Assembly (NCBI RefSeq): GCF_004209755.1
Contig: NZ_CP035913.1
Coordinates: forward strand, 1,674,001 to 1,738,000
Source of the DNA: Pseudoduganella lutea
GTDB lineage: Bacteria; Pseudomonadota; Gammaproteobacteria; Burkholderiales; Burkholderiaceae_D
Length of the DNA stretch: 64,000 nucleotides
Reading direction: 5' to 3'
The first letter of the stretch is position 1. Every line of letters starts with the position of its first letter. Made by a program: the position numbers and the translations under genes. Shown here piece after piece: positions 1-64,000 of the stretch. A model generated the notes under the pieces. It did no database searches. It saw only the letters and a program-made list of their open reading frames with translations, and was not told the origin of the DNA.

Positions 1-10
1 TGTTTCCAGG

Positions 11-55
11 AAATTTCCTCAAAACAGGGGTCTGTCCCCTGTTTTGAGGAAATTT
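11..55. repeat. Long perfect palindrome, 20-bp arms, 5-nt loop
   Basis: The two arms (11-30 and 36-55) are perfectly complementary around the loop tctgt. The core ACAGGGGTCTGTCCCCTGT resembles the palindrome arms at 42002-42108, so this is one member of a small dispersed family. It could form a strong hairpin in RNA or a cruciform in DNA. Whether it terminates a gene to the left cannot be seen. Confidence 0.8.
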
Positions 56-144
56 TGCAAAAATAGGGGTTTGCCAGATGCCAATCGGCCTTGTATAATG
101 CGGCCTCTGTTGCGCTACTGGCGAAACAGAAAACGTAGTTCAGT

Positions 145-221
145 GGTGGCTGTAGCTCAGTTGGTAGAGTCCAGGATTGTGATTCCTGTTGTCGTGGGTT
201 CGAGCCCCATCAGCCACCCCA
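145..221 (+). tRNA. tRNA-His (anticodon GTG)
   Basis: The acceptor stem GTGGCTG (146-152) pairs perfectly with CAGCCAC (211-217). G145 can be the extra G(-1) typical of tRNA-His, opposite C218, and CCA is encoded at 219-221. The anticodon stem 172-176/184-188 encloses a loop with GTG at 179-181. The T-loop is TTCGAGC. A hairpin with a T-run follows at 243-276. A partial second copy starts 114 bp downstream, as expected where an element has integrated at a tRNA 3' end. Confidence 0.95.
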
Positions 222-242
222 CCAAATTCGCAGCAAGAGCAA

Positions 243-276
243 AGGGTTACAAGTTTCGGCTTGTAGCCCTTTTTTC
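243..276 (+). terminator. Rho-independent terminator after tRNA-His
   Basis: An 11-bp stem (243-253 with 260-270, one G-T pair), a 6-nt loop and a run of T residues. It directly follows the tRNA gene. An almost identical hairpin recurs at 357-384 as part of the 114-bp duplication. Confidence 0.8.
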
Positions 277-280
277 TTTT

Positions 281-335
281 GAGTCCAGGATTGTGATTCC
301 TGTTGTCGTGGGTTCGAGTCCCATCAGCCGCCCCA
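281..335 (+). pseudogene. Partial tRNA-His copy (3' two-thirds), probable attachment-site scar
   Basis: It repeats the anticodon arm, variable loop, T-arm and 3' acceptor strand with CCA, but lacks the 5' acceptor strand and D-arm, so it cannot fold as a tRNA. Its acceptor strand reads CAGCCGC, whereas the intact gene upstream has CAGCCAC. It would pair with a GCGGCTG 5' strand not present here. The T-loop differs too (TTCGAGT). This points to an origin from another organism's tRNA-His carried by an integrating element rather than a simple local duplication. That is inference. Confidence 0.75.
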
Positions 336-356
336 CCGAATTCGCAGCAAGAGCAA

Positions 357-384
357 AGGGTTACAAGTTTCGGCTTGTAACCCT
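357..384 (+). terminator. Second copy of the tRNA-His terminator hairpin
   Basis: An 11-bp stem (357-367 with 374-384), fully Watson-Crick here, whereas the first copy has a G-T pair. It lies in the duplicated unit behind the partial tRNA. Confidence 0.65.
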
Positions 385-393
385 TTCTGCTTT

Positions 394-1373
394 TTTGGAA
401 GAAGAAATTCCAAAATTTGAAAGATGTTCTGGCCTGGCCAGGCGATGCGCCAGTTCTGGCGGCAGCGGAAGCTCGCCTCCACTACAACTGTTGAGTGGAT
501 GAAGGAATGACGCGAACGATTTGGATTATTCGTTAGCTAGATCCTGTCACCGCTCAGCAGCAACCCACACGCGTCGGCCTCCCGTTCACTGGATTGAAGC
601 GCGACTTGCACACTAGATCAGTTGTAACGCTGCCCAGGCGCATGGTTCGCCAAGTGGGACGCGCCGCCGCTGCTGCAGTGCCGGTGGGTCGCCCCCCAGC
701 GTCAGCTAGCCCACGATCGGCACCGAGACGTTGAAGTCGTCGCCGGTAATCCACTGGCCGTCGTGGCGCGGCAGGGTCACCGCGACCAGGAGGCCGGGCG
801 CTGTTTATGCGCGTCGAGCACTGATTATTCAATGACTGGAACTGAACATAGTTTTGGAATGCTGTATTTGCAGCCAGTATGGCTGGCAGCTGAACTGCTG
901 ATAGCACTGATATATTTTAACAATGTGACAATTAGTGACAGTTTTTAATTGCCATTCGTGCTATTTTGCCGGCATACATAAACTGGTCCGGTATAGGCAG
1001 CTCGCCATGGCAGTTTATAGAAAGTAATTTAAACAAAATGGCTGCCAAGAAGGATTTACTCACAGCACTTTTATTTCCTGCTTGCCAACCAGTTTTGCTC
1101 CAGTTTATCGATACGTCAGGTTATCGTTTGTTTCGGCATCGAACAATATCGCAAATCTTACTGAAGCTTGAATCCATGGCGTGTTAAGGATCGTCTAGTG
1201 GGAGCTGCGCAGCCACGCCTGCTCGCCCATACATCAGCTGTTTGATCTCCCCGGGCAACGAGAAACGTGCTCATCGTTTATCTTTCGCCCAATAAATCGC
1301 ACCTAAAAACTTAATTTTCTACTTACAAGCTAGCTGCACATAGAGGCGGCAGCGCATTCACCACTGGTCCAAA
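394..1373. other. Decayed, mostly non-coding accessory stretch
   Basis: No convincing intact gene is visible. Short open frames at 554-907, 763-948 and 966-1187 have no ribosome binding site and no recognisable family. The only interpretable piece is the short-chain dehydrogenase C-terminus at 706-793. From about 820 onward the sequence is clearly AT-richer than the chromosome to the right. This fits debris of an element inserted at tRNA-His. Confidence 0.5.
706..793 (-). pseudogene. C-terminal remnant of a short-chain dehydrogenase/reductase
   Basis: The minus strand reads LPRHDGQWITGDDFNVS and ends at a TAG (706-708). Block DGxWITGxxxxVSGG is typical of the SDR C-terminus after the last Rossmann strand. 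No upstream catalytic YxxxK or N-terminal GxxxGxG part is present in any frame, so only about 28 codons survive. The match is short and could be chance; it is offered as a probable relic. Confidence 0.4.
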
Positions 1374-2447
1374 ATGAAATCACATATTCCCGAATTGGAT
1401 TTGCTTCGCTTTGGCGCAGCAATCTCAGTAATGCTTTTTCACCTAGCCTTTCGAGGCGCAGCTGCAGATGGGTTCTCGCCACTTTATTACGAGCCGCTAG
1501 CGGCGCCAATGAAATATGGCTATCTGGGCGTCGATCTGTTTTTCATGATTAGTGGTTTCGTCATCATGGTAAGTGCGCAATCGGGGTCAATCGTTAATTT
1601 CATTTCCTCACGCCTTTCACGACTGTACCCGGCATTCTGGATCTGCTGCAGCATAACCTTCTGCATCATTCTGCTATCCGAAACTACGCTGTATCCGGCA
1701 AAAACTTCTGCTTGGCTTTTCAACATGACAATGATGCCAGGCTCGTTCGGCGTACCATTCCTGGATGGTTCCTACTGGTCGCTTGGGATAGAAATAAAAT
1801 TCTACGTGCTTATAGCGTGCATTATCGCTATTGGCCAGATTCAGCGAGCCGAATGGTTTATGTATGCATGGCTTGCTGCTGCAGTCATGAATATTGCTGT
1901 GCCAATACCTTTCCTTGTCAGCAAGCTAATACTGACATATGCTCCCTGCTTTATCGCAGGCGCTCTTTTTTATTTTGTGCGGCAGAAGGGTTCAACACCA
2001 CTGCGCTGGACCGGCATTGCTGTCGCGTGGATACTAATGCTGCAGAGGGGTGTAGACATGGCTGGCGAACAGACAGCACATTATGGCGTGGCACATAGTG
2101 CCGTCGTAATCTGCTTCACCTTGACAGCATTCTTCGCCATGTTTACTGCGATCAGTCTTCAAAAAACAGGCAGCCTCGCCAAGGCAAAGTGGCCTCTGCT
2201 TGGCGCACTTACCTATCCGCTTTATTTACTCCACCAAACCATTGGGTACATAATATTTTCGAAATTGCATGACGCTCTTAATGAGCATCTATTGTTCTGG
2301 GGAACGGTAGCCTTATCGTTCGGAGCTGCTTACGTTGTTACGCTCATTGAAGCCCCTTTGATAAGAACCATGCGAAATGGTCTGAGCAAGATTCTCGAAC
2401 CGGTCGCCAAGTTGGCCGGGCTTGGCACTAAAGTGTCTCCAACGTGA
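1374..2447 (+). CDS. Acyltransferase family 3 membrane protein (OafA/YrhL-like)
   Basis: This 357-residue protein has about ten hydrophobic segments and the acyltransferase-3 signature near the N-terminus: LDLLRFGAAISVMLFHLAF, with Arg12 and His24 in the expected places. A further typical block, YLGVDLFFMISGFVI, lies around residues 49-63. Such proteins transfer acyl groups, often acetyl, to cell-surface polysaccharides or lipids at the inner membrane. The ribosome binding site is weak, but no better in-frame start agrees with the family. Base composition is AT-richer than the genes from 2773 on, matching its position in the tRNA-His accessory stretch. The acceptor substrate cannot be told. 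Confidence 0.8.
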   Translation: MKSHIPELDLLRFGAAISVMLFHLAFRGAAADGFSPLYYEPLAAPMKYGYLGVDLFFMISGFVIMVSAQSGSIVNFISSRLSRLYPAFWICCSITFCIILLSETTLYPAKTSAWLFNMTMMPGSFGVPFLDGSYWSLGIEIKFYVLIACIIAIGQIQRAEWFMYAWLAAAVMNIAVPIPFLVSKLILTYAPCFIAGALFYFVRQKGSTPLRWTGIAVAWILMLQRGVDMAGEQTAHYGVAHSAVVICFTLTAFFAMFTAISLQKTGSLAKAKWPLLGALTYPLYLLHQTIGYIIFSKLHDALNEHLLFWGTVALSFGAAYVVTLIEAPLIRTMRNGLSKILEPVAKLAGLGTKVSPT

Positions 2448-2772
2448 AGTCGACAGAAGCCAGCAGATGATGGATTTCCTTCATGCCTGCGAGTGCATCG
2501 CCAGTTGCCAGGGAAGCGCTGATTGACTGCTGGTGGATGAGTACCTGTTGGAACTGTTGGCGGGGCGGAGCGGCGCACTGCGCATCCGCTCGCCGGCACC
2601 GCAGGCCAGCGTGCAGGTCAACAGCGCCGGCATCCAGGACTTGCCACGAAATCGCCAGCCAGCATGCTGCATGGCGCACGTTCCTCCGTGCGAAGGCCAT
2701 ATAATTGCCGCCTTCGCCGCACAACCCCGATCATCCGCAGTGGGACTGGCGTACCGCAACCACACTTATTCG

Positions 2773-3441
2773 ATGCACATCGCTGAACAAACCCTCACCC
2801 GCGCAGACATCGAAAGCGTCCTCGCCCAAGGCACGCCCCGATTCGAACAATGCAACCTCGATGGCGCCGACCTGTCGCGGCTCGACCTGCGCGGCGCCAG
2901 CTTCGCGCACTGTAGCGTGGCCGAAACGTCGTTCTATGCCGCGAAGCTGATGCACTCCATGTGGCAGCGCTGCCGCGGTCGCCAGGCCGACTTCGAATCG
3001 GCGGAGCTGACGGATGCGCAATTCCACGGGTGCGACCTGAACAACAGCAGCTGGCGCCGGGCGCGGCTGGCGTCGGCGCTGCTGAAGGGGTGCAAGCTCA
3101 CCGGGGCGAATTTCGAGGAAGCGGCGCACCTGGCCCTGGCATTCGAGGATTGCCTGCTGGTCGGCGCCGACCTCCGTCGCATGTCGTTTCGCAAGGCGAC
3201 GCTGGACCAGCTCGATTTTGCCGATGCCGACCTGGCCGGCTGCGATTTCCGCGACGCGGTGTTCCAGGGCGGCAGCCTGCGCAACGCCAACCTGAAAGGT
3301 GCGCGCTTCGACAATGCCGATTTGCGCGAAGCCGATCTGGGCGGGCTGAAACTGGCCGATGTGAAACTGTTCCAGGGCGCCCTCATCTCGGGACGACAGG
3401 CAGCCGAAGTGCTGTCGGAAATGGGCTTGCGGGTAGGTTGA
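2773..3441 (+). CDS. Pentapeptide-repeat protein
   Basis: A 222-residue protein built of A(D/N)LXX-type five-residue repeats: CNLDG, ADLSR, LDLRG, ASFAH and so on to ANLKG, ARFDN, ADLRE, ADLGG. It should form a right-handed quadrilateral beta-helix. It contains no signal peptide, so is probably cytoplasmic. Size and the C-terminal helix after the last coil (LISGRQAAEVLSEMGLRVG) recall the Qnr/McbG group, which mimic DNA and protect topoisomerases, but sequence alone does not prove that role. The ATG at 2773 is chosen because family homology starts right after it. The reading frame stays open upstream to 2533, but that part looks random. Confidence 0.8.
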   Translation: MHIAEQTLTRADIESVLAQGTPRFEQCNLDGADLSRLDLRGASFAHCSVAETSFYAAKLMHSMWQRCRGRQADFESAELTDAQFHGCDLNNSSWRRARLASALLKGCKLTGANFEEAAHLALAFEDCLLVGADLRRMSFRKATLDQLDFADADLAGCDFRDAVFQGGSLRNANLKGARFDNADLREADLGGLKLADVKLFQGALISGRQAAEVLSEMGLRVG

Positions 3442-3564
3442 AGGTGCCGGATGCGGCGCGGCCGTTGTAACGGGGTCTGGCGGATGAAAAAACCCTAAAT
3501 TGTTGCGATACGGAATTTATTTACCGCTACAATACAGGTATTCCCTCATACCAATAGGCACGAC

Positions 3565-4002
3565 ATGTCCGCCCTGAAAGAATTCTCCACGTATAGCAAG
3601 GACACCCCTACCGAGCGCCCCGGCATCGACGGTCGCGCGGGCGTGTTCGTGCCCACCGATGCCGTCGATGTTGCAGCTGGCCCCATCCGCGCGGGCGCTG
3701 GCATCGTAGGGTTCGGCAATCCGGATGGCACGCTGACCGTCTATTTCGAAGCCAACCGTTTCGACGAAGCCAGCCTGCACAAATGGGAAAACAAGGTGCG
3801 CAAGGCGTATGACCGGCTGGTTCTGGTAGCGCCAACAGTATCGAAGGCAAAGATGAATGCCAGCACGCTGGAACTGGTGGGCTATATCGATGGCGCCGGT
3901 ATCCAGCTCAAGCAACCGGAAAGCGTGACGTCATGGTTGCAGGAGTCGAACGCCCTCGACACGGCACCGGAATCGGCCGTGATCACGTTCGGCCGCCGCT
4001 AA
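3565..4002 (+). CDS. Conserved hypothetical protein, 145 residues
   Basis: Codon use is that of the chromosomal genes around it and no signal peptide or membrane segment is seen. The first 60 residues are rich in Gly, Ala, Asp and Thr. The middle (FDEASLHKWENKVRKAYDRLVLVAP) looks helical. I do not recognise a family. An upstream TTGTTG...TACAAT pair around 3499-3535 could be its promoter, though the spacing is not ideal. It stands alone, transcribed away from the pentapeptide gene's 3' end. Confidence 0.65.
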   Translation: MSALKEFSTYSKDTPTERPGIDGRAGVFVPTDAVDVAAGPIRAGAGIVGFGNPDGTLTVYFEANRFDEASLHKWENKVRKAYDRLVLVAPTVSKAKMNASTLELVGYIDGAGIQLKQPESVTSWLQESNALDTAPESAVITFGRR

Positions 4003-4143
4003 ACCGCCCCTTTTAACAACAATGCGCAAGCCGGACAGCCTGCGCATTGTCACGAGCATTCCTCCTACAACTCGCCCAACCTTTTGCCGATGACGCCGAC
4101 AGGCCGCTCCCTTAAGATGCACTTAAGTCAAAAGGAGCCCATC

Positions 4144-4263
4144 ATGGCACGGCATATTCCACTCACCTTCAGCACCATCCTGCTCGGCCTGGTCGGCGCA
4201 TCCACCTACCTGCTGTGCTCTACCGACATGCTCCACAACGCCACGTTCTTCCTGCTGCACTAA
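4144..4263 (+). CDS. Small single-span membrane protein, 39 residues
   Basis: An ATG at 4144 is preceded by AAAGGAG with good spacing. The product MARHIPLTFSTILLGLVGAS... has a hydrophobic stretch of about 20 residues (7-26), then CSTDMLHNATFFLLH. The frame ends at TAA 4261-4263. An inverted CTTAAG pair (4111-4116 and 4122-4127) lies just upstream of the ribosome binding site. The strong binding site and chromosomal codon use argue that it is real. No function can be assigned. Confidence 0.6.
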   Translation: MARHIPLTFSTILLGLVGASTYLLCSTDMLHNATFFLLH

Positions 4264-4288
4264 GCGGCAAAGGTTGAATGGCAGGCGA

Positions 4289-4657
4289 TCAACGCCGGCC
4301 GCGCCAGCCGCGGCCGTGATGGCCACGCCCACCCCATCCGCCCGAATGGCGGCTCCATACAAAGTCCAGCCCGATCGAAATGGGCGGATACCAGTACGAC
4401 GGCCCGTAGACCGGCGCCGGCGAATATACGGGTGGCGCCACGTACACCGGCTGCGGCACGTAGGTAACTGCCGGCAACGGCTCGGTGGTATAGGTCACGG
4501 AGGATCCGGCGCGCGCCGCGGTGCCCGGTGCCACCGGCGTGACCGAAACGGTGCGCCACTGGTAGGGGTCGACGGGTTGCGCCGCATAGTAGGGCCCCGG
4601 CACGGCACAACCGGCCAGCGCGGCAGCCACGAAGGGCAGAATCAACAGGTTTTTCAT
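4289..4657 (-). CDS. Small Pro/Tyr/Val-rich lipoprotein
   Basis: A 122-residue protein with a lipoprotein signal: MKNLLILPFVAAALAGC, lipobox LAGC, Cys17. The mature part is full of PVY, PVYVAPPVYSPAPVY type segments and ends in a Gly/Arg/His-rich tail (GGWGGRGHHGRGWRGRR). The start is set by AAGGAGATTTACC directly upstream. An upstream in-frame extension to 4744 lacks a ribosome binding site and was rejected. It is probably anchored in the outer membrane or periplasm. Similar proline-tyrosine-rich lipoproteins are common in Burkholderiales and have no established role. Confidence 0.8.
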   Translation of the reverse strand: MKNLLILPFVAAALAGCAVPGPYYAAQPVDPYQWRTVSVTPVAPGTAARAGSSVTYTTEPLPAVTYVPQPVYVAPPVYSPAPVYGPSYWYPPISIGLDFVWSRHSGGWGGRGHHGRGWRGRR

Positions 4658-4812
4658 GGTAAATCTCCTTCCCAATAGAGAACTATAGGGAATTTCCAGC
4701 GTGCGCGCCGCGGATTTACACACCGTTACAGCGCCAAACAACACCGCAACATGGCGGCAAAATATGGTCCAGACACGGGGTCAAAAACGGATCGATAACC
4801 GGGTCAAAAACG

Positions 4813-4876
4813 TGATCGACAAACGTGATCGACAAGCGTGACCGAAACCCGTGATCGAGAAGCTTGATCCAGGGCG
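4813..4876. repeat. Degenerate 13-bp tandem repeat, about five units
   Basis: Units read TGATCGACAAACG, TGATCGACAAGCG, TGACCGAAACCCG, TGATCGAGAAGCT and then a decayed unit. Two related GGTCAAAAACG blocks precede them. The array lies between the promoter side of the 4289-4657 lipoprotein gene and the 3' end of the 4921-5094 gene. It contains several GATC sites. It could bind a protein repeatedly or be a slippage product. Confidence 0.6.
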
Positions 4877-4920
4877 TCAGCGAGAAGCCGCGCGGCGCCG
4901 GGCACCGGGCGGCCGTGGCA

Positions 4921-5094
4921 TCAATGCTTGCGGTCCTGCTTCTTGCCGCCGCCGGCACCTTCCTTGCTGCCGGCCTTGGTATGGCTGGCCGCATCCTTGC
5001 CCTGCTTTGCCTTCTTGTTCGAAGGCGAGGATTCCACTTCCGCCTGGGTCGCGGACTGCTTGTTCTGGTTGCCCGTAGATTTCGATTGCGCCAT
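4921..5094 (-). CDS. Small, highly charged, low-complexity protein, 57 residues
   Basis: MAQSKSTGNQNKQSATQ... continues with many Lys, Gln, Ser, Gly and Ala and ends KEGAGGGKKQDRKH. The start at 5094 is preceded by GGAGGAATCTG. The upstream extension to 5145 is rejected for lack of such a site. No hydrophobic segment is present and the protein is probably disordered and basic. Such short Lys-rich proteins are frequent in this family of bacteria, often with stress-related expression, but nothing in the sequence shows a function. Confidence 0.6.
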   Translation of the reverse strand: MAQSKSTGNQNKQSATQAEVESSPSNKKAKQGKDAASHTKAGSKEGAGGGKKQDRKH

Positions 5095-5123
5095 CAGATT
5101 CCTCCATCGGTTGATAAGGCAAA

Positions 5124-5693
5124 TCAAATATACGGTATGTTGCAATCATCGAGCGCACGGCCGTTTTTATCGAGCCGCTGGGCGCAGATCTCGAATTTCA
5201 CGCCATGCTCGAATTCGAGCCGGTGCACTTTCCCGTAAGGCAGCGCCACGCCCTGCTGCACCACTTTGCGGTATTGCAGCGCCGGCACGTCCGTGGGAAT
5301 CGCCATCGACGTGTGGAAGTTGCGGCGCCGGTCCTGCTGGCGCCGGTGCACGTCGACCGTCACGGCCAGGTCCAGCGCCACGCCGCCCGCCACAAAGTCA
5401 TAGCGGGTGATGTTGCGCGACGTGCTCAGCACGCCCCATGCGCAGGGCGTCGCCCCTTCCCTGCAGTTCTTGATTTGCGCCAGCGGGAAGTTTTCCTCGT
5501 GGCCAGCCAGTTGCGCCAGCGGCCAGGTGGTGCGCACGCCGTCGCGCTTGCCGGACAGCGGATTCGTCCATGTGATGGCATTGATGACCGACACGGTCTG
5601 CCCCGCGCGCACCGGGTCGTTCTGGTTGCGCATCATGGAGCAGCCCGACAGCAGCGCGAAACACATCAGGGACAGGCAAAGCGGCGTTTTCAT
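5124..5693 (-). CDS. Hypothetical lipoprotein, 189 residues
   Basis: The N-terminus MKTPLCLSLMCFALLSGC is a lipoprotein signal with lipobox LSGC (Cys18). The mature part holds several Cys pairs (KNCREGATPC, EICAQ, DDC) that could form disulfides in the periplasm. I do not recognise the family. It stands on the minus strand just upstream of the 57-residue gene and may share its transcript (spacing about 30 bases). Confidence 0.7.
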   Translation of the reverse strand: MKTPLCLSLMCFALLSGCSMMRNQNDPVRAGQTVSVINAITWTNPLSGKRDGVRTTWPLAQLAGHEENFPLAQIKNCREGATPCAWGVLSTSRNITRYDFVAGGVALDLAVTVDVHRRQQDRRRNFHTSMAIPTDVPALQYRKVVQQGVALPYGKVHRLEFEHGVKFEICAQRLDKNGRALDDCNIPYI

Positions 5694-5761
5694 GTCGATT
5701 ATCGGTCGAGGAATACTCGCAGATTAACAGATGTGCGCCCAGGCAAACAGGCATGCACGAT

Positions 5762-5791
5762 CGGCGAAAAAAAAGCCGGCAGAGCCGGCTT
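5762..5791 (-). terminator. Terminator downstream of the 5854-6189 gene
   Basis: On the minus strand an 8-bp stem AAGCCGGC/GCCGGCTT with loop TCT is followed by a run of eight T residues. It lies about 60 bases beyond the stop codon of the TonB-C-terminal-like gene and should end the two-gene transcript. Confidence 0.75.
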
Positions 5792-5853
5792 AAGGAGGTA
5801 AAGCAAAGTACAGCAGCAGACGCTGAAAATAGCGCTGCGGGAAACAGCGGAAA

Positions 5854-6189
5854 TCAGTCCAGCTTCCAGGCGTAGTCGACCTTCGTCCAGGTCTCCGCGG
5901 GCGAGCCATCCTTCGAACCCGGCTTGAACTTGCAGGCGGACAGCGACTTGATCGCGGCCTTGTCCAGGTTCTTGAAGCCGCTCGACTTCTCCACCTTGGA
6001 ATCCTTCACGTCACCGCCGGACGAAACCAGGAAGGCCATCGACACCGTGCCTTGCTCCTCGTTCATCAGCGAAGCCTTCGGATAATCGGCCTTGCAGTTC
6101 TTGCTGTCGAAGGAAGCCGGCACTTCCGCGGCGGAAGCGGCACCAGCGAAGAGCACCGCGGCCAGTACACCCATGAAACGCTTGTTCAT
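5854..6189 (-). CDS. Secreted TonB C-terminal-domain-like protein, copy A
   Basis: A 111-residue protein with signal peptide MNKRFMGVLAAVLFAGAASA. The mature part matches the TonB C-terminal fold: DYPKASLMNEEQGTVSMAFLVSSGGDVKDSKVEKSSGF followed by LDKAAIKSLSACKFKPG. It has no membrane anchor or Pro-rich spacer as in real TonB, so it is a free periplasmic domain. Two Cys (near residues 33 and 88) may pair. Its neighbour at 6244-6588 is a close paralogue in the same orientation, 54 bases upstream, so the pair arose by tandem duplication. Role unknown. It may bind TonB boxes or modulate energy transduction, but that is inference. Confidence 0.75.
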   Translation of the reverse strand: MNKRFMGVLAAVLFAGAASAAEVPASFDSKNCKADYPKASLMNEEQGTVSMAFLVSSGGDVKDSKVEKSSGFKNLDKAAIKSLSACKFKPGSKDGSPAETWTKVDYAWKLD

Positions 6190-6243
6190 CTGATTCCCCT
6201 TTATCTAACTGTTGTCAGCTATGTGTCGTGAATGCGGCGGTGA

Positions 6244-6588
6244 TTACAGCGCCCAGACGTAATCGACCTTGGCCCACGTCTGCGCCACGGAACCGTCTTT
6301 CTTGCCCGGCGTGAACTTGCAGGCGGTCAGCGCCTTCAGGGCAGCCTTGTCCAGGTTCTTGAAGCCGCTCGACTTTTCGATCTTGGACTCCACCACGTCG
6401 CCAGCCGGCGATACCAGGAAGGCCATCGACACGGCGCCCTGCTCTTCGTTCAGCAGCGAAGCCTTTGGATATTCGGCCTTGCATTTGCGGGCGTCGACGG
6501 AGGCCGGCACTTCGGCGGCGAAGGCAGTGCCTGCAACGATGGTGGCGGCGAAGGTGGCGATAAAGGCGGCGATCAGGTGCTTGTTCAT
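6244..6588 (-). CDS. Secreted TonB C-terminal-domain-like protein, copy B
   Basis: A 114-residue paralogue of the preceding entry: signal peptide MNKHLIAAFIATFAATIVAGTAFA, then EVPASVDARKCKAEYPKASLLNEEQGAVSMAFLVSPAGDV and KALTACKFTPGKKDG. The two conserved Cys are kept. It is first in the pair, so it probably carries the promoter in the 50-base gap to the chemotaxis gene. The two copies differ at many positions, so both seem to be under selection. Confidence 0.75.
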   Translation of the reverse strand: MNKHLIAAFIATFAATIVAGTAFAAEVPASVDARKCKAEYPKASLLNEEQGAVSMAFLVSPAGDVVESKIEKSSGFKNLDKAALKALTACKFTPGKKDGSVAQTWAKVDYVWAL

Positions 6589-6639
6589 GTTCTTATTTCC
6601 AGAAAAGTTATCGAATTAATTGGTTTATCTCGGTACTGC

Positions 6640-8397
6640 TTAGAATTCTTCCCACTCGTCGCCGGTAGTGGCGGCGACTGCGGCCTTCTTCGGCTTGACG
6701 GGTGCCGCCGGCGCGGCGATGGCCTTGCGGGCCGGCGCTGGCTTGGCAGCTTTCACGACCGGCTTCACGCTGGCGGTCGTCGGCACGGCTTTCGCGGCGG
6801 TGGCCACGGCTTCGATCACGGCGCGCTCTTCGCCTGCTTCCAGCTTGAAGATCGAGACCACGCGGGCCAGCTCGCCGGCCTGGTCTTGCAGGCTTTGCGC
6901 GGCGGCGGCCGCTTCTTCCACCAGCGCGGCGTTCTGCTGGGTCATGCTGTCCATCTCGATTATCGAGCGGTTCACCTGCTCGATACCGGCGCTCTGTTCC
7001 TGGCTGGCGTTGGCGATCTCGCCCATGATGTCGGTGACGCGGCGCACGGAAGCCACCACTTCATCCATCGTCACGCCGGCCTGGCCCACCAGCTTCGAAC
7101 CGCGCTCCACCTTCTCAACGGAGTCGCCGATCAGCGCCTTGATTTCCTTTGCCGCGCCGGCCGAACGCTGCGCCAGGTTGCGCACTTCGGACGCCACGAC
7201 TGCGAAGCCGCGGCCCTGCTCGCCGGCACGGGCCGCCTCGACGGCGGCGTTCAGCGCCAGGATGTTGGTCTGGAACGCGATGCCATCGATCACGCCGATG
7301 ATGTCGACGATCTTGTTGGCCGATGCGTTGATCGAGCTCATCGTGTCCACCACCTGCGACACCACGGCGCCACCCTTGCGGGCCACATCCGATGCGCTGG
7401 CGGCCAGCTGGTTCGCTTCACGGGCGTTGTCAGCGTTCTGCTTCACGGTCGACGTCAACTCTTCCATCGCGGAAGCGGTCTTTTCCAGCGACGATGCCTG
7501 CATTTCAGTGCGGGACGACAGGTCGAGATTGCCGGCGGCGATTTCACGCGAGGCGGTGCCGATCGTTTCGGTGCCCACGCGCACCTGGCTGACGATGTCG
7601 ACCAGGCTGTCACGCATGCCCTTCATTTCGGACAGCAGGCTTTCCTTGGCGGCCGCCGAGGTATCGATCGACACCGACAGGTCACCCTTGGCGATGCTGC
7701 CGGCGATCGACGCCGTGTAATCCGGCTCGGCGCCCAGTTGCTTCAGCAGGCCACGGGTAATTGCATAAGCGGCGGCCACCGACAGCAGCACGGCCAGCAC
7801 GCCCATGCCGATCATGAAATTGCGGGCGCCTTCAAAGCCTGCCTTGGCATCGATCGCCGATTCCTTGTTGACCTTGTCTTCCAGCGCACCCAGCTGGTCC
7901 AGCGCTTCCATCCATTTCTTTTGCGCGGGGCGGATTTCCTTGATCAGCACGCGGGTGGCGCTCATCGCGTCATTGGCCAGCCAGAACTGCGAAGCGCGTT
8001 CGATGGCCGGCATGGCCACGGCTTCATGTTCCTTGATGGCCGCCAGCAGTTTCTTTTCTTCCGGCGACGCTTCGATGGCGAACTTGGCTTCGAGCTTCTG
8101 CAGGTCGGCCCGGTATTTCGTGGTCTGTTCCTTGATGCGGGCGAATTCTGGTTCCATGTCGGCCGGATCGGACATCAAGGTCAGCACGCGCAGCGAACCG
8201 ATACGGTCGGCCACGTTGTTGCGCATATCAATCACGAGGCGTGTGACAACGTTGTTGACGCTGACGACATGGTCCAGGCGATCCTGGATCTGGGCCAGGC
8301 GGGAAATGCCTACCGCGGTCACGGCCACCAGGAACACCAGTACCAGTGCGAAACCAAGCGCCAGACGGCTGCCCACGTTCATTTTGCTTAAGTTCAT
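6640..8397 (-). CDS. Methyl-accepting chemotaxis protein
   Basis: A 585-residue transducer. A first membrane span lies at about 12-33. A periplasmic four-helix-bundle sensor of about 155 residues follows, then a second span near 190-212 and a HAMP domain. The signalling domain contains the hairpin tip [20 protein letters not shown] and [17 protein letters not shown]. After an Ala/Lys/Pro-rich linker it ends with EWEEF, which matches the xWxxF pentapeptide used to tether CheR/CheB methylation enzymes. The ligand is unknown. A 400-base gap with no gene lies upstream, so it is a single-gene unit reading away from dusA. Confidence 0.93.
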
Positions 8398-8812
8398 TTC
8401 AGCTCTAAGTTGTTAGTGGTTATTGTTAAGCGATGTTCAAGCGGGTATTGCAATCGTCCGCCGCGTCAGCCGTAGCTACATGAACCGTGGACCTCCGACC
8501 AGGATTCATTGACTGCGCATGCAAGACCAGGAGAGCGAAAACGCGGAACTGCCTTGGTTTCCATTCCGTCACACATCTGAAGCTTTAGTAATGTGTGTCC
8601 ATACGGAAAGTATAGTTCTGCGCATTGCTCACGAGCAAGCGGAATCCTACGCAAAAACGCGTATTGAGGAATTTCTATGGGGAAATTACGACAGATCGAA
8701 AAAAATGGCCGGAAAACCGGCCATTTTCTGCATTATGTGTACAAAAACGGTGTACCAGGCACCAAAACAGCCATTTCACGACCACATTGCATGGTCAAAC
8801 CGCGTCGTGTGC
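8398..8812. other. Intergenic stretch with a terminator
   Basis: No gene is seen. The small frames here lack ribosome binding sites and familiar families. The part next to 8397 should hold the chemotaxis gene's promoter. The only clear element is the hairpin at 8702-8727. Confidence 0.6.
8702..8727 (-). terminator. Hairpin terminator downstream of dusA
   Basis: An 11-bp perfect stem AAAATGGCCGG/CCGGCCATTTT with loop AAAA. A-rich and T-rich ends allow it to act on both strands. It lies 86 bases beyond the dusA stop codon. Confidence 0.75.
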
Positions 8813-9796
8813 TCAACGTCGAAACGCTTCCAGCAGCAGCGCCGGGTCGCCGGCGGCGAGGCGCTTTGAATCCGACAGCGTTTGCCGGAACTGTTTTGCA
8901 CCCGGCAAGCCCTGCATCAGGCCCAGCATGTGGCGCGTGATCGTGTTCAGCTTCAGCCCGCGGCCGCCCTCTTTCGCCAGCTGGGCGGCAATGTACGGCA
9001 TCATCGCGCGCAGTACCTCCTCGCGGCTCTTCACCGGCGCATAGTCACCGTAATACTTGCTGTCGAACGTGGCCATCAAATAAGGGTTGTGATACGCCTC
9101 GCGGCCCAGCATCACGCCATCCACGTGCTGCAGGTGCACGTCGATCTCCGCTTCTGTCTTGATACCGCCATTGATCAGGATCTCGAACTGCGGGAAATCG
9201 CGCTTCAGGCGGTACGCATATTCATACTTCAGCGGCGGGATTTCGCGGTTTTCCTTCGGCGACAGGCCCTTCAGGATCGCATTGCGGGCATGCACGATGA
9301 ATGTAGTGCAGCCCGCATCGGACACCGTGCCGACGAAGTCGCGCACAAAATCATAGCTTTCAGTCTCGTTGATGCCGATGCGGTGCTTGACGGTCACGTC
9401 GATCGACACCGCATCGCGCATCGCCTTCACGCAGTCGCGCACCAGCGCCGGCTCGTCCATCAGGCAGGCGCCGAACGCCCCCTTCTGCACGCGCTCGGAC
9501 GGGCAGCCGCAATTGAGGTTGATCTCGTCATATCCCCACTTTTCACCCAGCTTCGCCGACGTTGCGAGATCCTTGGGATCGCTGCCGCCCAGTTGCAGGG
9601 CCACCGGGTGTTCTTCTTCATTAAAGCGCAGGTGGCGCTCCACGTCGCCATAGACGAGCGCGCCCGTAGTTACCATTTCCGTGTACAGCCATGTGTGCTT
9701 CGTGATGTGGCGGTGGAAGACGCGGCAGTGGCGGTCGGTCCAGTCCATCATGGGAGCGACAGATATGCGCCGACCTTTGTAAGTTTCTGATTTCAT
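8813..9796 (-). CDS. dusA: tRNA-dihydrouridine synthase A
   Basis: A 327-residue FMN enzyme that reduces uridines 20/20a in the tRNA D-loop. Typical blocks are seen: SVAPMMDWTDRHCR at the start, LQLGGSDP, NLNCGCPSERVQKGAFGACL with the catalytic Cys region, VKHRIGI, FIVHARNA and LINGGI. Length is usual. The start at ATG 9796 follows the family, although the sequence right upstream belongs to an inserted element. The 5' end of dusA is a known integration site for a family of tyrosine integrases. The island to the right, with partial copies of this 5' end at 23404-23478 and near 14260, fits that. The first codons may therefore have been supplied by an incoming element. Confidence 0.95.
   Translation of the reverse strand: MKSETYKGRRISVAPMMDWTDRHCRVFHRHITKHTWLYTEMVTTGALVYGDVERHLRFNEEEHPVALQLGGSDPKDLATSAKLGEKWGYDEINLNCGCPSERVQKGAFGACLMDEPALVRDCVKAMRDAVSIDVTVKHRIGINETESYDFVRDFVGTVSDAGCTTFIVHARNAILKGLSPKENREIPPLKYEYAYRLKRDFPQFEILINGGIKTEAEIDVHLQHVDGVMLGREAYHNPYLMATFDSKYYGDYAPVKSREEVLRAMMPYIAAQLAKEGGRGLKLNTITRHMLGLMQGLPGAKQFRQTLSDSKRLAAGDPALLLEAFRR
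9736..9796 (-). other. Attachment-site segment in the dusA 5' end (junction 1)
   Basis: This 61-base coding segment (first 20 codons of dusA) is repeated with about four in five bases identical at 23418-23478. A shorter trace is at about 14250-14280. Integrase remnants follow each of the three. It is read as the element-chromosome junction on the dusA side. Confidence 0.7.
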
Positions 9797-9900
9797 TGCT
9801 TTTTTGGGATTTTGAGCGGGTTTTTCATGCAGCCATTTTTGATGAATTAGCCCGTCTTTTTCGTATTTCCGGGCTCATTTCAGCAAACTTACATCACCAT

Positions 9901-10120
9901 AGCGTCTATACAGAAGCGCGGCACAAACATGGTTTGCCCAAGTAGGACGTACCGGCCACAAGTCGGCAAGCACGTCGTTTTCTATAAAAAGCATGGCTTT
10001 CGGAGTGGGCCCGGAGGGTCGGGTCGGAGATGGACGCCAGCGCATATCGGGGTAGTCGAAGCCTCAATTCTATTACATTCGGCATTCTCATCGGCAGTTG
10101 CACGACGGAAATAAGAGCTG
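9901..10120 (+). pseudogene. Integrase remnant 1 (N-terminal part only)
   Basis: In shifting frames the plus strand reads ASIQKRGT, WFAQVGRTGHKSAST, SFSIKSMAFEWARRVE, EMDAS and RSLNSITFGIL. This matches the N-terminal arm-binding domain of the integrase relics at 14340 and 23587 block for block. The start ATG has become ATA (near 9900), frameshifts separate the blocks, and the catalytic domain is missing. It sits about 105 bases from the dusA start, the place where a dusA-targeted integrase gene normally lies. Confidence 0.7.
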
Positions 10121-10171
10121 GCCAGCGATCTGGCTGAGCGCGACCAACAAGCCGGCGATCATGCTGCCGCG

Positions 10172-10354
10172 ATGGAGCCGCCAACTGGTGTCCGCGCCAC
10201 GGATGTTGCGCAAGTGCTGAACGACCTGGACCGCTCAAGGCGATGGGGAACGAAGGAGTCTGAAGATGCCTGCCGCCGGGCTGAGGAAGTGAGCAGGGGT
10301 CTGTTGGAGGGCCTGAGCGCATTCCAGCTGGACAGCGCGGCTTGGCCCAGCTAG
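10172..10354 (+). pseudogene. Degenerate copy of the 19543-19746 island gene
   Basis: The block TGVRATDVAQVLNDLD matches TGVRAIDVAQVLNDLE of the gene at 19543, and SRGLLEGLSAFQL matches IRGLLNGLSASQL. The middle is scrambled and the last third is lost through a frameshift. Its partner helix-turn-helix gene follows at 10392. Function unknown. Confidence 0.55.
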
Positions 10355-10391
10355 AGGAAAGAATCGGAGGAAGTTCGATGAACACACAATT

Positions 10392-10601
10392 ATGCTACTG
10401 GCCATCTACAACAAGCCGCGGCTGAGCCTGGACGAAACGTGCCAGGCGCTGGGATCAGCACGGCAACGGGGGCACGCATCGGTCGCGGGAAAGTTCCCGG
10501 TGGCCATGTCTGGTAGCCCACTTACTGCCGATGTGCGTGACGTCGCTGATGCGCTGGATCGGCTCCGTGAACAGGCGAAGCACGGGGCGGCCGAGCAATA
10601 G
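10392..10601 (+). pseudogene. Degenerate copy of the small helix-turn-helix gene
   Basis: It reads LLAIYNKPRLSLDETCQALG and later KFPVAMSGSPLTADVRDVADALDRLRE, closely matching the intact gene at 19743-19985. One T is lost just after the original ATG (10378), shifting the start. A local frameshift destroys the recognition helix (GISTATGYTH in the intact copy). An internal ATG at 10392 leaves an open frame of 69 codons, but the DNA-binding part is broken. Confidence 0.6.
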
Positions 10602-10809
10602 TGCACGCGGCCGCGCTCGATGCTGGCTTTGCCATGTATGTCACGAAGTCCTCACGTCCATTAAGGCGAGTAAGTAGGCAATTGCGGCCACGTCTACATA
10701 CCACGTGGCCTCTTGGAACGCTCGCAGTAGATGGGGACCGGGGCGGGCACCCGGTACCGCACACAGGGAATGCCCAGATGCGGATTTTCCAGTTACCCGC
10801 CAGTGCACG

Positions 10810-13800
10810 TCAGCGCGCCGGAATCTTGAGCACGCCCTTGGGCGAGCTCAAGTAGCGCCCAGTACCGGGACCGCTTTCCTGCACCACTGCATACTCTTCC
10901 GATCCCGGGATCGGTGAGTAACTGAAGTACGCGTTCGGCACCAAGCCTGCTACGAGAACGCTTGCTTTGGGATCCAAGGGATCAAAGCGCACCTTGTCCG
11001 CAGGCCCGAATTTCGTAGCGAATGCGACGGACTGACTGGCATCCAGTGCCACAGCATCGACACTGAAGTCACTACTGGGCAGGTGCTGGGACGCTGCCAC
11101 TTCCGGCACGCCGGTTCCATGATCGTTCGGCTCGACTCGCAGCACGTTCATGAAGTTCTGGTATTGCCAGCCCGGTGCACCTTCGATCTCGATGCGCCAG
11201 TTGCCGATGTCGCTGCGATCCTCGCTCGCGTCCGTCTGGTCACGAGGCGGGTAGTTCGCCCATGTGCCGTCGGGCTGGCGCACGTTGAATCGGCAGTCGT
11301 ACCTATCTTCGGTCGTTTTCTCGACGTCCCTGACCTGGGGCTCGCAGGCATGGCCTTCGGCCGCCGTGCCGCCCACCACGCGGATAGTGGCCTGTCGCGG
11401 CAACACCGGGTCCACCGTGACCATGCCATCGCCGTTGCGGATACGCAGCGGCGCATTACGGCTGCCGTTGACCGAGTAGATGCCAGCTGTGCCGGTGTGA
11501 ATCTGGCTGCCGAACGTTTCGGGCCGGGTCACGCTGTGCAGCAGCGAGGTGGCAGGCAGTTTCTTGGGCGAATTGATACGGTCATGTACAACGATGATGG
11601 GTTTCTTGCCGCCGTCCTGCCGCAAATAGATAATGTTGCGGCGGAAGCCGTCGACATGGTGCAATTTCTCAGCTACGCCTGATTTGTAGGCTTTGCTTGC
11701 ATTGCCTGACGTGTAAGCGTATGACGGGGTGTCTTCGAACACAGTGACACCATCGAGCGCGTTCGTGCCGCCCGGCTTGACCTCATCGAGCGTGGGGTAG
11801 GCGTAGCCTTTGTACCACTGGCCGCCGTCGTTGCTGAAGGTGGTGCCGCTGCGCTCGAATTTCTCAAGCGGGTCGTACACCACGATGGTGTTGTGGGCGA
11901 TGGTCCTGCGATTGTAGTTTTCCCAGTGCGAGCTGTAGTAAGCATCATACCAACCGGAATCGACGAGCAGAGGAGCCTTATAGAACAGCGAGAAACTGTT
12001 CTGGTCCAGGTGCTGGTGGTTTTCGCTTGCGAAGGACGTCGACTTGAAGTCGAGCAGGACGGCTTCGTCGTAAAGCCAGGTATCGCGCATGAACACATTA
12101 CCCGCGACTGCGAAATGCGCCGCCAGCGGCAGGTTGTTTGGCTGGGCGGGTGCGCGAGTACCCGGGAAGTACAAGCGTTCCCAGAGGGCCTGCGCGTTCA
12201 GCCTGCTGCGGCCGCGTTGGACGTAATCCTTATGGAAGGCGGTAGACACCCCATCCCCGGCGTTAGCGGCCCCGAGCGCCATGTAACCGACTGTGCTGTC
12301 CGTTACGCGCGTATCGAAGTAATCGCCGGTCGGGGGGAACGTTCCATCCCAAGCGCTTGCGTCTTCGGAATAGCCTTTTCGCAGGGCGTAGATGTACGGT
12401 TTGATAAGCTTGGGGGCAAACTTCGTGTGCTCGTTGATGAGCGCATCCGTTCCCGTTGGCTGCACCGTGTTCCACATGCGCACCCGCTGCAGCAATTCGC
12501 CGCCGCTTCCATAAGCGAAGAGGGAATGGTGGCCGCCATCCTGCGAAATGTACTCACGGGTCGGCAGGAAGCCGTAGGCGCGATCGCCAACCTTGAATGC
12601 CTGGTGGCGATGCAGCGTGTCGATCATCGGCATGACCATGGCTTTCGTTTCCCCATCGGCGATGGCGAGCAGGCCGAGGGCAGTGGCATGGTTGGCACTG
12701 CCGTTATGGCCGGAGATATAGAACCTGCTTATGTCGGCAGTAGAGGCGCACTCGATGGTTGCGGTGCTGGGCTTGAGCCCAATCTGGTTGCCGCACGCCA
12801 TGCCTATCAGGTCCATATGGTCAGAATTAGTCCCGGTGATATCTTTGCGGACAGTATCGATGATCGTCCGGCGGATGTCCGACTTGTCCGCGTCTGGCAG
12901 GTAGGCATACAGCCAGTCGTAGATCAAGGCCAGGGCGCCGACCCGCGCACCCATTGACCATTCCCCATTCGATTCGACCGGAACCGTGCCAATGAGCTTC
13001 ACGTAGTGCTGCGCCGCCTGGCCAAATTTCGATTCGCCCGTCAACTGGTAAGCCAGGCCCATGTCGGCTCCTGCTTGCGTTACTACGGCCCGATTTCCGG
13101 TCGCCACATTGCATACACTGCTCGAATTGCTGGTGGGGACCACCAGGCTGCAAGCCTGGATTATTGCAGCCGTTTTGGTCGCGTAGTCAATGAAGCGGTA
13201 ATGGGCTGCCTGCAAGGTCCAGTCGAGGTTCGCGCCGCTCCACTTCTCTCGGTTCTCCCCGTCCAGTACCTTGATGTCGACGACTTCTTCGTTCACACGG
13301 CTAACGAAATAGAATTTCTGTGGTTTAGCGGGGTCTGGCGCCCAACCCGTTCCCGGCAGCGAGCGCGACGTGCCGCCATTGCTTTGCAACGTTCCGCCGG
13401 TAACCGTGATTGACAGGAATTTATCTGGGCCGTTGTAGTGCATTTTGATCGATGCCGTTTCGCCCCTTCTCAGATCTACTCGTTCGCCGACAACCCATGT
13501 CGTCGGACCGGTCTTAAACCCCACCTGGTAGCCGATCGTCCCAGCAGTATCCCAACCGTCGATATGGCGGATGAACAAGTGGCTCGATGAATCTTCCCAG
13601 TTGCCGAAAACGATGGCATCCTGCAAGTCACGGGTCTTGTCCCTTGCACCCGGCTTCAGTGTCACAACCACGGTGCCATAGTTAGCCGGCAGCAGGTTCG
13701 TTGGAAATTCGGCCTTGAGCGCGGCGAAATCGCTAGCAGTCGCGTAGAGGCGTGGATGATCTGTTCTGATATCGAGCGCGCTAGCGGGGCCGACGGAGCC

Positions 13801-13854
13801 GATGGTGGCAACAGCCGCCATCGTAAGCATGGGAATAAGACGCATGCGGGGCAT
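10810..13854 (-). CDS. Secreted heparinase II/III-like protein 1
   Basis: A 1,014-residue protein with a signal peptide (MPRMRLIPMLTMAAVATIG...ASA). Directly after it comes the family's entry motif HPRLYATASDF. Residues of about 55-215 form an inserted beta-rich region (GNWEDSSSHLFIRHIDGW and following strands). An alpha/alpha-toroid region then includes GEWSMGARVGALALIYDWLY. The heparinase II/III beta-domain holds H613-Q-H615-L-D-Q-N and later RRTIAHNTIVVYD. These His-rich blocks are the usual catalytic and metal regions of polysaccharide lyases that act on uronic-acid polymers. The substrate is not known. A good SD (AAAGGA) precedes ATG 13854. It is one of three paralogues in this island, surrounded by integrase debris. 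Confidence 0.8.
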   Translation of the reverse strand: MPRMRLIPMLTMAAVATIGSVGPASALDIRTDHPRLYATASDFAALKAEFPTNLLPANYGTVVVTLKPGARDKTRDLQDAIVFGNWEDSSSHLFIRHIDGWDTAGTIGYQVGFKTGPTTWVVGERVDLRRGETASIKMHYNGPDKFLSITVTGGTLQSNGGTSRSLPGTGWAPDPAKPQKFYFVSRVNEEVVDIKVLDGENREKWSGANLDWTLQAAHYRFIDYATKTAAIIQACSLVVPTSNSSSVCNVATGNRAVVTQAGADMGLAYQLTGESKFGQAAQHYVKLIGTVPVESNGEWSMGARVGALALIYDWLYAYLPDADKSDIRRTIIDTVRKDITGTNSDHMDLIGMACGNQIGLKPSTATIECASTADISRFYISGHNGSANHATALGLLAIADGETKAMVMPMIDTLHRHQAFKVGDRAYGFLPTREYISQDGGHHSLFAYGSGGELLQRVRMWNTVQPTGTDALINEHTKFAPKLIKPYIYALRKGYSEDASAWDGTFPPTGDYFDTRVTDSTVGYMALGAANAGDGVSTAFHKDYVQRGRSRLNAQALWERLYFPGTRAPAQPNNLPLAAHFAVAGNVFMRDTWLYDEAVLLDFKSTSFASENHQHLDQNSFSLFYKAPLLVDSGWYDAYYSSHWENYNRRTIAHNTIVVYDPLEKFERSGTTFSNDGGQWYKGYAYPTLDEVKPGGTNALDGVTVFEDTPSYAYTSGNASKAYKSGVAEKLHHVDGFRRNIIYLRQDGGKKPIIVVHDRINSPKKLPATSLLHSVTRPETFGSQIHTGTAGIYSVNGSRNAPLRIRNGDGMVTVDPVLPRQATIRVVGGTAAEGHACEPQVRDVEKTTEDRYDCRFNVRQPDGTWANYPPRDQTDASEDRSDIGNWRIEIEGAPGWQYQNFMNVLRVEPNDHGTGVPEVAASQHLPSSDFSVDAVALDASQSVAFATKFGPADKVRFDPLDPKASVLVAGLVPNAYFSYSPIPGSEEYAVVQESGPGTGRYLSSPKGVLKIPAR

Positions 13855-14339
13855 GATGATCCTTTGAAGGGAGAAAACGCAAATATTATCAAATAATCAT
13901 GCACTTAACCCAACAAAATGCCACTATTAAATAGGCCGTCGACGGTTTGTCGCTATTTATGGAGTATTTGCGGGATAGCTCTTGACGTCAGTGCAGACGT
14001 TAGAACTATTGTGTCAGTAATGGCTGCTAGGCATTTTTTACCCACTTCGGTGACGCCAGCACTCCACCTATCTGATCAGGTAGCGAAAAAATTGCAAACA
14101 GGCATGTCGAAGCGTATTTAATAGGCGCTCGTTACACCCTCGAGTGTCCGTTTTGAGGGCGAGGCGAACATTCCAAATCGGGAACCGCCAACAACGCTTT
14201 AGCCACACTGCATCAAATTTACATCAGCAGAGCTACACCACCAGCATCCTTAAGGCTTACTTCTTCTGTTTGGTCCAGTTGCAAGTACGCTTTTTGGTAT
14301 TTTGCGCGACCACTAAAGAGAAATTGCGAAGAATTGCGG
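13855..14339. other. Non-coding gap with a decayed element junction (junction 2)
   Basis: No gene is visible. From 14205 the sequence GCATCAAATTTACATCAG, then CACCAG and TAAGGCTTACTTC, reappears almost unchanged at 23348-23410 next to the dusA fragment. The dusA-like part itself is here reduced to about GGTCCAGT (14271-14278). The upstream flank of integrase remnant 2 follows (AAATTGCGAAGAATTGCGG, compare 23569-23586). It is read as a second, partly deleted attachment junction. Confidence 0.6.
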
Positions 14340-15155
14340 ATGCCTTCGATTAGGGAACGCGAAGGAAGTTGGGTCGCTGAAGTTTGGCGCATTGGCCACA
14401 AATCAATCAGCAAGCCCTCCCTACAAAGTCATTTGCATCCGAATGGGCCCGCAAGGTCGAGGGCGATATGGTTGCTAGTCAGTATCAGGACAATCAAAGC
14501 CCGAATTCTTTACTTCCGGCAGCATCATCGACAGTTGCACTGCGGAAATATTCACAATTCGGCTATTTGGGAAGAACCAGGCTGCGGTCCTGAAAACACT
14601 GCGATCTTCCTTGGGCAACATGCCGCTGTCTGGCTTGACGTCGGATCGGCTGACCGAACACGTCAACGCCCGGCAGGCTACCGGCACGGTGGCGTGACGG
14701 TGGGGATCGATCTGACCTATATCGGCGGTATCCTCAAAACGGCTGCCGCCATCTGGCGAATGCCGGTAGCCCAGACCGCGGTGACGGATGCGCGCGCGCG
14801 CCTGGCCCACCTGGGCGTGTCGACAAAGTCGAAAGAGCGCGCTCGCCGCCCGACCGCCGAAAAGCTGGGCCAGCTGTGTGAACACTTCCGAGCGAAAGGT
14901 ACCTGCCAGCGGGTGCCGATGCCCGACATCATCCGATTTGTGGTGGCCACGGCAATGCGCCTGGGTGAGATCATCAATCTCAAATGGGCGGACCTCAATG
15001 AGGCCGACCGCGCGATAGTCATCAGAGATCGGAAGCATCCTACGGAAAAGGTCGGCAATGACCAAGAGGTGCCACTGCTCGGCGAGGCATTCGACATCGT
15101 GAAGCGGCAGCCCACGACCTGCGATCGCATATCCCCGGTCATGCAAGCCTGGTGA
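14340..15155 (+). pseudogene. Integrase remnant 2 (nearly full length, frameshifted)
   Basis: It starts MPSIREREGSWVAEV and continues in other frames with KSFASEWARKVEGDM, VLKTLRSSLGNMPLSGLT and LTEHVNARQATG, then returns to the first frame for HLGVSTKSKERARRPTAEKL and VATAMRLGEIINLKWADLN. The last block holds the first catalytic Arg of tyrosine recombinases. At least three frameshifts break the gene. It stops before the HxxR and Tyr boxes, so it is dead. It belongs to the same family as the relics at 9901 and 23587. Confidence 0.8.
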
Positions 15156-15181
15156 GCAGCCAACGCTCAATTTGGGGCCTA

Positions 15182-15953
15182 GCTGGCTGAATATATCGAA
15201 CGCGGCTTTTTGGAGATAGATCCCGACGTGCTACCCATGCGCGTCTCCATCGAATCTGCCGACCGCGCTCTACGGCTATGGAATGCACTGCTCAGGGCGT
15301 GCGAGGCACGCTAATTCCGTGTCGAAATCAGCAGCCGACACGTCAAGGTAGGCGACGGGGTTGATGAGGTCGCTCTGCGGCTGTCCGAGAATTTTTCTCC
15401 AATCAAGCAGCCTGCCAAGCGCGGCACGAGCGCCATCTTGGTGCGACGGCCGCCCGGCAGCCTACGGATCTTCGTTACCGAGACCAAGATCGAGTACGGC
15501 GCCGATCGACGCTCGAACAGCAGCTGAATGATGTGATGGTGCGAATCCATCGCGCCACAGTGCGCCGGGCTGCTGCATATGCGGAACAGCAGCAACGCGA
15601 TGAGGCCGCCGCCAAAATCAGGCGCAGGGCCGCGCCGCTGCGACGGAAGCGGCGCGGCTGCGAGGCGAGGAGCGACAACGCTTGGAAGCCGAACTGGCCG
15701 CGGAGGCCGAGCGTGAGCGGATGCTGGTGGCAGAAGCAAGCGCCTGGCGTGACGCTGCGGCGACCGTGCATATGCGGCGTACATTGAGGCTGTAGCCGCT
15801 GTCAGTGGCAGCGAGCCCACGCCGAATCTCAAGGACTGGCTGACCTGGGTCGATTCAATAGCCGGGCACCTTGACCCTACCAGTGAGCGGCTAGGACAAC
15901 AGTCGAAGCCGCCCGAAAATTCCAATGCCAACGCCAAGTTTCAGGCCGCCTTA
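15182..15953 (+). pseudogene. Broken island gene with coiled-coil region, unknown family
   Basis: Pieces in successive frames: EYIERGFLEIDPDVLPMRVS, a stop codon at about 15312, FRVEISSRHVKVGDGVDEV, then LEQQLNDVMVRIHRATVRRA, then a Glu/Arg/Ala-rich coiled coil (RLEAELAAEAERERMLVAEA), and finally LKDWLTWVDSIAGHLDP. One nonsense codon and at least two frameshifts are needed to join them. I believe such proteins occur in integrative elements, but I cannot name the family. Its end abuts the stop codon of the heparinase-like gene on the other strand. Confidence 0.55.
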
Positions 15954-18900
15954 CTACGGATTAATACGTACTACTCCCCCATGAATTGAACTAAGGTAGG
16001 AACCAGTCGTACTAGGCTTGAGCTCTACCCAACCATCCTGCCCCGGACTCGTCAGCATGAACTTTGCGTTCTTGGCTAAACCGAACACCAAGGTCCGCCC
16101 TGTCGAATTGGAATCAGGCTTCCAGCGAATATTCGTCGCTGGGGCAGCACTACTGCTGAAAACAATGGTCTGACCATCTTTCATTTTTACCGCAACGCCA
16201 CTGATATCTTGCGAAAGTACAACGGCAGCATCACTTATATCGGCGGCACCATCCGGCTTTTGATCGACATCAGCCACGTGTAGAACGTTTAGGAAATGCT
16301 GCGTCGAACCTGCTGCTGGGGGAGTTTTTGGCGAGATTTGCATACGCCATGCGCCCGTGTCAGTGGTGCTTTGAGCTGTCATTCCCACCCCGTCACTTGG
16401 TTCCAGTATCGCAACATTGCGCCAAGACAATGTTCCATCAGCCTCTTTTGCACGCACGAGGAATCGGCAGTCCGGATTATCCACACTGGCATCTTTATTA
16501 TAGAAAGAATCATGTGCTTGCTTACAGCTTGCTCCATTGGTGCCACCAGAAATAATTACGCTAGCATCAATAGGCAGTAAGGTTTGTACTGTTACCATTC
16601 CTTTTTCATTTCGAACTGTGATTGGATCCACTTTATTAATGAATGGCAGTCTATAACGGCCTGGCTCGCCGGGAATTGCAATAGGAGTTACCGTGCTCGA
16701 AGGCTCAGTTGCAGTATGGAGTAGCGACGTGATTTCCAGATTATTTTTAGTGGGCCGGACACTATCAAATACGAGTATTTTTGGCGGTCCGGCATTATCA
16801 TCACGACGTAAGTAGACAATGCTACGAAGGAACCCGGCAGCGCTGTCAATTTTATTCGGCAGATAGGCCTTGCTAGCATTTCCCAAAACGTAAGAAAAAG
16901 TACCACCCTCCTCGAAAGCAGTCACGCCGTCGAGCCAGTTAGAGCCAGCAGGCTTGTTCGGTTCTGCAGCTTTAATCTGATCTAAACGAGGATTGAATGT
17001 ACGAGCACCTAGCCACTGTCCGCCATCATTTAATAAATACTTCGTATCGTTCAACTTGAATACTTCGCCCTTATCGAACATAGTGACCGTATTATGCGCA
17101 ATAGAACGAATGTAGTAATTGTGCCAATGATTACTTCCATACTTATCATATTGACCTGAATCGAGCAAAAGAGGGGCTTTATAATAAAGCGAGTAACTAT
17201 TTTGGTCCATATGGTGGTGATTGATACTAATGAACGATGTCGACTTAAACTCAAGCAACGTTGTATCGCTAGGTGTCCATCTATCCCGCATTAACACATT
17301 GCCGCTTACAGAAAAGTGGCGCGACAAAGGCAGTGACGTTACAGGATTGGAGGTAGTAGGCTTTTTATACATCAAGCGTTCCATTATCATTCCTGATTCA
17401 AGGCCTTCAGCCACACGGTACGGATGGATATCGTTCCAGTAGAACTTGGCCGCGTGTGCGTCTCCGTTCGTATTTGCTCCTATAGCTGCCATCGCAAGAG
17501 CGCCTGTCGCCGATGCAGTGAATGGACCACTGTCTCCACGGGCCGGGAAAGAGCCATCGGCTCGAACCGCGTAAATGTAGGGATATACCATATGCGGTGC
17601 AGCTACAGTTTCCACCACCTTTGCCGGCGCTACAGGCGGCTGTAGGGCGCGACGCCAAACCGCCAATCGTTCCGCGTTCTCTCCCCCGCCTGAGCCATAG
17701 CCGAAAAGCGCGTAATTTCCACCATCAATGGAAAAATAATCGCGCGCCGGCACATATCCTTGAGCAAAGTGATCATAGATTGTATTGAGCAGTGGTTTCA
17801 CATCTGGATGTTCTTCAACAATCGCTAGCAAGCCCAGTGCTGATCCGAAATTACCACTGGCAGAATGTCCACCAAGATAAGTGTCAGAAATAGTCTTGGC
17901 TCCAGGAGTACCCGTCCAAGTCATTTCAGGATCAGTATCACACTTGAATGCCGTATTAGAAAGCGGTTGATTGCCACACGCGTAATTGACTAGATCCGAT
18001 TGGGAAGCAGTGTCATAACGAATGGTTTCCTTAATTTTAGCAGCTAGTTGATCGCGTTTGGGCGAGCCGAGTTCGTCATAAAGCCAGTCATAATAAATTC
18101 CTAATGCCCCGACGCGTCCGCTCATACTCCATTCTGGGCTATCGGATTCATCATCAACTACATCTCCTACTGGCGTATTTAAGATCAGTTCAATGTGCGT
18201 CTTCGCGGCATCCAAAAATTTCTGTTTCTTGGTAAGCCGGTATGCCATTGACAACCATTCGGCTGGTTCTGTAATCGCATTTCGGCCACCACGCCTTGTG
18301 TTACATTCTGTATCATTCGAGTCATCAACTTGCTGAGGGCAAGCTGCCAATCTACCGACCGCTCGCTCCGCTCGCTCCACATAGCTCCGCCACGCGCTGG
18401 CAAGCGGAAGATCAAGTGTTTGGCCTGGGAACGTCAGCAATTCGGTCTTAGACCCGCCCACAGCTGCAAGATCGGTTACCCAAATATCAGAGAGCACGGT
18501 ACCCGCGAGTGGGCGAAAGAAAAATGGTTGATCTTTCGGTGCCCAGTTACCTATCGAACGGGAAGGTAGGATATTACTACCTACTTTAAAGGTAGCTGTT
18601 TGTGTGCTCGTGTTATACCCGACCACAAAATCGGATCGAACGCCAATAGGAATATCGAATACTTGCTCTAAATTATTCCCCGTTGCACCTTTAAAAACAA
18701 CATACAGTCTTGTAGTATTCCCCCCGCCACCGTTACTATAATGCACGACGTAAATCGAGTTTGGACGGTCTCTATCGCCGAAAATACTGATTGGGGGACC
18801 GCTTACGCTTTTCCATGCTACAGGGGTAATTGAAAATCGAAGTTCCCCTGCTACTTTTGGCAGATCAGCTATACCAGTTGCAGCTTCTGACTTCATCCGC

Positions 18901-19025
18901 TGAAAATCAAGTTTTGAACCGTATAAGCGTGGATGACCAGGATTCACTTCGGAGGGCAATCCTGCCCAAGCACTATTTGGACACACGGCAGCAAATGCTA
19001 CGGATATGGCTGTCGAGACATCCAT
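15954..19025 (-). CDS. Secreted heparinase II/III-like protein 2
   Basis: About 1,023 residues. The order is the same as in protein 1: HPRLYGSKLDF after the secretion signal, an inserted beta-rich region, a toroid region with PEWSMSGRVGALGIYYDWLY, then H603-H-H-M-D-Q-N and RSIAHNTVTMFD. The first in-frame ATG behind a ribosome binding site region is 19025 (MDVSTAISVAFAAVCPNSAWA). However, the strong AAGGAG is positioned for an ATG at 19036 in another frame, which stops after 12 codons. A longer in-frame start at 19085 is also possible. The gene is markedly AT-richer than its two paralogues and the rest of the window, so it was probably acquired separately. Confidence 0.78.
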   Translation of the reverse strand: MDVSTAISVAFAAVCPNSAWAGLPSEVNPGHPRLYGSKLDFQRMKSEAATGIADLPKVAGELRFSITPVAWKSVSGPPISIFGDRDRPNSIYVVHYSNGGGGNTTRLYVVFKGATGNNLEQVFDIPIGVRSDFVVGYNTSTQTATFKVGSNILPSRSIGNWAPKDQPFFFRPLAGTVLSDIWVTDLAAVGGSKTELLTFPGQTLDLPLASAWRSYVERAERAVGRLAACPQQVDDSNDTECNTRRGGRNAITEPAEWLSMAYRLTKKQKFLDAAKTHIELILNTPVGDVVDDESDSPEWSMSGRVGALGIYYDWLYDELGSPKRDQLAAKIKETIRYDTASQSDLVNYACGNQPLSNTAFKCDTDPEMTWTGTPGAKTISDTYLGGHSASGNFGSALGLLAIVEEHPDVKPLLNTIYDHFAQGYVPARDYFSIDGGNYALFGYGSGGGENAERLAVWRRALQPPVAPAKVVETVAAPHMVYPYIYAVRADGSFPARGDSGPFTASATGALAMAAIGANTNGDAHAAKFYWNDIHPYRVAEGLESGMIMERLMYKKPTTSNPVTSLPLSRHFSVSGNVLMRDRWTPSDTTLLEFKSTSFISINHHHMDQNSYSLYYKAPLLLDSGQYDKYGSNHWHNYYIRSIAHNTVTMFDKGEVFKLNDTKYLLNDGGQWLGARTFNPRLDQIKAAEPNKPAGSNWLDGVTAFEEGGTFSYVLGNASKAYLPNKIDSAAGFLRSIVYLRRDDNAGPPKILVFDSVRPTKNNLEITSLLHTATEPSSTVTPIAIPGEPGRYRLPFINKVDPITVRNEKGMVTVQTLLPIDASVIISGGTNGASCKQAHDSFYNKDASVDNPDCRFLVRAKEADGTLSWRNVAILEPSDGVGMTAQSTTDTGAWRMQISPKTPPAAGSTQHFLNVLHVADVDQKPDGAADISDAAVVLSQDISGVAVKMKDGQTIVFSSSAAPATNIRWKPDSNSTGRTLVFGLAKNAKFMLTSPGQDGWVELKPSTTGSYLSSIHGGVVRINP

Positions 19026-19302
19026 TGCTTGTTCATTGGGACTCCTTTGGTAGAAATGAAAAAATGATAACAAGTATCCCAGCACACTTTCTCACCAATT
19101 GTCACAATAATCCTTGTCAAACGAAAAATTTTTCAATTGTTGTATTAGTGCTCTACATCGTCAAACTATGGTAAAGAATGGAGTTTGCACTCGTCCATTT
19201 ACGCGCAAATGCAAGGCGCAGTCGCTTCTCTCTCAAGGGAGCATGGAATGGCTACTGCCGAAAATACGTGTCTTTGATAAATACTGTACAAAGCACAGTA
19301 TC

Positions 19303-19539
19303 TCAGCGTGGCAGATGGGTTCCCCTCTTTCCAGCTAGCGCCGCTTGGCGGCACACGCGGTACTGCCTGGCGACCTGGACCAGCTTCGTGGTGGTAGCGC
19401 CGAAGCTGGCGTCATTCAGCAGAGTCAGCTCCGGGCACGCTGCGATCACCAGGGGATCCGGGCCGACCGGTGAGGGCTTCGTTGATGTTGCGCAGCTGGT
19501 CAGGGTCATGCACGCAATCAGCGCCTGGAATCGACGCAG
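19303..19539 (-). pseudogene. Phage Rz1-like (outer spanin) lipoprotein remnant
   Basis: The minus strand reads RRFQALIACMTLTSCATSTK, a lipoprotein signal with lipobox LTSC. It continues with ACPELTLLNDASFGATTTKL and YRVCRQAALAGK. This pattern (short lipoprotein, Pro-rich start, ACPxL, SFG, YxxCRxAAL) is common in the outer spanins that phages use to disrupt the outer membrane. The expected ATG before RRFQ is a CTG (19537-19539), so the gene is probably dead. An open frame extends to 19608, but that part overlaps the next gene. This is the clearest sign that part of the island is prophage debris. Confidence 0.5.
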
Positions 19540-19542
19540 GAA

Positions 19543-19746
19543 TTGCAGACCGGTGTCCGAGCCATTGATGTAGCGCAAGTGCTGAACGACCTGGAGCGCG
19601 CGGGCCACGAAGATGCAGCAGATGTGCGCGAGGTCGCGGGCCGGGCCGCGGCGGTGATTAGAGGTTTGCTAAACGGGCTGAGTGCATCACAGTTGAGTGA
19701 AGTGGCCGGGCCGACTGGCGGCCGAGAACTGGAGGAAGTACGATGA
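19543..19746 (+). CDS. Small island protein of unknown function, 67 residues
   Basis: Contains TGVRAIDVAQVLNDLERAGH and RAAAVIRGLLNGLSASQL, mostly helical and charged. It overlaps the next gene by ATGA (19743-19746), so the two are translationally coupled. A decayed copy of the same pair lies at 10172-10601, which shows that it was a fixed module of the element family. The true start may lie upstream, since the frame has no clear ribosome binding site. Confidence 0.5.
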   Translation: MQTGVRAIDVAQVLNDLERAGHEDAADVREVAGRAAAVIRGLLNGLSASQLSEVAGPTGGRELEEVR

Positions 19747-19985
19747 ACACCCAATTTATGCTGCTAGCCATCTACAACAAGCCGCGGCTGAGCCTGGACG
19801 AAACGTGCCAGGCGCTCGGGATCAGCACCGCGACAGGATACACGCATCGATCGCTAGGCAAGTTCCCTGTGGCCATGTCGGGTAACCCACTCACTGCGGA
19901 TGTTAGGGACGTTGCTGAGGCACTGGACCAGTTGCGCGAACGAGCAAACATAGAGGGGCTGAAAGCCCGCACCACACACCGATAA
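19743..19985 (+). CDS. Phage-type small helix-turn-helix protein
   Basis: An 80-residue protein: MNTQFMLLAIYNKPRLSLDE, then TCQALGISTATGYTHRSLGKFP as a helix-turn-helix, then LTADVRDVAEALDQLRERA. The layout (Leu-rich start, HTH near residues 17-40, DVAEALD helix) is that of small phage or element regulators such as excisionase- and AlpA-like proteins, but no specific family is certain. GGAGG precedes the ATG. It lies directly upstream of heparinase-like gene 3 in the same direction (gap 120-210 bases), so it could control or merely neighbour it. Confidence 0.6.
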   Translation: MNTQFMLLAIYNKPRLSLDETCQALGISTATGYTHRSLGKFPVAMSGNPLTADVRDVAEALDQLRERANIEGLKARTTHR

Positions 19986-20195
19986 ACCAAAAATTAGGCC
20001 ACGGCATTGGTTATTAATTAATAGCAATGCTACGTCGTTCAGTAGACTATGGCGGCCGAGGTTGGATAACTATCTCATCACAAATAGACGAAAAAAGGAA
20101 TATTTGTGACGGTATTTCCACAACCACTACAGACTGTTGTATTTTTTATATCGCCGTCGGGTAGTATGTCATCTCCCTCACTCTCGAGACTAACT

Positions 20196-23165
20196 ATGCG
20201 AACCCGCCCAATCTTACGTACCATTACGTTGACACTTGCGTCCGCATTTACGATCAATTCTTACGCTGCCCTTCCGTTCGAGCCAAAAACCACCCATCCC
20301 TATCTATATGCAAGTGCTGACGACGTAGCTACATTGCGTGCGAAGGTTGGGCCATTGACAATGCCGCCAGTGGGCAAGATCGAAATTAAGGTCAAGCCGG
20401 CAGTGCAGTCGGTTCTTGACCTCAACGGTTTGCCCATGAAGATCGATCCTGACAGTTCGATCCTCATGGGCAGCTTCCCGGATGATATTAATCATTTCTT
20501 CATCCGCAACGTTACTCCGCAAGGGGCTACCCAAGCCAAATTCCATGTTCGCTTCCGAGAAATGAGCGAGCCTGAGGCCCGACCTTATCCGGACCTCGTA
20601 CTTCCATTGGATCGTCCATCCACCATCACTGTAACTTGGGATACGGCAGCCAAGACTATCATTGTGGCGGCGGAAGGAAATAACCCCATTACGTTGAACA
20701 ATGCAAATTGGCAACCACGTGCTGATCATTTGCACTTTGTTGGCAATAAAAACCAGCACGTAGTATCGCTGAAAATGTCTGATAAAGCAGGAAACGTTCT
20801 CTGGGATGGCACCGAACTAGATTGGGACCTTGCCGCCGCGTACTATGGTTTCACGCGGTTTAGCGCCCCTCAGACAGTAGCAACCGTTACGGCGTGCAAA
20901 GTACCAATGCCAACGAACAAAAGTGACCCGTGTAACGTCGCAGAGGCGGGCCGTGGCTGGATATTGTCGCCAGCTAAGAGGCTTGCACTTGCTTATAATC
21001 TGACGAAGGAAGATCGATATTGGGAAGCCGCTAAGTATTATGCTAATCACATCATGTTGAATACGAACCTCGGCGCTGGTGGCGAATGGTCAATGAGTGC
21101 GCGAGTCGCGGCACTCGGTGTGTTGTACGATGCATTTTACGACAAATTTAGCGCTGACGATAAGAAGAAAATCCAAGATACGATTATACAAACGATTAAA
21201 ACGGATATCGCTGCGGCTGACCTGATCAGTATGATTTGCGGTAGCGGCTCTCTGTCCGGCACTACCCTTGCATGCGCCGGCACGCCTGACATCTCGCGTT
21301 TCTACATCTCAGGTCACCATGCCAGCGCGATGACAGGTGCTGCTATTGGACTCTTGGCTATCGCCAATGAACGTTCTGAAGTGGATCCAATGCTGGACAC
21401 GATCTACGATCATCTTGTCAATGGTCTGCTGCCGGCGCGTGAATATATATCGGGTGACGGGGGGCACCAGACCATGTTCGCATATAACTCCACCGTGGGC
21501 GAAGTGGCTGAACGGCTGGTCTTGTGGCGCCGTGCATTGAATACGAATGGAGCGCCTATCCTGCAGACGAGTTTCATGTCCAAAGTGATTAATCCATATA
21601 TCGATGGGCTCCGAGCCGGCGGCGGCTTCCCAGCGACGGGGGATAATTTCGGCCTCAGTGTTGCGGAAGAGGGTGTTGGTTACATGGCCTCAGTAGCAGC
21701 GAGTGAAGGGAACGGCCATGCGACTACGTTCTATGAAGATCAGGTCAAACGGTACCGTAGCAGGATTTCTCCGAACGCTCTGTGGGAAGCCTTGTATTTC
21801 CCCGAACCAAAAGAGCCTCGCGCGGACGTGAATGACCGAAAACTTTCGGCACGCTACCAGATTGCCGGTAATGTTTTCATGCGTGACACCTGGGATTATG
21901 AAAACGCAACGCTACTAGACTTCAAGTCCAGCACCTTCAGTAGCGAGAATCACCAGCACCTCGACCAGAATAGCTTCTCGCTGTTTTATCGAAAGCCGCT
22001 GCTACTCGATTCTGGCGCCTATGATGAGTACAATACGCCTCATTGGTACAACTATTACCGCCGCACTATAGCCCACAACAGCATCGTTCTTTACAAACCC
22101 ACTGAGACATACAAGCACAATAACTCCGCCACGGAGTATTCCAATGACGGCGGCCAATGGTACAAGGGCGAAATGTATCCGACGTTGGATGAGATTAAGC
22201 CAGGCGCGAAGAATGCGTTACAAGGCATTGCGCGCTACGAAGACCACGATAGCTATGCATACGTAAGTGCCAATGCCGCGCAGGCGTATCAGGCAGGGAA
22301 GCTTGACCCGATTGACGGATTCCGCCGTCGTATCGTGTACTTGCGTTGGCCAGGGAAAAAGCCAGTGGTGGTCGTACATGATAGGGTGCATGCGTTGACA
22401 CCGCAGCCGGCGGTATCACTACTGCATACGGTAGCGAAGCCAGAGACGGCGGCGGCCGTCTCGGTAGGATACGACAATGCCGATGGTCGGTACACCTTGC
22501 AAGGCAATACCAATCTGCCGATTGTAGTGCGCAATCACCCTTCAAATTTGACGATTGAACCATTGCTGCCAAGGAGACCGCATATCAAATTTGTTGGCGG
22601 TGCGCCGAACGGAGCAACCACGTGTGAAGACCAAGTCGTCGATAAGGCTGAAATTCCGGACCTGACAGATTGCCGTTTCACCGTGCGGAGCATGGTAAAC
22701 GGAACGCTGCAATGGACGAATTTTGCACCGAGGAAATCGTGGACGACCGGCAAGTCCGATTTTGGCGCGTGGAGAATTGAGATTTCTCAAGTGCCGGAAG
22801 GCCAGACGTCTGACCACTACCAGTTCTTCATGAACGTTCTGCGCGTTGGGGACGAAGGAGGTCCGGTAGCTGCAACTTCCACGCTGCTGACGAGCCCTGA
22901 TCTCAGTGCGAATGCGGTGACAATCGATGCAGCCACTTCAGTCGTCTTCGCTACAGACTTTTCTACCACCAACAAGCTCCGGTGGAAGCCTGTCAACACT
23001 CTTGAAAATGTCGTAGTAACGGGGCTAGTACCATCCGCAATATATCAGCGCGTGTACGACTCAACCGCAAAAGAATGGATCTTGACGAAGGTTGCTACGG
23101 CAGGCAGCAATACACTTACCAGCTCTAGCGAAGGCGTCATTTACACATCGTTCGCAATCCCCTGA
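20196..23165 (+). CDS. Secreted heparinase II/III-like protein 3
   Basis: 989 residues from ATG 20196 (MRTRPILRTITLTLASAFTI..., a clear signal peptide). A GTG at 20106 with AAGGA upstream would add 30 residues in front and is an alternative start. Then come HPYLYASADDV, an inserted beta-rich region of about 170 residues (TITVTWDTAAKTIIV within), GEWSMSARVAALGVLYDAFY, the heparinase domain with H586-Q-H-L-D-Q-N, and RRTIAHNSIVLY. It aligns block for block with proteins 1 and 2 and is closer to 1. It is transcribed opposite to them. No transporter or regulator for its product is seen nearby apart from the HTH gene at 19743. Confidence 0.8.
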   Translation: MRTRPILRTITLTLASAFTINSYAALPFEPKTTHPYLYASADDVATLRAKVGPLTMPPVGKIEIKVKPAVQSVLDLNGLPMKIDPDSSILMGSFPDDINHFFIRNVTPQGATQAKFHVRFREMSEPEARPYPDLVLPLDRPSTITVTWDTAAKTIIVAAEGNNPITLNNANWQPRADHLHFVGNKNQHVVSLKMSDKAGNVLWDGTELDWDLAAAYYGFTRFSAPQTVATVTACKVPMPTNKSDPCNVAEAGRGWILSPAKRLALAYNLTKEDRYWEAAKYYANHIMLNTNLGAGGEWSMSARVAALGVLYDAFYDKFSADDKKKIQDTIIQTIKTDIAAADLISMICGSGSLSGTTLACAGTPDISRFYISGHHASAMTGAAIGLLAIANERSEVDPMLDTIYDHLVNGLLPAREYISGDGGHQTMFAYNSTVGEVAERLVLWRRALNTNGAPILQTSFMSKVINPYIDGLRAGGGFPATGDNFGLSVAEEGVGYMASVAASEGNGHATTFYEDQVKRYRSRISPNALWEALYFPEPKEPRADVNDRKLSARYQIAGNVFMRDTWDYENATLLDFKSSTFSSENHQHLDQNSFSLFYRKPLLLDSGAYDEYNTPHWYNYYRRTIAHNSIVLYKPTETYKHNNSATEYSNDGGQWYKGEMYPTLDEIKPGAKNALQGIARYEDHDSYAYVSANAAQAYQAGKLDPIDGFRRRIVYLRWPGKKPVVVVHDRVHALTPQPAVSLLHTVAKPETAAAVSVGYDNADGRYTLQGNTNLPIVVRNHPSNLTIEPLLPRRPHIKFVGGAPNGATTCEDQVVDKAEIPDLTDCRFTVRSMVNGTLQWTNFAPRKSWTTGKSDFGAWRIEISQVPEGQTSDHYQFFMNVLRVGDEGGPVAATSTLLTSPDLSANAVTIDAATSVVFATDFSTTNKLRWKPVNTLENVVVTGLVPSAIYQRVYDSTAKEWILTKVATAGSNTLTSSSEGVIYTSFAIP

Positions 23166-23403
23166 CGCGGAGCTGGCTGCGAGTGTAGCGGCCGGCCTGA
23201 CTACTCTATCCTTGTCAAGCGGTAGCGCAGTAATTGGCGGCAAAGTCGTATTGCTCAGGCAGCTTTAGCTTGGTCGCCAACAACTCAAGACTCTGCACAA
23301 CGGATCACATGGCTCACTTGGTGGGCCATTTATTTTTCAACTAGTTTCGCATCACTGCATCAAATTTACATCAGTCGAGATGCGTCACCAGTATTTATAA
23401 GGC
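23166..23403. other. Non-coding end of the island before junction 3
   Basis: No gene is seen. From about 23348 the sequence repeats the stretch at 14208-14265 (CATCAAATTTACATCAG and TAAGGCTTACTTC), which flanks the attachment site in both places. Confidence 0.5.
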
Positions 23404-23478
23404 TTACTTCGTTTCTTCGGTCCAGTCCATCACGGGGGCCACAGACAGACGCCTACCCTTATAAGTACTTGATTTCAT
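23404..23478 (-). other. Displaced dusA 5' fragment: attachment-site copy (junction 3)
   Basis: On the minus strand an ATG at 23478 opens MKSSTYKGRRLSVAP, then VMDWTEETK and a stop at 23404-23406. The first 20 residues match the start of DusA (MKSETYKGRRISVAP) with mostly conservative or silent base changes. This is the hallmark of an element that integrates in dusA and carries a replacement 5' end. The silent differences show that this copy came from another organism's dusA. Confidence 0.8.
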
Positions 23479-23586
23479 GAATTAATATGCCATTTTCCAG
23501 GCTTTAAAAGCTCCGCAAATTTTGCTGCATTTGCGGATTTGTATGTGTTTGCGCGTTCACTACAGAAAATTGCGGAGAATTGCGGG

Positions 23587-23800
23587 ATGGCTTCAATCAG
23601 GAAGCGCGAAGGAAGTTGGGTCGCTGAAATTCGGCGCACTGGCCACAGATCAATCAGCAAGTCCTTCCCCACAAAGTCACTTTCATCCGAGGGGCCCGCA
23701 AGGTCGAAGCCGAAATGGATGCTAGTCAGTATCGGGAAAATCGAAGCCTGAATTCTATTACATTCGGCACCCTCATCGACCGTTACCCGACAGAAATAGT
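23587..23800 (+). pseudogene. Integrase remnant 3 (N-terminal part only)
   Basis: It begins MASIRKREGSWVAEIRRTGH, shifts frame in the region after SFPTKSL, and continues EMDASQYRENRSLNSITFGT and LIDRY. After about 23800 the similarity to remnant 2 is lost. It starts 108 bases from the displaced dusA start codon, as remnant 1 does from the real one (about 105). The catalytic domain is absent. Confidence 0.75.
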
Positions 23801-23930
23801 AGCAATCGCCCATTGGGCAAGAACAGGCATGCACGCTGCAGCGCCTCTTTATGCACGCGGCTGTAGAGCAAGTCGTGAGAGCCCATTCCGCTGTTGCCGA
23901 CCAGATCCGTAAGGTCCTCGGCAATAGCAA

Positions 23931-23960
23931 AAAAGCCCGCTTACCTTTCGGGGCGGGCTT
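23931..23960 (+). terminator. Terminator-like hairpin at the start of the duplicated PEP-CTERM unit
   Basis: The stem AAGCCCGC/GCGGGCTT encloses 12 bases and follows a run of A residues. It is repeated at 25028-25055 as part of the 1.1-kb duplication. The A-run on the left would give a T-run on the minus strand, so it may work best there. Confidence 0.6.
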
Positions 23961-24223
23961 CTATATGCTCCAAGGCTAACCTGCCAAGTGAGCTATCCGG
24001 ACGTGCGGGTGGCTCCCCATGTGAAGCGCCCGGCAGATCGAATTGTAGAGCTAGACTCTAATCCAATAGAAAATTTAGTCAAGGAAATTATTGGCTGTTG
24101 GAATTTTTCACAGCTGGGTTACGTTACTAGTTTCTTGCAATCGTTGCGCTACTCCAACGCAGCACACGGCGCCATTCCATCACAAGGTATTATTGTTGTT
24201 TATTATTTAATGATGGAGACTAC

Positions 24224-25021
24224 ATGCGCTCGATCCTTGCTGCCTTTTTCGTTACCCCGGCTTTGCTCTCGCACCAAGTCGCCCTAGCAGACACTTCCTT
24301 GTCAGTACCAGCATTTACTCTCGGCATCTCCTCATACTCTGGTCGCAATACCTATTTTGAACATTTGGACCAGCCATATCCCCCGGCTTCCTTTACGCTC
24401 TCGTCGACCAACCAAACGTCGACTGTAATCAGCTTGGATAGCTTCCAGGACGTGCTCCACGTAGCGAATGGCGGTAAAAATGGCTCGGGCGGAGGCCAAC
24501 CTTGGCTATCATGGGTGGAAACAACTTTGAACCTGCAGGCTAGCGATGGCTACCAGATTACAGGTGTTGCATTTTCCGCCTCAACGTACGCGATTCACAA
24601 ACGACCATTCGTGCCGAGCAATGCAACTAATGTTGAATCTGGCCCGCACATTAACCATGCTTGGTCCAATGCTGCCATTTCAGCGCCTGGAACCTCGGGT
24701 CCGCTACCCGAGCTGTACCATGTCGAAGGCTTCACGACGCCAGTGGCCGTGGGTTGGAACTTGTCGAATACAACCGGTTTGAGCAACATTGACCTCATCA
24801 TGGAGGTTTGGGGTACTGTCCGCACTGGTGTCACCTTTTACAATATCGGTGGTGGTGAGCAGGGCGAGCAAAAGGCGTACGGCACTACGGAGTTGTACTA
24901 CGTAAATCCCATGCTGACGGTTTATACGGCGGCACTGCCTGTCCCTGAGCCCGCCACTTACGCCATGTTCGCCACCGGTGCGCTTGTGCTGCTGGGCACT
25001 CGCCGCCGTAAGTCGTCCTGA
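24224..25021 (+). CDS. PEP-CTERM sorting-domain protein, copy A
   Basis: A 265-residue exported protein with signal MRSILAAFFVTPALLSHQVALA. A body of about 215 residues rich in Ser, Thr, Gly and Asn follows, then the C-terminal sorting signal VPEPATYAMFATGALVLLG with an RRRK tail. Such signals are cut by an exosortase during export to the envelope or matrix. No exosortase gene is in this window. The body family is not recognised. GGAG precedes the start. It is the first copy of a tandem duplication with 25320-26126. Confidence 0.8.
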   Translation: MRSILAAFFVTPALLSHQVALADTSLSVPAFTLGISSYSGRNTYFEHLDQPYPPASFTLSSTNQTSTVISLDSFQDVLHVANGGKNGSGGGQPWLSWVETTLNLQASDGYQITGVAFSASTYAIHKRPFVPSNATNVESGPHINHAWSNAAISAPGTSGPLPELYHVEGFTTPVAVGWNLSNTTGLSNIDLIMEVWGTVRTGVTFYNIGGGEQGEQKAYGTTELYYVNPMLTVYTAALPVPEPATYAMFATGALVLLGTRRRKSS

Positions 25022-25027
25022 TACAAA

Positions 25028-25055
25028 AAGCCCGCTGACCTTTCGGCGCGGGCTT
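25028..25055 (+). terminator. Terminator hairpin between the two PEP-CTERM genes
   Basis: The same AAGCCCGC/GCGGGCTT stem as at 23931, six bases beyond the stop codon of copy A. In this position it probably ends copy A transcription. Confidence 0.65.
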
Positions 25056-25319
25056 CTGTGTGCTCCAAGGCTATCTGCCAGGTGAGTTTATCAGACGTGC
25101 GGGTGGCTCCCAACGGGAACCACCCAGCGAGTCTAATTGTAGAGTTGCATTCTTATTCCAACAGGAAATTTAGTTAAGGAAATTTATTGACTGTTAGAAT
25201 TCTGCACAGCTGGGTTACGTCACTAGTTTCTTGCTATCGTTGTACTACTCCAACGCAGCACACTGCGCCATTCCATCACAAGGTATTATTGTTGTTTATT
25301 ATTTAATGATGGAGACTAC

Positions 25320-26126
25320 ATGCGATCGATCCTTGCTGCCTTTTTCGTTACCCCGGCCTTGCTCTCGCACCAAGTCGCCGTAGCAGACACTTCCTTGTCA
25401 GTACCGGCATTTACTCTCGGCATCTCCTCTTACGAAAGTGACAATGAGTATATTAATCTTTTGAATCAGCCAATTCCTGCGGCTTCATTTACGCTCTTGT
25501 CGACCAGCCAAAAGTCGACTGCCATCAGCCTGGATAGCTTCCAGGACGTGCTCCACGTAGCGAATGGCGATACAGATGGCTTGGGCGGAAGTGGACATTG
25601 GCTATCATATGTGCAAGCAACTTTGAACCTGCAGGCTAACGAGGGCTACCAGATTACAGGTGTTGCATTTTCCGCCTCAACCTACGCGATTCACAAACGA
25701 CCACCCGTGCCGAGTTCTGCTATTAACGTTGATTACGGCACGCACATCAACCATGCATGGTCCAATGCTGCCATTTCAGCGCCTGGAACCTCGGTTCCGC
25801 TACCCGAGCTGTACCTTGTCGAGGGCTTCACGACTCCAGTGGACGTGGGTTGGAACTTGTCGAATACGGCCGGTTTGAGCAACTTTGACCTCATCATGGA
25901 GGTTTGGGGCACTGTCCGCACTGAGGCCACTTTTTACAATGTCGGTGGTGGTGAGGAGGGCCAGCGAAAGGTGTACGGCACTACGGAGTTGTACTACGTA
26001 AATCCCATGCTGACGGTTTATACGGCCGCGCTGCCGGTACCCGAACCAAGTACATGGGCAATGCTGGGCATTGGTCTGTTTGCCATTAGTGCGCGGCACC
26101 GCCGCGCTGTCATGCGAAACAGTTAA
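25320..26126 (+). CDS. PEP-CTERM sorting-domain protein, copy B
   Basis: A 268-residue paralogue of copy A, with almost the same signal peptide and body. The most variable patch is residues of about 38-48 (SDNEYINLLNQ against GRNTYFEHLDQ). From the VPEP motif on, the DNA of the two copies suddenly differs: copy B ends VPEPSTWAMLGIGLFAISAR and RHRRAVMRNS-type residues. The upstream 200 bases with GGAGACTAC are also duplicated, so both should be expressed alike. Confidence 0.8.
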   Translation: MRSILAAFFVTPALLSHQVAVADTSLSVPAFTLGISSYESDNEYINLLNQPIPAASFTLLSTSQKSTAISLDSFQDVLHVANGDTDGLGGSGHWLSYVQATLNLQANEGYQITGVAFSASTYAIHKRPPVPSSAINVDYGTHINHAWSNAAISAPGTSVPLPELYLVEGFTTPVDVGWNLSNTAGLSNFDLIMEVWGTVRTEATFYNVGGGEEGQRKVYGTTELYYVNPMLTVYTAALPVPEPSTWAMLGIGLFAISARHRRAVMRNS

Positions 26127-26131
26127 CACTG

Positions 26132-26269
26132 CTATCCACGGGCTTGAAGAACCTTGCTGCCGCCAGTCGGTAGCGACAGAATCATGCTGCGCACGCCCTG
26201 GCGGATCAACGCGCGCAGGCCTTCGACGCTCTCGACTTGGTACCGGCGCAGTTCCAGCAGCTGCTTCAT
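26132..26269 (-). pseudogene. N-terminal stub of a DEAD/DEAH-type helicase
   Basis: The minus strand opens at ATG 26269 with MKQLLELRRYQVESVEGLRA, followed by LIRQGVRSMILSLPTGGSKV and a stop at 26132. RxYQxExVxxLRxxI and LPTGGxKT are the Q-motif region and Walker A of phage and restriction-type helicases; the usual Gly before Lys is Ser here. The gene is cut after 45 codons, where the PEP-CTERM region begins. Upstream, a frame ending at its start (GGCATGA) reads LVAKVRLAFSVESTAEILPA, probably the end of another phage gene. Confidence 0.6.
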
Positions 26270-26388
26270 GCCGCCCTCTGGACGGCCAGCGCCGGCAGGA
26301 TTTCAGCAGTGGACTCGACGCTAAACGCCAGCCGGACCTTCGCCACGAGATCGCCCCGGTAGCCACTCTTGACCCCGTCCCGGTGACA

Positions 26389-26418
26389 AGCCGCGCTGGC
26401 GCTATCGCCAGCGCGGCT
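26389..26418. repeat. Perfect 13-bp inverted repeat with 4-nt loop
   Basis: AGCCGCGCTGGCG (26389-26401) pairs with CGCCAGCGCGGCT (26406-26418) around CTAT. It lies in phage debris upstream of the helicase stub. No T-run follows on either strand, so it may be a binding site or a terminator relic. Confidence 0.6.
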
Positions 26419-26680
26419 ATTCCGTACAGCATGACGCTGCACGGATCGCGATTTCGTCCATTACGGTAACTCGGTCACACACCGGCTCAAGCCAAGGTCG
26501 GACTTCCCACACTCATCTATCCTCTGCCGTTCACCGCAGCGTCGCTTGCCACATTTCGGCATCCCCACTGTTGCAGAACAAGTGCCACAAGCGCATAGTT
26601 TGAGCTGCATCAAAACATTTCATCTTGTCCTGTACACCGTGCCTGATCGACTTATCATCAGCTACTCAGGAGGAGACACC

Positions 26681-26947
26681 ATGCAAGACGACAAACTGAT
26701 TACTTGTCGCAGGGTGAATTACATACAAGCTGCGATGGTTCAAGCGGCCATATCGATTCAGCAGGCGCACGGCATTGAGGCGGCTATCGCAGTACTGCGG
26801 GCTGAAAACCTTTCGCAGGCGGTCATCGATCGCGTGCTGTCACCCGGCGCCCGCAAACGGGTCTGGCCCTATTCTGCTCTGGAAAGGCCTGCGTTGATAC
26901 CCGATCGGTCCCTGATGGAGCCGCTGGCTTCGCGCAACCACGCCTGA
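26681..26947 (+). CDS. Hypothetical protein, 88 residues
   Basis: The ATG at 26681 follows CAGGAGGAGACACC, a strong ribosome binding site. The frame stays open upstream to 26546, but without such a site. The protein is helical in its first 55 residues (AAMVQAAISIQQAHGIEAAI and VLRAENLSQAVIDRVL) and has a Pro/Arg-rich tail. No membrane segment or known family is seen. It stands alone between phage debris and the kinase-like gene. Confidence 0.6.
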   Translation: MQDDKLITCRRVNYIQAAMVQAAISIQQAHGIEAAIAVLRAENLSQAVIDRVLSPGARKRVWPYSALERPALIPDRSLMEPLASRNHA

Positions 26948-27157
26948 GTTCGACATTCGATGTGCGCAGCCGCCGGCTCCGGCGGTCACCAGTCTTGAAT
27001 CACCGGTCTGGCCGGCGCGCCGGGCATGTGCCGCGTAACCGGCTCGACCATCAGCTTTTACTGGCGTATTTACTGGCTTGTCTACCGCTTAACCACCGGG
27101 CGCCGATTGGCTGCGATTCATGGTAGCTTTCCCACTTTCATTGTGGAGGCTGCCTGC

Positions 27158-28228
27158 ATGCCGTCGATCGCGCGTGAACAGATCACTCGTGAGATGCGCC
27201 GTCATCGCGAGCGCGTGCTGTTGCGCTGGCGGCAGCGCATCGGCGACGAGATCCCGTGCAGCGCCGCGCTGCCCGAGGCGGTGGTGTTCGACACGATGCC
27301 GGAGCTCTACGATTACCTCACGCTGTCGATCGCCGATCCCGATGAGCTGGGCCGCACGAGCCTTGCCCGTGCACACGGGGCGGAGCGGGCGCGCCAGGCC
27401 AGCTACCGGCCCGCCGATCTGCTGCGCGAATTCCAGGTGCTGCGCCGCTGCATGGCCGAGGTCGCCGAAGAAGAAAACCTGGTCCTCACGCACCTGCACA
27501 TGACCGCGCTGGCCGCCAGCTTCGATACGGTGGAGCGCGAAGCGCTGGATGAATTCGACAGCGTGCGGCGCCGCGAGCAGGAGGTGGCGCAAATGACGGT
27601 ATCGGCCGAACTGCGCGAGCACCTGAACGTGATCGGCGTTTCCACGCAGCGCATCATGGCCCATGGGAACCTCGACAAGATCGCCCAGCTGGCCAACCGC
27701 ATCCGCGTTCGCCTGGCGAAGGTCGAGGCCCTGCTGGACGAACAGGAGCGCCAGGAAGTGGCGAAAGCCGAGCGCCTGCCGCTGCTGCTGTCCACGTTCG
27801 ACCTGCTGGCGCTGGCGCGCGAGGTGTGCCGGGAAGCGCCCCAGCCGAATACGTCGGTCGAAGGCGATCCCGTACTGGTGACGTGGTGCCGCATCTCGAT
27901 GCGCCAGGCATTGCGCACCCTGCTGGCGGAGGGCCGGGACGCAGCCGGCCCCGTGTCGATCACAGTGCGCCGGTCGAACGGGCGCGCTTCGCTCGCCGTG
28001 CTGCACCGGCACGTGCTGCCACCGGACGTGGTGCGCACCCTGTTCTCGGCGCGTAACGTGGAAACGCATCCCACCTTGCGCGAGTGGGGCGTGGGCCTAG
28101 CGTTCGTGCGCGAAGTGGCGGAAACCCATGGCGGCAGCGCCATCGTGCGCAGCGCGGACGCCACCGGCACCGAATTCCGGCTCGACCTCCCCATCGATGC
28201 CAGCCCGTTTCTCGGGAACAAAAGCTGA
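27158..28228 (+). CDS. Degenerate sensor-histidine-kinase-like protein
   Basis: 356 residues, no membrane span. Residues of about 8-130 resemble the RsbR-type N-terminal helical sensor (LLRWRQRIGDEIPCSAALPE). Where a dimerisation and phosphoacceptor box would read SHDLRxPLNVI, this protein has SAELREHLNVIGVSTQ, so the usual His is replaced. The C-terminal ATPase region keeps WGVGLAFVREVAETHGG and TGTEFRLDLP, but its N-box is atypical (RQALRTLLAEGRDA, no Asn) and no DxGxG box is seen. It is thus probably a regulatory protein rather than an active kinase. The start is at the ATG behind GTGGAGG. No response regulator lies next to it. Confidence 0.65.
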   Translation: MPSIAREQITREMRRHRERVLLRWRQRIGDEIPCSAALPEAVVFDTMPELYDYLTLSIADPDELGRTSLARAHGAERARQASYRPADLLREFQVLRRCMAEVAEEENLVLTHLHMTALAASFDTVEREALDEFDSVRRREQEVAQMTVSAELREHLNVIGVSTQRIMAHGNLDKIAQLANRIRVRLAKVEALLDEQERQEVAKAERLPLLLSTFDLLALAREVCREAPQPNTSVEGDPVLVTWCRISMRQALRTLLAEGRDAAGPVSITVRRSNGRASLAVLHRHVLPPDVVRTLFSARNVETHPTLREWGVGLAFVREVAETHGGSAIVRSADATGTEFRLDLPIDASPFLGNKS

Positions 28229-28440
28229 GCAGGCTTTGCAAACTGCTCAGCTTCTTGATCGAATCGCCTCATGCGTTGACACGTGCCGGGCCAATCCCGA
28301 TACTCGGTTGCCACTCCCGCAACATGGCGAAGCCTTGCCTGCGCTGTATGCGGCGCGCACCGGCCGCGCCCCGTGCCGCGCCACCGCCGGGATGGCGACA
28401 GTTTCCGTGCAATCCCCGCAACCTTCGTATTGAGAGCTCC

Positions 28441-29658
28441 ATGAACAATCGATTCCTGTTTGCCACCGCCGCCGCTTTCGCCGCCCTCGCCGCACCCGCC
28501 TGCGCTGAAAAGCTATCGATCACCGTCACCCACTCGCTCGACGCGGCCCGCCCGTCGGAGACGATCACCGTGCCGTGGTCCGAGGTGAACCGCGTGCTGC
28601 CCGGCGCGCTGCTGCAGAAGATCGCCGTGCGCGACGCCGCCGGCAAGCTGCTGCCCTACCAGGTAACGAACGTGGCGCCGCAGGCGAAGGACCCGGAGAA
28701 CCGCGGCATTGCCTACGGCGACCTGATCTTCCAGCACGACTTCAAGGCTGGCGAGAAGAGCGCCACGTTCACCGTGGAGAAAACGGAGACCGTATCGCCG
28801 CCATTCCCGAGCAAGGTGCACGCCCGCTACGTGCAGGAGCGCCTGGACGACTTCGCGTGGGAAAACGACAAGGTAGCGCACCGCACCTATGGCCCCGCCC
28901 TGGGTGCCCCGGCACCGGCCGGCGGCGGCAAGGAAGTGCTGGTCACGAGCGGCAACGACATCTGGTTCAAGCGCGTGCCCTACCCGATCGTGGACCGCTG
29001 GTACAACAAGGGCCACGACCACTACCACGTGGACCAGGGCGAAGGCATGGACATGTACAACGTGGGACGCACGCTGGGCGCCGGCGGCACGGGCATCTGG
29101 GATGGCACGAAGCTGGCCAAGGCGAACAACTACGCGAAGTGGAAGGTGCTGGCCAACGGCCCGGTGCGCGCGATCTTCGAATTGTCGTACGACGCGTTCG
29201 ACGCGGCCGGCACGAAGGTCTCCGAAGTGCGCCGCTTCACCGTGGATGCCGGCCACTGGTTCGACCGCATCGAATCGACCTTCACGTTCACGGGCCCCCA
29301 GCAGCTGAACGCCGTGGTGGGCCTGAACAAGACCCCGAGCGACAAGGGCCAGGACCCGCAGATCGCCACCGACCGCGTGCCGGCCGACGGCTCGCTGCGC
29401 CAGTGGGTCACGCAAAAGAGCAACGACGCGTTCGGCGTGGCCGTGGTGGTGCCCACCGCGAAAGATGGCGCCTCCGACCAGGCCAACGATTTCGTGATCG
29501 CCCCCGTCACCTCGGGCAAGCCGCTGACCTACTACGTGGGCGCCGCGTGGAGCCGTGCCGGCGAGATCCGCACGAAGGAAGAGTGGGCGAGCCAGGTGGC
29601 GCTGACCGCCGCGCGGGCGAAGTCGCCGGTGAAGGTGGCGGTGGCGGTGGTGAAGTAA
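28441..29658 (+). CDS. DUF4861 family secreted protein of the pectin cluster
   Basis: 405 residues with signal peptide MNNRFLFATAAAFAALAAPACA. The mature part holds the blocks VPWSEVNRVLPG, GDLIFQHDF, AHRTYGPALG, SGNDIWFKRVPYPIVDRWY, YHVDQGEGMDMYNVGRTLG and VRRFTVDAGHWFDRIES. I recognise this as the DUF4861 layout, a family often found in pectin and rhamnogalacturonan loci and without established activity. The many conserved His, Asp and Trp suggest a carbohydrate-acting enzyme, which is inference. It leads the plus-strand set with the CE12 and GH43 genes. A palindrome lies 109 bases beyond its stop. Confidence 0.75.
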   Translation: MNNRFLFATAAAFAALAAPACAEKLSITVTHSLDAARPSETITVPWSEVNRVLPGALLQKIAVRDAAGKLLPYQVTNVAPQAKDPENRGIAYGDLIFQHDFKAGEKSATFTVEKTETVSPPFPSKVHARYVQERLDDFAWENDKVAHRTYGPALGAPAPAGGGKEVLVTSGNDIWFKRVPYPIVDRWYNKGHDHYHVDQGEGMDMYNVGRTLGAGGTGIWDGTKLAKANNYAKWKVLANGPVRAIFELSYDAFDAAGTKVSEVRRFTVDAGHWFDRIESTFTFTGPQQLNAVVGLNKTPSDKGQDPQIATDRVPADGSLRQWVTQKSNDAFGVAVVVPTAKDGASDQANDFVIAPVTSGKPLTYYVGAAWSRAGEIRTKEEWASQVALTAARAKSPVKVAVAVVK

Positions 29659-29766
29659 GTTTTTGCTTGCGTGCTTATCGGTTGCCTGGATCGATAGCTA
29701 CCGGCTGCTGGACACCAGTTTTTTCTGCGCGTGTTGCATCAGGCCGTGGCTGTTGGCCGCCGAACA

Positions 29767-29821
29767 CCGGTGTCTGACACCATTTTCGGATGAATCTCCC
29801 GGAAATGGTGTCAGACACCGG
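29767..29821. repeat. GGTGTCTGACACC-type long palindrome
   Basis: Arms 29767-29789 and 29799-29821 (23 bp, one mismatch) enclose the loop atgaatctc. Inside each arm CCGGTGTCTGACACC is itself self-complementary. It lies in the gap between the DUF4861 and CE12 genes. Confidence 0.85.
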
Positions 29822-29940
29822 TTTTCCTCTGATGCCGCCGCAACGCATGCACTCCCACGCTCACTGTACTGATTCTTTCGGCGCTATCACGGGCCGCCTG
29901 CCCTCTGAATACCACGCCGGCAACAACTCCCTCATTCCCC

Positions 29941-31218
29941 ATGAAGATCAAACCGCTCGCAGCCCTGCTCCTCGCCCTGGCCGCCCCCGCCGCCTTCGCC
30001 GCCATGCCGCCCGAAGGCTGGCGCTTCGATTTCTCCGCCAAGCCCGCGAAGGGCCACACGGCCGTGCAGGCCGGCACCACCTACGACACCGCGCGCGGCT
30101 TCGGCTACGAGCCGGATAACAACAGCGGCAACGGCGCGGCCGCCACGTTCTTCTCGGCCGACGTCCCCGAGGGCAACGTGGCCGTCACCGTCACCCTCGG
30201 ACCGGGCACGCACACGATCAAATCCGAGGTGCGCCGGCTGATGCTGGAAAACGTCACGGTGCCCGCGGGCCAGTCGGTCACGCGCACCTTCGTCGTCAAC
30301 ACCCGCACGCCGGCCATCGCCGCGGCGAATGGCATGAAGGCGGGCGCCGTCGACCTGAAGGCGCCGCGCGAAACGGTGCAGGAAGCGTGGAACTGGGACC
30401 GCCGGCTCACGCTCGAGATCCACGGCGGCGTGGACAAGGTGGAGATCAAGCCGTTCACTGGCGCCACTGCGGTTCCCACCATCTTCCTGCTGGGCGACTC
30501 CACGGTCAGCGACCAGCCGGGCGAGCCGTATGCCAGCTGGGGCCAGATGCTGACACGCTTCTTCAAGCCCGGCGTGGCCATCGCCAACCATGCGCAGTCG
30601 GGCGAAACGTTCCGCGACTCGCTGGCGCGCCGCCGCATCGACAAGATCGTGTCGCAGCTGCGCCCGGGCGACGTGGTGCTGCTGCAGTTCGGCCACAACG
30701 ACCAGAAGCAGATCGCGGCCGGCAGCGGCGGGCCGTTCACCACCTACAAGGCCGAACTGCGCCAGCACGTGGACATGATCCGCGCCGCCGGCGGCCTGCC
30801 GGTCGTGGTGTCGTCGATGGAGCGCCGACGTTTCGATGCCGAAGGCAAGCCCTATGCAACGCTGGCCGACTACGCCATGGCCGCGCGCCAGTCCGCCGAA
30901 GAGCTGCGCGTGCCCTACATCGACCTGAACGCGGCCAGCCGGGTGCTCTATGCGGCCCTCGGCGTGGAAGGCTCGAAGCCGGCGTTTGCCACGAAGGACG
31001 GCCAGATCGACAACACGCACCACAGCAACTATGGGGCATACCTGCTGGCCAAGGCGGTCGCCGCCGGCATCCGCGTCGCGAAGCTGCCCGTCGCCGCCCA
31101 GCTCGTGGACGGCTTCGCATTCGATCCGGCCCGCCCCGATCCGTTCGAGAAATTCGCCGTGCCGGCGAGCCCCCGCTACACCAACGAGCGCCCGCTGGGC
31201 GACGAGGCCAACCGATGA
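29941..31218 (+). CDS. Rhamnogalacturonan acetylesterase, CE12-type SGNH hydrolase
   Basis: 425 residues. After the signal peptide (MKIKPLAALLLALAAPAAFA), an N-terminal beta-domain of about 130 residues (WRFDFSAKP, ARGFGYEP, VTLGPGTHTIKSE) is typical of this subgroup. The SGNH domain then has GDSTVSDQPGEPYASWG (nucleophile Ser), QSGETFRDSL, LLQFGHNDQK and DNTHHSNYGAYLLAK with the catalytic Asp/His. It removes acetyl groups from galacturonate in rhamnogalacturonan I so that lyases can act. The ribosome binding site is weak. It overlaps the GH43 gene by ATGA, so both are co-translated. Confidence 0.88.
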   Translation: MKIKPLAALLLALAAPAAFAAMPPEGWRFDFSAKPAKGHTAVQAGTTYDTARGFGYEPDNNSGNGAAATFFSADVPEGNVAVTVTLGPGTHTIKSEVRRLMLENVTVPAGQSVTRTFVVNTRTPAIAAANGMKAGAVDLKAPRETVQEAWNWDRRLTLEIHGGVDKVEIKPFTGATAVPTIFLLGDSTVSDQPGEPYASWGQMLTRFFKPGVAIANHAQSGETFRDSLARRRIDKIVSQLRPGDVVLLQFGHNDQKQIAAGSGGPFTTYKAELRQHVDMIRAAGGLPVVVSSMERRRFDAEGKPYATLADYAMAARQSAEELRVPYIDLNAASRVLYAALGVEGSKPAFATKDGQIDNTHHSNYGAYLLAKAVAAGIRVAKLPVAAQLVDGFAFDPARPDPFEKFAVPASPRYTNERPLGDEANR

Positions 31219-32159
31219 TCCGACAATTACTCGCCGCCGCGGCCTTCGCCTGCGCCCTGCCCGCCTTCGCCGCGGATGGCTACGTGTTCGCCTACTTCAC
31301 CAGGAATGGCGAGGATGGCCTGCACTTTGCCGCCAGCACCGATGCCTATCAGTGGGACAAGGTCGCCGGCGGCAAGAGCTTCCTCACGCCGAAGGTGGGC
31401 AAGTCGAAACTGATGCGCGACCCGTGCATCGTGCGCGGGCCGGATGGCACGTACCACATGGTGTGGACGTCGGGCTGGAACGAGAACAATATCGGCTACG
31501 CATCGTCGAAGGATCTCGTCACCTGGTCGGAACAGAAGGAACTGCCCGTGATGGCGCATGAACCGGGCGTGCTGAACGCCTGGGCGCCGGAGATCGTGTA
31601 CGACGACAAGCGCAGCGAATTCCTCATCTTCTGGGCGTCCACGGTGCCGGGCAAGTTCACGGAGACCGCCGGCTCCTCGGAGCAGAAGTACAACCACCGC
31701 ATGTACTACACCACCACGAAGGATTTCACGCGCTTCGCACCCACGCAGCTGTTCTACGATCCGGGCTTCTCCGTCATCGACGCCACGTTCGTGCGCGCCA
31801 ACGGCAAGGATTACCTCATCGTGAAGGATGAAACCGTGAAGCCGCCGCGCAAGTACCTGCAGGTGGCCGAGGCACCGGACCTGCGCGGGCCATTCAAGCC
31901 GCTGTCGGCGCCGATCACGCCGCAAGGGCTGTGGGTCGAAGGCCCGACCGCGATCCAGGCGGGCCAGGATGTCATCGTGTATTTCGACGCTTACACCACG
32001 AAGCACTACGGCGCGCTGCGCTCGCGCGACATGAAGACATGGGAAGACGTGACGGACAGGATGCGCTTCCCGGACGAAGGCACGCCCGTACGGATGCGGC
32101 ACGGTACCGTCGTTCCCGTGCCAGAAGCCGTGCTGGCGAAGCTGCGCGCCGCCAGATAA
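31215..32159 (+). CDS. Glycoside hydrolase family 43 protein (cluster copy)
   Basis: 314 residues with signal MIRQLLAAAAFACALPAFAA. Five-bladed propeller blocks are seen: DGLHFAASTDAYQWDKV, LMRDPCIVRGPDGTYHMVWT, NNIGYASSKDLVTWSEQ, NAWAPEIVYDDKRSEFLIFW, VIDATFVRANGKDYL and GLWVEGPTAIQAG. RDP, VIDA and VEGPT supply the usual Asp, Asp and Glu of GH43. Members cut arabinofuranosyl, xylosyl or galactosyl side chains; here a side chain of rhamnogalacturonan I is likely. It begins inside the stop codon of the CE12 gene. Confidence 0.85.
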   Translation: MIRQLLAAAAFACALPAFAADGYVFAYFTRNGEDGLHFAASTDAYQWDKVAGGKSFLTPKVGKSKLMRDPCIVRGPDGTYHMVWTSGWNENNIGYASSKDLVTWSEQKELPVMAHEPGVLNAWAPEIVYDDKRSEFLIFWASTVPGKFTETAGSSEQKYNHRMYYTTTKDFTRFAPTQLFYDPGFSVIDATFVRANGKDYLIVKDETVKPPRKYLQVAEAPDLRGPFKPLSAPITPQGLWVEGPTAIQAGQDVIVYFDAYTTKHYGALRSRDMKTWEDVTDRMRFPDEGTPVRMRHGTVVPVPEAVLAKLRAAR

Positions 32160-32180
32160 GTCCAACCCAGGGCAGAAGCC

Positions 32181-32207
32181 GGGGTCAGACCCCACGGGTC
32201 TGACCCC
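32181..32207. repeat. GGGGTCAGACCC palindrome
   Basis: 12-bp perfect arms around CAC. The flanks (GGCAGAAGCCGGGGTCAGAC and TTGGGGTA downstream) recur at 34941-34997, which defines a second repeat family of about 70 bp. Confidence 0.8.
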
Positions 32208-32244
32208 AGACCTTCGCTTTTGGGGTATATGCATGAAGCGTACT

Positions 32245-32369
32245 GGTGTCGGACACCGGCTTCTTGGTGTCGGACACCGGTTTTCACATGATGCAGCCAA
32301 TTCCCTGAGCGGTAAACCGGTGTCCGACACATTTTCCGGATAAAGCGCCCGGAAAAAATGTCCGACACC
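32245..32369. repeat. Cluster of GGTGTCGGACACC palindromes
   Basis: Two short GGTGTCGGACACC units (32245-32257, 32266-32278) are followed by a long hairpin with arms 32317-32339 and 32349-32369. It uses CGGAC in place of the CTGAC of most other copies. All lie in the 355-base gap between the GH43 and TonB-receptor genes, which otherwise holds only the receptor's presumed promoter. Confidence 0.8.
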
Positions 32370-32514
32370 AGCTGAGCGGCATTACTGCCTATCCCCGCTT
32401 TACCCGTATTTACCCCGATTCACACTATGTTACTTAACGACTTGCGGTGGAAATAATGGCAACGGATGCGGCGGGTACAATCCCGCCCATCATTCCAACA
32501 ACAACAGCCACGCA

Positions 32515-34917
32515 ATGAATCCATCGAAACTCGTCCTGCGCCCTCTTCCCGCGCTGCTGCTCGGTGCCCTCGTCGGGCAACTGGGCATGGCGCAGGCGCA
32601 GCAGGCACCTGCCACCGCCCCTGTCGCCGCACCTGCGGCCGTCAATCCCGGGACAGCGAAACCGGCCGCCACGCCCACCGTTGCCGGCACGCCCGTCGAT
32701 GAGCCGAAGAAGCCGGCACCCGCGCCGGAGCAGGCTGGCGGCACCCCGATGCAGACCGTGACCGTGGTGGCGGAACGCCCCGCCGAGCAGATCGACCGCT
32801 CCACGTATGACGTGAAGTCGGAAGTGGTGACGCCGAACGCGTCGGCGGCGGACGTGATCGCGAACGTGCCGAACGTCACCGTCGACCAGGATGGCAAGGT
32901 CGCCATCCGCGGCAACCAGAACGCGCAGGTATTCGTCAACGGCAAGCGCTCGGCCATGTTCTCCGGCCAGAACGCGGGCGATGCGCTGAACAGCTATCCG
33001 GCCGAAGCGCTGGAATCCATTGAGGTGATCACCACGCCGGGCGCCGAATTCGGCTCGGAAGGCGGCAGCGGGCCGATCCTGAACCTCGTCACGCGGCGCG
33101 TGCGCGCCCCGGGCAAGCAGGGCACGGCGTCCGTCAACATGGGTACGCAAGGCCGCTACGGCACGTCGCTGTCCGGCAGCTACGTCGTCGGCCGGCTGCA
33201 GGTGGAGGGCCAGGTGGGCGTGATGCGCAATGTCTTCGAGCGCACCGGCTATTCCGATACGGAGACCCAGGTCGGCAGCAACGTGTGGACGACGCACCGC
33301 GAGAACACGAGCCGCACGCCGTCGAAGACGCTGTCGCTGAATCCCACGATCAGCTACAACATCGGCGAAACGGACCGGATCAGCGCGGGCCTCAACTTCA
33401 ACCGGTCGCTGCGCGACACCGGCTCGAACGAGTATTACCAGACGTATCACGGCGGCGCCGCGCCCTACGAGGAATACTTCCGCAGCATCGACCGCGGCAG
33501 CCAGGCCACTGTCTACCAGCTCGCGCTGGGCTGGGAGCGCAAGTACAGCGCCACGGAAAAACTGAACATCGACCTGCGCACGTCGGGCAACGAGTCGAAG
33601 ACGGACAGCTGGAACCGAAACGCCTACGTGGTGGCGCCGCCCGCCGGCGCGCGGCCGGAAAGCACGAACGGCAACGACAAGTCGGAGCGGCTCACCGAAC
33701 TGAGTCTCGACTACAACAAGCGCATCAGCCCCGCCTTCAACTTCAAGGCCGGTGCCAAGGTGGGCCGCCGCACGGGTGAATCGGATGCCGACTACTTCAA
33801 CATCGATCCGCTGACGGGCGAGGAAGTGGTGGACTTCAACCGCGCCAGCGCATTCCGGATGACTGAAAACACGTACGCCGTGTATTTCTCGCCGAACGTG
33901 CGCCTCTCCGAGCACTGGACCATGCTGCCCGGCCTGCGCTACGAGATGGTCGAACGCGACATGGACTACATCAACCAGGGCAACTCGGCCAGCGACTCGA
34001 CGAAGAAGCTGCTGCCAAGCCTGCACCTGCAATACGGCTGGGGCGAGCGCGGCGCCACGGTCACGGGCGCGTATTCGCGGCGCATCAGCAGGCCACAGCC
34101 GGAAGACATCAACCCGAACGTGCAGTACGTGGACGACCAGAACTACTCGCAGGGCGACCCGCGCCTGGCGCCCACGCATGGCGACAAATACGAACTGAAA
34201 TACACGGACACATGGGGAGCCGTGAACAGCAACCTCTCGCTGTTCCGCGAAAAGGACAGCCCGCTGCTGGGCCGCTTCCTCACGCCGGTGCCGGGCAGCA
34301 CGGCCGTCGTCAGCGAGGCGGTGAACTTCGGCGCCAAGACGAACGACGGCATCAGCTGGAACCTGCAGTACAAGCCATCGCGCGAGGTGCGGCTCGACGC
34401 CACGATGGGCGTGCGCCGTGTGACGCAATCGTACCTGGCCACGCTGACGAACGAGAACGGCGTGAACTACTCGGTCGAATCGGAACGGCGCCAGACCACG
34501 CCCACGCTGCAGCTGCGCCTCAACTACTCGGGCTTCGAGGGCCACACGATCCAGGTGAACGGCAACTACACGGGCCGGCAGTTGAACGGCCTGTTCGAAT
34601 CGGAACCGAACTGGCAGGCGCACCTGTCGTGGTCGTGGCGCTTCGCCCCCCAGTGGACGCTGCGCACCAGCGTGCGCGACCTGTTCGACAGCAACGTCAA
34701 CGAGAACCGGCAGATCACGGAGACGGTGCGGCAGTACAACTACAGCGAGCAGCAGGGCCGCACCTTCATGGTCGCCCTCAGCTACAGCTTCGGCGGCGTC
34801 TCCGGCGACCCGAGCCTGCGCAACAACCCCGGCATGTTCCGCGGCCCGCAAGGCGATGGCCCCCGCGGCCCCGGCAGCTTCGGCCCAGGCCCCGGCGGCT
34901 TCGGCCCGGGCATGTAA
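32515..34917 (+). CDS. TonB-dependent outer-membrane receptor (first)
   Basis: 800 residues. The signal peptide is followed by an Ala/Pro-rich linker of about 60 residues. The plug starts at QTVTVVAERPAEQIDRSTYD and includes SAADVIANVPNVTVDQDGKV, AIRGNQNAQVFVNGKRSA, LESIEVITTPGAEFGSEGGS and GPILNLVTRRVR. The rest is a beta-barrel of the OMP_b-brl_3 type, ending in LSYSFGG and an unusual Gly/Pro/Phe-rich tail (GPGSFGPGPGGFGPGM) instead of a terminal aromatic residue. Position inside the pectin cluster suggests uptake of rhamnogalacturonan fragments through the outer membrane. No SusD partner is seen, as usual in Proteobacteria. Confidence 0.88.
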   Translation: MNPSKLVLRPLPALLLGALVGQLGMAQAQQAPATAPVAAPAAVNPGTAKPAATPTVAGTPVDEPKKPAPAPEQAGGTPMQTVTVVAERPAEQIDRSTYDVKSEVVTPNASAADVIANVPNVTVDQDGKVAIRGNQNAQVFVNGKRSAMFSGQNAGDALNSYPAEALESIEVITTPGAEFGSEGGSGPILNLVTRRVRAPGKQGTASVNMGTQGRYGTSLSGSYVVGRLQVEGQVGVMRNVFERTGYSDTETQVGSNVWTTHRENTSRTPSKTLSLNPTISYNIGETDRISAGLNFNRSLRDTGSNEYYQTYHGGAAPYEEYFRSIDRGSQATVYQLALGWERKYSATEKLNIDLRTSGNESKTDSWNRNAYVVAPPAGARPESTNGNDKSERLTELSLDYNKRISPAFNFKAGAKVGRRTGESDADYFNIDPLTGEEVVDFNRASAFRMTENTYAVYFSPNVRLSEHWTMLPGLRYEMVERDMDYINQGNSASDSTKKLLPSLHLQYGWGERGATVTGAYSRRISRPQPEDINPNVQYVDDQNYSQGDPRLAPTHGDKYELKYTDTWGAVNSNLSLFREKDSPLLGRFLTPVPGSTAVVSEAVNFGAKTNDGISWNLQYKPSREVRLDATMGVRRVTQSYLATLTNENGVNYSVESERRQTTPTLQLRLNYSGFEGHTIQVNGNYTGRQLNGLFESEPNWQAHLSWSWRFAPQWTLRTSVRDLFDSNVNENRQITETVRQYNYSEQQGRTFMVALSYSFGGVSGDPSLRNNPGMFRGPQGDGPRGPGSFGPGPGGFGPGM

Positions 34918-34950
34918 AAGCACCTGGTACCAAACCCAGCGGCAGAAGCC

Positions 34951-34977
34951 GGGGTCAGACCCAGCGGGTCTGACCCC
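34951..34977. repeat. GGGGTCAGACCC palindrome (second family, second copy)
   Basis: 12-bp arms (34951-34962, 34966-34977) around AGC, with flanks like those at 32170-32230. It lies 33 bases beyond the TonB-receptor stop codon. Confidence 0.8.
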
Positions 34978-35180
34978 AGTTTTTTGCACTTGGGGTAAAC
35001 GCGTGCGCTATCGATGCGCAGCCCTCCTCATCCCTCCCCCTCTCCAATCAACAATGCGAGCAAAAGCGCCACGAAGCGCTCACCGCATTGCACCCCTCAA
35101 CCATATCGGCTACTGTGACTCCGGATCGAGCGCGCAGATCGCAAGCGCGGCCACCATTAACCCCGGAGACGATAGTTCAA

Positions 35181-36605
35181 GTGAAGAAGACCCCGTTCAA
35201 GATGAAGGCTGGCCGGCTGCTGATCGGCACGCTGCTCGCATGCACCTCCCTGCACCTCATTGCGCAGGAAGCCCCGCCCCCACAGGAAAAAGGCCCGGCC
35301 GCAGCCGACGCGATGCTGCACGCGCTCGTGGTGAAGTACCCGAATCCCTACCGCGCGATGGAAGCGGCCGAGGTGAAGGCCGTGATGGACCGCGTGTTCA
35401 CGTACCTCGACGCCACCACGCCGGCCGAGTTGATCGACAAGACGTCCCATGCGCCGATCGCAAAACTGGACAAGGCCAATCCGAACGCCGTGTTGAAACC
35501 AGGCGACTTCCGCCTGACCAGCTATGAGTGGGGCGTCACGTATGCCGGCATGCTGGCCGCCGGCGCCGCCACGGGCGACAAGCGCTACACCGAGTACACG
35601 ACGAAGCGCCACCAGCTGCTGGCCGACCTTACGCGACTGTACCTGCCGGGTGTGAAGGCCGATCCGGCGAATGCACAGGCACCGATCAAGAGCTTCCTGA
35701 ACCCGCATGCGCTGGACGATGCCGGTGCGCTGTGCATGAGCTTCCTGAAGGCCAAGCAGATGGGCTCCAAGGTGAACTATGGCCAGATGGTGGACATCTG
35801 CGGCAAGTTCGTCACCGAGAAAGAGTACCGCCTGCCGGATGGCACGCTGGCGCGCGGCGGCCCGGATGGCAAGGGCGGCAACAAGCAGCGTCCGCTGACG
35901 AACACGCTGTGGCTGGACGACATGTTCATGGGCGTGCCCACCATCGCGCTGCTGGGCAAGGATACGGGCAACACGAAATACTATGACGACGCGGTGAAGC
36001 AGGTGCTGCAGTTCTCGCAGCGCATGTTCAACCCGCAGCTGGGCATCTACATGCACGGCTACGTGGAAGGCCTGCGCGACCACCCGGAACTGCACTGGGC
36101 GCGCGCCAACGGCTGGGCCATCATGGCGATGGTCGAAGTGCTCGAAGTGCTGCCGAAGACCCACAAGGGCTACAAGGCCGTGGAAGACCAGTTGCGTGCC
36201 CATGCAAAGGGCCTGGCGAAATTCCAGCACAAGGATGGCCTGTGGCACCAGCTGATCGACCGTAACGACTCCTACCTGGAAACGTCGGCCACGGCGATCT
36301 ACGCATATGCGATCGCGCGCGCCGTCAACCGCGGCTACCTCGACAAGGAAATGTATGGCCCAATGGCCAACCTGGCATGGAACGCGGTGGCCTCGAAGGT
36401 GAATGCGAAAGGCGAGATCGAAGGCATCTGCGTGGGCACCGGCATGGCGTTCGACCCGGCGTTCTACTACTACCGCCCCACCAGCACCCGCGCCGCGCAC
36501 GGCTACGGCCCGCTGCTGCTGGCGGGCGCCGAGATCATCGAGATGAACAAGAAATTCAAGTTCGGCCTGAACGACAGCGGCTTCATGTACCAGGGCCAGC
36601 GCTGA
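35181..36605 (+). CDS. Unsaturated rhamnogalacturonyl hydrolase, GH88/GH105 type (first)
   Basis: About 474 residues from GTG 35181 (ATG 35202 is the alternative). GGAGA lies upstream and a signal peptide (MKAGRLLIGTLLACTSLHLIA) follows. Alpha/alpha-barrel blocks: SYEWGVTYAGMLAAGAATGD, TLWLDDMFMGVPTIALLGKD with the catalytic Asp, WARANGWAIMAMVEVLE, DGLWHQLID, LETSATAIYAYAIARAVNRG and GICVGTGM. The enzyme hydrates the unsaturated uronyl end that lyases leave on oligogalacturonan or rhamnogalacturonan, releasing the sugar behind it. A terminator follows at 36628. Confidence 0.87.
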   Translation: MKKTPFKMKAGRLLIGTLLACTSLHLIAQEAPPPQEKGPAAADAMLHALVVKYPNPYRAMEAAEVKAVMDRVFTYLDATTPAELIDKTSHAPIAKLDKANPNAVLKPGDFRLTSYEWGVTYAGMLAAGAATGDKRYTEYTTKRHQLLADLTRLYLPGVKADPANAQAPIKSFLNPHALDDAGALCMSFLKAKQMGSKVNYGQMVDICGKFVTEKEYRLPDGTLARGGPDGKGGNKQRPLTNTLWLDDMFMGVPTIALLGKDTGNTKYYDDAVKQVLQFSQRMFNPQLGIYMHGYVEGLRDHPELHWARANGWAIMAMVEVLEVLPKTHKGYKAVEDQLRAHAKGLAKFQHKDGLWHQLIDRNDSYLETSATAIYAYAIARAVNRGYLDKEMYGPMANLAWNAVASKVNAKGEIEGICVGTGMAFDPAFYYYRPTSTRAAHGYGPLLLAGAEIIEMNKKFKFGLNDSGFMYQGQR

Positions 36606-36627
36606 TCATCCAGCGCGCATGACATCG

Positions 36628-36667
36628 CGGCTGCGCTTCCCCATGCGGGACCGCAGCCGTTTTTTTT
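36628..36667 (+). terminator. Terminator between the GH105 and PL11 genes
   Basis: The stem CGGCTGCG/CGCAGCCG (36628-36635 with 36652-36659), loop of 16 bases, is followed by eight T residues. It separates the two plus-strand genes, so the PL11 gene needs its own promoter or readthrough. Confidence 0.8.
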
Positions 36668-36685
36668 CATCGCAGGAGACAGATA

Positions 36686-38656
36686 TTGAAAACAACGATG
36701 ACCCTTTGCGCGACCGCCGTCGCGGCGGCGATGCTGGCCGCCTGCGGCACCACGGGTACGGCGAACGTGGCGGCGCCCGGTGCCGGAACAGCGATCGCCA
36801 CCGCGATGGTGCCGGCGAAAACGACCATGCAGCTGGAGAAGCTGGATCGCGGCACTGTCGCCGTACGTGGCAGGGACGGCACGCTGGTGAGCTGGCGTTC
36901 GCTGGCGACCGATGCGCCGGGACTGGCGTTCAACGTCTATCGCGATGGTAAAAAGCTCAATGGCGAACCGGTCGCCACGTCCACCAATTACGTCGATACG
37001 GCCGGCGGCGCCGGCAGCTACGAGGTGCGCGAGGTAGTCAACGGCGCGGAAGGCGCGGCCAGCAAGGCGCTGGCCATCGATGGCTTCCTCACCGTGCCGC
37101 TGCAGCGCCCGGCCGGTGGCAAGACGGCCGATGGCAAGGAGTACACGTACAACGCCAACGATGCCTCGGTGGCCGACCTCGATGGCGATGGCCAGTACGA
37201 GATCGTGCTGAAATGGGACCCGAGCGAATCAAAGGACAACTGCTGCGCGGGCTTCACCGGCAACGTGCTGCTCGACGCCTACCGGCTCGATGGCACGCTG
37301 CTGTGGCGCGTGGACCTGGGCCGCAACATCCGTGCCGGTGCGCACTACACGCAGTTCCAGGTAGCCGACTACGATGGCGACGGCAAGGCCGAGCTGATCG
37401 TCAAGACGGCGGATGGTACGCGTGATGGCGCGGGCAGGATCATCGGCGACGCGGGCGCCAATTGGGTCAGCGGCAGCGGAGAAATCGAGCAGTCCGACCG
37501 CACGGGCTCGCGCCTCACCGACGACGGCAAGCTGATGGCTGGCTTCATGGGCCGCATCGTGAAGGGGCCGGAATACCTGTCCGTGTTCGAAGGCGCCACG
37601 GGGCGCGTGCTGGACACGATTCCCTACCCGTCGAAGCGCGGCGAGGACGGCGACAACCCGGGCGCCGACGCGCTGAAGGCGCGCTGGGGCGACGGCTACG
37701 CCAACCGGTCCGACCGTCACCTGGCCGGCACCGCCTGGCTGGACGGCAAGCACCCGAGCGCCATCTTCGCCCGCGGCTACTATGCACGCACCACGATCGC
37801 CGCCGTCGATTTCGCGGGCGGAAAACTGCGCCAGCGCTGGTACTTCGATTCCGAAGCGGCCGGCGTGCCTCAGGGGTATTCGGGCCAGGGCAACCACCAG
37901 CTCAGCGTGGCCGACCTCGATGGCGACGGCCGGCACGAGATCCTGTATGGCGCGATGGCGCTGGACGACGATGGCAAGCCGCTGTGGACGACCGGCATGG
38001 GCCACGGCGACGCGATGCACGTGGGCGACCTCGATCCGACCCGCCCCGGCCTGGAAAAATGGGGCGTGCACGAGAACATGCAGATGGCGCAAAACCGCGG
38101 CGCGGCCATGGTCGACGCGCGCACCGGCGAAGTACTGTGGTCCACGCCCGCCACGAAGGACACGGGCCGCGGCGCCACGGGCGACATCGATCCCCGCTTC
38201 CCGGGCGCCGAAGCCTGGTCGGCCGCGTCGCCGAACCTGTTCGACGTGAAGGGCAACGTGATTGCTTCGACCCGGCCGGCCCAGATGAACTTCATGATGT
38301 GGTGGGACGGCGACCTGCAGCGCGAACTGCTCGACGGCACCAAGGTCTCCAAGTGGAACTGGCAATCGGGCAGCGCCGACGTGCTGCTCGACGCGCAAGG
38401 CACCGCGTCGAACAACGGCACCAAGTCGAACCCTGCGCTGTCCGCGGACCTGTTCGGCGACTGGCGCGAGGAAGTCATCTGGCGCGCGGCCGACAATAAC
38501 AGCCTGCGCATCTACTCGACATCCATCCCCACCACGCACAAACTGACGACCCTGATGCACGACCCGCAATACCGTGCCGCCATCGCCTGGCAGAACACCG
38601 CGTATAACCAGCCGCCCTGGCCGTCGTACTACATCGGTGAAGGCATGCCGAAGTAA
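36686..38656 (+). CDS. Rhamnogalacturonan lyase, PL11 family
   Basis: 656 residues from a TTG at 36686 behind CAGGAGAC. A lipoprotein signal ends at LAAC (Cys20). The eight-bladed propeller of PL11 shows AVRGRDGTLVSWRSLATDAP, NVYRDGKKLN, ASVADLDGDGQYEIVLKWDP, LLDAYRLDGTLLWRVDLGRN, DYDGDGKAELIVKTADGT, YYARTTIAAVDF and QLSVADLDGDGRHEILYGAM. DLDGDG/DYDGDG are calcium-binding loops. The lyase cuts rhamnose-galacturonate bonds in the rhamnogalacturonan I backbone by beta-elimination and is probably anchored to the outer membrane. The closest well-studied relatives are YesW/YesX. Confidence 0.92.
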   Translation: MKTTMTLCATAVAAAMLAACGTTGTANVAAPGAGTAIATAMVPAKTTMQLEKLDRGTVAVRGRDGTLVSWRSLATDAPGLAFNVYRDGKKLNGEPVATSTNYVDTAGGAGSYEVREVVNGAEGAASKALAIDGFLTVPLQRPAGGKTADGKEYTYNANDASVADLDGDGQYEIVLKWDPSESKDNCCAGFTGNVLLDAYRLDGTLLWRVDLGRNIRAGAHYTQFQVADYDGDGKAELIVKTADGTRDGAGRIIGDAGANWVSGSGEIEQSDRTGSRLTDDGKLMAGFMGRIVKGPEYLSVFEGATGRVLDTIPYPSKRGEDGDNPGADALKARWGDGYANRSDRHLAGTAWLDGKHPSAIFARGYYARTTIAAVDFAGGKLRQRWYFDSEAAGVPQGYSGQGNHQLSVADLDGDGRHEILYGAMALDDDGKPLWTTGMGHGDAMHVGDLDPTRPGLEKWGVHENMQMAQNRGAAMVDARTGEVLWSTPATKDTGRGATGDIDPRFPGAEAWSAASPNLFDVKGNVIASTRPAQMNFMMWWDGDLQRELLDGTKVSKWNWQSGSADVLLDAQGTASNNGTKSNPALSADLFGDWREEVIWRAADNNSLRIYSTSIPTTHKLTTLMHDPQYRAAIAWQNTAYNQPPWPSYYIGEGMPK

Positions 38657-38682
38657 CGCGTGCCCACGGCCTTCGAGCCGCT

Positions 38683-38730
38683 GGTGTCAGACATTTTTAT
38701 CCGGCCTTTTGGATAAAAGTGTGTGACACC
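38683..38730. repeat. Long palindrome, GGTGTCAGAC type
   Basis: Arms begin GGTGTCAGACATTTTTATCC and close with GGATAAAAGTGTGTGACACC. The loop is ggcctttt. The lower stem differs from the other copies (TTTTATCC/GGATAAAA), with pairing kept. Confidence 0.8.
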
Positions 38731-38765
38731 GGTTCTCCCGTGCGCTTGCTGCCGGCCGAGGAAAA

Positions 38766-38817
38766 CCGGTGTCTGACACCTTTTCCTGAAAAGCCCCAGG
38801 AAAAAGTGTCAGACACC
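38766..38817. repeat. Long palindrome, GGTGTCTGACACC type
   Basis: Arms 38766-38788 and 38797-38817 with lower stem CTTTTTCCTG-like against CAGGAAAAAG. It is separated from the copy at 38683 by a spacer bounded by GGTTCTC and GAAAACC. Together they lie between the convergent PL11 and tandem-esterase genes. Confidence 0.8.
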
Positions 38818-38834
38818 AGGCAGATCGAGCATTG

Positions 38835-40514
38835 TCAGTGCTTCACGCCTTCCACCTGCCGGCCTTGTGCTGACAGCCATTTGTCCACCACCCCGCCCGG
38901 CAGGCTGCGCAAGGCGGCGACCACGCGCTGGGCGTTGAACGCGGCGCCGGCGTCGTTGGTATGCGTGCGCGCATCGCTGAAATACGTGTCCACGACGCCG
39001 GCACCGGCGCGGCGGTAGCCTTCCGTGATCACCATCGTCAGGTCGACGAACTGCGCGCCGTGGCGCTGGGCCACTTCGCGGCCCCACTGGGCGAAGTTCT
39101 CGAAGTCGCGGCGGTCCTGCCATGCGTCGCGGTGCGGGACCGGCGACAGCACCACCACCGTCGCGCCCTTTGCCTTGGCATCCTGCACGTAGCGCGCCAT
39201 GTACCAGCCGAACGTGTGCACCTGTTCGACCGTGCCGTCGGGTTTCCTGTCTTCCACCGTCTCGGGGCCGGTACCGGGGCCGGAGGCGCGACCCTTCATG
39301 GCGGGGTCGCCGATCCGGCCGCCATCGTTGTGGCCGAACTGGATCGCCACCACGTCGCCGGCTTTCAACTGGTCGAGCACCCGCTGCCAACGGCCCTCGG
39401 TGTAGAACGTGCGGCTGCTGCGCCCGCCGATCGCGTGGTTGACGACGTTGGCCTTGCCCGCGTCGAAGTATGGCGCGATGCGCTCGCCCCAGCCGACATG
39501 GCCGCCCGCGCCGCCGCTCTTCACGGTGGAGTCGCCGACCAGGTGCAGCGTGGGCAGCGCGCTGTTCGCGGCCTGCTCGGCTTTTACGGCTGCCGCGTCG
39601 ACGACCGGGCGCTCGTCCTCGTTGGCCGGGATGGCCTTGCCACGCTCGTTCAATGCGCCAACGAGCGTTTGCAGGCCCAGTGCCCTGATGCCGCCGACGA
39701 CGATCCGTGCGTTCAGGTCCGCGCCGGCCCAGTTGGTGTGCACGGATTCGTCCGGCGTCACGAGTGGGAACAGCTTCATCACCTCGTCGCGGCCCATCTC
39801 GTCGTAGCGGCGTGCGGCCAGTTCGTTCAGGTCGATGAAGCCCGCTTTCTCCCGCTGCGCCACTTCCTTCGCCCAGCCCGCGTAGTCGCCGGCATTGCGG
39901 CGCACTTTTCCATCCTCGCTCCAGCGCTTGCGGGGGATCAGCGACACCACGACCGGCGTGGCGCCCTTCGCGCGGATCTGCGCGATGTAGTCGGTCAGGT
40001 ACCAGCCATAGCTGTGCACCGTTTCGCGCTGCTTCGTCAGCAGGTTGTCGATTTCCTCGGTCTCGTTGCCGGTGCCGCGGATCGTGCCGCGCGCGCGGCT
40101 GGTGTCGTTGATGGCGCTGGCGTCGTTGTGCCCGAACTGCATCAGCACCACGTCGCCCTTCTTGACCAGTGCCAGCGTGCGCTGCCAGTGGCCGCTGGTG
40201 ACGTAGGTGCGGCTCGACAGCCCGCCGACGGCGCGGTTGACAACGTTGATCTTCGACGTATCGAAGTAGTTCGCGATCGGATTGCCCCAGCCCCACTGGC
40301 CGGCCGGGCCCTTGCCCTGGCCGTCGTCGTGGCCATTGCGCACGGTGGAATGGCCGATCAGGATCAGCGATGGCAGCGCCGGGTTGGCCGGTTCCGGCAG
40401 CACGACCAGTGCCTTGGCCGGATCGGTATTCACCGCCGCCGGCAGAAGGGCCTGGGCCTGGACCACCGCGTGGCAAAAGAGGAAAAGAACAAGGGATTGA
40501 AGGTAGCGTTTCAT
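38835..40514 (-). CDS. Tandem-domain SGNH esterase (two rhamnogalacturonan-acetylesterase-like domains)
   Basis: 559 residues with a signal peptide (MKRYLQSLVLFLFCHAVVQA). Domain 1 (about 48-290) has IGHSTVRNG, GWGNPIANYFD, AVGGLSSRTY, LMQFGHNDAS and SVHTNWAGADLNARI. Domain 2 (about 320-545) has VGDSTVKSG, GWGERIAPYFD, AIGGRSSRTF, IQFGHNDGG and RTHTNDAGAAFNAQRV. Nucleophile Ser, oxyanion Gly/Asn and the final Asp/His-like positions are kept in both. In domain 1 the Asp of the GDS block is His55. Most family members have one domain, so this is a fusion or duplication. It probably deacetylates pectin in the periplasm. It is divergent from the PL22-like gene. Confidence 0.85.
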   Translation of the reverse strand: MKRYLQSLVLFLFCHAVVQAQALLPAAVNTDPAKALVVLPEPANPALPSLILIGHSTVRNGHDDGQGKGPAGQWGWGNPIANYFDTSKINVVNRAVGGLSSRTYVTSGHWQRTLALVKKGDVVLMQFGHNDASAINDTSRARGTIRGTGNETEEIDNLLTKQRETVHSYGWYLTDYIAQIRAKGATPVVVSLIPRKRWSEDGKVRRNAGDYAGWAKEVAQREKAGFIDLNELAARRYDEMGRDEVMKLFPLVTPDESVHTNWAGADLNARIVVGGIRALGLQTLVGALNERGKAIPANEDERPVVDAAAVKAEQAANSALPTLHLVGDSTVKSGGAGGHVGWGERIAPYFDAGKANVVNHAIGGRSSRTFYTEGRWQRVLDQLKAGDVVAIQFGHNDGGRIGDPAMKGRASGPGTGPETVEDRKPDGTVEQVHTFGWYMARYVQDAKAKGATVVVLSPVPHRDAWQDRRDFENFAQWGREVAQRHGAQFVDLTMVITEGYRRAGAGVVDTYFSDARTHTNDAGAAFNAQRVVAALRSLPGGVVDKWLSAQGRQVEGVKH

Positions 40515-40646
40515 GGAACCATTCTAAGGCAGCGGTTTTGCGGCGCTCCGCGACGGCTTGCAAACGATCAGGAAGATGAGTGGAGCAAGGATGCGCAAAC
40601 GTGCTTGCCGGCGCACAATCGGCCCTTTCCACCCTGGGCACACACG

Positions 40647-41993
40647 ATGAACACCTCCACCCTGCTGCGCGCCGCCGTCTGCGCGGCGCTCTGCCTCACC
40701 ACTGCTGCGCATGCGGGCATCGGCCAGCGTTTCCCGTCCGAGCGCAAGGTCGTCAAGGACCCGGTTACGGGCACGATGCTGACGTTCCTCACCAGTACCC
40801 CGCAGGGCGATTCAAAGATCTATCCGACGCACCCGCAATGGACATCCGACGGCAAATGGCTCGTGTTCCGCTCGAACCGCGTGAAGGGCGAGGCGATGGC
40901 CGTCAACGAAGCCACCGGCGACATCGTGCAGGTGACCGAGGGCGGTTACTCGGGCATGCTCAATATCGCGCAAAAGTCGATGAAGCTGTTCTTCATGCGC
41001 CCCGGCGCCGAACAGGGCGTGCTGCAGATCGTGGAGGTGGACCTGGCGGCCGTGTTCCGCGACAGCGCCGCCGGCAGGATGAAGCCGGCCGCCGAATATC
41101 AGCGCATCGCAGGCACCACGCCGGCCGAGCTGGAAGCGGGCGGCGACATGGCGCTCGACGCCGACGAGGAATGGGTGTACTTCCGCGTGGGCCGCAATGC
41201 GGCGGCGAAGCACCTGCCGGCGGGCGCGAAGATCGAGGAGAACTTCGGCCCGCGCAATATGGGTGCGGGCCCGAACGGCATCGCGCGGATGAACGTCAAG
41301 ACAGGTGAAATCCGGCACGTGGTCTCGGTAGGCTTCCAGATCGGCCATATCCAGGCCAACCTGTGGAACCCTGGCGAGATCGTGTTCTGCTGGGAGACCG
41401 GCGGCAAGTCGCCGCAGCGCACGTGGACCGTGCGGTCCGACGGCACCGGCCTGCGCCCGCTGTATCCGGAAGCGCCGTACGAATGGGTAACGCACGAGGC
41501 GGTGATTACGAAGGATGAAGTGGCGATGGCGCTGATGGGTCACCGCCCCGTGAAGGATGGCGGCGGCGGCGTGGCCGCACCCGCGACCGGCGTCTACGGC
41601 GCCAATCCAGGGCAGGATGCCGCCTGGGGCGACGCCGGCACGCGCGAAAAGCCGACCGGGCTCGCCATCGTCAACCTGCGCACCCGCGAGATGACGATCG
41701 CGGGACAGACGCCTTCCGGCAGCGGCCTGTGGCACGTGCACGGCTCGCCCGACGGCCGCTTTGCAGTCGGCGACGATTTTTCGCGGTCGCTGTGGCTGAT
41801 CGACCGGAAGACCCGCGAGATGAAGCTGCTCACGACCGGCCACAAGGACACCGCCGCCGACCATCCGCATCCCACCTTCAACGCGGCCGGCACGAAGATC
41901 CAGATCCAGTCCGCCATGCTGTCCGCCGATGGCAAGGCAATGAACATCGTCGTGGTGCCGGTGCCGAAGGATTGGCTGAAGCGAAAACATTAA
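40647..41993 (+). CDS. Oligogalacturonate-lyase-like protein (PL22-type propeller)
   Basis: 448 residues with signal peptide MNTSTLLRAAVCAALCLTTAAHA. It opens GIGQRFPSERKVVKDPVTG, then FLTSTPQGDSKIYPTHPQWT and SDGKWLVFRSNR, a pattern of PL22 oligogalacturonide lyases. Later blocks are QIGHIQANLWNPGEIVFCWE, YEWVTHEAVITKDEVAMALM, GLWHVHGSPDGRFAVGDDFS and TAADHPHPTFNAAGTKIQIQ. The spread-out His residues could bind the manganese of this family. Typical PL22 enzymes are cytoplasmic, whereas this one is exported. A general TolB-like propeller is the alternative reading. Confidence 0.72.
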   Translation: MNTSTLLRAAVCAALCLTTAAHAGIGQRFPSERKVVKDPVTGTMLTFLTSTPQGDSKIYPTHPQWTSDGKWLVFRSNRVKGEAMAVNEATGDIVQVTEGGYSGMLNIAQKSMKLFFMRPGAEQGVLQIVEVDLAAVFRDSAAGRMKPAAEYQRIAGTTPAELEAGGDMALDADEEWVYFRVGRNAAAKHLPAGAKIEENFGPRNMGAGPNGIARMNVKTGEIRHVVSVGFQIGHIQANLWNPGEIVFCWETGGKSPQRTWTVRSDGTGLRPLYPEAPYEWVTHEAVITKDEVAMALMGHRPVKDGGGGVAAPATGVYGANPGQDAAWGDAGTREKPTGLAIVNLRTREMTIAGQTPSGSGLWHVHGSPDGRFAVGDDFSRSLWLIDRKTREMKLLTTGHKDTAADHPHPTFNAAGTKIQIQSAMLSADGKAMNIVVVPVPKDWLKRKH

Positions 41994-42001
41994 CAGCGAA
42001 C

Positions 42002-42108
42002 AAAACTGGGGACGTACCCCTGTTTGCAGGCAACTACCCTGGCCATCGGACTGCCAGCGTCGCGGACAGCGGAACGTTTCCTTGAAACAGGGGTACGTCC
42101 CCTGTTTT
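42002..42108. repeat. Distant inverted repeat of ACAGGGGACGTACCCCTGT type
   Basis: The left arm (42002-42025) and right arm (42084-42108) are complementary with one mismatch across about 58 bases. Each arm also contains the self-complementary core GGGGACGTACCCC. It lies between the convergent PL22-like and DUF1080 genes and may act as a bidirectional terminator. It is related to the palindrome at 11-55. Confidence 0.8.
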
Positions 42109-42115
42109 GCCGTGG

Positions 42116-42742
42116 TTACAGTTTTTCCAGCGTGACGTTGCGCAACTGGTAGGGGGCGCCTTCGAGCTGGAAGCCGATGCGGCCCTCGGCAGGTTGGGCC
42201 TTCGTGATGCGGTTCTGGGCGACGCCGTTGATGGCGACTTCGATGGTGCCGTCGCGGCAGACGATGTCGGCGCTGTTCCATTCGCCGGCGGGGCGTTCGC
42301 TGTTGTCACCGGTGCGCGCCTTGATGACGGGCTGGGTGCCGGGGGCGCTGGTGGGCGGTTCGGCGAACGTGGCGGAGGCCATTGGCAGCAGGTCGCCGGC
42401 GGCGCCGTGCTTCGTCTGCACTTGCACGCTCGTCGGCCACACGCGGTCCATCGGCCCGTCGGAGATGTGCAGCAGCACGCCGCCGTTGCCCGGCTTGTCC
42501 GTCCAGCGCCATTCGACGTGCAGCCGGTAGTTGCGGTAGCTTCCCCTGGTGGCCAGGAAGCCCGACGGCTTGCCGGCCGTTCCGATCACGCCATCGGGCA
42601 GCAGGTGGAACACATCGGCCGCGGCGGCGGCGGGATCGGTGCGCAATTCCCAGCCAGCAAGGCCACGCGCGTCGAACAGGCTTTCCGCGCCTGCCGACAC
42701 ACACAAAGCCAGCAGTCCCGTGCACAATATCTTTCTGATCAT
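42116..42742 (-). CDS. DUF1080 (3-keto-disaccharide hydrolase-type) secreted protein
   Basis: 208 residues with signal MIRKILCTGLLALCVSAGA. The LamG-like jelly-roll blocks are SLFDARGLAGWELR, GVIGTAGKPSGFLATRGSYR, NYRLHVEWRWTDKPGNGGVL, GEWNSADIVCRDGTIEVAIN and GRIGFQLEGAPYQLRNVTLE. The family includes hydrolases of oxidised disaccharides and carbohydrate-binding proteins, so the exact role is open. The start follows GGAGAAGAAG. Only 15 bases separate it from the divergent alpha/beta hydrolase start. Confidence 0.82.
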   Translation of the reverse strand: MIRKILCTGLLALCVSAGAESLFDARGLAGWELRTDPAAAAADVFHLLPDGVIGTAGKPSGFLATRGSYRNYRLHVEWRWTDKPGNGGVLLHISDGPMDRVWPTSVQVQTKHGAAGDLLPMASATFAEPPTSAPGTQPVIKARTGDNSERPAGEWNSADIVCRDGTIEVAINGVAQNRITKAQPAEGRIGFQLEGAPYQLRNVTLEKL

Positions 42743-42757
42743 TACACTTCTTCTCCC

Positions 42758-43675
42758 ATGAAAAAATTCATCCTTCCCATCCTGCTTGCCATGACTTTTT
42801 CCTGCGCTTCCGCTGCGAATCCCAACGTCTTTCCCCTGTGGCCCGAAGGCGTGCCCGGCCTGAAGGATATCGGCCCCGAGCAAAACGGCAAGGGCTATAT
42901 CCAGAACACGTCGAACCCCACACTCACGCTGGTGGGGCCCGCGGTCGATCGCCCGAACGGCACCGCGATCATCGTGGCGCCAGGCGGCGGCTACGTGCGC
43001 CAGTCGGTCGACCGGGAGGGGACCCAGTACGCGACCTGGCTCAGCACCCTTGGCGTGACGACGTTCGTGCTGAACTACCGCATGCAGGAGTACGGCCACC
43101 CCGCCCCGCTGCAGGACGTGCTGCGCGCCGTGCGCCTGATCCGTTCGCGCGCGGCCGAATTCGGGATCGACCCGAACCGCATCGGCGTGATGGGCAGTTC
43201 CGCTGGCGGCCACCTCGCGGCCAGCGCCGGCACGCTGTTCGACAACCCGGCCGGCCGCACCGGCACGGCCCTCGACAAGGTCAGCGCCCGCCCTGATTTC
43301 CTCGTGCTGATGTACCCGGTGATCGCGATGGAAGGCCCGGCCGCGCACATGGGTTCGCGCAAGGCGCTGATGGGCGACAAGCCGTCGAAGGAACTCGTGC
43401 AGCTGATGTCCATCGACCGCCAGGTCACCCCGCAGACGCCGCCCACGCTGCTGATCCACACGCAGGCCGATACCGCCGTGCCGGTCGAGAACAGCGTCCT
43501 GTTCTACCAGGCGCTCACGAAGAACAAGGTGCCGGCCGAGATGTACCTGTTCGAGCAGGGCGCCCACGGCATGGGCATGCGCGACGGCCTGGCCAACGCT
43601 TCGCAGTGGCCGCGCCGCGCCGAGGAATGGCTGCGCGCCCGCGGCCTGCTGACACCGGCCGCACCGGCGAAGTAA
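42758..43675 (+). CDS. Secreted alpha/beta hydrolase, carbohydrate-esterase-like
   Basis: 305 residues with signal MKKFILPILLAMTFSCASA. Blocks: NPTLTLVGPA, AIIVAPGGGYVRQSVDREG with the oxyanion hole, NYRMQEYGHPAPLQDVLRAV, RIGVMGSSAGGHLAASAG with nucleophile Ser in GSSAGG, LIHTQADTAVPVENS with Asp and FEQGAHGMGM with His. The layout is that of xylan or pectin acetyl esterases of the BD-FAE/DLH group. It probably removes acetyl or other esters from cell-wall sugars. No clear ribosome binding site precedes the ATG, but the signal peptide fits this start. Confidence 0.82.
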   Translation: MKKFILPILLAMTFSCASAANPNVFPLWPEGVPGLKDIGPEQNGKGYIQNTSNPTLTLVGPAVDRPNGTAIIVAPGGGYVRQSVDREGTQYATWLSTLGVTTFVLNYRMQEYGHPAPLQDVLRAVRLIRSRAAEFGIDPNRIGVMGSSAGGHLAASAGTLFDNPAGRTGTALDKVSARPDFLVLMYPVIAMEGPAAHMGSRKALMGDKPSKELVQLMSIDRQVTPQTPPTLLIHTQADTAVPVENSVLFYQALTKNKVPAEMYLFEQGAHGMGMRDGLANASQWPRRAEEWLRARGLLTPAAPAK

Positions 43676-43705
43676 GCATAGGCCGGCACCGGATACAATG
43701 CCCGC

Positions 43706-44338
43706 ATGTCCAAGCTTCCCATTGAATCCGATGCCGCCGCGCTGATCGCCCAGCTGGACCAGGTCGCCCAGGGCCTGGCGCAAACCTTCGCGCCCTTCTG
43801 CGAAGTCGTGGTGCACGATTTGCGCGACCCGGACCACGCGATCCTCGCCATCCACAACAACCTGTCCGGCCGGGCGCCCGGCGATCCGGCCACGGAGCTG
43901 GGGCTGGCGCGCATCGCCGACAGCAGCTATCCGCAGGTGGTGGCCAACTACGCGAACCGGTTCGCGGACGGCCGGCCCGCCAAGAGCACGTCCATCGGCA
44001 TCAAGGATGGGCAGGGAAACTACGTGGCGGCGCTGTGCCTGAACGTGGACATGTCGCTGTTCCGCTCCATGCAGAACGCTTTGCAGCAGTTCGGCGCCAC
44101 CGGCACGGCGCCGTTCCAGGAATCGCTGGACCCGGCCAATGCCGAGGCGATCCGGCGCCGCATCGACCAGTACGCGGCCGGCCTGGCCGCTTCGCCGCAA
44201 CTGCTGAAGGCCGAGGACCGGCGCGCGCTGATGCGCGAGCTGAAGGCTGCCGGCTTTCTCGAAGTGCGGCGGGCGATGGAGATCGCGGCTGCGCATCTGG
44301 GCATCTCAAGGGCGACGGCGTATAACGATGTGAAGTAG
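43706..44338 (+). CDS. YheO/DauR-type transcriptional regulator
   Basis: 210 residues. The N-terminal PAS-like domain shows LAQTFAPFCEVVVHDLRDPD, HNNLSGRAPGDPATELGLAR and YVAALCLNVDMSLFRSMQNA. The C-terminal helix-turn-helix ends in FLEVRRAMEIAAAHLGISRA with TAYNDVK. The best-known member regulates D-arginine use, others remain unassigned. Here it lies 30 bases behind the esterase gene within the pectin cluster, so it might sense a pectin product, but that is inference. Confidence 0.85.
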   Translation: MSKLPIESDAAALIAQLDQVAQGLAQTFAPFCEVVVHDLRDPDHAILAIHNNLSGRAPGDPATELGLARIADSSYPQVVANYANRFADGRPAKSTSIGIKDGQGNYVAALCLNVDMSLFRSMQNALQQFGATGTAPFQESLDPANAEAIRRRIDQYAAGLAASPQLLKAEDRRALMRELKAAGFLEVRRAMEIAAAHLGISRATAYNDVK

Positions 44339-44390
44339 GCGAGCGTGCGTGCCGATCGCTTCACGCCGTAGCTGTTGGCCGCCGAACACC

Positions 44391-44440
44391 GGTGTCTGAC
44401 ACCTTTTTCTGGGTGAATCTTCCAGAAAAAGGTGTCAGAC
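44391..44440. repeat. Long palindrome, right arm truncated
   Basis: The left arm is GGTGTCTGACACC plus TTTTTCTGG, the loop gtgaatctt, and the right arm CCAGAAAAAGGTGTCAGAC. The last three bases of the usual right end are missing. The lower stem uses TCTGG/CCAGA instead of TCCGG/CCGGA, again with pairing kept. It lies between the regulator and rhaM, which converge. Confidence 0.8.
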
Positions 44441-44479
44441 CGCTGCGGCGGACCGACCGGTTTGATGCCGCGTGCTACG

Positions 44480-44815
44480 TCAAGCGGGTCGGCCCGCAAA
44501 GTGAAACATCTGCGGCAGCGCCCACTCCTTGGGGCGATTACCCGGTTCGACTTCCATCAACGGCGCCATGTAATCCCACCACCGCTTCATCACAGGCTGC
44601 TGCGGCAACTCCGCGATCGGCGCGCCATCGCGAACCTTCAGCACGGCGAACAGCGACAGCGTGTCTTCGTCGAGGAAGATGGAATAGTCGAAGATGCCGG
44701 CGCCGTCGAGAGCGGCGGCAAGGTCGGACCACAGCTCGTCGTGCCGGCGCCTGTATTCCTCCACAACGCCGGGCTTCAGCTGCATCTTGAACGCTTTGGT
44801 AGTGAATCCCGTCAT
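44480..44815 (-). CDS. rhaM: L-rhamnose mutarotase
   Basis: 111 residues: AFKMQLKPGVVEEYRRRHDE with the conserved Tyr and His region, LWSDLAAALDGAGIFDYSIF, LDEDTLSLFAVLKV, MKRWWDYMAPLME and a C-terminal MFHFAG. This is the RhaM/RhaU ferredoxin-like fold that interconverts alpha- and beta-L-rhamnose so that the isomerase has its preferred form. It overlaps the GH105 gene by four bases. It is the last gene of the GH28-GH105-rhaM operon, not of the rhamnose operon proper, where its counterpart lies in rhizobia. Confidence 0.92.
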   Translation of the reverse strand: MTGFTTKAFKMQLKPGVVEEYRRRHDELWSDLAAALDGAGIFDYSIFLDEDTLSLFAVLKVRDGAPIAELPQQPVMKRWWDYMAPLMEVEPGNRPKEWALPQMFHFAGRPA

Positions 44816-46026
44816 TTGATCGCCATCTTCTTCAGTTCCGCCGCGGCCTGCATGAAGCCGCCCACGCCGTAGTTGTAGCTCGACGACGGCCGGTAGTGGG
44901 CCGGCTCGGCGCCCGTCTGCTGGATGCCGCCCAGGCGGCCATCGGCGTAGATATGGTTCTTCACCAGCGCGGTCCACGCCTTTTCGATCACCGGGCGGTA
45001 GGTCTTCTCGTCCAGGTAGCCGTTGTTCACGCCGTACGCCATGCCATGGATGAACATGGCCGCACCCGACGTTTCGGCCAGCGGCCATGCCTGCGGGTCG
45101 AGCAAACCGGCGTGCCATTCGCCGTTCTCGTCCTGGATCGACGCCAGCTTGGCCGACATTTCCTGCAGCTGCTGCACGTAGAACTGGCGGTTCGGATCGT
45201 TCTTCGGCGTGAGGTCCAGCACCTTGGCCAGGCCAGCCATCACCCAGCCTTCGCCGCGCGACCAGAAGATCTTCTTGCCGTTCGGCTCGCGCTTGTTCGG
45301 GTCTTCGTAGGCGGTGTCGCGGGCGAACAGGTGCTCTTCCTTGTCGTACAGCAGGTCATACGTCTTCTTCCACTGTTCGTGCACATAGTCGGCGTAGCGC
45401 TGCTCGCCGGTGGCCTGCGCCATCTTCAGCCACACGGGCGGCGCCATGAACAGCGCGTCGCACCACCACCATGGCAGGCGCGGATCGTTCGGGCGCAACG
45501 TATCCAGGTCGATCAGCACGTCCAGGTATTTCTTCAGCACGGCGATCTTTTCCGGGCTCGGTTCCTGCAGGTACAGGTCCAGGTACATCTGGCCGATGCT
45601 GATGTCGTCCGCGTTCGGGTACTGGCCGGCACGCAGCGTCCAGTCGAAGCCTTTCGCCAGCTTGAGCATCGCGTCGCGGTACTTCGGATCGCCCGTCGCC
45701 TTCGACGCGTCCATGAAGCCCGCGTAGGTCACGCTCGCGGTCCAGATCTGGTCCGTGTATTCCATGGTGCGGCGCAGCTGCCAGTCAGCCACCTTGCGCA
45801 GCACCTTGTCGATATCCTTCTTCGTGATGGCCGGCGACAGGTCCTTGGCCAGCGGACCCGCGTCTTCCGGCGCATCGCCGAACTTGCGGCGGATATCCTT
45901 GTCGATGATCGCCTGCATGGCGGCCGTCGGCTGCGGGTAGTCCACTTTCGGCGACTGGGCATGCAGCGCGGTGCTCGCGCACAGGGTCAGAACGGCAACT
46001 GCCAGCGTAGTGAAACGATTCTTCAT
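44812..46026 (-). CDS. Unsaturated rhamnogalacturonyl hydrolase, GH105 (second)
   Basis: 404 residues with signal MKNRFTTLAVAVLTLCASTALHA. Blocks: VLRKVADWQLRRTMEYTDQI, DISIGQMYLDLYLQ, LPWWWCDALFMAPPVWLKMA with the catalytic Asp, FWSRGEGWVMAGLAKVLDLT, DENGEWHAGLLDP and LAETSGAAMFIHGMAYGVNN. This is closer to YteR/YesR than the copy at 35181. It removes the unsaturated galacturonyl end from rhamnogalacturonan oligomers, exposing rhamnose. Four-base overlaps at both ends couple it to the GH28 and rhaM genes. Confidence 0.92.
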   Translation of the reverse strand: MKNRFTTLAVAVLTLCASTALHAQSPKVDYPQPTAAMQAIIDKDIRRKFGDAPEDAGPLAKDLSPAITKKDIDKVLRKVADWQLRRTMEYTDQIWTASVTYAGFMDASKATGDPKYRDAMLKLAKGFDWTLRAGQYPNADDISIGQMYLDLYLQEPSPEKIAVLKKYLDVLIDLDTLRPNDPRLPWWWCDALFMAPPVWLKMAQATGEQRYADYVHEQWKKTYDLLYDKEEHLFARDTAYEDPNKREPNGKKIFWSRGEGWVMAGLAKVLDLTPKNDPNRQFYVQQLQEMSAKLASIQDENGEWHAGLLDPQAWPLAETSGAAMFIHGMAYGVNNGYLDEKTYRPVIEKAWTALVKNHIYADGRLGGIQQTGAEPAHYRPSSSYNYGVGGFMQAAAELKKMAIK

Positions 46027-47456
46027 GACTTGTCCTGTTCTTCAAAGCTTTTCTTGGAGGGATCTTCCTTGATCGGGCGCGGCTGCACCACGAAGCTGCC
46101 TTCGGCGAGGCCGCGCACGGCCTTTCCGTCTTCCATCTCGACCGGCTTGCCCAGCTTGAGCTGCGCATTTTCAAACGTCCAGTCGGCGATATCGTAGAGG
46201 TGGCCGCCCTGCTCCGCCTGGATATCCAGGTTTTTCAGGCTGAAGCGCGTGGCCGGCTTTTCCTTGTAGCTGTCCACCTCGAACGCCGTCTTCGCGCCGG
46301 TCGCCTTGATGTTCCAGATTTGCACGTCACGCAGCTGCGCCATGCCCCGCTCCTTCGGCACCGGCGTGGCCAGCACCTTCCAGTACGGCGGCACGTCCTT
46401 CACGTCGTCCGGGATCTTCGCGTAGCTGTAGCTGGGGTTCCAGTTCATCGTGATGCGCAGCACCACCGGCGTGCCCTTCATCGTGAAGTCGTGCAGCCGG
46501 ATGTTCTCGCCGTAGCCGCCGCGCGTGTGGGCGGACTTCAACAGGATGCCGACCGGCACCTTGTCGAGCACCGTGATGTTGTAGGCCTCGATGTTGCGGA
46601 AGCCGCCCGACGTTTCGCTGCCGAAGGTAAAGCCGGCCGCGCCGGAGCGGACGATCGAGTCGCGCACCACCACATCCTCGGTGCGGCGGCCAACGCGCAG
46701 GCCATCCGAATCGCGGCCCGCCTTCATGCACAGCGCATCGTCGTTGACGTCGATGTCGGCGTTCTGCACGAGGATCTTCTTCGAGGAGTCGATGTCGATG
46801 CCGTCCGTCGAAGGGCCAAGGCCATCCTGGTTGTTGCGGATGATGACGCCGTCGATCGTCACGCCTTCCGAATAGCAGATATGCACGGTCCAGAAGCCGG
46901 CGCGCTTGAGCAGCAGGCCGCCACCTAGTTTCACGTCCTTCGAGTCGAACACCTGGATCAGGCGTGGGCGCTGCGCATCGTAGTCGGAAGCCCAGCGCAG
47001 GCCGCGCGGCTCATATTGCTTGCGCAAGGTCCAGTAGCTGTCCCAGAACACCTTGCCGTCGCCATCGATCGTGCCCTCGCCTTCGATCTTCGCGTTGTTC
47101 TGCTGGTAGACGTTGACCAGCGCCGCCGGCCATTTCATCTCGATGCCGGCGATGCGGGTGGGCAGCACCGGGTAGTCCTTGATGTCCTGCGATCCCAGCA
47201 GGGTGACGCCCTTGCCGACCTTCAGCGTGACGCCGCTTTTCACGAAGATCGAGCCCGTGAGATAGATGCCGGCGGGGAATGTGACGGTGCCGCCTTTCTT
47301 CGCGGCGGCATCGATGGTGGCCTGGATGGCCTGGGTGTTCATGGTCTTGCCGTCGGGTTTCGCGCCGTATTTTTCGACGCTGAAGTTCGCGGCGTGGGCG
47401 ATGGTGAACGCGGCGGACAGCATGATTGCTGCAAGCGCGCGTAGCCAGTGGGTCAT
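46023..47456 (-). CDS. GH28 polygalacturonase/rhamnogalacturonan hydrolase-like enzyme
   Basis: 477 residues with signal MTHWLRALAAIMLSAAFTIAHA. The beta-helix begins FSVEKYGAKPDGKTMNTQAI and GGTVTFPAGIYLTGSI. The catalytic region reads GPSTDGIDIDSSKK, then VNDDALCMKAG, giving the three Asp of GH28. GSETSGGFRN stands where the GHG block is found in classical polygalacturonases, as in exo-acting bacterial members. No RIK block is obvious. Rhamnogalacturonan or homogalacturonan is the probable substrate. It is the first gene of the operon with GH105 and rhaM. Confidence 0.87.
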   Translation of the reverse strand: MTHWLRALAAIMLSAAFTIAHAANFSVEKYGAKPDGKTMNTQAIQATIDAAAKKGGTVTFPAGIYLTGSIFVKSGVTLKVGKGVTLLGSQDIKDYPVLPTRIAGIEMKWPAALVNVYQQNNAKIEGEGTIDGDGKVFWDSYWTLRKQYEPRGLRWASDYDAQRPRLIQVFDSKDVKLGGGLLLKRAGFWTVHICYSEGVTIDGVIIRNNQDGLGPSTDGIDIDSSKKILVQNADIDVNDDALCMKAGRDSDGLRVGRRTEDVVVRDSIVRSGAAGFTFGSETSGGFRNIEAYNITVLDKVPVGILLKSAHTRGGYGENIRLHDFTMKGTPVVLRITMNWNPSYSYAKIPDDVKDVPPYWKVLATPVPKERGMAQLRDVQIWNIKATGAKTAFEVDSYKEKPATRFSLKNLDIQAEQGGHLYDIADWTFENAQLKLGKPVEMEDGKAVRGLAEGSFVVQPRPIKEDPSKKSFEEQDKS

Positions 47457-47500
47457 CTGGTCTCCTCCTGTGTTTTTATAGTGTCGGCGCAGGAGGGCCT

Positions 47501-47551
47501 GGTGTCTGACACTTTTTCCGGGCGCATTTTCCGGAAAAGGTGTCAGACACC
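47501..47551. repeat. Long palindrome (first of a pair)
   Basis: The left arm GGTGTCTGACACTTTTTCCG starts at 47501. The right arm 47531-47551 pairs with it across the loop gcgcatttt-like bases, with one mismatch in the middle. It lies upstream of the GH28 start, in the gap to rhaI. Confidence 0.8.
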
Positions 47552-47587
47552 GGTGTTCTCATGCGCCGTCGCTGGCGGTGAGGAAAA

Positions 47588-47640
47588 CCGGTGTCTGACA
47601 CTATTTCCGGGTGAATCGTCCGGAAATAGTGTCAGACACC
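47588..47640. repeat. Long palindrome (second of a pair)
   Basis: Arms 47588-47610 and 47620-47640 with lower stem CTATTTCCGG/CCGGAAATAG and loop gtgaatcgt. It is nearly the same as the copy at 58590-58642. Between the two members, CGGTGTTCTC and GAGGAAAACCG could pair as a third, central hairpin. Confidence 0.85.
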
Positions 47641-47724
47641 AGTACTTCGCCGCCGGCGACTCTTCATACAGACGTGCAAAAGCCTGCCCATGGCCGAAGC
47701 GTGGGCAGGCATGAACGACAAGGC

Positions 47725-49041
47725 TTAGACGATGCCGCTGCTGCTCGCGCCGGCCTTGGCCGGGCGCCGCTCGGCGGCGCCGTCGCGGTAGCCGGAAGAG
47801 CGGTAGGCCGCGACCGGGTCGGCGGCGCCGCCGGCGCGCACGCGGGCCATGGCGAGGATCGCGGATACGTCGGTGCGGTAGGCTTTCTTCAGCGTCTGCG
47901 CGGCGTTCAGCACGTCGTTCGATTCCTGGAACGCGCGCAGCGCGTTGCGGTCCACCAGCGCGGCCTGCACGAAGGCGCGCTGCACTTCCACGGCGGACGA
48001 CATCAGGCTTTCGATCGGGTCGGTCACGTTGTGCGACTGGTCCAGCATGTAGGCCGGGTTGAAGTCCGTGAGGCCGCTCTTCGCCCGCTCGGCCGCGTCG
48101 GCCAGTTCGTTGAAGACCAGGAACAGCTGGAACGGGTTGATCGAGCCGGAATCCAGGTCGTCGTCGCCGTACTTGCTGTCGTTGAAGTGGAAGCCGCCCA
48201 GCTTGCCGAATTGCGCGAGGCGCGCCACGATCATTTCGATGTTCGTGTTCGGCGCGTGGTGGCCCAGGTCGACCAGGCATTTCGCCTTCGGGCCCAGTTC
48301 CTGGGCGCAGGCGAAGCTCGTGCCCCAGTCGGCGATCACGGTGGCGTAGAACGCCGGCTCGAACAGCTTGTGTTCGATGAACACGTTCCAGTCGGCCGGC
48401 AGCGCGCCGTAGATGTCGCGCATGCTGTCCAGGTAGCGTTCCAGCGAGCCGCGCAGGTTGTTCTGGCCGGGGAAGTTGGCGCCGTCGCCCACCCACACGG
48501 TCAGCGCCTTCGAGCCCAGCTTCTGGCCCAGTTCGATGCAGTCGATGTTGTGCTGCACGGCCTGCGCGCGGGCCGCGCCCGATTGCGCCGACAGGCTGCC
48601 GTACTTGTACGTGTGGTCCTGGCCCTGCTGGTCCTGGAAGGTATTCGAATTCACGGCGTCGAAGCCCAGGCCGTAGCCGTCGGCGATTTCCTTCAGCGCC
48701 GCCGGGTCGTCGGTGCGGTCCCACGGAAAGTGCAGCGACACGGCCGGCGTGGCGCGCGTGAGCTGGTTGATCACGGCGCAGTCTTCCATCTTTTCGAACA
48801 CGTTGCGCGGCTCGCCGCGGCCCGGGAAGCGGGCGAAGCGGGTGCCGCCGGTGCCGGCGCCCCAGCTGGGTACCGCTACCGCGAAGGTGCCGGCCAGGGC
48901 CGTCAGTTGTTCGATGTCGACGCCGCGGCGCGACAGCATGCCGCCCAGCGCGTCGTAGTCGGCCTGCAGGTTCGCCTGCTGCTGCGCGTTGTGCTCGGCG
49001 ACCAGGTTCGCGTCGATCACGGGGTTCTTAATGTCGGTCAT
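47725..49041 (-). CDS. rhaI: L-rhamnose isomerase
   Basis: 438 residues, TIM-barrel sugar isomerase of the rhizobial RhaI type (about 430 residues). Blocks: PSWGAGTGGTRFARFPGRGE, HFPWDRTDDPAALKE, LTVWVGDGANFPGQNN, FIEHKLFEPAFYATVIADWG, CLVDLGHHAPNTNIEMIVAR and GGFHFNDSKYGDDDLDSGSI. The Glu, His and Asp residues bind the two metal ions. It turns L-rhamnose into L-rhamnulose in the cytoplasm. ATG 49041 is preferred over 49056 because AAGGAG lies between them. It follows rhaD with a gap of about 95 bases, same strand. Confidence 0.95.
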   Translation of the reverse strand: MTDIKNPVIDANLVAEHNAQQQANLQADYDALGGMLSRRGVDIEQLTALAGTFAVAVPSWGAGTGGTRFARFPGRGEPRNVFEKMEDCAVINQLTRATPAVSLHFPWDRTDDPAALKEIADGYGLGFDAVNSNTFQDQQGQDHTYKYGSLSAQSGAARAQAVQHNIDCIELGQKLGSKALTVWVGDGANFPGQNNLRGSLERYLDSMRDIYGALPADWNVFIEHKLFEPAFYATVIADWGTSFACAQELGPKAKCLVDLGHHAPNTNIEMIVARLAQFGKLGGFHFNDSKYGDDDLDSGSINPFQLFLVFNELADAAERAKSGLTDFNPAYMLDQSHNVTDPIESLMSSAVEVQRAFVQAALVDRNALRAFQESNDVLNAAQTLKKAYRTDVSAILAMARVRAGGAADPVAAYRSSGYRDGAAERRPAKAGASSSGIV

Positions 49042-49135
49042 GTTCGTCTCCTTCAAGTACCGCCGCCGCGACGGGGCGCGGCGGCTTGCGTTTGGCTATT
49101 TGTATTATGTGGCAAATGCTTCCGGCTGACAGCGA

Positions 49136-51235
49136 TCAGCGGGTGAACGCAGCGGCGTTGCCGGCATCCACGTTCAGCACGTTGCCCGTGCTCTTGCCGG
49201 CCTTGTCGCTGGACAGGAAGTACACGGCTTCGGCGATATCTTCCGGCAGCACCGAGCGCTTGAGCATGCTGCGGTCGCGGTAGAAGGCTTCCACGTCGTC
49301 GGCCTCGATCTTGTTGGACTGGGCGCGCTCCTGCTTCCACTTGCCGTCCCAGATCTTCGAGCCCTTGATCACGGCGTCCGGGTTCACCACGTTGACGCGG
49401 ATGCCCAGCGGTGCGCCTTCCAGCGCCACGCAGCGCGCCAGGTGGATCTCGGCGGCTTTCGCGGTGCAGTAGGCCGATGCGCCGGCCGATGCCACGAGGC
49501 CGTTCTTCGAGGCGACGAACACCATCGAGCCGCCCAGCTTTTGCGTCTTCATCATGCGGAAGGCGGCGCGGCTGGCCAGGAAGTAGCCCTTGACGAGGAT
49601 ATCCTGGTTGCGGTCCCACACTTCCAGCGTGGTGTCTTCCAGCGGTGCCGACGAGGCGATGCCGGCGTTCGAAATCAGCAGGTCGACGCCGCCGAAGCGC
49701 AGTGCCGATTCCGTGAACACGGCTTCCACCTGCTCTTCGCTGGTGATGTTGCCGGTGATCGTGGCCACGTTGTCCTTGCCGGCCACCTTGGCCAGGGAGC
49801 TTTTCGCCTCTTCGAGTGCGCCGCCGTCGATGTCGGTCAGCAGCACGCAGGCGCCTTCGGACAGCAGTTGCTTCGCCACCGCCTGGCCGATGCCGCCGGC
49901 GCCGCCGGTGACGACCGCGATGCGGCCGGCCAGCGATTTCGGCTTCGGCATGCGCTGCAGCTTGGCTTCTTCCAGCAGCCAGTATTCGATGTCGAACGCT
50001 TCCTGCTCCGGCAGGCCCACGTACTTGTCGACACCGTTCGCGCCGCGCATCACGTTGATCGCGTTGACGTAGAACTCGCCGGCGATACGGGCGGTTGCCT
50101 TGTCTTTCGCGAACGACAGCATGCCCACGCCCGGGATCAGGTAGATGATCGGGTTCGCGTCACGCACGGCCGGGCTGTTGTCTCGCTTGCAGCGCTCGTA
50201 ATAGGCCGTGTAGTCGGCGCGGTAGGCTTCCAGCGCGTCATCCAGGCCGGCGGCCACGGCGTCGAAGTCCGGCTTCGTCGGGTCGAAGTCGACGACGAAC
50301 GGGCGGATCTTCGTGCGCAGGAAGTGGTCGGGGCACGAGGTGCCCAGCGCCGCCAGCGGTGCCAGGTCCTTCGAGTTGACGAATTCCAGGATCGTGTCGG
50401 AATCCTCGAAGTGGCCCAGCTTGTATTCGGTCTTGCTGATCTTGCCGCGCAGCAGAGGCATCAGTTTCGCGGCGAACGCGGCGCGCTCCGCGGGCGGCAG
50501 GGCCTGGTGCTGCTGGCCGCCGAACACGGGCTGGGCGATGTTCGCTTCCAGCCATTCCTCGGCGCGCTTGATGATCGCCAGCGTCGTTTCGTAGGCTTCC
50601 TTGGCGGTGTCGCCCCAGGTGAACAGGCCGTGGCCTTCCAGGATGATGCCTTTCAGGTTCGGCTGCTCGGTCGACAGCTTTTCCAGGTCCAGGCCCAGGT
50701 CGAAGCCCGGGCGCTTCCATGGCAGCCAGCCCAGCACGCCTTCGAAGATCTTTTCCGTCAGCGCGCGGCTGTTGGCCGTGGCGGCGATGGCGATCACCGA
50801 ATCCGGGTGCATGTGGTCGACGTGCTTCTTGTTGATGTAGGCGTGCAGCGGGGTGTCGATCGACGCGGCGCGCGGGTTCAGGTTGAACGTGGCGTGCGGC
50901 AGGTAGCCGACCATTTCATCTTCGTTCGCCAGGCCGCGGTAGCGCTTCTTCAGCGCGTGCAGCTTGTCCAGGTACAGCGTCGAGAAGCCGTCCAGCTTGA
51001 TGCTGCCCAGGTCGCCGCCCGAGCCCTTCACCCACAGTACCTCGACTTTTTCGCCCGTCAGCGGGTCATCCATCATCACCTTGGCCGACGTGTTGCCGCC
51101 GCCGAAATTGGTGATGCGCAGGTCCGAGCCCAGCAGGTTGGAACGGTACAGCAACAGCTCCGGTTCGCTCATCGTTGCGGCCTTCGCGTCATCCCACAGC
51201 GACGTGATGGGCTGTTTCTGCTTCGGTTGGTTCAT
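49136..51235 (-). CDS. rhaD: Bifunctional rhamnulose-1-phosphate aldolase/L-lactaldehyde dehydrogenase-type SDR fusion
   Basis: 699 residues. The N-terminal class II aldolase domain (about 1-400) has NFGGGNTSAKVMMDDP, WVKGSGGDLG, HATFNLNPRAASIDTPLHAY, HMHPDSVIAIAAT and ILEGHGLFTWGDTAKEAYE, with the metal-binding His. The C-terminal short-chain dehydrogenase domain (about 425-699) has AVVTGGAGGIGQAVAKQL, ISNAGIASSAPLE, ASKNGLVASAGASAYCTAKA (catalytic Tyr-x-x-x-Lys) and NVLNVDAGNAAAFTR. It splits L-rhamnulose-1-phosphate to DHAP and L-lactaldehyde and oxidises the latter. GGAG precedes ATG 51235. The 51367-51393 inverted repeat lies in its promoter region. Confidence 0.95.
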   Translation of the reverse strand: MNQPKQKQPITSLWDDAKAATMSEPELLLYRSNLLGSDLRITNFGGGNTSAKVMMDDPLTGEKVEVLWVKGSGGDLGSIKLDGFSTLYLDKLHALKKRYRGLANEDEMVGYLPHATFNLNPRAASIDTPLHAYINKKHVDHMHPDSVIAIAATANSRALTEKIFEGVLGWLPWKRPGFDLGLDLEKLSTEQPNLKGIILEGHGLFTWGDTAKEAYETTLAIIKRAEEWLEANIAQPVFGGQQHQALPPAERAAFAAKLMPLLRGKISKTEYKLGHFEDSDTILEFVNSKDLAPLAALGTSCPDHFLRTKIRPFVVDFDPTKPDFDAVAAGLDDALEAYRADYTAYYERCKRDNSPAVRDANPIIYLIPGVGMLSFAKDKATARIAGEFYVNAINVMRGANGVDKYVGLPEQEAFDIEYWLLEEAKLQRMPKPKSLAGRIAVVTGGAGGIGQAVAKQLLSEGACVLLTDIDGGALEEAKSSLAKVAGKDNVATITGNITSEEQVEAVFTESALRFGGVDLLISNAGIASSAPLEDTTLEVWDRNQDILVKGYFLASRAAFRMMKTQKLGGSMVFVASKNGLVASAGASAYCTAKAAEIHLARCVALEGAPLGIRVNVVNPDAVIKGSKIWDGKWKQERAQSNKIEADDVEAFYRDRSMLKRSVLPEDIAEAVYFLSSDKAGKSTGNVLNVDAGNAAAFTR

Positions 51236-51366
51236 GTGGTCTCCATCGTTGATTTGCATTCGGTTTTGCCCCCGGATTCGACCGTTTGAGCAAGCGGAGT
51301 CAGTAGAAATCAGAGCCTGCGGGGGTGTCAATGCACAAGCGCTCAACATCGTGACCAAGAATGAAT

Positions 51367-51393
51367 TAATCATTTACTTGAGCGAAATGATTA
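51367..51393. promoter_or_regulatory. Candidate RhaR operator in the rhaD/rhaR divergent promoter region
   Basis: A perfect 9-bp inverted repeat, TAATCATTT (51367-51375) and AAATGATTA (51385-51393), with a 9-base spacer, lies in the 306-base gap between the divergent rhaD and rhaR starts. AATCAC and GTGATT (51420-51425, 51441-51446) form a second, weaker pair, and TTTGAAAG occurs twice further on. The gap is AT-rich against its surroundings. The assignment to RhaR is inference. Confidence 0.5.
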
Positions 51394-51541
51394 GAACGTG
51401 ACGCGACAGTTTGAAAGAAAATCACTCAATTGATCGCCGGGTGATTGACCTGAGGGTTTGAAAGGGTTTAGGCTTGCCCTTAATAAATAGACCACTCACG
51501 GCACCCGCCGGGAAGTAGGATCACGACAAGGAGACGGAAAC

Positions 51542-52408
51542 ATGGTGAATCACAAGCGCCGTAAACGTTTGCTCAAACTGCTCGTCGAGCACCAGACCGC
51601 CAGCGTTCCCCAGCTGGTCGAATGGCTGAGCGCTTCCCCTGCCACTGTGCGCCGCGACATCAGCTGGCTCGCCGCGCGCAACCTGCTGACCCGCACCCGC
51701 GGCGGCGCGGCAAACCTGGCGCAGAAAAAGCGCAACCTCACGCTCACGAGCGAAACCTTCGAACACAACATCCAGTGCTTTGCCGACCGCAAGCGCGCCA
51801 TTGCCCGCTACGCGGCGGGCATGTGCGAGGAAGGCGAAACGATCGTCATCAACGGTGGCACCACCACGTTCATGATGGCCGATTTCCTGGTCGACAAGCA
51901 CCTGAAGATCCTCACGAATTCGTTCCTGATGGCCGAGCGCCTGCTGCTGTCGTCGGAAAACGAAGTGATCCTCCCGGGCGGCAAGGTGTACCGTGAGCAG
52001 AACGTGATCCTTTCGCCGTTCGACAACGACATCACGCAGCACCATTATGCGGCCAAGATGTTCATGAGCGTGTATGGCCTGTCGCTGCTGGGCCTCATGG
52101 AAGCCGACCCGCTGCTGATCCAGGCCGAAAAGCGCCTGATCGGCCAGGCCGAGGAACTGATCGTGCTGGCGGACAGCTCCAAGTTCGCCAAGAAGGCCGG
52201 CCTGATCCTGTGCGGCCTCGATCGCGTGTCGTGCGTGATCACGGATACCCATGCCTCGGACGCCGCCGTCCAGCTGCTCGAACAGTCCGGTGTCAAGGTC
52301 GTGACCGTGGCGCCCGAACCCGTGCCGACCCAGGTCGGGTCGCTGCAATTCCCGCACGGGTTCGACTTCCCCGCGTCATCGCTGTTCCATCCGGAGGCTG
52401 CACATTGA
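51542..52408 (+). CDS. rhaR: DeoR-family regulator of rhamnose genes
   Basis: 288 residues. The N-terminal helix-turn-helix is RRKRLLKLLVEHQTASVPQL with LVEWLSASPATVRRDISWLA. The DeoRC sensor domain shows CEEGETIVINGGTTTFMMAD, LTNSFLMAERLL, NEVILPGGKVYREQNVILSP, EELIVLADSSKF and VSCVITDTHASDAAVQLLEQ. Such regulators usually repress and release DNA on binding a phosphorylated sugar. In Rhizobium the first gene of the rhamnose operon is of this type. AAGGAGACGGAAAC precedes the ATG. It overlaps rhaS by four bases. Confidence 0.9.
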   Translation: MVNHKRRKRLLKLLVEHQTASVPQLVEWLSASPATVRRDISWLAARNLLTRTRGGAANLAQKKRNLTLTSETFEHNIQCFADRKRAIARYAAGMCEEGETIVINGGTTTFMMADFLVDKHLKILTNSFLMAERLLLSSENEVILPGGKVYREQNVILSPFDNDITQHHYAAKMFMSVYGLSLLGLMEADPLLIQAEKRLIGQAEELIVLADSSKFAKKAGLILCGLDRVSCVITDTHASDAAVQLLEQSGVKVVTVAPEPVPTQVGSLQFPHGFDFPASSLFHPEAAH

Positions 52409-53445
52409 AACGCAAGACTTTTATCTACGCAGCGCTGGCTGCCGCGGTGGCTGCGACGGGCATCACGGGCTGCGGCCAGAAGACTGACGGCGCCGCCGCC
52501 GGCGCCGTCGCCAACGGCGAGAAAGTAAAGATCGCGATGGTCGTGAAAAGCCTGGGCAACGGCTTTTTCGACGCCGCCCACACGGGCGCCAAGGAAGCCG
52601 CGGGCCAGCTGAAGGATGTCGAGATCATCTATACCGGCCCGACCACGCCATCGGCCGAAGGCCAGATCGAAATCGTCAACTCGCTGATCAGCCAGAAGGT
52701 CCATGCGATCGTCATTTCCGCGAACGACCCGAACGCGCTCGTGCCGATCGCCAAGAAGGCGATGCAGCGCGGGATCAAGGTGGTGTCGTTCGACAGCGGC
52801 CTGGCGCAGGAAGGCCGCCTCATGCAGCTGAATCCCTCCAACGCCGAACTGATCGCCCGCAAGCAGCTGCAGATGGCGGCCGATTCGATCGGCGGCGCCG
52901 GCGAGATCGCGATCCTGTCCGCCTCGGCGCAGGCCACGAACCAGAACATCTGGATCGACGTGATGAAGTCGCAGCTCGCCACACCGGAATTCTCGAAGCT
53001 CAAACTGGTGGCCACCACCTACGGTGACGACCAGTCCGATAAAAGCTACCGCGAGGCGATCGGCCTGCTGCGCAGCTACCCGAACCTGAAGGCGATCATC
53101 GCGCCGACGACGGTCGGCATCGTGGCGGCATCGAAAGCCGTCGTCGACGAGAACGTCGTGGGCAAGGTGTTCGTCACGGGCCTGGGCCTGCCCTCGGAGA
53201 TGGCCGGCCACGTGAAGAGCGGCGCCGTGAAGGAATTCGCGATCTGGAATCCGATCGACCTGGGCTATGCGGCCACCTATGCCGCCTACGACTTCGTCAA
53301 GGGAGCACCGGATGCGAAGGCCGGCGGCAAGTTCGCCGCGGGCCGGATGGGCAATATCGCGATCGACGGGAAAGGCGAGGCCGCGATGGCCGAACCGTTC
53401 ACGTACAACCGCGACAACGTCGACAAATTCGCCAAGATTTTCTAA
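52405..53445 (+). CDS. rhaS: Rhamnose ABC transporter, substrate-binding lipoprotein
   Basis: 346 residues from TTG 52405, behind GGAGG. The N-terminus KRKTFIYAALAAAVAATGIT ends in a GC lipobox (Cys23). The periplasmic-binding fold type I shows IAMVVKSLGNGFFDAAHTGA, IYTGPTTPSAEGQIEIVNSL, AIVISANDPNALVPIAKKAM, VSFDSGLAQEGRLMQLNPSN and AIIAPTTVGIVAASKAVVDE, as in RhaS/LsrB-type proteins. It delivers L-rhamnose to RhaPQ. The TTG start overlaps the rhaR stop. Confidence 0.92.
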   Translation: MKRKTFIYAALAAAVAATGITGCGQKTDGAAAGAVANGEKVKIAMVVKSLGNGFFDAAHTGAKEAAGQLKDVEIIYTGPTTPSAEGQIEIVNSLISQKVHAIVISANDPNALVPIAKKAMQRGIKVVSFDSGLAQEGRLMQLNPSNAELIARKQLQMAADSIGGAGEIAILSASAQATNQNIWIDVMKSQLATPEFSKLKLVATTYGDDQSDKSYREAIGLLRSYPNLKAIIAPTTVGIVAASKAVVDENVVGKVFVTGLGLPSEMAGHVKSGAVKEFAIWNPIDLGYAATYAAYDFVKGAPDAKAGGKFAAGRMGNIAIDGKGEAAMAEPFTYNRDNVDKFAKIF

Positions 53446-53448
53446 GCC

Positions 53449-54999
53449 ATGCAACAGACAACGAACACACCTGCCGGGGGTGCAACCCCGGCGGGCGAGG
53501 CCGTGCTGCGCCTCGAGGGGATCTGCAAGCGCTTCGGCGGCATCACCGCGCTCAATAAAATGGCGCTCACCGTGCGCGCCGGCGAAGTGATGGCCCTGCT
53601 GGGCGAGAACGGCGCCGGCAAATCCACCCTCGTGAAGACGCTGACCGGCATCTACCAGCCGGACGAAGGCACGATCACGCTCAACGGCGAGCAGGTACGG
53701 TTCGCCAATGCGCAGGATGCGATGCGTGCGGGCGTGACGGCCGTGCACCAGGAAAGCGTGATGTTCGACGAGCTCACCGTGGCCGAGAACATCTACGTGG
53801 GCCGCCAGCCGCAAAAAGACGGCAGGATCGACTGGAGTCGCATCGAACACGAAGCGGAGCAGCTGTTCGCGCGGCTCGAGGTACCGCTACCTGTGCGCAC
53901 GAAAGTGAAGGACCTGTCGGTGGCGCAGCGGCACTTCGTGGAAATCGCCCGCGCCCTGTCGCAGGATGCGCGCGTGGTGATCCTCGACGAGCCCACCGCC
54001 GCCCTCTCGCAGCGCGAGATCGGCGAGCTGTATCGCATCATCAGGCAGTTGAAGGCGGCCGGCACGGCGATCATCTTCATCACCCACAAGTTCGACGAGA
54101 TCTATGCCGTGGCCGACCGCTACACGGTGCTGCGCGACGGCCACTACATCACCGAGGGCGTGCTGGCCGACATCACCGAAGGCGAGCTGGTATCGCTGAT
54201 GGTGGGCCGCGCCGTGACGCAGGCTTACCCGAAGGCGGACGTGACGCCGGGCGCCACGCTGCTCGAAGTGAAGAATTTCTGCCATCCCACCGAATTCGAC
54301 GACGTGAGTTTCACCTTGCGCAAGGGCGAGATCCTGGGCTTCTATGGCCTGGTGGGCGCCGGCCGCTCGGAAGTGATGCAGGCGCTGTTCGGCCTCACGA
54401 AACCGTCGCGCGGCACCGTGCTCATCGAGGGCAAGGAAGTGACGATCGGCTGCGCGGCCGAAGGCATCGCGCACGGCATCGCCTACGTGCCGGAAGACCG
54501 CCAGCACCAGGGTGCCCACCTGACGATGCCGATCCTGCACAACATCACGCTGCCGATCCTCGACAAGATGGGCTGGTTCCTGCGCGGCGGCAAGGCCAAG
54601 CGCGAATCGCTCGGCGTGGCGCGGCTGTACAGCGAGCAGCTGGAACTGAAGGCGCACCACCTGCGGCAGAACGTTTCCGAACTCTCGGGCGGCAACCAGC
54701 AGAAGGTGGTGCTGGGCAAGTGGCTGGCCACGAACCCGAAAGTGATCATCCTTGACGAACCCACGAAAGGCATCGACATCGGTTCGAAAGCCGCCGTGCA
54801 CCGCTTCGTCGGCGAGCTGGTGAAGCAGGGCCTGTCGGTGATCCTCGTGTCGTCCGAGCTGCCGGAAGTACTGGGCCTGTCGGACCGCATCGTGGTGATG
54901 CACCAGGGCCGCGTCGAGCGCGAGTATGCGCGCGGCGAGGCGACACCGGAGAACGTTTGCGCGGCCGCCTCGGGCGCCGTGCTGGAGGAAGCGGCATGA
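53449..54999 (+). CDS. rhaT: Rhamnose ABC transporter, ATP-binding protein
   Basis: 516 residues with two ABC domains, as in sugar importers of the RbsA/XylG class. Domain 1: LLGENGAGKSTLVKTL (Walker A), LSVAQRHFVEIARAL in place of the classical LSGGQ, VVILDEPTAAL (Walker B). Domain 2: YGLVGAGRSEVMQALFG (degenerate Walker A without Lys), LSGGNQQKVVLGKWL and VIILDEPTKGIDIGSK. It drives rhamnose import. It starts three bases after rhaS and overlaps rhaP by ATGA. Confidence 0.94.
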   Translation: MQQTTNTPAGGATPAGEAVLRLEGICKRFGGITALNKMALTVRAGEVMALLGENGAGKSTLVKTLTGIYQPDEGTITLNGEQVRFANAQDAMRAGVTAVHQESVMFDELTVAENIYVGRQPQKDGRIDWSRIEHEAEQLFARLEVPLPVRTKVKDLSVAQRHFVEIARALSQDARVVILDEPTAALSQREIGELYRIIRQLKAAGTAIIFITHKFDEIYAVADRYTVLRDGHYITEGVLADITEGELVSLMVGRAVTQAYPKADVTPGATLLEVKNFCHPTEFDDVSFTLRKGEILGFYGLVGAGRSEVMQALFGLTKPSRGTVLIEGKEVTIGCAAEGIAHGIAYVPEDRQHQGAHLTMPILHNITLPILDKMGWFLRGGKAKRESLGVARLYSEQLELKAHHLRQNVSELSGGNQQKVVLGKWLATNPKVIILDEPTKGIDIGSKAAVHRFVGELVKQGLSVILVSSELPEVLGLSDRIVVMHQGRVEREYARGEATPENVCAAASGAVLEEAA

Positions 55000-56018
55000 A
55001 CGCCTTGAGCATGAAAGCCCACAAACGTGAATTGCTGCTGGCCGCGTCCATCGTGGCGTTGATCATCGGCGTGGGCATGCGCGCACCGGTGTTCGTCACG
55101 GGCGCCAGCCTGGCCAACCTGCTGACGGACAGCACCCTGCTGATCATGCTGGCACTGGCGCAGATGCTGGTCATCGTCACACGCGGCGTCGACCTGTCGG
55201 TGGCGTCGAATCTCGCCTTGTCCGGCATGGCCGCCGCCCTGCTGGCCGCCAGCAACCCGGGCCTGCCGCTGCCGGTGATCGTGCTGGCCGCCGCCCTCCT
55301 CGGCCTCGTGCTGGGGCTCGTCAACGGCTACCTGATCGGCTACCTGGACCTGCCGGCGATCGTCGTCACGCTGGGCACGATGAGCGTGTACCGCGGGCTC
55401 GTGTTCGTGCTGTCCGGCGGCGCATGGGTGTCGTCGCACCAGATGCCCGAAGCGTTCATCGCCTTCCCGCTCACGAAGTTCCTGGGTGTGACGAACCTGG
55501 TGTGGATCGCGTTCGTCGTCGTGCTGGCCGCGTGGTACCTGGCGAATCACAGCCGCTTCGGTCGCGACCTGTACGCCGTAGGCAATGCGCCTTCGTGCGC
55601 CCGCTACGTGGGCATTCCGATGGCGCAGCGGCTGCTGTGGACCTACGGGATTTCCGGCCTGGTTGCCGGCGTGTGCGGCTACCTGTGGGTGGCGCGCTAC
55701 GCGGTGGCCTACACCGAGATCGCCTATGGCTTCGAATTCACCGTGATCGCCGCGTGCGTGATCGGCGGCATCAACATCGCCGGCGGCACCGGTTCCGTGG
55801 CCGGCGCCGTGCTGGGGGCGCTGTTCCTGGCCGTGATCGGCAATGCGCTGCCGGTCGTGAAAGTGTCGCCGTTCTGGCAAAGCGCGCTGACCGGCGCCGT
55901 GATCCTCATTGCCGTGCTGATCAACGCCCGCGACCGCAAGAAGGAAGGCCGGCAGATCCTGCCGCTGCACCTCGACAATCACTCCTCGCCAACCGCACCT
56001 GTCCGGAGCGCCGCGTGA
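54996..56018 (+). CDS. rhaP: Rhamnose ABC transporter, permease
   Basis: 340 residues with about nine membrane segments of the RbsC type: LLLAASIVALIIGVGM, LADSTLLIMLALAQMLVIVT-like start region, RGVDLSVASNLALSGMAAAL, GLVNGYLIGYLDLPAIVVTL and GTMSVYRGLVFVLSGG, then AVGNAPSCARYVGIPM and CVIGGINIAGGTGSVAGAVL. The EAA-like loop of the family is present (IAGGTG). It forms the membrane channel with RhaQ. Confidence 0.92.
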   Translation: MNALSMKAHKRELLLAASIVALIIGVGMRAPVFVTGASLANLLTDSTLLIMLALAQMLVIVTRGVDLSVASNLALSGMAAALLAASNPGLPLPVIVLAAALLGLVLGLVNGYLIGYLDLPAIVVTLGTMSVYRGLVFVLSGGAWVSSHQMPEAFIAFPLTKFLGVTNLVWIAFVVVLAAWYLANHSRFGRDLYAVGNAPSCARYVGIPMAQRLLWTYGISGLVAGVCGYLWVARYAVAYTEIAYGFEFTVIAACVIGGINIAGGTGSVAGAVLGALFLAVIGNALPVVKVSPFWQSALTGAVILIAVLINARDRKKEGRQILPLHLDNHSSPTAPVRSAA

Positions 56019-57094
56019 CCACCATGACCGCCACCAATACGACCGCCAAGCCCGATTCGCCCGATTCGCCCGATTCGCCCGATTCGCCGAACGCCGGAGG
56101 GCCGGCCGCCAAATCCCGCTACACGATCCTCGACCAGCCGAAGCTGGGCATCAAGGGCGTGCTGGGCAAATGGGAAACCCTGCTTGCCCTGCTGTTCCTG
56201 CTAGCCTTCGTCACCAACGGCATGCTGCTGGAGCACTTCCTCGATCCGTACAATCTCGCGGACGGCACGTTCAACTTCAGTGAAAAGGCGCTGATCGCGC
56301 TGCCGATGGCCTTATTGATCATCTGCCGCGAGATCGACATCTCCGTGGCCGGCATCCTCGCACTGTCTTCGGTGGCGATGGGGCTGGCGATGAATGCCGG
56401 CTTCCCGCCTGCCTCGCTGCTGTTCGTGGCGCTGGCCACGGGCGTGGCCTGCGGCACGCTGAACGGCGTGCTGGTGACGCGCTTCGGCCTGCCGGCCATC
56501 GTCGTCACGATCGGCACCGTGTCGTTGTTCCGCGGCTTGGCTTCCGTGGTGTTGGGCGACAAGGCCTTCACCGGCTACCCGCAGGTGATGACGGACTGGG
56601 GGCAAGGCTACTTCTTCGACTTCATCCCGCGCGAATTCGTGATCCTGCTGGTGTTCGCGGCGATCTTCGCCTTCGTGCTGCATGCCACGCGCTGGGGCCG
56701 CCGCATCTACGCGATCGGCAACAACCCGATCGCCGCAAGGTTCTCCGGCATCGAGGTGGACCGCTACCGCATGGTGCTGTTCATGCTGACCGGCGCGATG
56801 GCGGGTCTCGCGGCCTTCCTGCTGACGGGCCGCATCGGCAGCACGCGCCCGAACATTGCCATGGGCTGGGAGCTGGAAGTGATCACGATGGTGATCCTGG
56901 GCGGCGTGTCCATCGCCGGCGGTGCCGGCACGATCGGCGGCGTGATGCTGGCCGTTCTGACGCTGGGTACCGTGACGTACGGCCTGTCGATGGCGAATAT
57001 CCCGGGTATCTACATGACGATCGTGATCGGTTTGCTGCTGCTGGTGACCATCGCGCTGCCGCGCCTGCTGCGTGGCAAGAAGGTGGCGAAATGA
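56015..57094 (+). CDS. rhaQ: Rhamnose ABC transporter, second permease
   Basis: 359 residues from GTG 56015 (ATG 56024 also possible), behind CCGGAGCG. A hydrophilic N-terminus with PDSPDSPDSPDSP precedes about nine membrane segments: LLALLFLLAFVTNGML, LIALPMALLIICREIDISVA, VTRFGLPAIVVTIGTVSLFR, YAIGNNPIAARFSGIEV, and MVILGGVSIAGGAGTIGGVM. It pairs with RhaP. It overlaps rhaP and rhaK by four bases on each side. Confidence 0.92.
   Translation: MTTMTATNTTAKPDSPDSPDSPDSPNAGGPAAKSRYTILDQPKLGIKGVLGKWETLLALLFLLAFVTNGMLLEHFLDPYNLADGTFNFSEKALIALPMALLIICREIDISVAGILALSSVAMGLAMNAGFPPASLLFVALATGVACGTLNGVLVTRFGLPAIVVTIGTVSLFRGLASVVLGDKAFTGYPQVMTDWGQGYFFDFIPREFVILLVFAAIFAFVLHATRWGRRIYAIGNNPIAARFSGIEVDRYRMVLFMLTGAMAGLAAFLLTGRIGSTRPNIAMGWELEVITMVILGGVSIAGGAGTIGGVMLAVLTLGTVTYGLSMANIPGIYMTIVIGLLLLVTIALPRLLRGKKVAK
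56051..56086 (+). repeat. Four perfect copies of a 9-bp unit inside rhaQ
   Basis: CCCGATTCG repeats four times without change and encodes Pro-Asp-Ser units at the cytoplasmic N-terminus. Because the unit is a multiple of three, changes in copy number would keep the frame. Confidence 0.9.
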
Positions 57095-58479
57095 GCGCAA
57101 GCGTGGGAAACATCGTCGTCCTCGACATCGGCAAGACGAACGTCAAGCTGGCCTTGATCGATGCTTCGGGCGCGCAGCTGGCCGAGCGCCGCAAGGCCAA
57201 CACCGTGCTGCGCGACGGACCGTATCCGCACCACGACACGGAAGGCATCTGGAACTGGATGCTGGACACGATGAAGGAATTCGCGGCGACCGCGCCGGTG
57301 CGGGCGATCGTGCCGGTGACGCATGGCGCCACGGCGGCGCTGGTCGACGCGCAGGTTGAAAATTCTGGCCTGGTGCTGCCGGTGCTCGACTACGAATTCG
57401 AGCCGCCTGCCACGCAGCGTACGGAATACCTGGGCCAAAGGCCCGCGTACGACACGACGTATTCGCCGTCGCTGCCGGCCGGCCTGAACCTGGGGCGGCA
57501 GCTGGCATGGCTGGCATCGGCCTATCCCGCCGAGTTCGCGCGCACGAAGCACATCCTGATGTACCCGCAGTACTGGGCGTGGCGGCTGTCCGGCGTGGCG
57601 GCCGGCGAAGTGACGTCGCTCGGCTGCCATACGGACCTGTGGCAGCCTTCGCGCCAGCAGTATTCGCAACTCGTCGAGCGGCAAGGGTGGAGCACGCTGA
57701 TGCCGCCGCTGCGCAATGCGTGGGATGCGCTGGGGCCCGTGCTGCCTGCGCTGGTGGAACGCACCGGCTTGCCGGCCGATTGCCAGGTCGTCTGCGGCAT
57801 CCACGACAGCAATGCCTCGCTGCTGCGCCACCTCGATGCCACGGGTAGCCATGCGGCGCCGCCCGCCATCCTGTCGACCGGCACGTGGGTGATCGCCGCC
57901 CTGCCCGGCGGCCAGCTCGATGGCCTGAAGGAAGCGTCGGACATGCTGGCCAATTGCAGCGCGCTGGGCCAGCCGGTACCCTGCATCCGCTTCATGGGCG
58001 GGCGTGAGTTCGGCGCGCTGGCCGGCACCGAGGCGATGCCTTGCAGCGTGGCCGACCTGCAGCAGATCATCGACCAGGGCACGTATGCATTGCCCGCGTT
58101 CGCCGAAGCGGGCGGCCCGTTCGCCGGGCGCAAGGGCTCCGTCGTCGGCCCTGCATTGCCCACCGATGCCGAGCGCACCGCGCTGGCCACGCTGTACTGC
58201 GTGCTGATGAGCGACTGGTGCCTGACCGCGCTGGGCTCGGCGGGCGACATCGTTGTCGAAGGCAGCTTCACCAACAACCCGCACTTCGCTCCACTGCTCG
58301 CCGCCCTGCGGCGCGGCCAGCAGGTCACCGTGACCGACGATGCCAGCGGCACCACCAGCGGCGGCTGGATGCTCGCCCACTGGGGCGCCGCCCCCGCCGT
58401 GCGCTCGCACGCCGCCGATCCCATCGCGCTGCAGGGCTGGCCGCAGTATCGCGAACGCTGGCTGGCGCAGCTGGCGTAA
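57091..58479 (+). CDS. rhaK: L-rhamnulose kinase (FGGY family)
   Basis: 462 residues. The FGGY fold opens with VVLDIGKTNVKLALIDASG and includes IVPVTHGATAALVDAQVE, YPQYWAWRLSGVAAGEVTSL with GCHTDLW, QVVCGIHDSNASLLRHLDA, ILSTGTWVIAALPGG and GDIVVEGSFTNNPHFAPLLA. It phosphorylates L-rhamnulose at C1. In rhizobia the matching kinase is also needed for the ABC uptake. It is the last gene of rhaRSTPQK. A palindrome pair follows 22 bases after the stop. Confidence 0.9.
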   Translation: MSASVGNIVVLDIGKTNVKLALIDASGAQLAERRKANTVLRDGPYPHHDTEGIWNWMLDTMKEFAATAPVRAIVPVTHGATAALVDAQVENSGLVLPVLDYEFEPPATQRTEYLGQRPAYDTTYSPSLPAGLNLGRQLAWLASAYPAEFARTKHILMYPQYWAWRLSGVAAGEVTSLGCHTDLWQPSRQQYSQLVERQGWSTLMPPLRNAWDALGPVLPALVERTGLPADCQVVCGIHDSNASLLRHLDATGSHAAPPAILSTGTWVIAALPGGQLDGLKEASDMLANCSALGQPVPCIRFMGGREFGALAGTEAMPCSVADLQQIIDQGTYALPAFAEAGGPFAGRKGSVVGPALPTDAERTALATLYCVLMSDWCLTALGSAGDIVVEGSFTNNPHFAPLLAALRRGQQVTVTDDASGTTSGGWMLAHWGAAPAVRSHAADPIALQGWPQYRERWLAQLA

Positions 58480-58500
58480 ACCGGCGGCCGCCGAGCCGCT

Positions 58501-58552
58501 GGTGTCTGACACTGTTTTCCGGGCGTTTTTCCGGAAAACAGTGTCAGACACC
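58501..58552. repeat. Long perfect palindrome (first of a pair)
   Basis: Arms 58501-58522 and 58531-58552 are fully complementary (22 bp), lower stem CTGTTTTCCGG/CCGGAAAACAG, loop gcgttttt. It follows the rhaK stop. Confidence 0.9.
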
Positions 58553-58589
58553 GGTTTTCGTGTGCGCTGACGGTGAACGCCGGGGAAAA

Positions 58590-58642
58590 CCGGTGTCAGA
58601 CACTATTTCCGGGTGAAGCGTCCGGAAATAGTGTCTGACACC
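58590..58642. repeat. Long palindrome (second of a pair)
   Basis: Arms 58590-58612 and 58622-58642, lower stem CTATTTCCGG/CCGGAAATAG, loop gtgaagcgt. Between the pair, ACCGGTTTTC and GAAAACCGGT can form a third, central stem. The whole array lies between convergent rhaK and GH43 genes. Confidence 0.88.
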
Positions 58643-58682
58643 AGATGCATCAGGCTTCAGCTTCTCATCAGGCTTCAGCGTC

Positions 58683-59780
58683 TCACTGGATAGCAGCTTT
58701 CTTGTCGGCCACGGGCACCCCAAAATCCGGTGTGCCGTCAGCCTTCCAATTGATGACTTGTGCCCGTGTGTGCCGGTCGGGGTTGCGCAGCGGGTCGCCG
58801 GCGATGTCGCGGTAGTTGCGCGCGTGGTAGACGAGGATGTCGGTCTTGCCGTCCGGCGTTGTCGTGAACGAATTGTGGCCGGGGCCGTACTGGCCGGTGG
58901 CGTCGCTGCTGGCAAACACGGGTTGCGCGGACTTGGTCCACGATTTGGGGTCCAGCAGGTTGGCATTGGCGCGCGCGGTGAGCATGCCCAGCGCGTAGTT
59001 GGCATCGGTGGCGGAGGCCGAGTAAGTCATGAACACGCGGCCGTTCTTCACCAGCACAGACGGGGCCTCGTTGACGGCGTGCTTGACCTTTTCCCACGCA
59101 TATTCCGGTTCGGTCAGCAGCACGGCCGGGCCGGAGATCGATAGCGGCGTGTCCATCGGCGCGATGTAGATGTCGGTCTGCTTCTTGCCCTCCTGCTTCG
59201 GCCGCTGCGTCCACAGCAGGTAGCGCTGGCCTTTCAGCTCGAACGTGGTGGCATCCAGTGCGAACGATTCCCAGCCTGTCTTCAACTGGCCGCGTTCCTT
59301 CCAGGGCCCGCGCAGAGGATCGTCGGACTCGCATTCGAGCACATACAGGCGGATCTCCCAGATCGCATCCGAGCGGCCGGCGGTGAAGTAGATGTACCAC
59401 TTGCCGTCGATCCGGTGCATCTCGGGAGCCCAGATGTGCGCGCCCATTTCACCCTTGGCGTGTTTGCGCCAGACGGTATGCACCTCGGCCTTGCCCAGAT
59501 CGTCGAGCGAGCGGGCGCGCCGCACTTCGATGCGGTCGTACTCCGGCACTGTGGCCGTGTAGTAGTACCAGCCGTCCGGCTGCAAGGTCACGTGCGGGTC
59601 GGCACGCTGCAGCACGAGTGGATTGTTGAAGGCCGGCGCACCACTTGCCTGCGCAGTGGCGTTGGCGGACGTGGTGGTGGTGGGAGCAGCAGCGGAGGCG
59701 ACGGCTGCGGCCGTGGCGGCGCAAACGAAAAAAACCGCAGGCACGAGGCCCGCGGTCCGGTGTGACGATGTCGGAGGCAT
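58683..59780 (-). CDS. GH43 arabinanase/arabinofuranosidase-like enzyme (second)
   Basis: 365 residues with a signal peptide and an Ala/Thr-rich linker. Propeller blocks: NPLVLQRADPHVTLQPDGWY (first catalytic Asp in RADP), EVRRARSLDDLG, MGAHIWAPEMHRIDGKWYIY, SFALDATTFELKGQRYLLWT (second Asp), AVNEAPSVLVKNGRVFMTYS (Glu) and GPGHNSFTTTPDGKTDILVY. HIWAPE and GPGHNSF are typical of exo-arabinofuranosidases and arabinanases of GH43. It lies 2 bases behind the TonB-receptor gene, so the two form one operon. Confidence 0.88.
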   Translation of the reverse strand: MPPTSSHRTAGLVPAVFFVCAATAAAVASAAAPTTTTSANATAQASGAPAFNNPLVLQRADPHVTLQPDGWYYYTATVPEYDRIEVRRARSLDDLGKAEVHTVWRKHAKGEMGAHIWAPEMHRIDGKWYIYFTAGRSDAIWEIRLYVLECESDDPLRGPWKERGQLKTGWESFALDATTFELKGQRYLLWTQRPKQEGKKQTDIYIAPMDTPLSISGPAVLLTEPEYAWEKVKHAVNEAPSVLVKNGRVFMTYSASATDANYALGMLTARANANLLDPKSWTKSAQPVFASSDATGQYGPGHNSFTTTPDGKTDILVYHARNYRDIAGDPLRNPDRHTRAQVINWKADGTPDFGVPVADKKAAIQ

Positions 59781-59782
59781 GT

Positions 59783-62700
59783 TCAGTTTTTGAAGGATAC
59801 GCTCAGATAGTAACGGCGGCCCGGGAACGCAAGCTCGTTGACGCGGAACGGGTCGCCCGCATCGGTCCTTTCAGCCTGGTCGGTCAGGTTCTTTCCCTCC
59901 AGCGAAATGGTGATGTTCTCGCTGTAGCGGTACTGCAGTTTAGCATCGAGGTAGCCGGTCTTTTCCGAAAAATTCGGGTTGCCCGACACGTCGTTGCCGC
60001 CCGTGTAGTAACGGTCGCGGTGGTTGTAGGCCACGCGGGCATTGACCGGGCCGCGGTCATACCACAGTGCCGCGTTGTAGCTGTTCTTCGACAGGCCCGG
60101 ATACGGCAGCACGGTGCCATCGAGGGTGTTCAGGCGTTCGGTACCCGGCGCGTACTTGTAGTTCATGCGCGTGTAGTTGGTGTCGACACCGAAGCCGCCC
60201 AGCCACCCTGGCAGGAACGTGAACGCCGTGCGAGCGGTCAGCTCGATACCCTTGGTCGTTGCGCCCTCGCCGTTGACGGCGCCGGTCACGTCCCACAGGC
60301 GGCCGTCGCCGTACACGTCGACATCCTTCTGCAGGTTCTTCTCCAGGATGTAGCTGGAGATCTTCTTGTTGAAGAACGCCACGCTGACCTGGGTGTCGGC
60401 GCTCGGGTAGTACTCGAACGACACGTCGGTATTGGTGGCGCGGAACGGCTTGAGCTTCGGATTGCCGGACGTGCAGTCGTCGGCCGTGCCGTCGCCCCCA
60501 ACGAGGGGGTTGCCGCTGTTGGCGATACAGGAGATGTTCGGTGCCAGCAGGTCGATGCGCGGACGCGACATGACCTTGCCCCAGCCCAGCCGCACCAGGA
60601 AGGTGTCCGGCACCAGCCAGGTCATCAGGTTGGCGCTCGGCAGCACGTCGTGGTATTCGTTGTCGACCGTGGCGATGCTGTTCGTGATGATGTAGTCGGT
60701 GTACGCGTTCGATCCGCTGCCGCTCGGCTGGCGGTAACGGTAGGACGAAGAACCTGTCGCGCGGCTGCGGGTACCCGTGTAGCGGGCACCGACGTTGCCG
60801 GTGAAACTGTAGCCGAGCAGCTCCGAGTCGAAGTCCAGGCGGGCATACGCGGAGCGCACGCTTTCCTCGGACTTGTAGGCCGGGATCTGCGGGTAGATGT
60901 TACCGTCGCTGCCCGGCGCGCTGGTCAGGTAGTCGTGGTTGAAGTGCGACGTGTCGAAGTTCGGCGCGGCGGCGGCGTAGTTCGGCGTGGTCCAGCCGGC
61001 GGGCAGGTTGCTGACCTTGTCGTAGCCGTTGAAGAACGTGCCCGGGGTGCGGCCGATGATCGAGCTGACCAGCGCCTGCATCTGGGCCGCGGTGGCGTAC
61101 TTCGTGGCATAGCTGCGGTTCAGGAACGACTGCGAATCGGGCGAGCGGATCACGCCCGAGGTGTTCAGCGGATCGTAGACCAGCGTCTGGTTGACGTTGG
61201 CGCCAATGATGGCGACGTCGTCGGTCGTGGTACTCAGGTCGTTGCTGTTCAGGTAGCCGCCGCCGTTGTACTGGCGTCCGGTCGACTTGCGGAACTGCGT
61301 GCCCACCCACAATTTCGAGAAGAAGCCGTCGAGGCGATATTTCGCGTCGATCTTGGCCTGGTCTTCCGTGTTGCGCGTTTCCGATGGACGGTACTGCAGC
61401 TGCACCTGCGTGTACGAGCTGGCGTCATCGGGCGAATACCCGGACGGGAACGCGAAGTGCGGCAGGCCCTGCGCATCGAGCGACACCTTCAGGCCCGGCG
61501 CATTCTGTGTCAGCACCACGTTGTTGCTGTCGCTGAAGTAATCGGACGACGACGTGCCGACGAGGCCCTCCACTTCCAGGCGGTCGCGCTTGAAATTGAA
61601 GCCGCTGGACAGGTAGCGCGAACGGATATTGAGTTCATAGTCGCGCGCCGACGTGGAGAACGCGCCCTGGCCGCCCTGGCCGCCCACGTTCAGGCAATCG
61701 CCCACCGTGTATTCGGTGACGTAGTGGTTCTGCACCGTCATGCCGGCCGGCGTGCCGGTGCCCGGAATGGCCGTGCAGGTGCCTCCCGAGCCGACGCCGC
61801 TGGCGTTGTAGACTGGCGCCTTGCCGGCGCTGGCCAGGCGGTTGACGTTCTCGAACGCGGTGCCGAAGTTGCGGTCGTTCAGGCGCTGGTCCTGCTTGTT
61901 GTCCTGGTACGAAACATAGGCGTTGAAGCTTTTCGAGAATTCATACTGCGCCGTCAGTTCGGCGGACGAGCGCTTGTGATCGCGCGTCCACATGCCATAG
62001 CGCGCGATGCCCGGCGAGTAGTCGTACCACTGCCGGAGGCAGTCCGTCTTGGCCGTGCCGGTCAGCGCATCGCACCCGGCCTGGCTGCCGATGGCGGCCA
62101 GCGCCGGGTCCTTGCTCACCACCGTTTTTTCCGGCGAGGCATCCCAGTCGCGCAGGAAGCGCCACGACGTGTTGCGCGCATAGTCCTGCTGCGTGAGCAC
62201 CTTGTCGTAGACGAAGTTGCCCATCAGGCCCAGCTTGTTGTTGAAGTACCGGTCGGCCAGCAGCAGGCTGCCGCGCGGCTGCACGCCGCCGCGGCTGGAC
62301 GACTGCTGCCCCGACACGGTGGCGGCAACCGTCGGCTTCTTGAAGTCCAGCGGCTTGCGCGTCTTCACGCTGACGGTACCGCCCACGCCACCTTCGGTCA
62401 TGTCGGCGGTCACGCCCTTGTAGACGTCGATCGAGGAGATCAGTTCCGACGCCAGCTCGCGCAGCTCGGCGCCGCGGCCGGCCCCGCCGCCCGTGGACAG
62501 CACCGACATGCCGTTGATCTCGACACGGTTCAGGTCCGGCTCGACGCCGCGGATCGCCACCTGCGAGCCTTCGCCGAATGAGCGGGACAGCTGCACACCG
62601 GTGATGCGCGACAGCGCTTCGCCCACGTTCTTGTCCGGGAACTGGTTGATGTCCTCGGCGATGATCGAATCGGACACGGTGGCGTTGCGGATCTTGCGGT

Positions 62701-63004
62701 CGATGGCCGAAGCGACCGATCTGCGGGTGCCGGTCACGACGACGACATTGCCTTGCGAGGCGTCGGCGGCCGACGAGGCAGGAGCTTGCGCGGCCGGCGC
62801 AGGAGCGGAAGCCTGCGCGGCTGGCGCAGGGCTGGAAGCTTGCGCAACCTGCTGCGCTTCCTGGGCCGCGGGGGCGGGCGCGGCGGTGGTCTTCGCCTCC
62901 TGCGCCAGGGCGGCATGCGCCGCGAGCATCGATGCGGCGATGGCAAAGACGGTCCTGCGGTCCAGGCGGCCAGCCGCCCGCACCTTGTTCGAGTGCTTCG
63001 TCAC
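59783..63004 (-). CDS. TonB-dependent outer-membrane receptor (second, carbohydrate type)
   Basis: 1,073 residues from GTG 63004 behind GGAGGAG. Signal peptide, then an Ala/Pro/Gln-rich linker of about 60 residues. Plug blocks are NVVVVTGTRRSVASAIDRKI, IIAEDINQFPDKNVGEALSR, ITGVQLSRSFGEGSQVAIRG and VYKGVTADMTEGGVGGTVSV. A 22-strand barrel follows and ends in RRYYLSVSFKN with a terminal aromatic pattern. This layout is that of the proteobacterial sugar receptors (Caulobacter-type). Together with the GH43 gene it probably takes up arabinan or arabino-oligosaccharides. Two tandem palindromes lie 25 bases upstream of the start. Confidence 0.92.
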   Translation of the reverse strand: MTKHSNKVRAAGRLDRRTVFAIAASMLAAHAALAQEAKTTAAPAPAAQEAQQVAQASSPAPAAQASAPAPAAQAPASSAADASQGNVVVVTGTRRSVASAIDRKIRNATVSDSIIAEDINQFPDKNVGEALSRITGVQLSRSFGEGSQVAIRGVEPDLNRVEINGMSVLSTGGGAGRGAELRELASELISSIDVYKGVTADMTEGGVGGTVSVKTRKPLDFKKPTVAATVSGQQSSSRGGVQPRGSLLLADRYFNNKLGLMGNFVYDKVLTQQDYARNTSWRFLRDWDASPEKTVVSKDPALAAIGSQAGCDALTGTAKTDCLRQWYDYSPGIARYGMWTRDHKRSSAELTAQYEFSKSFNAYVSYQDNKQDQRLNDRNFGTAFENVNRLASAGKAPVYNASGVGSGGTCTAIPGTGTPAGMTVQNHYVTEYTVGDCLNVGGQGGQGAFSTSARDYELNIRSRYLSSGFNFKRDRLEVEGLVGTSSSDYFSDSNNVVLTQNAPGLKVSLDAQGLPHFAFPSGYSPDDASSYTQVQLQYRPSETRNTEDQAKIDAKYRLDGFFSKLWVGTQFRKSTGRQYNGGGYLNSNDLSTTTDDVAIIGANVNQTLVYDPLNTSGVIRSPDSQSFLNRSYATKYATAAQMQALVSSIIGRTPGTFFNGYDKVSNLPAGWTTPNYAAAAPNFDTSHFNHDYLTSAPGSDGNIYPQIPAYKSEESVRSAYARLDFDSELLGYSFTGNVGARYTGTRSRATGSSSYRYRQPSGSGSNAYTDYIITNSIATVDNEYHDVLPSANLMTWLVPDTFLVRLGWGKVMSRPRIDLLAPNISCIANSGNPLVGGDGTADDCTSGNPKLKPFRATNTDVSFEYYPSADTQVSVAFFNKKISSYILEKNLQKDVDVYGDGRLWDVTGAVNGEGATTKGIELTARTAFTFLPGWLGGFGVDTNYTRMNYKYAPGTERLNTLDGTVLPYPGLSKNSYNAALWYDRGPVNARVAYNHRDRYYTGGNDVSGNPNFSEKTGYLDAKLQYRYSENITISLEGKNLTDQAERTDAGDPFRVNELAFPGRRYYLSVSFKN

Positions 63005-63028
63005 TTTGAATCTCCTCCGGTCTGGGCA

Positions 63029-63049
63029 TTGCTAGCAACTTGCTAGCAA
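63029..63049. promoter_or_regulatory. Tandem operator-like palindromes upstream of the second TonB receptor
   Basis: TTGCTAGCAA occurs twice (63029-63038 and 63040-63049) with one base between, so the centres are 11 bases apart, about one helical turn. They lie 25 bases before the GTG start, where a repressor would block transcription. No regulator gene is next to it. Confidence 0.6.
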
Positions 63050-63228
63050 TTGCCTATTTTTTTGCAATTCTATGTGAGTCATCCGGATGCAAAATAGCGC
63101 GCAGGCAAAGAATCAAAATGATGATTAACGACGGGTTTTGCTCAAGAGTGTGAGCGGTTTGCGCAGCAGCGTGCGCGTGGGAATGGAAACGTTGCCGCAG
63201 GCGAACCGTGGGGGAAAATGCGGGCATG

Positions 63229-63266
63229 AAAAAACCCGCCGGGCTTGCGCCACGGCGGGTTTTTTT
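63229..63266 (-). terminator. Terminator downstream of typA
   Basis: The stem AAAAAACCCGCCG/CGGCGGGTTTTTT (63229-63241 with 63253-63265) encloses 11 bases and has A- and T-runs on both sides. It lies about 15 bases past the typA stop and can work on either strand. Confidence 0.88.
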
Positions 63267-63281
63267 ATACGGCTGAAGCGA

Positions 63282-64000
63282 TTACGCTTCGCGCGATGCC
63301 TTCTTGCGCTCGTGTTCCTTCAGGAAGCGCTTGCGCAGGCGGATCGATTTCGGCGTGATCTCGACCAGTTCGTCGTCCTCGATGAATTCCACGGCGTATT
63401 CCAGGGACATCTGGATCGGCGGCACCAGGCGCACCGCTTCGTCGGTACCCGACGAACGCACGTTGGTCAGCTGCTTGCCCTTGATCGGGTTGACGACCAG
63501 GTCGTTGTCGCGCGAGTGGATGCCGATGATCATGCCTTCGTACACCGGGTCGTTGTGCGACACGAACATGCGGCCGCGGTCCTGCAGCTTCCAGATCGCG
63601 TAGGCCACGGCGGCGCCGTCATCCTGCGAGATCAGCACGCCGTTGCGGCGGCCTGCCAGCTCGCCGCGGGTGTTGTCGACCGGGGCATAGGCGTCGAACA
63701 CGTGGCTCATCAGGCCGGTGCCGCGCGTCAGCGTCATGAACTCGCCCTGGAAGCCGATCAGGCCACGGGCCGGAATACGGTACTCGAGGCGCACGCGGCC
63801 CTTGCCGTCCGATTCCATGTTCTGCAGGTCGCCACGGCGGCGGCCCAGTTCTTCCATCACGCCGCCCTGGTTGACTTCTTCCACGTCGACGGACAGGTTT
63901 TCATACGGCTCGTGGCGCACGCCATCGACCATCTTGAAGACCACGCGCGGGCGCGACACAGCCAGCTCGAAGCCTTCGCGGCGCATGTTCTCGATCAGGA
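63282..64000 (-). CDS. typA: Ribosome-associated GTPase TypA/BipA, C-terminal part (cut by window edge)
   Basis: About 239 C-terminal residues. Blocks: FELAVSRPRVVFK, YENLSVDVEEVNQGGVMEEL, GRVRLEYRIPARGLIGFQGE, FMTLTRGTGLMSHVFDAYAP, GRRNGVLISQDDGAAVAYAI, HSRDNDLVVNPIKGKQLTNV and RSSGTDEAVRLVPPIQMSLE. These cover the EF-G domain V-like part and the TypA-specific C-terminal domain. The GTPase part lies beyond the window. TypA acts on the ribosome in cold and stress adaptation. Confidence 0.96.
   Translation of the reverse strand, partial: LIENMRREGFELAVSRPRVVFKMVDGVRHEPYENLSVDVEEVNQGGVMEELGRRRGDLQNMESDGKGRVRLEYRIPARGLIGFQGEFMTLTRGTGLMSHVFDAYAPVDNTRGELAGRRNGVLISQDDGAAVAYAIWKLQDRGRMFVSHNDPVYEGMIIGIHSRDNDLVVNPIKGKQLTNVRSSGTDEAVRLVPPIQMSLEYAVEFIEDDELVEITPKSIRLRKRFLKEHERKKASREA

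Follow-up and report, generated by a model that had tools for sequence, protein, structure and literature searches.

The window analysed here is a 64,000-nt stretch of Pseudoduganella lutea DNA, corresponding to positions 1674001-1738000 of the source genome (G000; 7.5 Mb, one contig). From left to right it carries dusA, junction 1, int1, HTH1, hepI, junction 2, int2, x, hepII and a lysis-region remnant, followed by HTH2, hepIII, junction 3, int3, a PEP-CTERM pair and native flank. In the list below, L309 is a prophage remnant in a second genome of the genus (G067), G095 is another genus genome, and P0006 is an intact integrase from an Oxalobacteraceae genome.

8813-9796, minus strand: dusA, intact (Pfam Dus, E 1e-85), with a 5' end that is element-type against the native-type starts of relatives
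9735-9796, minus strand: junction 1, comprising the att core and a dusA start derived from the element; putative left end of unit 1
9899-10134, plus strand: int1, N-terminal remains of an integrase (residues 1 to about 78, spread over several frames); matches best among one Oxalobacteraceae subfamily
10115-10351, plus strand: gene remnant before HTH1; 51 nt are 88% identical to 19549-19599, and 10121-10230 is 73% identical to L309
10387-10601, plus strand: HTH1, damaged small excisionase-like HTH gene with repeat matches within the window; best non-self match HTH2
10810-13854, minus strand: hepI, intact heparinase II/III-like gene, 1014 aa (Pfam Hepar_II_III_C, E 9.6e-12)
14198-14286, no strand assigned: junction 2, with its dusA start deleted; putative right end of unit 1 and left end of unit 2
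14340-15149, plus strand: int2, integrase relic with internal frameshifts, reaching from residue 1 to about 271 and lacking the C-terminus (Pfam Phage_integrase, E 4.4e-7)
15161-15959, plus strand: x, broken gene with 6 stops; its counterpart in L309 adjoins a phage gene of unknown function
15954-19085, minus strand: hepII, intact heparinase II/III-like gene, 1043 aa; 90% amino acid identity to G067:C2:3644331-3647411
19306-19668, minus strand: open frame with a lysis-region remnant, Rz1-like by eye and overlapping the Rz region of L309 (PHROG 2425, a family of unknown function, E 8.3e-7)
19486-19743, plus strand: gene remnant before HTH2; 19548-19697 is 79% identical to L309
19743-19985, plus strand: HTH2, small excisionase-like HTH gene, open frame (PHROG 1300 excisionase, E 9.9e-5; 106 relatives)
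20106-23165, plus strand: hepIII, intact heparinase II/III-like gene, 1019 aa (Pfam Hepar_II_III_C, E 1.3e-11)
23345-23478, no strand assigned to the whole: junction 3; 23345-23426 is the putative right end of unit 2, and 23404-23478 (minus strand) is a displaced element-type dusA start, putative left end of unit 3
23587-23833, plus strand: int3, N-terminal integrase relic, residues 1-83 in shifted frames; 88.6% and 81.6% identical to P0006 in two pieces
24224-25021, plus strand: PEP-CTERM gene copy 1 (Pfam PEP-CTERM, E 1.8e-5; NCBIfam TIGR02595); candidate unit 3 cargo by position
25320-26126, plus strand: PEP-CTERM gene copy 2 (TIGR02595); 300 nt around its 5' end are 88% identical to copy 1
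27026-28228, plus strand: histidine-kinase-like gene (HATPase_c), native flank outside the array; 74.6% DNA identity to G095

The start of dusA is present twice in the window. On the minus strand, the frame running from 23478 to 23404 reads MKSSTYKGRRLSVAPVMDWTEETK and then a stop (24 codons plus the stop), and 17 of its first 20 residues are identical to those of dusA, MKSETYKGRRISVAPMMDWT. The two align without gaps up to VMDWT, with the final four codons of the copy lying outside the common core, and at the nucleotide level the 62 nt of 23417-23478 match 9735-9796 with 81% identity. The recurrence of the first 20 codons of dusA at 23404-23478, reported in the initial annotation, is thereby confirmed. 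Mere chance has practically no probability as an explanation of this likeness: the dusA-start core pattern (up to three mismatches) has two matches in the window against 0.04 expected, 0 of 100 shuffles reach two, and an integrase relic is equally spaced from both dusA starts. The core-match statistics and the identity together rule it out. Junction 2 is recognised from its right-end sequence, 14198-14279, which shares 79% identity with 23345-23426 across 82 nt, and from a 19-mer that occurs exactly twice (0.02 occurrences expected with up to three mismatches permitted). In the alignment, junction 2 lacks some 100 nt, the dusA start among them, and keeps only the att edge, which agrees with the third, partly deleted junction described earlier.

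Two features of DAI islands and prophages, in which the element replaces the dusA start (Farrugia et al. 2015, PMC4482086), are present at this locus. Junctions 1 and 3 constitute imperfect att repeats inside the dusA 5' end, for which a 21-bp att logo of DAI elements has been published (PMC4482086), and the dusA 5' end has been replaced by element sequence, its start being unlike the native-type starts of relatives. A 246-nt probe from G095 found no native-type dusA start in the G000 genome, its matches being confined to junction 3, the body of dusA and a single 22-nt place, although a short or diverged remnant could be missed in such a search. The native start would be expected at the right end of unit 3, where it was not found, and the right junction of the last unit is missing. 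Because the 23404 start is element-type and no native-type start was found in the genome, the present dusA 5' end looks permanently element-derived. It may also be that dusA is now transcribed from an element promoter; a lacZ fusion has shown that another dusA element provides both promoter and N-terminus of dusA (PMC8409611). A sigma-70-type promoter was not found in 9700-10250, and the junction 3 DNA had no match among phage records.

The three integrase relics start at 9899, 14340 and 23587. An N-terminal relic had previously been noticed near each start copy, and we measure 102 nt for int1 and 108 nt for int3 from the respective dusA start codons. Full integrases of this kind have about 337-355 residues, so that the earlier description of int2 as nearly full-length and frameshifted is right about the frameshifts and slightly overstated in length. 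When 119 intact relatives were scored against each relic, int1 was matched by 92, with the match covering residues 1-73 or slightly more, int2 by 119 and int3 by 116. P0006 ranked 10th, 7th and 1st for int1, int2 and int3, and the integrase of G031, another genus genome, gave no match to int1 and ranked 46th and 108th for the other two. In a nucleotide tree of the relics and 21 intact copies, all three relics group with L168, L169, L170 and L088 (support 0.99). Within that group int2 and int3 are sisters (support 0.89), with 83% identity to each other against at most 76% to any intact copy compared; at least two layers of the array are therefore close kin. The placement of int1 within the group has a support of 0.11, and int1 is 63-68% identical to int2 and int3, no closer than to intact copies. 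Judged by sequence, the three relics belong to one integrase subfamily, as first proposed; ranking and tree agree on this and rule out three unrelated integrase families. Intact relatives adjoin dusA in other Oxalobacteraceae genomes, and this, with the single subfamily of the relics, is the basis of our DAI assignment. The catalytic RHRH tetrad and tyrosine are outside the reach of all three relics, and since none extends to the C-terminal catalytic part, none can be active. That all integrases have died thus stands; their death may also have fixed the island, as the first reading had it, although junctions 1 and 3 might still recombine if an integrase were supplied in trans.

A further repeat, which the initial annotation had missed, is the small-gene/HTH module found at 10184-10580 and again at 19549-19948. 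The PHROG excisionase match of HTH2 is weak, HTH1 has none, and neither gene has a Pfam match. A prtN/rdfN-like small gene is reported in 60 of 94 DAI islands (PMC4482086). At locus L171 the order is a small HTH gene, about 90 nt, an att with dusA-start-like sequence and the integrase, and in L173, L175 and L182 the HTH gene likewise lies just before the integrase. Given this order of HTH, att and integrase in L171, the HTH remnants of the window would mark places near the right ends of units. A search at 160 integrase loci gave 29 HTH matches, 4 of them directly before the integrase; because the 24 weaker matches (28-49%) sit after the integrase, on the opposite strand, we treat the HTH-before-integrase layout as a sublineage trait. 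Three left arms and two right arms are recognised in the window, and therefore at least three units or insertions.

Taken together, the locus is very probably what remains of a tandem array of three or more integrated elements that has since decayed, all of them from a single phage lineage whose tyrosine integrase targets dusA. Every element would have recombined its att with the dusA 5' end, or with an att copy already present, and each arrival would have given dusA a substitute start and shifted the earlier one outward, in an order of insertion that we infer. Junctions 1, 2 and 3 would be the left ends of units 1, 2 and 3, with junctions 2 and 3 also closing units 1 and 2 on the right. Deletions and frameshifts would have disabled the three integrases and erased most phage genes, the last right junction and the native start. 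The survivors would be the element-derived dusA start, the three intact heparinase II/III-like genes and perhaps the two PEP-CTERM genes. The initial annotation had suggested at least two elements accreting in tandem, each bringing a dusA 5' end. Tandem accretion holds, with the count raised to at least three by the three left arms, and the starts are indeed element-type; the displaced one is not the original chromosomal start. The 23404 sequence was also sought in native-start close relatives (L278-L283, 15-20 kb) and is absent from them, leaving that earlier account unrefuted.

Since int2 and int3 are sisters and the best match of HTH1 is HTH2, part of the array could stem from a duplication and not from separate arrivals. 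In its full form, this explanation has one element entering dusA, followed by tandem duplication, divergence and unequal loss, so that arrivals were fewer than junctions, and the likeness of junctions 2 and 3 would fit it as well. We nevertheless judge it improbable. The intact genes in corresponding places, hepI and hepIII, share only 45% identity and lie on opposite strands, int1 is equally far from its fellow relics as from intact copies, and two integrase types reached dusA separately in Massilia pinisoli JCM 31316 (L088, L320, L321). In that genome dusA lies at C26:14536-15489 with a displaced start at 27699-27764, and the order is dusA, an open integrase (42% to P0006), att at L320:9744, att at L320:12308 and a second open integrase (84% to P0006). 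Its succession of dusA, integrase, att, att and integrase resembles the window, and its outer integrase is in the relic subfamily. The two arrays differ in that both M. pinisoli integrases are open and of two types, whereas the three of the window are dead and of one subfamily. By analogy, the M. pinisoli tandem is what the decayed array of the window would have looked like before decay, and it supports repeated arrival. A heparinase-like gene was not found in the M. pinisoli dusA tandem by tblastn. The genes past its outer dusA integrase (L321 1583-19322) look by eye like a BREX-type defence.

Our survey of the genus places the locus among other states of the same site. All 74 genomes searched have dusA, and their starts were classified with five integrases as queries, all 74 genomes being kept. 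An intact integrase with an open frame lies beside dusA in seven (G004, G007, G031, G063, G069, G083, G089) and a relic in four (G000, G003, G061, G067). These 11 were called element-type from an integrase or relic within the upstream DNA (up to 2.5 kb; about 1.5 kb for L002-L030 and less than 2 kb for G071). Two further genomes, G065 and G071, have an element-type start and no integrase, and were classed only from the likeness of the start peptide to element-type starts. The start is native-looking in 61 of the 74, as called by eye, the native upstream motif being seen in 12 of the 74. Element-type dusA genes thus number 13 of 74, and 6 of the 13 have no intact integrase alongside. Displaced starts were detected only in G000, G031 and G089, in a search that is insensitive, since it detected none in 5 of the 7 genomes that have an intact integrase at dusA, and that also missed one M. 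pinisoli att copy. The dusA site of G027 is unoccupied. In G031 the site is occupied by an element of about 40 kb, whose integrase frame is open and at whose far end the displaced native-type start is found. Relics of the G031-type integrase are present in G003 and G067, so decay at the dusA site has happened more than once.

All three hep open frames carry the heparinase II/III C-terminal domain, and residues 561-786 of hepI match solved heparinase II chains. Their scores against NF045571 (heparin/heparan-sulfate lyase HepB) are 110, 133 and 100 bits for hepI, hepII and hepIII; as these lie below the cut-off of 600 bits, we call the genes heparinase II/III-like. The hepI-hepII and hepII-hepIII pairs are 38% and 36% identical. 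Together with its flanks (15136-19494), hepII is 84.9% identical over 4390 nt to L309, which has integrase, excisionase, tail fibre, endolysin and Rz genes. Because this match runs on through the lysis-region and x sequence, we conclude that hepII travelled with a phage and is, on the strength of the alignment, phage-borne. Each of hepI and hepIII has an HTH remnant on one side and the next att copy on the other, in a position left empty in L171. From position, hepI, hepIII and the PEP-CTERM genes may likewise have arrived as phage cargo.

A native origin of the three heparinase-like genes, or an arrival unconnected with phages, would make their positions in the array accidental; this is unlikely, if still worth serious consideration. 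The family is scattered, with hepI matched at E <= 0.001 in 36 of the 74 genomes and hepII or hepIII at E <= 1e-100 in 17 of 74 (G000 counted), and 15 of 16 heparinase-like gene contexts in the genus look chromosomal by eye, L309 being the only phage-like one. Close kin are also absent from mobile-element collections: hepII had a single match in phage records (23% identity) and none in plasmids, and neither hepII nor hepIII had kin in IMG/VR. Against an accidental placement stand the extent of the hepII-L309 match and the flanking of both hepI and hepIII by an HTH remnant and an att copy. In addition, G065 has a heparinase-like open frame (L276 15363-18395) 465 nt from a dusA whose start is element-type and which has no integrase match, while six native-start relatives have no heparinase-like gene over the 15-20 kb compared. 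That heparinase-like genes are a usual prophage cargo of the genus is unsupported, given the 15 of 16 chromosomal-looking contexts.

Tandem dusA islands and element-supplied dusA starts have already been published (PMC8409611, PMC4482086). Like the DAI islands (PMC4482086), the array has a tyrosine integrase beside dusA, att in the 5' end, an element-supplied start and variable cargo. It differs from the islands described there in its at least three tandem units, in the death of all integrases and in a native start that was not found. The cargo functions named in the consulted passages of that paper do not include heparinase II/III-like proteins. The Vibrio elements IEVpaBan1a and IEVpaBan1b also lie in tandem at dusA (PMC8409611), but they are SGI1-related integrative elements, whereas the present array is a decayed phage-like lineage in Oxalobacteraceae. 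Searches of the open-licence literature brought up neither a fully dead dusA tandem that has lost its native start nor heparinase-like cargo at such a site. What is new is the cargo, three intact heparinase II/III-like genes of about 1000 aa each, in a fossil array that is well preserved and legible.

These observations allow a broader, tentative and rather doubtful proposal, in which a dusA phage lineage carries large secreted polysaccharide lyases as lysogenic-conversion genes, in one slot between the excision gene and attR and in another next to the lysis genes, and phages that die at dusA leave a one-way scar. The scar would be one-way because, once the native start is gone, there is no integrase left to bring it back, and if the proposal is true, the host keeps the lyases together with a phage-made dusA start. 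Such scars may be common, given the proportion of element-type starts without an intact integrase. Related bacteria display the stages, from an unoccupied site through a single element, an open-integrase tandem and a fossil tandem to an element-type start without integrase. With this series one can examine the frequency at which phages make lasting changes to the start of a host gene, and which cargo survives. The heparinase-like genes also prompt the hypothesis that polysaccharide lyases travel on phages of these soil bacteria.

The right border of the array lies beyond 23800 and had been missed in the initial annotation. Within 23981-26126, a unit of about 1.1 kb, consisting of a PEP-CTERM gene and its upstream DNA, is present in tandem duplicate (300 nt at 88%). 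At 26135-26302 a helicase start was suspected by eye, and family profiles gave no match there. The kinase-like gene at 27026-28228 is ruled out as cargo, as it lies close to a native-type dusA start in G095, at about 0.9 kb, and in G075; native DNA has thus resumed at about 27.1 kb or before. In G031 and G003, similarity to the window sets in only at about 28245. These two genomes share a gene beside dusA (L043 about 1290-1780 and L045 about 2440-2940), which occupies the place of the kinase-like gene in the window, G095 and G075. From 28413 to 64000 the native right flank is syntenic with G031, G003 and G027, and by eye it resembles a polysaccharide (rhamnogalacturonan-type) utilisation locus. 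Several intergenic stretches of about 60-150 nt match the homologues of one another in G031 and G003 on both strands, resembling dispersed palindromic repeats:

29734-29838, 32148-32378, 34933-35021, 38678-38829, 44339-44440, 47497-47642 and 58492-58652, both strands: palindromic-repeat-like stretches, from comparison with G031 and G003
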